Shown here: piece by piece, positions 1 through 29,469 of the stretch
Position numbering within the stretch: the stretch's first letter is position 1
Layout of the letters: every line of letters starts with the position of its first letter
Assembly: GCA_002189035.1 (NCBI GenBank)
Contig: NEEC01000096.1
Location: forward strand, 1-29,469
Length of the DNA: 29,469 nucleotides
Direction of reading: 5' to 3'
Source: Utricularia gibba
Taxonomy: Eukaryota; Streptophyta; Magnoliopsida; Lamiales; Lentibulariaceae
The notes under the pieces: generated by a model
Told to the model about the DNA's origin: nothing
Databases searched by the model: none
The model's input: the letters and a program-made list of their open reading frames with translations, nothing else
Position numbers and translations under genes: made by a program

Positions 1-3000
1 TTTCCATCTTGATCGCATATCCGATGAAGTTTGACACCATATGTTTTGGCTGTTGATTGATTCAATTAGTTGCCATGATACTTCTGATTCTTGATGCACC
101 ATTCCCATACACCATGTCTCTAGTGGCTATTTGATTCTTTTTGCCGTGTATCTTGTTTGCATCAATTTCGAGAACGAGAAGCACAATATTAAACGCAGCC
201 ACCAAGAAGGACACGTAAGACACTTTTCGTTGTGGTTTGTTTTTAATATGTCCACAGTTATCGACAAACGAAACTCCAAATTATACTACTTGGAGCTCGA
301 ATCGGGCTTCCCAATGGTGTGCTATGAAGAGTTAGGATCTGCATGTTTTGGAAGAGGTGCTTCGTGGACCAGGATGTGCGACCTAGTCATTTCATTGCGC
401 ATCACCATTCGGGGTGCAGCCAAAAACATGCACTGGATTCGTTAAAAGTAAACATTTTTGCGTACCTGGAGTATAATAGTGTTGGGATAAGTGATGCCAC
501 GAAATTCATGATGTAACATGTGACTTTTTCCATCTTGATCGCATATCCGATGAAGTTTGACACCATATGTTTTGGTGTTGATTGATTCAATTAGTTGCCA
601 TGATACTTCTGATTCTTGATGCACCATTCCCATACACCATGTCTCTAGTGGCTATTTGATTCTTTTGCCGTGTATCTTGTTTGCATCAATTTCGAGAACG
701 AGAAGCACAATATTAAACGCAGCCACCAAGGAAGGACACGTAAGACACTTTTCGTTGTGGTTTGTTTTTTAATATGTCCACAGTTATCGGACAAACGAAA
801 CTCCAAATTATACTACTTGGAGCTCGAATCGGGCTTCCCAATGGTGTGCTATGAAGAGTTAGGATCTGCATGTTTTGGAAGAGGTGCTTCGTAGACCAGG
901 ATGTGCGACCTAGTCATTTCATTGCGCATCACCATTCGGGGTGCAGCCTAAAATCACACGTGCACTGGATTCGTTAAAAGTAAACATTTTGCATACCTGA
1001 GTATACAATAGTGTTTGGATAAGTGATGCCACGAAATTCATGATGTAACATGTGACTTTTTTCCATCTTGATCGCATATCCGATGAAGTTTGACACCATA
1101 TGTTTTGGCTGTTGATTGATGCAATTAGTTGCTATGATACTTCTGATTCTTGATGCACCATTCCCTTACACCATGTCTCTAGTGGCTATTTGATTCTTTT
1201 GCCGTGTATCTTGTTTGCATCAATTTCGAGAACGAGAAGCACATATTAAACGCAGCCACCAAGGAAGGACACGTAAGACACTTTTCGTTGTGGTTTGTTT
1301 TTAATATGTCCAAGTTATGGACAAACGAAACTCCAAATTATACTACTTGGAGCTCGAATCGGGCTTCCCAATGGTGTGCTATGAAGAGTTAGCATCTGCA
1401 TGTTTTGGAAGAGGTGCTTCGTGGACCAGGATGTGCGACCTAGTCATTTCATTGCGCATCACCATTCGGGGTGCAGCCTAAAAATCACACGTGCACTGGA
1501 TTCGTTAAAAGTAAAATTTTTGCGTACCTGGAGTATAATAGTGTTGGGATAAGTGATGCCACGAAATTCATGATGTAACATGTGACTTTTTTCCATCTTG
1601 ATCGCATATCCGATGAAGTTTGACACCATATGTTTTGGCTGTTGATTGATCAATTAGTTGCCATGATACTTCTGATTCTTGATGCACCATTCCCATACAC
1701 CATGTCTCTAGTGGCTATTTGATTCTTTTGCCGTGTATTGTTTGCATCAATTTCGAGAACGAGAAGCACAATATTAAACGCAGCCACCAAGGAAGGACAC
1801 GTAAGACACTTTTCGTTGTGGTTTGTTTTTAATATGTCCACAGTTATCGGACAAACGAAACTCCAAATTATACTACTTGGAGCTCGAATCGGGCTTCCCA
1901 ATGGTGTGCTATGAAGAGTTAGGATCTGCATGTTTTGGAAGAGGTGCTTCGTGGACCAGGATGTGCGACCTAGTCATTTCATTGCGCATCACCATTCGGG
2001 GTGCAGCCTAAAAATCACACGTGCACTGGATTCGTTAAAAGTAAACATTTTGCGTACCTGGAGTATAATAGTGTTGGGATAAGTGATGCCACGAAATTCA
2101 TGATGTAACATGTGACTTTTTTCCATCTTGATCGCATATCCGATGAAGTTTGACACCATATGTTTTGGCTGTTGATTGATTCAATTAGTTGCCATGATAC
2201 TTCTGATTCTTGATGCACCATTCCCATACACCATGTCTCTAGTGGCTATTTGATTCTTTTGCCGTGTATCTTGTTGCATCAATTTCGAGAACGAGAAGCA
2301 CAATATTAAACGCAGCCACCAAGGAAGGACACGTAAGACACTTTTCGTTGTGGTTTGTTTTTAATATGTCCACAGTTATCGGACAAACGAAACTCCAAAT
2401 TATACTACTTGGAGCTCGAATCGGGCTTCCCAATGGTGTGCTATGAAGAGTTAGGATCTGCATGTTTTGGAAGAGGTGCTTCGTGGACCAGGATGTGCGA
2501 CCTAGTCATTTCATTGCGCATCACCATTCGGGGTGCAGCCTAAAAATCACACGTGCACTGGATTCGTTAAAAGTAAACATTTTTGCGTACCTGGAGTATA
2601 ATAGTGTTGGGATAAGTGATGCCACGAAATTCATGATGTAACATGTGACTTTTTTCCATCTTGATCGCATATCCGATGAAGTTTGACACCATATGTTTTG
2701 GCTGTTGATTGATTCAATTAGTTGCCATGATACTTCTGATTCTTGATGCACCATTCCCATACACCATGTCTCTAGTGGCTATTTGATTCTTTTGCCGTGT
2801 ATCTTGTTTGCATCAATTTCGAGAACGAGAAGCACAATATTAAACGCAGCCACCAAGGAAGGACACGTAAGACACTTTTCGTTGTGGTTTGTTTTTAATA
2901 TGTCCACAGTTATCGGACAAACGAAACTCCAAATTATACTACTTGGAGCTCGAATCGGGCTTCCCAATGGTGTGCTATGAAGAGTTAGGATCTGCATGTT

Positions 3001-3301
3001 TTGGAAGAGGTGCTTCGTGACCAGGATGTGCGACCTAGTCATTTCATTGCGCATCACCATTCGGGGTGCAGCCTAAAAATCACACGTGCACTGGATTTGT
3101 TAAAAATAAATATTTACGCATACCTGAGTATACAACAGTGTTGGGATAAGTGATGCCACGAAATTCATGATGTAACATGTGACTTTTTTCCATCTTGATC
3201 GCATATCCGATGAAGTTTGACACCATATGTTTTGGCTGTTGATTGATGCAATTAGTTGCTATGATACTTCTGATTCTTGATGCACCATTCCCATACACCA
3301 T

Positions 3302-3834
3302 GTCTCTAGTGGCTATTTGATTCTTTTGCCGTGTATCCCTTTGCATCAATTTCGAGAACGAGAAGCACAATATTAAACGCAGCCACCAAGGAAGGACACG
3401 TAAGACACTTTTCGTTGTGGTTTGTTTTTAATATGTCCACAGTTATCGGACAAACGAAACTCCAAATTATACTACTTGGAGCTCGAATCGGGCTTCCCAA
3501 TGGTGTGCTATGAAGAGTTAGGATCTGCATGTTTTGGAAGAGGTGCTTCGTGGACCAGGATGTGCGACCTAGTCATTTCATTGCGCATCACCATTCGGGG
3601 TGCAGCCTAAAAATCACACGTGCACTGGATTCGTTAAAAGTAAACATTTTTGCGTACCTGGAGTATAATAGTGTTGGGATAAGTGATGCCACGAAATTCA
3701 TGATGTAACATGTGACTTTTTTCCATCTTGATCGCATATCCGATGAAGTTTGACACCATATGTTTTGGCTGTTGATTGATTCAATTAGTTGCCATGATAC
3801 TTCTGATTCTTGATGCACCATTCCCATACACCAT
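3302..3834 (+). repeat. Representative odd (canonical) A monomer, M7, 533 bp
   Basis: This copy shows the canonical plan. After gtctctagtgg and gattcttttgccgtgtatc comes the indel hotspot just before gcatcaatttcg. Conserved blocks follow: the aaacgcagccaccaagg stretch, a gtttgtttttaatatgtcc AT-rich stretch, a short inverted repeat (arms ctccaa and ttggag), gcttcccaatgg, a catgttttggaagagg block, and ggggtgcagcctaaaaatc. Next is a cacgtg palindrome, then the dimer-defining segment with cctggagtata at 3657, then gccacgaaattcatgatg, the cttttttcc T-tract, gatcgcatatccgatgaag, and the block ending in ttgatgcacc. I see no internal subrepeat that would make the 533-bp unit a simple trimer of a shorter satellite. 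The cacgtg core resembles a plant G-box, but one short palindrome in a satellite is not evidence of transcription. Confidence 0.9.
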
Positions 3835-3870
3835 GTCTCTAGTGGCTATTTGATTCTTTTGCCGTGTATC

Positions 3871-3876
3871 TTGTTT
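3871..3876 (+). other. Indel hotspot (VR2), representative site
   Basis: Between the constant flanks gccgtgtatc and gcatcaatttcg the sequence changes from copy to copy: ttgttt, ttgtt, ttttt, tttt, ttt, ccttt and, in array B, catttt-like ccattt or cattt forms and one longer filler. Equivalent sites lie about 35 bp after each monomer start. The flanks are almost always unchanged, so variation is focused at one point. It is the main reason monomer lengths scatter within arrays A and B. Confidence 0.75.
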
Positions 3877-3993
3877 GCATCAATTTCGAGAACGAGAAGC
3901 ACAATATTAAACGCAGCCACCAAGGAAGGACACGTAAGACACTTTTCGTTGTGGTTTGTTTTTAATATGTCCACAGTTATCGGACAAACGAAA

Positions 3994-4015
3994 CTCCAAA
4001 TTATACTACTTGGAG
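3994..4015 (+). other. Short inverted repeat present in each monomer
   Basis: Arms ctccaa (3994-3999) and ttggag (4010-4015) are perfect reverse complements around a 10-base AT-rich spacer. The same structure is present in intact copies of both subfamilies, and it survives even in the diverged boundary at about 19290-19313. A six-base stem is short and could be chance, although its retention in the most scrambled region is notable. No function is claimed. Confidence 0.4.
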
Positions 4016-7000
4016 CTCGAATCGGGCTTCCCAATGGTGTGCTATGAAGAGTTAGGATCTGCATGTTTTGGAAGAGGTGCTTCGTGGACCAGGATGTGCG
4101 ACCTAGTCATTTCATTGCGCATCACCATTCGGGGTGCAGCCTAAAAATCACACGTGCACTGGATTCGTTAAAAGTAAACATTTTTGCGTACCTGAGTATA
4201 AACAGTGTTGGGATAAGTGATGCCACGAAATTCATGATGTAACATGTGACTTTTTTCCATCTTGATCGCATATCCGATGAAGTTTGACACCATATGTTTT
4301 GGCTGTTGATTGATTCAATTAGTTGCTATGATACTTCTGATTCTTGATGCACCATTCCCTTACACCATGTCTCTAGTGGCTATTTGATTCTTTTGCCGTG
4401 TATCTTTGCATCAATTTCGAGAACGAGAAGCACAATATTAAACGCAGCCACCAAGGAAGGACACGTAAGACACTTTTCGTTGTGGTTTGTTTTTAATATG
4501 TCCACAGTTATCGGACAAACGAAACTCCAAATTATACTACTTGGAGCTCGAATCGGGCTTCCCAATGGTGTGCTATGAAGAGTTAGGATCTGCATGTTTT
4601 GGAAGAGGTGCTTCGTGGACCAGGATGTGCGACCTAGTCATTTCATTGCGCATCACCATTCGGGGTGCAGCCTAAAAATCACACGTGCACTGGATTCGTT
4701 AAAAGTAAACATTTTTGCGTACCTGGAGTATAATAGTGTTGGGATAAGTGATGCCACGAAATTCATGATGTAACATGTGACTTTTTTCCATCTTGATCGC
4801 ATATCCGATGAAGTTTGACACCATATGTTTTGGCTGTTGATTGATTCAATTAGTTGCCATGATACTTCTGATTCTTGATGCACCATTCCCATACACCATG
4901 TCTCTAGTGGCTATTTGATTCTTTTGCCGTGTATCTTGTTTGCATCAATTTCGAGAACGAGAAGCACAATATTAAACGCAGCCACCAAGGAAGGACACGT
5001 AAGACACTTTTCGTTGTGGTTTGTTTTTAATATGTCCACAGTTATCGGACAAACGAAACTCCAAATTATACTACTTGGAGCTCGAATCGGGCTTCCCAAT
5101 GGTGTGCTATGAAGAGTTAGGATCTGCATGTTTTGGAAGAGGTGCTTCGTGGACCAGGATGTGCGACCTAGTCATTTCATTGCGCATCACCATTCGGGGT
5201 GCAGCCTAAAAATCACACGTGCACTGGATTTGTTAAAAATAAATTTTACGCATACCTGAGTATACAACAGTGTTGGGATAAGTGATGCCACGAAATTCAT
5301 GATGTAACATGTGACTTTTTTCCATCTTGATCGCATATCCGATGAAGTTTGACACCATATGTTTTGGCTGTTGATTGATTCAATTAGTTGCCATGATACT
5401 TCTGATTCTTGATGCACCATTCCCATACACCATGTCTCTAGTGGCTATTGATTCTTTTGCCGTGTATCTTTGCATCAATTTCGAGAACGAGAAGCACATA
5501 TTAAACGCAGCCACCAAGGAAGGACACGTAAGACACTTTTCGTTGTGGTTTGTTTTTAATATGTCCACAGTTATGGACAAACGAAACTCCAAATTATACT
5601 ACTTGGAGCTCGAATCGGGCTTCCCAATGGTGTGCTATGAAGAGTTAGGATCTGCATGTTTTGGAAGAGGTGCTTCGTGGACCAGGATGTGCGACCTAGT
5701 CATTTCATTGCGCATCACCATTCGGGGTGCAGCCTAAAAATCACACGTGCACTGGATTCGTTAAAAGTAAACATTTTTGCGTACCTGGAGTATAATAGTG
5801 TTGGGATAAGTGATGCCACGAAATTCATGATGTAACATGTGACTTTTTTCCATCTTGATCGCATATCCGATGAAGTTTGACACCATATGTTTTGGCTGTT
5901 GATTGATTCAATTAGTTGCCATGATACTTCTGATTCTTGATGCACCATTCCCATACACCATGTCTCTAGTGGCTATTTGATTCTTTTGCCGTGTATCTTG
6001 TTTGCATCAATTTCGAGAACGAGAAGCACAATATTAAACGCAGCCACCAAGGAAGGACACGTAAGACACTTTTCGTTGTGGTTTGTTTTTAATATGTCCA
6101 CAGTTATCGGACAAACGAAACTCCAAATTATACTACTTGGAGCTCGAATCGGGCTTCCCAATGGTGTGCTATGAAGAGTTAGGATCTGCATGTTTTGGAA
6201 GAGGTGCTTCGTGGACCAGGATGTGCGACCTAGTCATTTCATTGCGCATCACCATTCGGGGTGCAGCCTAAAAATCACACGTGCACTGGATTCGTTAAAA
6301 GTAAACATTTTTGCGTACCTGAGTATAATAGTGTTGGGATAAGTGATGCCACGAAATTCATGATGTAACATGTGACTTTTTTCCATCTTGATCGCATATC
6401 CGATGAAGTTTGACACCATATGTTTTGGCTGTTGATTGATTCAATTAGTTGCCATGATACTTCTGATTCTTGATGCACCATTCCCATACACCATGTCTCT
6501 AGTGGCTATTTGATTCTTTTGCCGTGTATCTTTTGCATCAATTTCGAGAACGAGAAGCACAATATTAAACGCAGCCACCAAGGAAGGACACGTAAGACAC
6601 TTTTCGTTGTGGTTTGTTTTTAATATGTCCACAGTTATCGGACAAACGAAACTCCAAATTATACTACTTGGAGCTCGAATCGGGCTTCCCAATGGTGTGC
6701 TATGAAGAGTTAGGATCTGCATGTTTTGGAAGAGGTGCTTCGTGGACCAGGATGTGCGACCTAGTCATTTCATTGCGCATCACCATTCGGGGTGCAGCCT
6801 AAAAATCACACGTGCACTGGATTCGTTAAAAGTAAACATTTTTGCGTACCTGGAGTATAATAGTGTTGGGATAAGTGATGCCACGAAATTCATGATGTAA
6901 CATGTGACTTTTTTCCATCTTGATCGCATATCCGATGAAGTTTGACACCATATGTTTTGGCTGTTGATTGATTCAATTAGTTGCCATGATACTTCTGATT

Positions 7001-10000
7001 CTTGATGCACCATTCCCATACACCATGTCTCTAGTGGCTATTTGATTCTTTTGCCGTGTATCTTTTTGCATCAATTTCGAGAACGAGAAGCACAATATTA
7101 AACGCAGCCACCAAGGAAGGACACGTAAGACACTTTTCGTTGTGGTTTGTTTTTAATATGTCCACAGTTATCGGACAAACGAAACTCCAAATTATACTAC
7201 TTGGAGCTCGAATCGGGCTTCCCAATGGTGTGCTATGAAGAGTTAGGATCTGCATGTTTTGGAAGAGGTGCTTCGTGGACCAGGATGTGCGACCTAGTCA
7301 TTTCATTGCGCATCACCATTCGGGGTGCAGCCTAAAAATCACACGTGCACTGGATTCGTTAAAAATAAATATTTACGCATACCTGAGTATATAGTGTTGG
7401 GATAAGTGATGCCACGAAATTCATGATGTAACATGTGACTTTTTTCCATCTTGATCGCATATCCGATGAAGTTTGACACCATATGTTTTGGCTGTTGATT
7501 GATTCAATTAGTTGCCATGATACTTCTGATTCTTGATGCACCATTCCCATACACCATGTCTCTAGTGGCTATTTGATTCTTTTGCCGTGTATCTTTGCAT
7601 CAATTTCGAGAACGAGAAGCACAATATTAAACGCAGCCACCAAGGAAGGACACGTAAGACACTTTTCGTTGTGGTTTGTTTTTAATATGTCCACAGTTAT
7701 CGGACAAACGAAACTCCAAATTATACTACTTGGAGCTCGAATCGGGCTTCCCAATGGTGTGCTATGAAGAGTTAGGATCTGCATGTTTTGGAAGAGGTGC
7801 TTCGTGACCAGGATGTGCGACCTAGTCATTTCATTGCGCATCACCATTCGGGGTGCAGCCTAAAAATCACACGTGCACTGGATTCGTTAAAAGTAAACAT
7901 TTTTGCGTACCTGGAGTATAATAGTGTTGGGATAAGTGATGCCACGAAATTCATGATGTAACATGTGACTTTTTTCCATCTTGATCGCATATCCGATGAA
8001 GTTTGACACCATATGTTTTGGCTGTTGATTGATTCAATTAGTTGCCATGATACTTCTGATTCTTGATGCACCATTCCCATACACCATGTCTCTAGTGGCT
8101 ATTTGATTCTTTTGCCGTGTATCTTGTTTGCATCAATTTCGAGAACGAGAAGCACAATATTAAACGCAGCCACCAAGGAAGGACACGTAAGACACTTTTC
8201 GTTGTGGTTTGTTTTTAATATGTCCACAGTTATCGGACAAACGAAACTCCAAATTATACTACTTGGAGCTCGAATCGGGCTTCCCAATGGTGTGCTATGA
8301 AGAGTTAGGATCTGCATGTTTTGGAAGAGGTGCTTCGTGGACCAGGATGTGCGACCTAGTCATTTCATTGCGCATCACCATTCGGGGTGCAGCCTAAAAA
8401 TCACACGTGCACTGGATTTGTTAAAATAAACATTTACGCATACCTGAGTATACAACAGTGTTGGGATAAGTGATGCCACGAAATTCATGATGTAACATGT
8501 GACTTTTTTCCATCTTGATCGCATATCCGATGAAGTTTGACACCATATGTTTTGGCTGTTGATTGATTCAATTAGTTGCTATGATACTTCTGATTCTTGA
8601 TGCACCATTCCCATACACCATGTCTCTAGTGGCTATTTGATTCTTTTGCCGTGTATCTTGTTTGCATCAATTTCGAGAACGAGAAGCACAATATTAAACG
8701 CAGCCACCAAGGAAGGACACGTAAGACACTTTTCGTTGTGGTTTGTTTTTAATATGTCCACAGTTATCGGACAAACGAAACTCCAAATTATACTACTTGG
8801 AGCTCGAATCGGGCTTCCCAATGGTGTGCTATGAAGAGTTAGGATCTGCATGTTTTGGAAGAGGTGCTTCGTGGACCAGGATGTGCGACCTAGTCATTTC
8901 ATTGCGCATCACCATTCGGGGTGCAGCCTAAAAATCACACGTGCACTGGATTCGTTAAAAGTAAACATTTTTGCGTACCTGGAGTATAATAGTGTTGGGA
9001 TAAGTGATGCCACGAAATTCATGATGTAACATGTGACTTTTTTCCATCTTGATCGCATATCCGATGAAGTTTGACACCATATGTTTTGGCTGTTGATTGA
9101 TTCAATTAGTTGCCATGATACTTCTGATTCTTGATGCACCATTCCCATACACCATGTCTCTAGTGGCTATTTGATTCTTTTGCCGTGTATCTTTTTGCAT
9201 CAATTTCGAGAACGAGAAGCACAATATTAAACGCAGCCACCAAGGAAGGACACGTAAGACACTTTTCGTTGTGGTTTGTTTTTAATATGTCCACAGTTAT
9301 CGGACAAACGAAACTCCAAATTATACTACTTGGAGCTCGAATCGGGCTTCCCAATGGTGTGCTATGAAGAGTTAGGATCTGCATGTTTTGGAAGAGGTGC
9401 TTCGTGGACCAGGATGTGCGACCTAGTCATTTCATTGCGCATCACCATTCGGGGTGCAGCCTAAAAATCACACGTGCACTGGATTCGTTAAAAATAAACA
9501 TTTGCGTACCTGAGTATACAGTGTTGGGATAAGTGATGCCACGAAATTCATGATGTAACATGTGACTTTTTTCCATCTTGATCGCATATCCGATGAAGTT
9601 TGACACCATATGTTTTGGCTGTTGATTGATTCAATTAGTTGCCATGATACTTCTGATTCTTGATGCACCATTCCCATACACCATGTCTCTAGTGGCTATT
9701 TGATTCTTTTGCCGTGTATCTTTGCATCAATTTCGAGAACGAGAAGCACAATATTAAACGCAGCCACCAAGGAAGGACACGTAAGACACTTTTCGTTGTG
9801 GTTTGTTTTTAATATGTCCACAGTTATCGGACAAACGAAACTCCAAATTATACTACTTGGAGCTCGAATCGGGCTTCCCAATGGTGTGCTATGAAGAGTT
9901 AGGATCTGCATGTTTTGGAAGAGGTGCTTCGTGGACCAGGATGTGCGACCTAGTCATTTCATTGCGCATCACCATTCGGGGTGCAGCCTAAAAATCACAC

Positions 10001-13000
10001 GTGCACTGGATTCGTTAAAAGTAAACATTTTTGCGTACCTGGAGTATAATAGTGTTGGGATAAGTGATGCCACGAAATTCATGATGTAACATGTGACTTT
10101 TTTCCATCTTGATCGCATATCCGATGAAGTTTGACACCATATGTTTTGGCTGTTGATTGATTCAATTAGTTGCCATGATACTTCTGATTCTTGATGCACC
10201 ATTCCCATACACCATGTCTCTAGTGGCTATTTGATTCTTTTGCCGTGTATCTTTTGCATCAATTTCGAGAACGAGAAGCACAATATTAAACGCAGCCACC
10301 AAGGAAGGACACGTAAGACACTTTTCGTTGTGGTTTGTTTTTAATATGTCCACAGTTATCGGACAAACGAAACTCCAAATTATACTACTTGGAGCTCGAA
10401 TCGGGCTTCCCAATGGTGTGCTATGAAGAGTTAGGATCTGCATGTTTTGGAAGAGGTGCTTCGTGGACCAGGATGTGCGACCTAGTCATTTCATTGCGCA
10501 TCACCATTCGGGGTGCAGCCTAAAAATCACACGTGCACTGGATTCGTTAAAAGTAAACATTTTTGCGTACCTGAGTATAAATAGTGTTGGGATAAGTGAT
10601 GCCACGAAATTCATGATGTAACATGTGACTTTTTTCCATCTTGATCGCATATCCGATGAAGTTTGACACCATATGTTTTGGCTGTTGATTGATTCAATTA
10701 GTTGCCATGATACTTCTGATTCTTGATGCACCATTCCCATACACCATGTCTCTAGTGGCTATTTGATTCTTTTGCCGTGTATCTTTTTGCATCAATTTCG
10801 AGAACGAGAAGCACAATATTAAACGCAGCCACCAAGGAAGGACACGTAAGACACTTTTCGTTGTGGTTTGTTTTTAATATGTCCACAGTTATCGGACAAA
10901 CGAAACTCCAAATTATACTACTTGGAGCTCGAATCGGGCTTCCCAATGGTGTGCTATGAAGAGTTAGGATCTGCATGTTTTGGAAGAGGTGCTTCGTGGA
11001 CCAGGATGTGCGACCTAGTCATTTCATTGCGCATCACCATTCGGGGTGCAGCCTAAAAATCACACGTGCACTGGATTCGTTAAAAGTAAACATTTTTGCG
11101 TACCTGGAGTATAATAGTGTTGGGATAAGTGATGCCACGAAATTCATGATGTAACATGTGACTTTTTTCCATCTTGATCGCATATCCGATGAAGTTTGAC
11201 ACCATATGTTTTGGCTGTTGATTGATGCAATTAGTTGCCATGATACTTCTGATTCTTGATGCACCATTCCCATACACCATGTCTCTAGTGGCTATTTGAT
11301 TCTTTTGCCGTGTATCTTGTTTGCATCAATTTCGAGAACGAGAAGCACAATATTAAACGCAGCCACCAAGGAAGGACACGTAAGACACTTTTCGTTGTGG
11401 TTTGTTTTTAATATGTCCACAGTTATCGGACAAACGAAACTCCAAATTATACTACTTGGAGCTCGAATCGGGCTTCCCAATGGTGTGCTATGAAGAGTTA
11501 GGATCTGCATGTTTTGGAAGAGGTGCTTCGTGGACCAGGATGTGCGACCTAGTCATTTCATTGCGCATCACCATTCGGGGTGCAGCCTAAAAATCACACG
11601 TGCACCGGATTCGTTAAAATAAACATTTATACCTGAGTATAATAGTGTTGGGATAAGTGATGCCACGAAATTCATGATGTAACATGTGACTTTTTTCCAT
11701 CTTGATCGCATATCCGATGAAGTTTGACACCATATGTTTTGGCTGTTGATTGATCAATTAGTTGCCATGATACTTCTGATTCTTGATGCACCATTCCCTT
11801 ACACCATGTCTCTAGTGGCTATTTGATTCTTTTGCCGTGTATCTTTGCATCAATTTCGAGAACGAGAAGCACAATATTAAACGCAGCCACCAAGGAAGGA
11901 CACGTAAGACACTTTTCGTTGTGGTTTGTTTTTAATATGTCCACAGTTATCGGACAAACGAAACTCCAAATTATACTACTTGGAGCTCGAATCGGGCTTC
12001 CCAATGGTGTGCTATGAAGAGTTAGGATCTGCATGTTTTGGAAGAGGTGCTTCGTGGACCAGGATGTGCGACATAGTCATTTCATTGCGCATCACCATTC
12101 GGGGTGCAGCCTAAAAATCACACGTGCACTGGATTCGTTAAAAGTAAACATTTTTGCGTACCTGGAGTATAATAGTGTTGGGATAAGTGATGCCACGAAA
12201 TTCATGATGTAACATGTGACTTTTTTCCATCTTGATCGCATATCCGATGAAGTTTGACACCATATGTTTTGGCTGTTGATTGATTCAATTAGTTGCCATG
12301 ATACTTCTGATTCTTGATGCACCATTCCCATACACCATGTCTCTAGTGGCTATTTGATTCTTTTGCCGTGTATCTTGTTTGCATCAATTTCGAGAACGAG
12401 AAGCACAATATTAAACGCAGCCACCAAGGAAGGACACGTAAGACACTTTTCGTTGTGGTTTGTTTTTAATATGTCCACAGTTATCGGACAAACGAAACTC
12501 CAAATTATACTACTTGGAGCTCGAATCGGGCTTCCCAATGGTGTGCTATGAAGAGTTAGGATCTGCATGTTTTGGAAGAGGTGCTTCGTGGACCAGGATG
12601 TGCGACCTAGTCATTTCATTGCGCATCACCATTCGGGGTGCAGCCTAAAAATCACACGTGCACTGGATTCGTTAAAAGTAAACATTTTTGCGTACCTGGA
12701 GTATAATAGTGTTGGGATAAGTGATGCCACGAAATTCATGATGTAACATGTGACTTTTTTCCATCTTGATCGCATATCCGATGAAGTTTGACACCATATG
12801 TTTTGGCTGTTGATTGATTCAATTAGTTGCCATGATACTTCTGATTCTTGATGCACCATTCCCATACACCATGTCTCTAGTGGCTATTTGATTCTTTTGC
12901 CGTGTATCTTGTTTGCATCAATTTCGAGAACGAGAAGCACAATATTAAACGCAGCCACCAAGGAAGGACACGTAAGACACTTTTCGTTGTGGTTTGTTTT

Positions 13001-14462
13001 TAATATGTCCACAGTTATCGGACAAACGAAACTCCAAATTATACTACTTGGAGCTCGAATCGGGCTTCCCAATGGTGTGCTATGAAGAGTTAGGATCTGC
13101 ATGTTTTGGAAGAGGTGCTTCGTGGACCAGGATGTGCGACCTAGTCATTTCATTGCGCATCACCATTCGGGGTGCAGCCTAAAAATCACACGTGCACTGG
13201 ATTCGTTAAAAGTAAACATTTTTGCGTACCTGGAGTATAATAGTGTTGGGATAAGTGATGCCACGAAATTCATGATGTAACATGTGACTTTTTTCCATCT
13301 TGATCGCATATCCGATGAAGTTTGACACCATATGTTTTGGCTGTTGATTGATTCAATTAGTTGCATGATACTTCTGATTCTTGATGCACCATTCCCTTAC
13401 ACCATGTCTCTAGTGGCTATTTGATTCTTTTGCCGTGTATCTTTGCATCAATTTCGAGAACGAGAAGCACATATTAAACGCAGCCACCAAGGAAGGACAC
13501 GTAAGACACTTTTCGTTGTGGTTTGTTTTTAATATGTCCACAGTTATCGGACAAACGAAACTCCAAATTATACTACTTGGAGCTCGAATCGGGCTTCCCA
13601 ATGGTGTGCTATGAAGAGTTAGATCTGCATGTTTTGGAAGAGGTGCTTCGTGGACCAGGATGTGCGACCTAGTCATTTCATTGCGCATCACCATTCGGGG
13701 TGCAGCCTAAAAATCACACGTGCACTGGATTCGTTAAAAGTAAATTTTTGCGTACCTGAGTATAATAGTGTTGGGATAAGTGATGCCACGAAATTCATGA
13801 TGTAACATGTGACTTTTTTCCATCTTGATCGCATATCCGATGAAGTTTGACACCATATGTTTTGGCTGTTGATTGATTCAATTAGTTGCCATGATACTTC
13901 TGATTCTTGATGCACCATTCCCATACACCATGTCTCTAGTGGCTATTTGATTCTTTTGCCGTGTATCTTTTGCATCAATTTCGAGAACGAGAAGCACATA
14001 TTAAACGCAGCCACCAAGGAAGGACACGTAAGACACTTTTCGTTGTGGTTTGTTTTTAATATGTCCACAGTTATCGGACAAACGAAACTCCAAATTATAC
14101 TACTTGGAGCTCGAATCGGGCTTCCCAATGGTGTGCTATGAAGAGTTAGGATCTGCATGTTTTGGAAGAGGTGCTTCGTGGACCAGGATGTGCGACCTAG
14201 TCATTTCATTGCGCATCACCATTCGGGGTGCAGCCTAAAAATCACACGTGCACTGGATTCGTTAAAAGTAAACATTTTTGCGTACCTGGAGTATAATAGT
14301 GTTGGGATAAGTGATGCCACGAAATTCATGATGTAACATGTGACTTTTTTCCATCTTGATCGCATATCCGATGAAGTTTGACACCATATGTTTTGGCTGT
14401 TGATTGATTCAATTAGTTGCCATGATACTTCTGATTCTTGATGCACCATTCCCATACACCAT

Positions 14463-14984
14463 GTCTCTAGTGGCTATTTGATTCTTTTGCCGTGTATCTT
14501 GTTTGCATCAATTTCGAGAACGAGAAGCACAATATTAAACGCAGCCACCAAGGAAGGACACGTAAGACACTTTTCGTTGTGGTTTGTTTTTAATATGTCC
14601 ACAGTTATCGGACAAACGAAACTCCAAATTATACTACTTGGAGCTCGAATCGGGCTTCCCAATGGTGTGCTATGAAGAGTTAGGATCTGCATGTTTTGGA
14701 AGAGGTGCTTCGTGGACCAGGATGTGCGACCTAGTCATTTCATTGCGCATCACCATTCGGGGTGCAGCCTAAAAATCACACGTGCACTGGATTCGTTAAA
14801 AGGCGTACCTGAGTATAACAGTGTTGGGATAAGTGATGCCACGAAATTCATGATGTAACATGTGACTTTTTTCCATCTTGATCGCATATCCGATGAAGTT
14901 TGACACCATATGTTTTGGCTGTTGATTGATTCAATTAGTTGCCATGATACTTCTGATTCTTGATGCACCATTCCCATACACCAT
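14463..14984 (+). repeat. M28, even monomer with deletion in the dimer-defining segment
   Basis: After ggattcgttaaaag the copy goes directly to gcgtacctgag (about 14803), losing about 11 bases (taaacattttt) found in other copies. It keeps the even-type cctgagtat form at 14808. A comparable but larger loss is seen in M34, where ctgga joins cgcatacc at 17854. Deletions in this segment occur preferentially in even monomers. Confidence 0.75.
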
Positions 14985-16573
14985 GTCTCTAGTGGCTTTT
15001 GATTCTTTTGCCGTGTATCTTTGCATCAATTTCGAGAACGAGAAGCACAATATTAAACGCAGCCACCAAGGAAGGACACGTAAGACACTTTTCGTTGTGG
15101 TTTGTTTTTAATATGTCCACAGTTATCGGACAAACGAAACTCCAAATTATACTACTTGGAGCTCGAATCGGGCTTCCCAATGGTGTGCTATGAAGAGTTA
15201 GGATCTGCATGTTTTGGAAGAGGTGCTTCGTGGACCAGGATGTGCGACCTAGTCATTTCATTGCGCATCACCATTCGGGTGCAAAAAATCACACGTGCAC
15301 TGGATTCGTTAAAAGTAAACATTTTTGCGTACCTGGAGTATAATAGTGTTGGGATAAGTGATGCCACGAAATTCATGATGTAACATGTGACTTTTTTCCA
15401 TCTTGATCGCATATCCGATGAAGTTTGACACCATATGTTTTGGCTGTTGATTGATTCAATTAGTTGCCATGATACTTCTGATTCTTGATGCACCATTCCC
15501 ATACACCATGTCTCTAGTGGCTATTTGATTCTTTTGCCGTGTATCTTGTTTGCATCAATTTCGAGAACGAGAAGCACAATATTAAACGCAGCCACCAAGG
15601 AAGGACACGTAAGACACTTTTCGTTGTGGTTTGTTTTTAATATGTCCACAGTTATCGGACAAACGAAACTCCAAATTATACTACTTGGAGCTCGAATCGG
15701 GCTTCCCAATGGTGTGCTATGAAGAGTTAGGATCTGCATGTTTTGGAAGAGGTGCTTCGTGGACCAGGATGTGCGACCTAGTCATTTCATTGCGCATCAC
15801 CATTCGGGTGCAGCCTAAAAATCACACGTGCACTGGATTCGTTAAAAGTAAACATTTTTGCGTACCTGAGTATATAAAGTGTTGGGATAAGTGATGCCAC
15901 GAAATTCATGATGTAACATGTGACTTTTTTCCATCTTGATCGCATATCCGATGAAGTTTGACACCATATGTTTTGGCTGTTGATTGATTCAATTAGTTGC
16001 CATGATACTTCTGATTCTTGATGCACCATTCCCTACACCATGTCTCTAGTGGCTATTTGATTCTTTTGCCGTGTATCTTGTTGCATCAATTTCGAGAACG
16101 AGAAGCACAATATTAAACGCAGCCACCAAGGAAGGACACGTAAGACACTTTTCGTTGTGGTTTGTTTTTAATATGTCCACAGTTATCGGACAAACGAAAC
16201 TCCAAATTATACTACTTGGAGCTCGAATCGGGCTTCCCAATGGTGTGCTATGAAGAGTTAGGATCTGCATGTTTTGGAAGAGGTGCTTCGTGGACCAGGA
16301 TGTGCGACATAGTCATTTCATTGCGCATCACCATTCGGGTGCAGCCTAAAAATCACACGTGCACTGGATTCGTTAAAAGTAAACATTTTTGCGTACCTGG
16401 AGTATAATAGTGTTGGGATAAGTGATGCCACGAAATTCATGATGTAACATGTGACTTTTTTCCATCTTGATCGCATATCCGATGAAGTTTGACACCATAT
16501 GTTTTGGCTGTTGATTGATTCAATTAGTTGCCATGATACTTCTGATTCTTGATGCACCATTCCCATACACCAT

Positions 16574-17524
16574 GTCTCTAGTGGCTATTTGATTCTTTTG
16601 CCGTGTATCTTGATCAATTTCGAGAACGAGAAGCACAATATTAAACGCAGCCACCAAGGAAGGACACGTAAGACACTTTTCGTTGTGGTTTGTTTTTAAT
16701 ATGTCCACAGTTATCGGACAAACGAAACTCCAAATTATACTACTTGCGAATCGGGCTTCCCATGGTGTGCTACTGCATGTCTTCGTGGACCAGGATGTGC
16801 GACCTAGTCATTTCATTGCGCATCACCATTCGGGGTGCAGCCTAAAAATCACACGTGCACTGGATTCGTTAAAAGTAAACATTTTTGCGTACCTGAGTAG
16901 TATAAGTGATGCCACGAAATTCATGATGTAACATGTGACTTTTTTCCATCTTGATCGCATAGATGAAGTTTGACACATATGTTTTGGCTGCAATTAGTTG
17001 CATGATGATTCTTGAACCATGTCTCTAGTGGCTATTTGATTCTTTTGCCGTGTATCCATCAATTTCGAGAACGATATTAAACGCAGCCACCAAGGAAGGA
17101 CACGTAAGACACTTTTCGTTGTGGTTTGTTTTTAATATGTCCACAGTTATCTCCAAATTATACTACTTGGAGCTCGAATCGGGCTTCCCAATGGTGTGCT
17201 ATGAAGAGTTAGGATCTGCATGTTTTGGAAGAGGTGCTTCGTGGACCAGGATGTGCGACCTAGTCATTTCATTGCGCATCACCATTCGGGGTGCAGCCTA
17301 AAAATCACACGTGCACTGGATTCGTTAAAAGTAAACATTTTTGCGTACCTGGAGTATAATAGTGTTGGGATAAGTGATGCCACGAAATTCATGATGTAAC
17401 ATGTGACTTTTTTCCATCTTGATCGCATATCCGATGAAGTTTGACACCATATGTTTTGGCTGTTGATTGATTCAATTAGTTGCCATGATACTTCTGATTC
17501 TTGATGCACCATTCCCATACACCA
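16574..17524 (+). repeat. M32-M33, monomers eroded by many small deletions
   Basis: From 16746 to 17150 the sequence aligns to the A consensus almost entirely by removing pieces. Examples are 5 bases after tacttg (16746), 1 base in ttccca, about 14 bases after gtgcta, about 13 after gcatgt, two pieces around 16896-16905, 3 bases at gcata/gatg (about 16970), and pieces of the gattgat, acttct and ccattcccatac stretches. Further losses are about 7 bases at gtatc/catc (17056), about 10 after aacg (17073) and about 13 at gttat/ctcc (17150/17151). I see essentially no substitutions among the retained bases. The monomers shrink to 447 and 504 bp. The flanking copies M31 and M34 are otherwise normal. 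Confidence 0.85.
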
Positions 17525-18033
17525 TGTCTCTAGTGGCTATTTGATTCTTTTGCCGTGTATCTTGTTTGCATCAATTTCGAGAACGAGAAGCACAATATTA
17601 AACGCAGCCACCAAGGAAGGACACGTAAGACACTTTTCGTTGTGGTTTGTTTTTAATATGTCCACAGTTATCGGACAAACGAAACTCCAAATTATACTAC
17701 TTGGAGCTCGAATCGGGCTTCCCAATGGTGTGCTATGAAGAGTTAGGATCTGCATGTTTTGGAAGAGGTGCTTCGTGGACCAGGATGTGCGACCTAGTCA
17801 TTTCATTGCGCATCACCATTCGGGGTGCAGCCTAAAAATCACACGTGCACTGGACGCATACCTGAGTATACAGTGTTGGGATAAGTGATGCCACGAAATT
17901 CATGATGTAACATGTGACTTTTTTCCATCTTGATCGCATATCCGATGAAGTTTGACACCATATGTTTTGGCTGTTGATTGATAATTAGTTGCATGATACT
18001 TCTGATTCTTGATGCACCATTCCCATACACCAT
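17525..18033 (+). repeat. M34, shortened even A monomer (509 bp)
   Basis: The copy is normal up to cgtgcactgga. About 20 bases of the dimer-defining segment are then missing and it resumes at cgcatacctgagtata (cctgag at 17861). Two smaller losses near 17982-17994 remove bases in the gattgattcaattag and ttgcc stretches. It is the last even-type copy in array A. Confidence 0.78.
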
Positions 18034-19043
18034 GTCTCTAGTGGCTATTTGATTCTTTTGCCGTGTATCTTTGCATCAATTTCGAGAACGAGAAGCACAT
18101 ATTAAACGCAGCCACCAAGGAAGGACACGTAAGACACTTTTCGTTGTGGTTTGTTTTTAATATGTCCACAGTTATGGACAAACGAAACTCCAAATTATAC
18201 TACTTGGAGCTCGAATAGGGCTTCCCAATGGTGTGCTATGAAGAGTTAGGATCTGCATGTTTTGGAAGAGGTGCTTCGTGGACCAGGATGTGCGACCTAG
18301 TCATTTCATTGCGCATCACCATTCGGGGTGCAGCCTAAAAATCACACGTGCACTGGATTCGTTAAAAGTAAACATTTTTGCGTACCTGGAGTATAATAGT
18401 GTTGGGATAAGTGATGCCACGAAATTCATGATGTAACATGTGACTTTTTTCCATCTTGATCGCATATCCGATGAAGTTTGACACCATATGTTTTGGCTGT
18501 TGATTGATTCAATTAGTTGCCATGATACTTCTGATTCTTGATGCACCATTCCCATACACCATGTCTCTAGTGGCTATTTGATTCTTTTGCCGTGTATCTT
18601 GTTTGCATCAATTTCGAGAACGAGAAGCACATATTAAACGCAGCCACCAAGGAAGGACACGTAAGACACTTTTCGTTGTGGTTTGTTTTTAATATGTCCA
18701 CAGTTATGGACAAACGAAACTCCAAATTATACTACTTGGAGCTCGAATCGGGCTTCCCAATGGTGTGCTATGAAGAGTTAGGATCTGCATGTTTTGGAAG
18801 AGGTGCTTCGTGACCAGGATGTGCGACTAGTCATTTCATTGCGCATCACCATTCGGGTGCAGCCTAAAAGTGCAAAACATTTTTGCGTACCTGGAGTATA
18901 ATAGTGTTGGGATAAGTGATGCCACGAAATTCATGATGTAACATGTGACTTTTTTCCATCTTGATCGCATATCCGATGAAGTTTGACACCATATGTTTTG
19001 GCTGTTGATTGAAATTAGTTGCCATGATACTTCTGATTCTTGA
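18034..19043 (+). repeat. M35-M36, distal end of array A
   Basis: Both carry cacatatt instead of cacaatatt and gttatggac instead of gttatcggac, a linked pair otherwise seen in array A only in M3 and M11. M36 has lost bases in gaccta, in ggggtgc, and about 25 bases of the atcacacgtgcactgg stretch (cctaaaagtgc near 18868). The last recognisable continuous satellite is gatacttctgattcttga, ending at 19043, where the scrambled boundary begins. Confidence 0.8.
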
Positions 19044-19880
19044 ACGTGACATGGTAGTTAATATGTCCAGTATTTTGGATTAACCTGTGCTTCGTTGTGC
19101 GATTGATCGCATGAGAAGTGATGCCACGAAATTCATGATGTAACATGTGACATCTTGATCGCATATCCGATGAAGTTTGACACATATGTTTTGGCATTGA
19201 TTTAGTTGCCATGATACTTCTGATTCTTGATGCACCATGTCTCTAGTGGCTATTGATTCTTTTGCCGTGTAATGTCTTAGGGACAAACGAACTCCAAATT
19301 ATACTACTTGGAGCACGACCTGCACTACCAATGTTAGTGCGAGAAGACATTCGTTAGCATCGTGCCATTCATCATGTGGAAGATGAAGTACACATTCCAA
19401 CGGATTCTTTGCGACCTTAATCGTGTTATATGTCCACAGGGTGGAGCACGACACTACTGTTGTGATTAGGTGCAAACATTTTTGCGTACCTGCTGAAAGT
19501 GGATTAGCCATCTGCATTCATGATGGAAGTGACTTTTTGGCAGATGCATATCCGTTATGTGCACATACTGGCGTTGATTGATGCAATCACACGTTGTTCG
19601 CGTACCTGATACTTCATGATTAACATGTGAATCTTGATCGCATATCCGATGAAGTTTGACACATATGTTTTGGCTGTTGACCATGATACTTCTGAGATGG
19701 TCTCTAGTGGCTATGATTCTTTTGCCGTGTATCCATCAATTTCGATCGCATTTTTCGAATATGTCCACACGAGAAGTTATATGAACTGCATGCTTCACCA
19801 ATGTTAGGATCACGCAAGACTGGATTCGCATCGTACCTGGACCACGAAATTCATGATGTAACATGTGACTGATCGCATAT
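19044..19880. repeat. Scrambled, diverged satellite boundary between arrays A and B
   Basis: Monomer order breaks down here. Recognisable pieces are a gccacgaaattcatgatg block near 19120-19195, gtctctagtgg at 19239 and again near 19700, the inverted-repeat block with gagcacgac near 19290-19318, ttttgcgtacctg near 19480, gatcgcatatccgatgaag near 19637, and cttttgccgtgtatc near 19720. Between them are stretches (about 19044-19117, 19315-19480 and 19500-19615) made of short satellite-like words in unusual order or too diverged to align by eye. Some words carry B-type bases (gagcacg, gattgatgcaat), so the zone looks closer to subfamily B. I see no gene or transposon in it. It may be an old, unhomogenised array edge or a mis-assembled join. 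Confidence 0.75.
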
Positions 19881-21129
19881 CCCACATATGACAATTAGTT
19901 GCCATGATACTTCTGATTCTTGATGCACCATTCCCATTGTCTCCTATTTGATTCTTTTGCCGTGTATCTTGGCATCAATTTCGAGAACGAGAAGCACATT
20001 ATTAAACGCAGCCACCAAGGAAGGACACGTAAGACACTTTTCGTTGTGGTTTGTTTTTAATATGTCCACAGTTATGGGACAAACGTAACTCCAAATTATA
20101 CTACTTGGAGCACGAATAGGGCTTCCCAATGGTGTGCTATGAAGAGTTAGCATCTGCATGTTTTGGAAGAGGTGCTTCGTGGACCAGGATGTGCGACAGT
20201 CATTTCATTGCGCATCATTTGCATCACACGTGCACTGCAAAAGTAAACATTTTTGCGTACAGTATAATAGTGTTGGGATAAGTGATGCCACGAAATTCAT
20301 GATGTAACATGTGACTTTTTTCCATCTTGATCGCATATCCGATGAAGTTTGACACATATGTTTGGCTGTTGATTGATTCAATTAGTTGCCATGATACTTC
20401 TGATTCTTGACACCATTCCCATACACCATGTCTCTAGTGGCTATTTGATTCTTTTCCGTGTAATCAATTTCGAGAACGAGAAGCACATATTAAACGCAGC
20501 CACCAAGGAAGGACACGTAAGACACTTTTCGTTGTGGTTTGTTTTTAATATGTCGTTATGGACAAACGTAACTCCAAATTATACTACTTGGAGCACGAAT
20601 AGGGCTTCCCAATGGTGTGCTATGAAGAGTTAGTCTGCATGTTTTGGAAGAGGTGCTTCGTGAAGGATGTGCGACATAGTCATTTCATTGCGCATCACCA
20701 TTCGGGTGCAGCCTAAAAATCACACGTGCACTGGATTCGTTAAAAGTAAACATTTTTGCGTACCTGGAGTATAATAGTGTTGGGATAAGTGATGCCACGA
20801 AATTCATGATGTAACATGTGACTTTTTTCCATCTTGATCGCATATCCGATGAAGTTTGACACCATATGTTTTGGCTGTTGATTGATGCAATTAGTTGCCA
20901 TGATACTTCTGATTCTTGATACACCATTCCCATACACCATGTCTCTAGTGGCTATTTGATTCTTTTGCCGTGTATCTTGTTTGCATCAATTTCGAGAACG
21001 AGAAGCACATTATTAAACGCAGCCACCAAGGAAGGACACGTAAGACACTTTTCGTTGTGGTTTGTTTTTAATATGTCCACAGTTATGGGACAAACGTAAC
21101 TCCAAATTATACTACTTGGAGCACGAATT
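19881..21129 (+). repeat. Proximal B-subfamily monomers with deletions
   Basis: Monomer starts are at about 19939 (degraded start motif), 20430 and 20941, with intervals of 491 and 511 bp. The first copy already has B marks: cacattatt, gttatggg, cgtaactcc, gagcacgaataggg and gttagcatc. The copy from 20430 is mixed, having cacatattaaac (as in M3, M11, M35 and M36), a short gtcgttatggac stretch that lost part of the ccacag region, and gcctaaaaatc (A-type). The third copy is normal until about 21129, where it breaks. Confidence 0.82.
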
Positions 21130-21420
21130 CCCAAACTGCCACCAGGATGTGTAGTCATTTCATTGCGCATCACCATTCGGAGCCGAGACTGGATTCGTTA
21201 AAAGTAAACATTTTTGCGTACCTGCCACGAAATTCATGATGTAACATGTGACATCTTGATCGCATATCCGATGAAGTTTGACACGTATCACATGATACTT
21301 CTGGACACCATGTGATTCTTTATCGCATGTCGTTTTTCGTTGTGGTTTGTTTTTAATATGTCCACACAAACGTCCAACTCCACGAATTATACGCCATACA
21401 TAGGCGCAGCAGCGTGCACT
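21130..21420 (+). repeat. Compressed monomer remnants (230-bp spacing)
   Basis: The landmark ggattcgtta occurs at 21191 and again at 21421, only 230 bp apart instead of about 533. The intervening copy keeps blocks in the right order (cctg joined to ccacgaaattcatgatg, gatcgcatatccgatgaag, tgatacttctg, gacaccatgtgattctt, then a gttgtggtttgtttttaatatg-type block), with large pieces missing and a diverged stretch at about 21368-21412. The preceding landmark spacing (20733 to 21191) is 458 bp. The long minus-strand reading frame crossing this point (21160-21621) exists only because deletions removed stops; it is not a gene. Confidence 0.8.
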
Positions 21421-22619
21421 GGATTCGTTAAAAGTAAACATTTTTGCGTACCTGGAGTATAATAGTGTTGGGATAAGTGATGCCACGAAATTCATGATGT
21501 AACATGTGACTTTTTTCCATCTTGATCGCATATCCGATGAAGTTTGACACCATATGTTTTGGCTGTTGATTGATGCAATTAGTTGCCATGATACTTCTGA
21601 TTCTTGATGCACCATTCCCATACACCATGTCTCTAGTGGCTATTTGATTCTTTTGCCGTGTATCTTTGCATCAATTTCGAGAACGAGAAGCACATTATTA
21701 AACGCAGCCACCAAGGAAGGACACGTAAGACACTTTTCGTTGTGGTTTGTTTTTAATATGTCCACAGTTATGGACAAACGTAACTCCAAATTATACTACT
21801 TGGAGCACGAATAGGGCTTCCCAATGGTGTGCTATGAAGAGTTAGCATCTGCATGTTTTGGAAGAGGTGCTTCGTGGACCAGGATGTGCGACATAGTCAT
21901 TTCATTGCGCATCACCATTCGGGGTGCAGCCGAAAAATCACACGTGCACTGGATTCGTTAAAAGTAAACATTTTTGCGTACCTGGAGTATAATAGTGTTG
22001 GGATAAGTGATGCCACGAAATTCATGATGTAACATGTGACTTTTTTCCATCTTGATCGCATATCCGATGAAGTTTGACACCATATGTTTTGGCTGTTGAT
22101 TGATGCAATTAGTTGCCATGATACTTCTGATTCTTGATACACCATTCCCATACACCATGTCTCTAGTGGCTATTTGATTCTTTTGCCGTGTATCTTTTTG
22201 CATCAATTTCGAGAACGAGAAGCACATTATTAAACGCAGCCACCAAGGAAGGACACGTAAGACACTTTTCGTTGTGGTTTGTTTTTAATATGTCCACAGT
22301 TATGGACAAACGTAACTCCAAATTATACTACTTGGAGCACGAATAGGGCTTCCCAATGGTGTGCTATGAAGAGTTAGCATCTGCATGTTTTGGAAGAGGT
22401 GCTTCGTGGACCAGGATGTGCGACATAGTCATTTCATTGCGCATCACCATTCGGGTGCAGCCGAAAAATCACACGTGCACTGGATTCGTTAAAAGTAAAC
22501 ATTTTTGCGTACCTGGAGTATAATAGTGTTGGGATAAGTGATGCCACGAAATTCATGATGTAACATGTGACTTTTTCCATCTTGATCGCATATCCGATGA
22601 AGTTTGACACCATATGTTT

Positions 22620-22770
22620 TGGCTGTTGATTGATGCAATTAGTTGCCATGATACTTCTGATTCTTGATACACCATGTCTCTAGTGGCTATTTGATTCTTT
22701 TGCCGTGTATCCATTTGCATCAATTTCGAGAACGAGAAGCACATTATTAAACGTTTTTCGTTGTGGTTTG
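22620..22770 (+). repeat. Two clean deletions in neighbouring B monomers
   Basis: At about 22668-22675 the usual acaccattcccatacaccatg has collapsed to a single acaccatg. The lost segment lies between two acaccat direct repeats, as expected for slippage or single-strand annealing. At about 22754 aaacg joins ttttcgttg directly, losing roughly 30 bases of the cagccaccaagg...taagacac region. They shorten the monomers starting at 22159 and 22675 to 516 and 500 bp. Confidence 0.8.
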
Positions 22771-24750
22771 TTTTTAATATGTCCACAGTTATGGGACAAA
22801 CGTAACTCCAAATTATACTACTTGGAGCACGAATAGGGCTTCCCAATGGTGTGCTATGAAGAGTTAGCATCTGCATGTTTTGGAAGAGGTGCTTCGTGGA
22901 CCGGATGTGCTAGTCATTTCATTGCGCATCACCATTCGGGGTGCAGCCGAAAAATCACACGTGCACTGGATTCGTTAAAAGTAAACATTTTTGCGTACCT
23001 GGAGTATAATAGTGTTGGGATAAGTGATGCCACGAAATTCATGATGTAACATGTGACTTTTTTCCATCTTGATCGCATATCCGATGAAGTTTGACACCAT
23101 ATGTTTTGGCTGTTGATTGATGCAATTAGTTGCCATGATACTTCTGATTCTTGATACACCATTCCCATACACCATGTCTCTAGTGGCTATTTGATTCTTT
23201 TGCCGTGTATCTTTGCATCAATTTCGAGAACGAGAAGCACATTATTAAACGCAGCCACCAAGGAAGGACACGTAAGACACTTTTCGTTGTGGTTTGTTTT
23301 TAATATGTCCACAGTTATGGGACAAACGTAACTCCAAATTATACTACTTGGAGCACGAATAGGGCTTCCCAATGGTGTGCTATGAAGAGTTAGCATCTGC
23401 ATGTTTTGGAAGAGGTGCTTCGTGGACCAGGATGTGCGACATAGTCATTTCATTGCGCATCACCATTCGGGTGCAGCCGAAAAATCACACGTGCACTGGA
23501 TTCGTTAAAAGTAAACATTTTTGCGTACCTGGAGTATAATAGTGTTGGGATAAGTGATGCCACGAAATTCATGATGTAACATGTGACTTTTTTCCATCTT
23601 GATCGCATATCCGATGAAGTTTGACACATATGTTTTGGCTGTTGATTGATTCAATTAGTTGCCATGATACTTCTGATTCTTGATACACCATTCCCATACA
23701 CCATGTCTCTAGTGGCTATTTGATTCTTTTGCCGTGTATCTTTGCATCAATTTCGAGAACGAGAAGCACATTATTAAACGCAGCCACCAAGGAAGGACAC
23801 GTAAGACACTTTTCGTTGTGGTTTGTTTTTAATATGTCCACAGTTATGGACAAACGTAACTCCAAATTATACTACTTGGAGCACGAATAGGGCTTCCCAA
23901 TGGTGTGCTATGAAGAGTTAGCATCTGCATGTTTTGGAAGAGGTGCTTCGTGGACCAGGATGTGCGACATAGTCATTTCATTGCGCATCACCATTCGGGT
24001 GCAGCCGAAAAATCACACGTGCACTGGATTCGTTAAAAGTAAACATTTTTGCGTACCTGGAGTATAATAGTGTTGGGATAAGTGATGCCACGAAATTCAT
24101 GATGTAACATGTGACTTTTTTCCATCTTGATCGCATATCCGATGAAGTTTGACACCATATGTTTTGGCTGTTGATTGATGCAATTAGTTGCCATGATACT
24201 TCTGATTCTTGATACACCATTCCCATACACCATGTCTCTAGTGGCTATTTGATTCTTTTGCCGTGTATCCCATTTGCATCAATTTCGAGAACGAGAAGCA
24301 CATTATTAAACGCAGCCACCAAGGAAGGACACGTAAGACACTTTTCGTTGTGGTTTGTTTTTAATATGTCCACAGTTATGGGACAAACGTAACTCCAAAT
24401 TATACTACTTGGAGCACGAATAGGGCTTCCCAATGGTGTGCTATGAAGAGTTAGCATCTGCCATGTTTTGGATAGAGGTGCTTCGTGGACCAGGATGTGC
24501 GACATATGTCATTTCATTGCGCATCACCATTCGGGTGCAGCCTAAAAATCACACGTGCACTGGATTCGTTAAAAGTAAACATTTTTGCGTACCTGGAGTA
24601 TAATAGTGTTGGGATAAGTGATGCCACGAAATTCATGATGTAACATGTGACTTTTTTCCATCTTGATCGCATATCCGATGAAGTTTGACACCATATGTTT
24701 TGGCTGTTGATTGATGCAATTAGTTGCCATGATACTTCTGATTCTTGATA

Positions 24751-24792
24751 CACCATTCCCATACACCATGTCACCATTCCCATACACCATGT
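24751..24792 (+). repeat. Perfect 21-bp tandem duplication
   Basis: The unit at 24751-24771 (beginning caccattccc and ending caccatgt) is repeated exactly at 24772-24792. In other copies it occurs once. It contains two accat words that could have served as the slippage site. It lengthens this monomer and lies only about 30 bases before the filler insertion at the indel hotspot. Confidence 0.92.
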
Positions 24793-24825
24793 CTCTAGTG
24801 GCTATTTGATTCTTTTGCCGTGTAT

Positions 24826-24845
24826 CATTTCATTGCGCATTTCGC
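24826..24845 (+). other. Templated-looking filler at the indel hotspot
   Basis: After gccgtgtatc this copy has catttcattgcgcat, then ttcgcatc. The inserted word matches the constant catttcattgcgcat block that sits elsewhere in every monomer (for instance about 24499-24513 and 25075-25090), so it looks copied from another part of the same repeat, as in end-joining repair with templated insertion. Confidence 0.75.
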
Positions 24846-27838
24846 ATCAATTTCGAGAACGAGAAGCACATTATTAAACGCAGCCACCAAGGAAGGACAC
24901 GTAAGACACTTTTCGTTGTGGTTTGTTTTTAATATGTCCACAGTTATGGGACAAACGTAACTCCAAATTATACTACTTGGAGCACGAATAGGGCTTCCCA
25001 ATGGTGTGCTATGAAGAGTTAGCATCTGCATGTTTTGGAAGAGGTGCTTCGTGGACCAGGATGTGCGACATAGTCATTTCATTGCGCATCACCATTCGGG
25101 TGCAGCCGAAAAATCACACGTGCACTGGATTCGTTAAAAGTAAACATTTTTGCGTACCTGGAGTATAATAGTGTTGGGATAAGTGATGCCACGAAATTCA
25201 TGATGTAACATGTGACTTTTTTCCATCTTGATCGCATATCCGATGAAGTTTGACACCATATGTTTTGGCTGTTGATTGATGCAATTAGTTGCCATGATAC
25301 TTCTGATTCTTGATACACCATTCCCATACACCATGTCTCTAGTGGCTATTTGATTCTTTTGCCGTGTATCCCATTTGCATCAATTTCGAGAACGAGAAGC
25401 ACATTATTAAACGCAGCCACCAAGGAAGGACACGTAAGACACTTTTCGTTGTGGTTTGTTTTTAATATGTCCACAGTTATGGGACAAACGTAACTCCAAA
25501 TTATACTACTTGGAGCACGAATAGGGCTTCCCAATGGTGTGCTATGAAGAGTTAGCATCTGCATGTTTTGGAAGAGGTGCTTCGTGGACCAGGATGTGCG
25601 ACATAGTCATTTCATTGCGCATCACCATTCGGGTGCAGCCGAAAAATCACACGTGCACTGGATTCGTTAAAAGTAAACATTTTTGCGTACCTGGAGTATA
25701 ATAGTGTTGGGATAAGTGATGCCACGAAATTCATGATGTAACATGTGACTTTTTTCCATCTTGATCGCATATCCGATGAAGTTTGACACCATATGTTTTG
25801 GCTGTTGATTGATGCAATTAGTTGCCATGATACTTCTGATTCTTGATACACCATTCCCATACACCATGTCTCTAGTGGCTATTTGATTCTTTTGCCGTGT
25901 ATCCCATTTGCATCAATTTCGAGAACGAGAAGCACATTATTAAACGCAGCCACCAAGGAAGGACACGTAAGACACTTTTCGTTGTGGTTTGTTTTTAATA
26001 TGTCCACAGTTATGGACAAACGTAACTCCAAATTATACTACTTGGAGCACGAATAGGGCTTCCCAATGGTGTGCTATGAAGAGTTAGCATCTGCATGTTT
26101 TGGAAGAGGTGCTTCGTGGACCAGGATGTGCGACATAGTCATTTCATTGCGCATCACCATTCGGGTGCAGCCGAAAAATCACACGTGCACTGGATTCGTT
26201 AAAAGTAAACATTTTTGCGTACCTGGAGTATAATAGTGTTGGGATAAGTGATGCCACGAAATTCATGATGTAACATGTGACTTTTTCCATCTTGATCGCA
26301 TATCCGATGAAGTTTGACACCATATGTTTTGGCTGTTGATTGATGCAATTAGTTGCCATGATACTTCTGATTCTTGATACACCATTCCCATACACCATGT
26401 CTCTAGTGGCTATTTGATTCTTTTGCCGTGTATCTTGTTTGCATCAATTTCGAGAACGAGAAGCACATTATTAAACGCAGCCACCAAGGAAGGACACGTA
26501 AGACACTTTTCGTTGTGGTTTGTTTTTAATATGTCCACAGTTATGGGACAAACGTAACTCCAAATTATACTACTTGGAGCACGAATAGGGCTTCCCAATG
26601 GTGTGCTATGAAGAGTTAGCATCTGCATGTTTTGGAAGAGGTGCTTCGTGGACCAGGATGTGCGACATAGTCATTTCATTGCGCATCACCATTCGGGTGC
26701 AGCCGAAAAATCACACGTGCACTGGATTCGTTAAAAGTAAACATTTTTGCGTACCTGGTGTATAATAGTGTTGGGATAAGTGATGCCACGAAATTCATGA
26801 TGTAACATGTGACTTTTTTCCATCTTGATCGCATATCCGATGAAGTTTGACACCATATGTTTTGGCTGTTGATTGATGCAATTAGTTGCCATGATACTTC
26901 TGATTCTTGATACACCATTCCCATACACCATGTCTCTAGTGGCTATTTGATTCTTTTGCCGTGTATCTTTGCATCAATTTCGAGAACGAGAAGCACATTA
27001 TTAAACGCAGCCACCAAGGAAGGACACGTAAGACACTTTTCGTTGTGGTTTGTTTTTAATATGTCCACAGTTATGGGACAAACGTAACTCCAAATTATAC
27101 TACTTGGAGCACGAATAGGGCTTCCCAATGGTGTGCTATGAAGAGTTAGCATCTGCATGTTTTGGAAGAGGTGCTTCGTGGACCAGGATGTGCGACATAG
27201 TCATTTCATTGCGCATCACCATTCGGGTGCAGCCGAAAAATCACACGTGCACTGGATTCGTTAAAAGTAAACATTTTTGCGTACCTGGAGTATAATAGTG
27301 TTGGGATAAGTGATGCCACGAAATTCATGATGTAACATGTGACTTTTTCCATCTTGATCGCATATCCGATGAAGTTTGACACCATATGTTTTGGCTGTTG
27401 ATTGATGCAATTAGTTGCCATGATACTTCTGATTCTTGATACACCATTCCCATACACCATGTCTCTAGTGGCTATTTGATTCTTTTGCCGTGTATCCCAT
27501 TTGCATCAATTTCGAGAACGAGAAGCACATTATTAAACGCAGCCACCAAGGAAGGACACGTAAGACACTTTTCGTTGTGGTTTGTTTTTAATATGTCCAC
27601 AGTTATGGGACAAACGTAACTCCAAATTATACTACTTGGAGCACGAATAGGGCTTCCCAATGGTGTGCTATGAAGAGTTAGCATCTGCATGTTTTGGAAG
27701 AGGTGCTTCGTGGACCAGGATGTGCGACATAGTCATTTCATTGCGCATCACCATTCGGGGTGCAGCCGAAAAATCACACGTGCACTGGATTCGTTAAAAG
27801 TAAACATTTTTGCGTACCTGGAGTATAATAGTGTTGGA

Positions 27839-28130
27839 TAAGTGATGCCACGAAATTCTCTGCATGATGTTCGTTAACATGTGATCTTTGATGTTCCATC
27901 TTGATCGCATATCCGATGAAGTTTGACACCATATGTTTTGGCTGTTGATTGATTCAATTAGTTGCCAGTGATTTGACTTCCGTGATTTCATTGATGCACC
28001 ATTTTTCCCATACACCATTGTCTTCTAGTGTGCATGGATTTGTATTGCGTTTTGCCACGTGATATGCTTTTGCATCAAGTTTCGAGATGTAACATGAGAA
28101 GCACATTATTAATCAATTTCGATACGAGCA
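27839..28130 (+). repeat. B monomer peppered with small insertions
   Basis: Relative to the B consensus this copy has about 20 inserted pieces of 1-5 bases with very few substitutions until about 28110. Examples are extra bases between gaaattc and atgatg (27859-27863), a tcgtt-like insert before aacatgtg (27871-27875), single bases interrupting the T-tract (27887-27895), and inserts within ttgccatgatacttctgattc (27963-27990). The accatt/cccatac, gtct/ctagtg, gattctttt and gccgtgtatc words are interrupted in the same way (28001-28070). Near 28085 cgaga and cgagaag are separated by a word resembling gatgtaacatg from elsewhere in the monomer. After 28110 the cgcagcc region is replaced by a diverged segment. 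It is the opposite of the deletion-only copies at 16574-17524. Confidence 0.8.
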
Positions 28131-28860
28131 CATTCCAAGGAAGGACACGTAAGACACTTTTCGTTGTGGTTTGTTTTTAATATGTCCACAGTTATGGGAC
28201 AAACGTAACTCCAATTATACTACTTGGAGCACGAATAGGGCTTCCCAATGGTGTGCTAAAGAGTTAGCTCTGCATGTTTTGGAAGAGGTGCTTCGTGGAC
28301 CAGGATGTGCGACTAGTCATTTCATTGCGCATCACCATTCGGGGTGCAGCCGAAAAATCACACGTGCTCCCGTATATAGTGTTGGGATAAGTGCCACGAA
28401 ATTCATGATGTAACATGTGACTTTTTCCATCTTGATCGCATATCCGATGAAGTTTGACACCATATGTTTTGGCTGCATTTTGGAAGAGGTGCTTCGTAGA
28501 CCAGGATGTGCGACATAGTCATTTCATTGCGCATCACCATTCGGGGTGCAGCCTAAAAATCACACGTGCACTGGATTCGTTAAAAGTAAACATTTTTGCG
28601 TACCTGGTGTATAATAGTGTTGGATAAGTGATGCCACGAAATTCATGATGTAACATGTGACTTTTTTCCATCTTGATCGCATATCCGATGAATGGTGTGC
28701 TAGGAAGAGTTAGGCTCTGCATGTTTTGGAAGAGGTGCTTCGTGGACCGGGATGTGCGACATAGTCATTTCATTGCGCATCACCATTCGGGGTGCAGCCG
28801 AAAAATCACACGTTTACTGGATTCGTTTAAAAGTAAACATTTTTGCGTACCTGGTGTATA
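28131..28860 (+). repeat. Run of short B monomers produced by large deletions
   Basis: The landmark gac(a)tagtcatttcattg occurs at 28311, 28512, 28758 and 29290, so two consecutive spacings are only 201 and 246 bp. At about 28471-28476 ggctg jumps to gcattttggaagagg, skipping what is about 290 bp in an intact copy. At about 28691-28694 gatgaa jumps to tggtgtgc, skipping about 287 bp. Both junctions show 2-3 bases of possible microhomology (ctg, aa). A further loss removes much of the ctggattcgttaaaa segment at about 28367-28375, giving gtgctcccgtatatag. A-type gcctaaaaatc occurs at 28550. Confidence 0.85.
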
Positions 28861-29469
28861 ATAGTGTTGGGATAAGTGATGCCACGAAATTCATGATGTA
28901 ACATGTGACTTGTTTCCATCTTGATCGCATATCCGATGAAGTTTGACACCATATGTTTTGGCAGTTGATTGATGCAATTAGTTGCCATGATACTTCTGAT
29001 TCTTGATACACCATTCCCATACACCATGTCTCTAGTGGCTATTTGATTCTTTTGCCGTGTATCCATTTGCATCAATTTCGAGAACGAGAAGCACATTATT
29101 AAACGCAGCCACCAAGGAAGGACACGTAAGACACTTTTCGTTGTGGTTTGTTTTTAATATGTCCGCAGTTATGGACAAACGTAACTCCAAATTATACTAC
29201 TTGGAGCACGAATAGGCTTCCCAATGGTGTGCTATGAAGAGTTAGCATCTGCATGTTTTGGAAGAGGTGCTTCGTGGACCAGGATGTGCGACATAGTCAT
29301 TTCATTGCGCATCACCATTCGGGGTGCAGCCGAAAAATCACACGTGCACTGGATTCGTTAAAAGTAAACATTTTTGCGTACCTGGAGTATAATAGTGTTG
29401 GGATAAGTGATGCCACGAAATTCATGATGTAACATGTGACTTTTTCCATCTTGATCGCATATCCGATGA
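28861..29469 (+). repeat. Terminal intact B monomers, running off the window
   Basis: Normal B sequence resumes after 28861, with a monomer start at 29028 and all B marks present (cacattatt, cgtaactcc, gagcacgaatagg, gttagcatc, gacatagtc, gccgaaaaatc, gattgatgcaatt, ttgatacacc). The window ends inside gcatatccgatga, so the array continues beyond it. Confidence 0.93.

What the first reader, a model, noticed from the sequence alone, without database searches (positions are those of the whole stretch)
2768..18033. Dimeric higher-order repeat of ~1,063 bp next to a monomeric array
Seen: 15 even-type segments (cctgagtat) all fall on even-numbered monomers (M2, M6-M22, M26-M34), while all 18 odd monomers M1-M35 have cctggagtat. 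M4, M24 and M36 are even copies carrying the odd form. Known: such alternation marks a higher-order repeat homogenised as a dimer. Inference: array A has been amplified by unequal exchange in steps of two monomers, and M24 may mark a conversion event, since parity is unchanged across it. Array B, metres of sequence away in evolutionary terms but adjacent here, shows no such structure.
Basis: partly seen in the sequence, partly recalled or inferred. Interest (0 to 1): 0.7.

Follow-up and report, generated by a model that had tools for sequence, protein, structure and literature searches.

The report
Two-step plant satellite repeat array
The alternation is real, but it comes almost wholly from one short 38-base stretch that differs in every second copy of a 533-base plant satellite repeat, in a contig whose fine detail is blurred by probable assembly errors.

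Summary
Confirmed in substance. The window is a complete contig made of one 533-bp satellite. In its first 18.9 kb the form cctgagtat occurs 14 times, always on one parity; all 18 odd copies carry cctggagtat (11 of 11 strongly departing copies on one parity, P=1.1e-4).

Consensus even (three best copies) and odd monomers agree outside a ~38-bp box (0 differences; 9 inside), and a tree without the box does not separate parity. One other 3-bp site alternates. The even copy looks like a mosaic: 'A' backbone plus the box of a diverged 'E' subfamily found elsewhere.

Much of the apparent variation is probably consensus error: deletions are 11 times commoner at variable sites. So the 'conversion at M24' and the A/B junction cannot be trusted.

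The genome (probably Utricularia gibba, inferred) holds at least 1,671 copies, in monomeric arrays, this shallow dimer, a tetramer, and a deep 1,058-bp dimer (C97: halves ~92% alike, dimers 98-100%). One paper speaks of absent satellites at putative centromeres there (PMC8333044, passages). An ordinary kind of element, worth recording.

The parts
1..18921 (+). Array A: a partial monomer plus 35 monomers (a few shortened) of the 533-bp satellite, 'A' backbone; even copies carry the E box or a blurred E/o hybrid, except M4, M24 and M36
3098..3137 (+).
   Evidence: sequence; group consensus
5231..5269 (+).
8419..8457 (+).
2803..2810 (+). CTTGTTTG: second alternating site, TTG state commoner in copies of the even-box parity
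   Evidence: sequence (G at column 184: 13 of 18 against 3 of 16 copies, p=0.0026)
3337..3343 (+). CCCTTTG: the same site in the next copy, a partial CCCATTTG; most copies of the odd parity read CTTTG, CTTTTG or similar
16720..17150 (+). Part of two shortened monomers (484 and 468 bp) with many dropped bases
   Evidence: two stretches within score 0.95-0.96 per base as ordered sub-sequences of the monomer
18860..21415 (+). A-to-B transition with short or scrambled monomers (202, 718, 446, 430, 258 bp); probably failed consensus, possibly a misjoin
21415..29469 (+). Array B: same satellite, 'B' backbone, odd-type box (a ggtgtat variant in 3 copies), no dimer signal in 11 aligned copies
27855..28130 (+). 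Scrambled stretch with interleaved insertions inside array B
28394..28881 (+). Two short monomers, 240 and 248 bp

Best explanation
The contig is part of a long 533-bp plant satellite. Shown: array A alternates two kinds of copy that share one backbone and differ in a ~38-bp box (and a 3-bp site); the even box is that of a diverged subfamily (E) present in E-only arrays elsewhere. Inferred: a short gene-conversion tract (or double crossover) copied the E box into one A monomer, and unequal exchange or replication slippage then multiplied the pair in steps of about 1,064 bp. Shown: base drop-outs among copies are strongly concentrated at sites where variants differ. Inferred: these are consensus errors from reads of several copies piled together. 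Inferred: the array is heterochromatic bulk, possibly centromeric or pericentromeric on chromosomes that were not assembled whole; no centromere role is shown.
For: Parity. Consensus of the three best even copies against 16 odd copies: 0 differences outside columns 470-520, 9 inside; the same even copies against E of C165a (9 monomers): 26 outside, 1 inside. The exact E box occurs 774 times genome-wide; among the 100 places listed it recurs about every 535 bp in C83 and mostly at ~1,058 bp or its multiples in C79, C80, C97. C507 shows even-lag excess in and outside the box (0 of 300 permutations each). Deletions: 7.2% at 31 variable columns against 0.64% at 482 constant ones; away from homopolymers 6.1% against 0.46%; within-contig variability correlates with deletion, Spearman 0.35 over 395 cells.
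Against: No raw reads were available, so phase and copy number rest on an error-laden consensus. The best-of-lags test is 133 of 2000 for the window, 71 of 2000 for C507 and 166 of 2000 for its first 20 monomers. The box was chosen after seeing the data, and only 3 of 18 even-slot copies were used as full E; consensus comparisons ignore gaps, so the 3-bp site counts as no difference. Conversion direction and tract ends are inferred. The TC of the full E box is missing in the window copies and is assumed lost. Part of the deletion excess is a true one-base difference between the boxes: without columns 505-507 the rate is about 6.6% (my arithmetic). C214, nearly uniform in its box, has the highest deletion rates of all (15.5% variable, 2.1% constant columns).
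Confidence: 0.7

Rival explanations
1. The alternation is an ordinary dimeric higher-order repeat of two old, separately diverged monomers; most differences are erased by consensus blending.
For: Deep dimers of this kind exist in the same family: C97 adjacent halves 91.6-93.5% alike, dimers 98.5-100%. Blending of phases would lower the observed divergence. One 3-bp site outside the box does alternate.
Against: The three best even copies carry the A base, without drop-outs, at the columns outside the box where E (C165a) differs. The tree without the box does not split by parity.
Confidence: 0.16
2. The alternation is an assembly artefact.
For: The consensus is poor; scrambled stretches at 18.9-21.4 kb and 27.9-28.1 kb; drop-outs cluster at variable sites.
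Against: Mixing reads should blur alternation, not create a strict parity over 34 aligned copies; a like alternation and a clean 1,058-bp dimer occur on other contigs.
Confidence: 0.08
3. The two box versions are alternative protein-binding sites whose spacing is under selection, as in alpha satellite with its alternating A and B boxes (comparison recalled, not tested).
For: Box divergence exceeds backbone divergence (A_o against E of C165a 8/38 and 26/496, p=0.0015; against C214 8/38 and 9/496, p=4.8e-6); the box consensus is the same in C165a and C214 while their backbones differ at 17 of 496 columns.
Against: The box was picked because it varies most, so these p-values are too small; o-only and E-only arrays both exist; no binding protein is known; the 0/38 against 17/496 contrast is not significant (p=0.62).
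Confidence: 0.06

Closest known systems
Dimeric higher-order repeats of alpha satellite and of plant centromeric satellites (recalled)
   Same: Head-to-tail monomers, alternation of two monomer types; one short box distinguishes the types, as the A and B boxes do in alpha satellite
   Different: Here the two monomers are otherwise nearly the same; monomer 533 bp, not 171; centromere function not shown; no CENP-B box was sought
Genlisea nigrocaulis (same plant family) 161-bp repeat Gn7c161, (peri)centromere-associated by FISH (PMC4542322, passages read)
   Same: Tandem repeat in a very small Lentibulariaceae genome
   Different: 161 against 533 bp; sequences not compared; no FISH here
Gh19c56, a 900-bp tandem repeat of Genlisea hispidula with FISH signal on one chromosome pair (PMC4542322, passages read)
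   Same: Long monomer; perhaps limited to few chromosomes here too
   Different: Length; sequence not compared

Membership tests
Satellite DNA | Long head-to-tail arrays of one monomer, many copies, non-coding | tested here: met
   57 anchor hits in the window, most 520-536 apart; at least 1,671 core matches genome-wide; no Rfam match; largest ORF 153 aa
Higher-order repeat | Identity at multiples of n monomers exceeds that at other lags | tested here: met
   Box: window 3 of 300, C507 0 of 300 permutations, but best-of-lags 133 and 71 of 2000; clean 1,058-bp dimer in C97; C318 lag 4, 12 of 2000
Higher-order repeat | Monomers of the unit diverged along their whole length (two clades) | tested here: not met
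   Window: 0 consensus differences outside the box, tree not split by parity. In C97 halves are 91.6-93.5% alike, so it is met there
Centromeric satellite | Occupied by CENH3, at primary constrictions of all or most chromosomes | not testable with these tools
   No ChIP or FISH. In lists capped at 100 places and evidently sorted by contig, no exact core stands before C157 and no exact E box before C79, so none on C1-C4; diverged copies there are not excluded
Gene-conversion mosaic | Short tract from one subfamily inside the backbone of another | tested here: met
   Three best even copies: 26 outside and 1 inside differences to E (C165a), 0 outside and 9 inside to A_o. That conversion made it is inferred
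rDNA spacer sub-repeat | Adjacent rRNA genes | tested here: inconclusive
   No Rfam match in the window; the C507 flank was not scanned; a 5.8S search of the genome returned none, with 39 of 2610 candidates scored

The most novel reading that the evidence does not exclude
A single plant satellite family, in a miniature genome whose putative centromeres are described as without satellites, preserves successive stages of higher-order repeat birth: single-type arrays, a dimer born by a 38-bp box swap, a tetramer, and an old fully diverged dimer. The box is a swappable functional module, like the alpha-satellite A and B boxes.
Probability: 0.1. Interest if true: 0.72.

Novelty: new member of a known kind. 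Interest (0 to 1): 0.42.

Why it matters
If confirmed on accurate reads, the family would show how a higher-order repeat begins: a swap of some 40 bp followed by amplification in pairs, with later stages present in the same genome. It would also add to the published remark that putative centromeres of Utricularia gibba lack satellite repeats (PMC8333044, passages read): the four long contigs show no listed exact copy, but other contigs hold at least 1,671 core matches, about 0.9 Mb at 533 bp each. A practical warning follows: in long-read consensus of satellites, deletions may mark places where variants were merged, and should not be read at once as mutations or conversions.

Tried and rejected
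Internal sub-repeat of the monomer: none (best internal shift 31% identity). RNA family: none. Plasmid relative: none (one search, of little bearing). Similar repeats in other plants: no tool here holds plant genomes, so not tested.

A pentamer in C165b (lag 5; 228 of 2000) and a 7-mer in C195 (lag 7; 380 of 2000) are not significant. A trimer in C171 suspected by eye was not borne out: lags 2 and 4 score higher than 3 over all variable columns. My first idea that no satellite lies before C157 was wrong: those searches used o/A-type words, and exact E boxes begin at C79.

My first reading of the C79/C80/C97 arrays used the anchor of array A and missed nearly every second monomer (2 of 13 pieces were of single-monomer length). 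therefore compares mostly whole dimers, and only splits the halves, for C97 alone.

Rows dropped: of 469 monomers cut, 430 of 480-550 bp were aligned; the 39 others, among them 10 of 56 of the window, were left out of the later counts. Contigs C165, C185 and C214 were sampled only in part, and C79, C80 and C97 by 3.6, 6.5 and 4.0 kb.

Conversion at M24: rejected as untestable here. Organism by rRNA: RF01960 gave a machine error, 5.8S found nothing.

Papers: PMC8333044, PMC10663240, PMC6982007 and PMC4542322 by passages; others only as search listings. Lan et al. 2017 (10.1073/pnas.1702072114) is not held; what I know of it is recalled. A search for 'Utricularia gibba' with 'satellite DNA' found 9 papers, all listed; PMC8333044 alone has the species in its title, and I did not open the other 8. 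The listings (20 of 1,706, 20 of 1,049, 15 of 4,582 and 12 of 1,657 papers shown) hold no title that announces a U. gibba satellite. One search, on consensus errors, gave listings only and was not followed.
Full report
Setting. The window is the whole of contig C216 (29,469 bp) of a genome of 100,091,633 bases in 516 contigs. It carries Arabidopsis-type telomere repeats, TTTAGGG, at the start of C1, C2 and C3 and at the end of C3 (100 of 560 places listed). C1-C4 measure 8.50, 6.19, 5.35 and 3.85 Mb. One paper gives Utricularia gibba as 101 Mb with accession range NEEC01000001-NEEC01000518 and four chromosomes (PMC6982007, passages), and another speaks of 4 putatively entire chromosomes (PMC8333044, passages). 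I therefore take the organism to be U. gibba; this is inference.

Observation. The window is a tandem array of a 533-bp unit. By literal search the even form cctgagtat occurs 14 times, the odd form cctggagtat 35 times and a cctggtgtat form 3 times. Of 34 aligned copies in array A, 11 depart strongly from the odd form, all in the 18 slots of one parity, P=1.1e-4.

How deep is the dimer? Inside the segment, even lags are more alike than odd lags (0.787 and 0.840 at lags 2 and 4, 0.746 and 0.733 at lags 1 and 3, on variable columns; 3 of 300 permutations). Outside it the differences are slight: 0.948 and 0.947 against 0.931 and 0.942, 16 of 300; with gaps counted as a state, 10 of 1000. One site about 300 bp away alternates too: the TTG of CTTGTTTG has its G in 13 of 18 copies of the even-box parity and 3 of 16 of the other. 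A tree of 32 monomers without the segment does not divide by parity (8 changes, shuffled mean 9.0, 166 of 500 as low; 0 of 19 inner branches well supported). A test that allows for choice of lag gives 133 of 2000 for the window.

Mosaic anatomy. The consensus of the three best even copies equals that of the 16 odd copies at every column outside 470-520 and differs at 9 inside; gaps are ignored, so the 3-bp site does not show. For all 11 departing copies of that parity together the figures are 0 and 6. Against the E subfamily of contig C165 (9 monomers) the three even copies differ at 26 columns outside and 1 inside. So the even monomer looks like an A backbone with an E box of about 38 bp. In 430 aligned monomers from 10 contigs, A backbones carry 148 o, 10 E and 65 hybrid or gapped boxes; B backbones 77, 0 and 9; mixed 41, 28 and 43; E backbones 0, 9 and 0.

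Consensus errors. Over the 430 monomers, deletions occur at 7.2% of cells in 31 variable columns and 0.64% in 482 constant columns; about 6.6% without columns 505-507, where the two boxes truly differ by a base (my arithmetic). Outside homopolymers the rates are 6.1% and 0.46%. Within contigs the deletion rate rises with variability, from 2.4% where the contig is uniform to 9.4% where the minor form reaches 25% (395 cells, Spearman 0.35; 0.29 after centring by column). The uniform array C185c has 0.8% at the variable columns; against the trend, C214 with a nearly uniform box has 15.5%, in part from the true box difference and from its mixed backbone. The plain explanation is that reads of different copies were merged and conflicting bases dropped: CACAATATT and CACATTATT give CACATATT, CTTGTTTG and CCCATTTG give CTTTG. 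The link to merged reads is inference; the enrichment is measured. Among the damaged stretches, 16,700-16,800 and 16,895-17,080 score 0.96 and 0.95 per base as ordered sub-sequences of the monomer (best of 20 composition shuffles 78 of 101 and 136 of 186 bases); 21,125-21,225 scores 92 (shuffles up to 77), 21,270-21,410 120 (105), 27,855-28,130 213 (188), 19,260-19,845 401 (293); 19,030-19,125 is barely above shuffles, 77 against 74.

Genome-wide. A 32-base core with up to 3 mismatches has 1,671 places, so about 0.89 Mb at 533 bp each. The exact 31-base odd pattern has 461 places and the exact 40-base E box 774. The printed lists are capped at 100 places and run in contig order as far as seen; they show no exact core before C157 and no exact E box before C79, so none on C1-C4; diverged copies are not excluded. 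Contig C507 (642.5 kb) begins with about 45.0 kb of the array, then passes into AT-rich DNA without a match to the monomer, with an Armadillo-repeat exon (PF16186, 1.1e-20) about 9 kb further on (1 of 9 ORFs of that 10-kb flank matched any family). The copies near that edge look richer in substitutions (seen by eye; not counted).

Other orders. In C185 (three samples) 48 of 48 aligned monomers have the o box; in the sample of C214, 12 of 15 are full E and 3 hybrid; the first 9 of C165a are all E. In C83 the exact E box has 38 listed places, 35 of 37 spacings being 533-535 bp. C507 has even-lag excess in and outside the box (0 of 300 each), though its best-of-lags test is 71 of 2000. C319 alternates outside the box but not in it (0 of 300 and 127 of 300). 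C318 has a four-monomer period in the box (12 of 2000). C79, C80 and C97 have E boxes mostly about 1,058 bp or a multiple apart; in a 4-kb sample of C97 adjacent halves are 91.6-93.5% alike and halves one dimer apart 98.5-100%.

Mechanism. Shown: two box versions, shared backbone, alternation, the same E box elsewhere. Inferred: the box entered by a short conversion tract, then unequal exchange multiplied the pair. Function: most likely none beyond heterochromatic bulk; a centromere role is possible but untested.

Comparison with print. PMC8333044 (passages) says that low lncRNA density at putative U. [quoted passage not shown] My result does not contradict this for exact copies on C1-C4. I found no description of a 533-bp satellite of this species in the searches, which cover only open-licence papers and, except, showed only the top of long lists.

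Noticed in passing
L066 (C97), L067 (C79), L065 (C80): Clean 1,058-bp dimeric repeat of the same satellite; in C97 the halves measure 522 and 534-536 bp and are 91.6-93.5% alike, a much deeper dimer than that of the window.
   Followed up: partly
C318 (L052, L053, L014, L054): Box pattern with a period of four monomers, 12 of 2000 permutations.
   Followed up: partly
C83 (listed positions only, not fetched): 38 exact E boxes listed, 35 of 37 spacings 533-535 bp: an E-only array.
   Followed up: no
L028 (C507:641901-642500): The 642.5-kb contig that begins in the satellite ends in a few TTTAGGG and TTCAGGG-like units; a telomere or an interstitial stretch.
   Followed up: no
contig lengths: 5 of 33 contig lengths seen are exact multiples of 500 (8,500,000; 6,192,500; 642,500; 27,500; 17,500), which looks like cutting at processing chunks rather than true ends.
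   Followed up: no
24751-24793: A 21-bp piece (CACCATTCCCATACACCATGT) is duplicated in tandem inside one B monomer.
   Followed up: no
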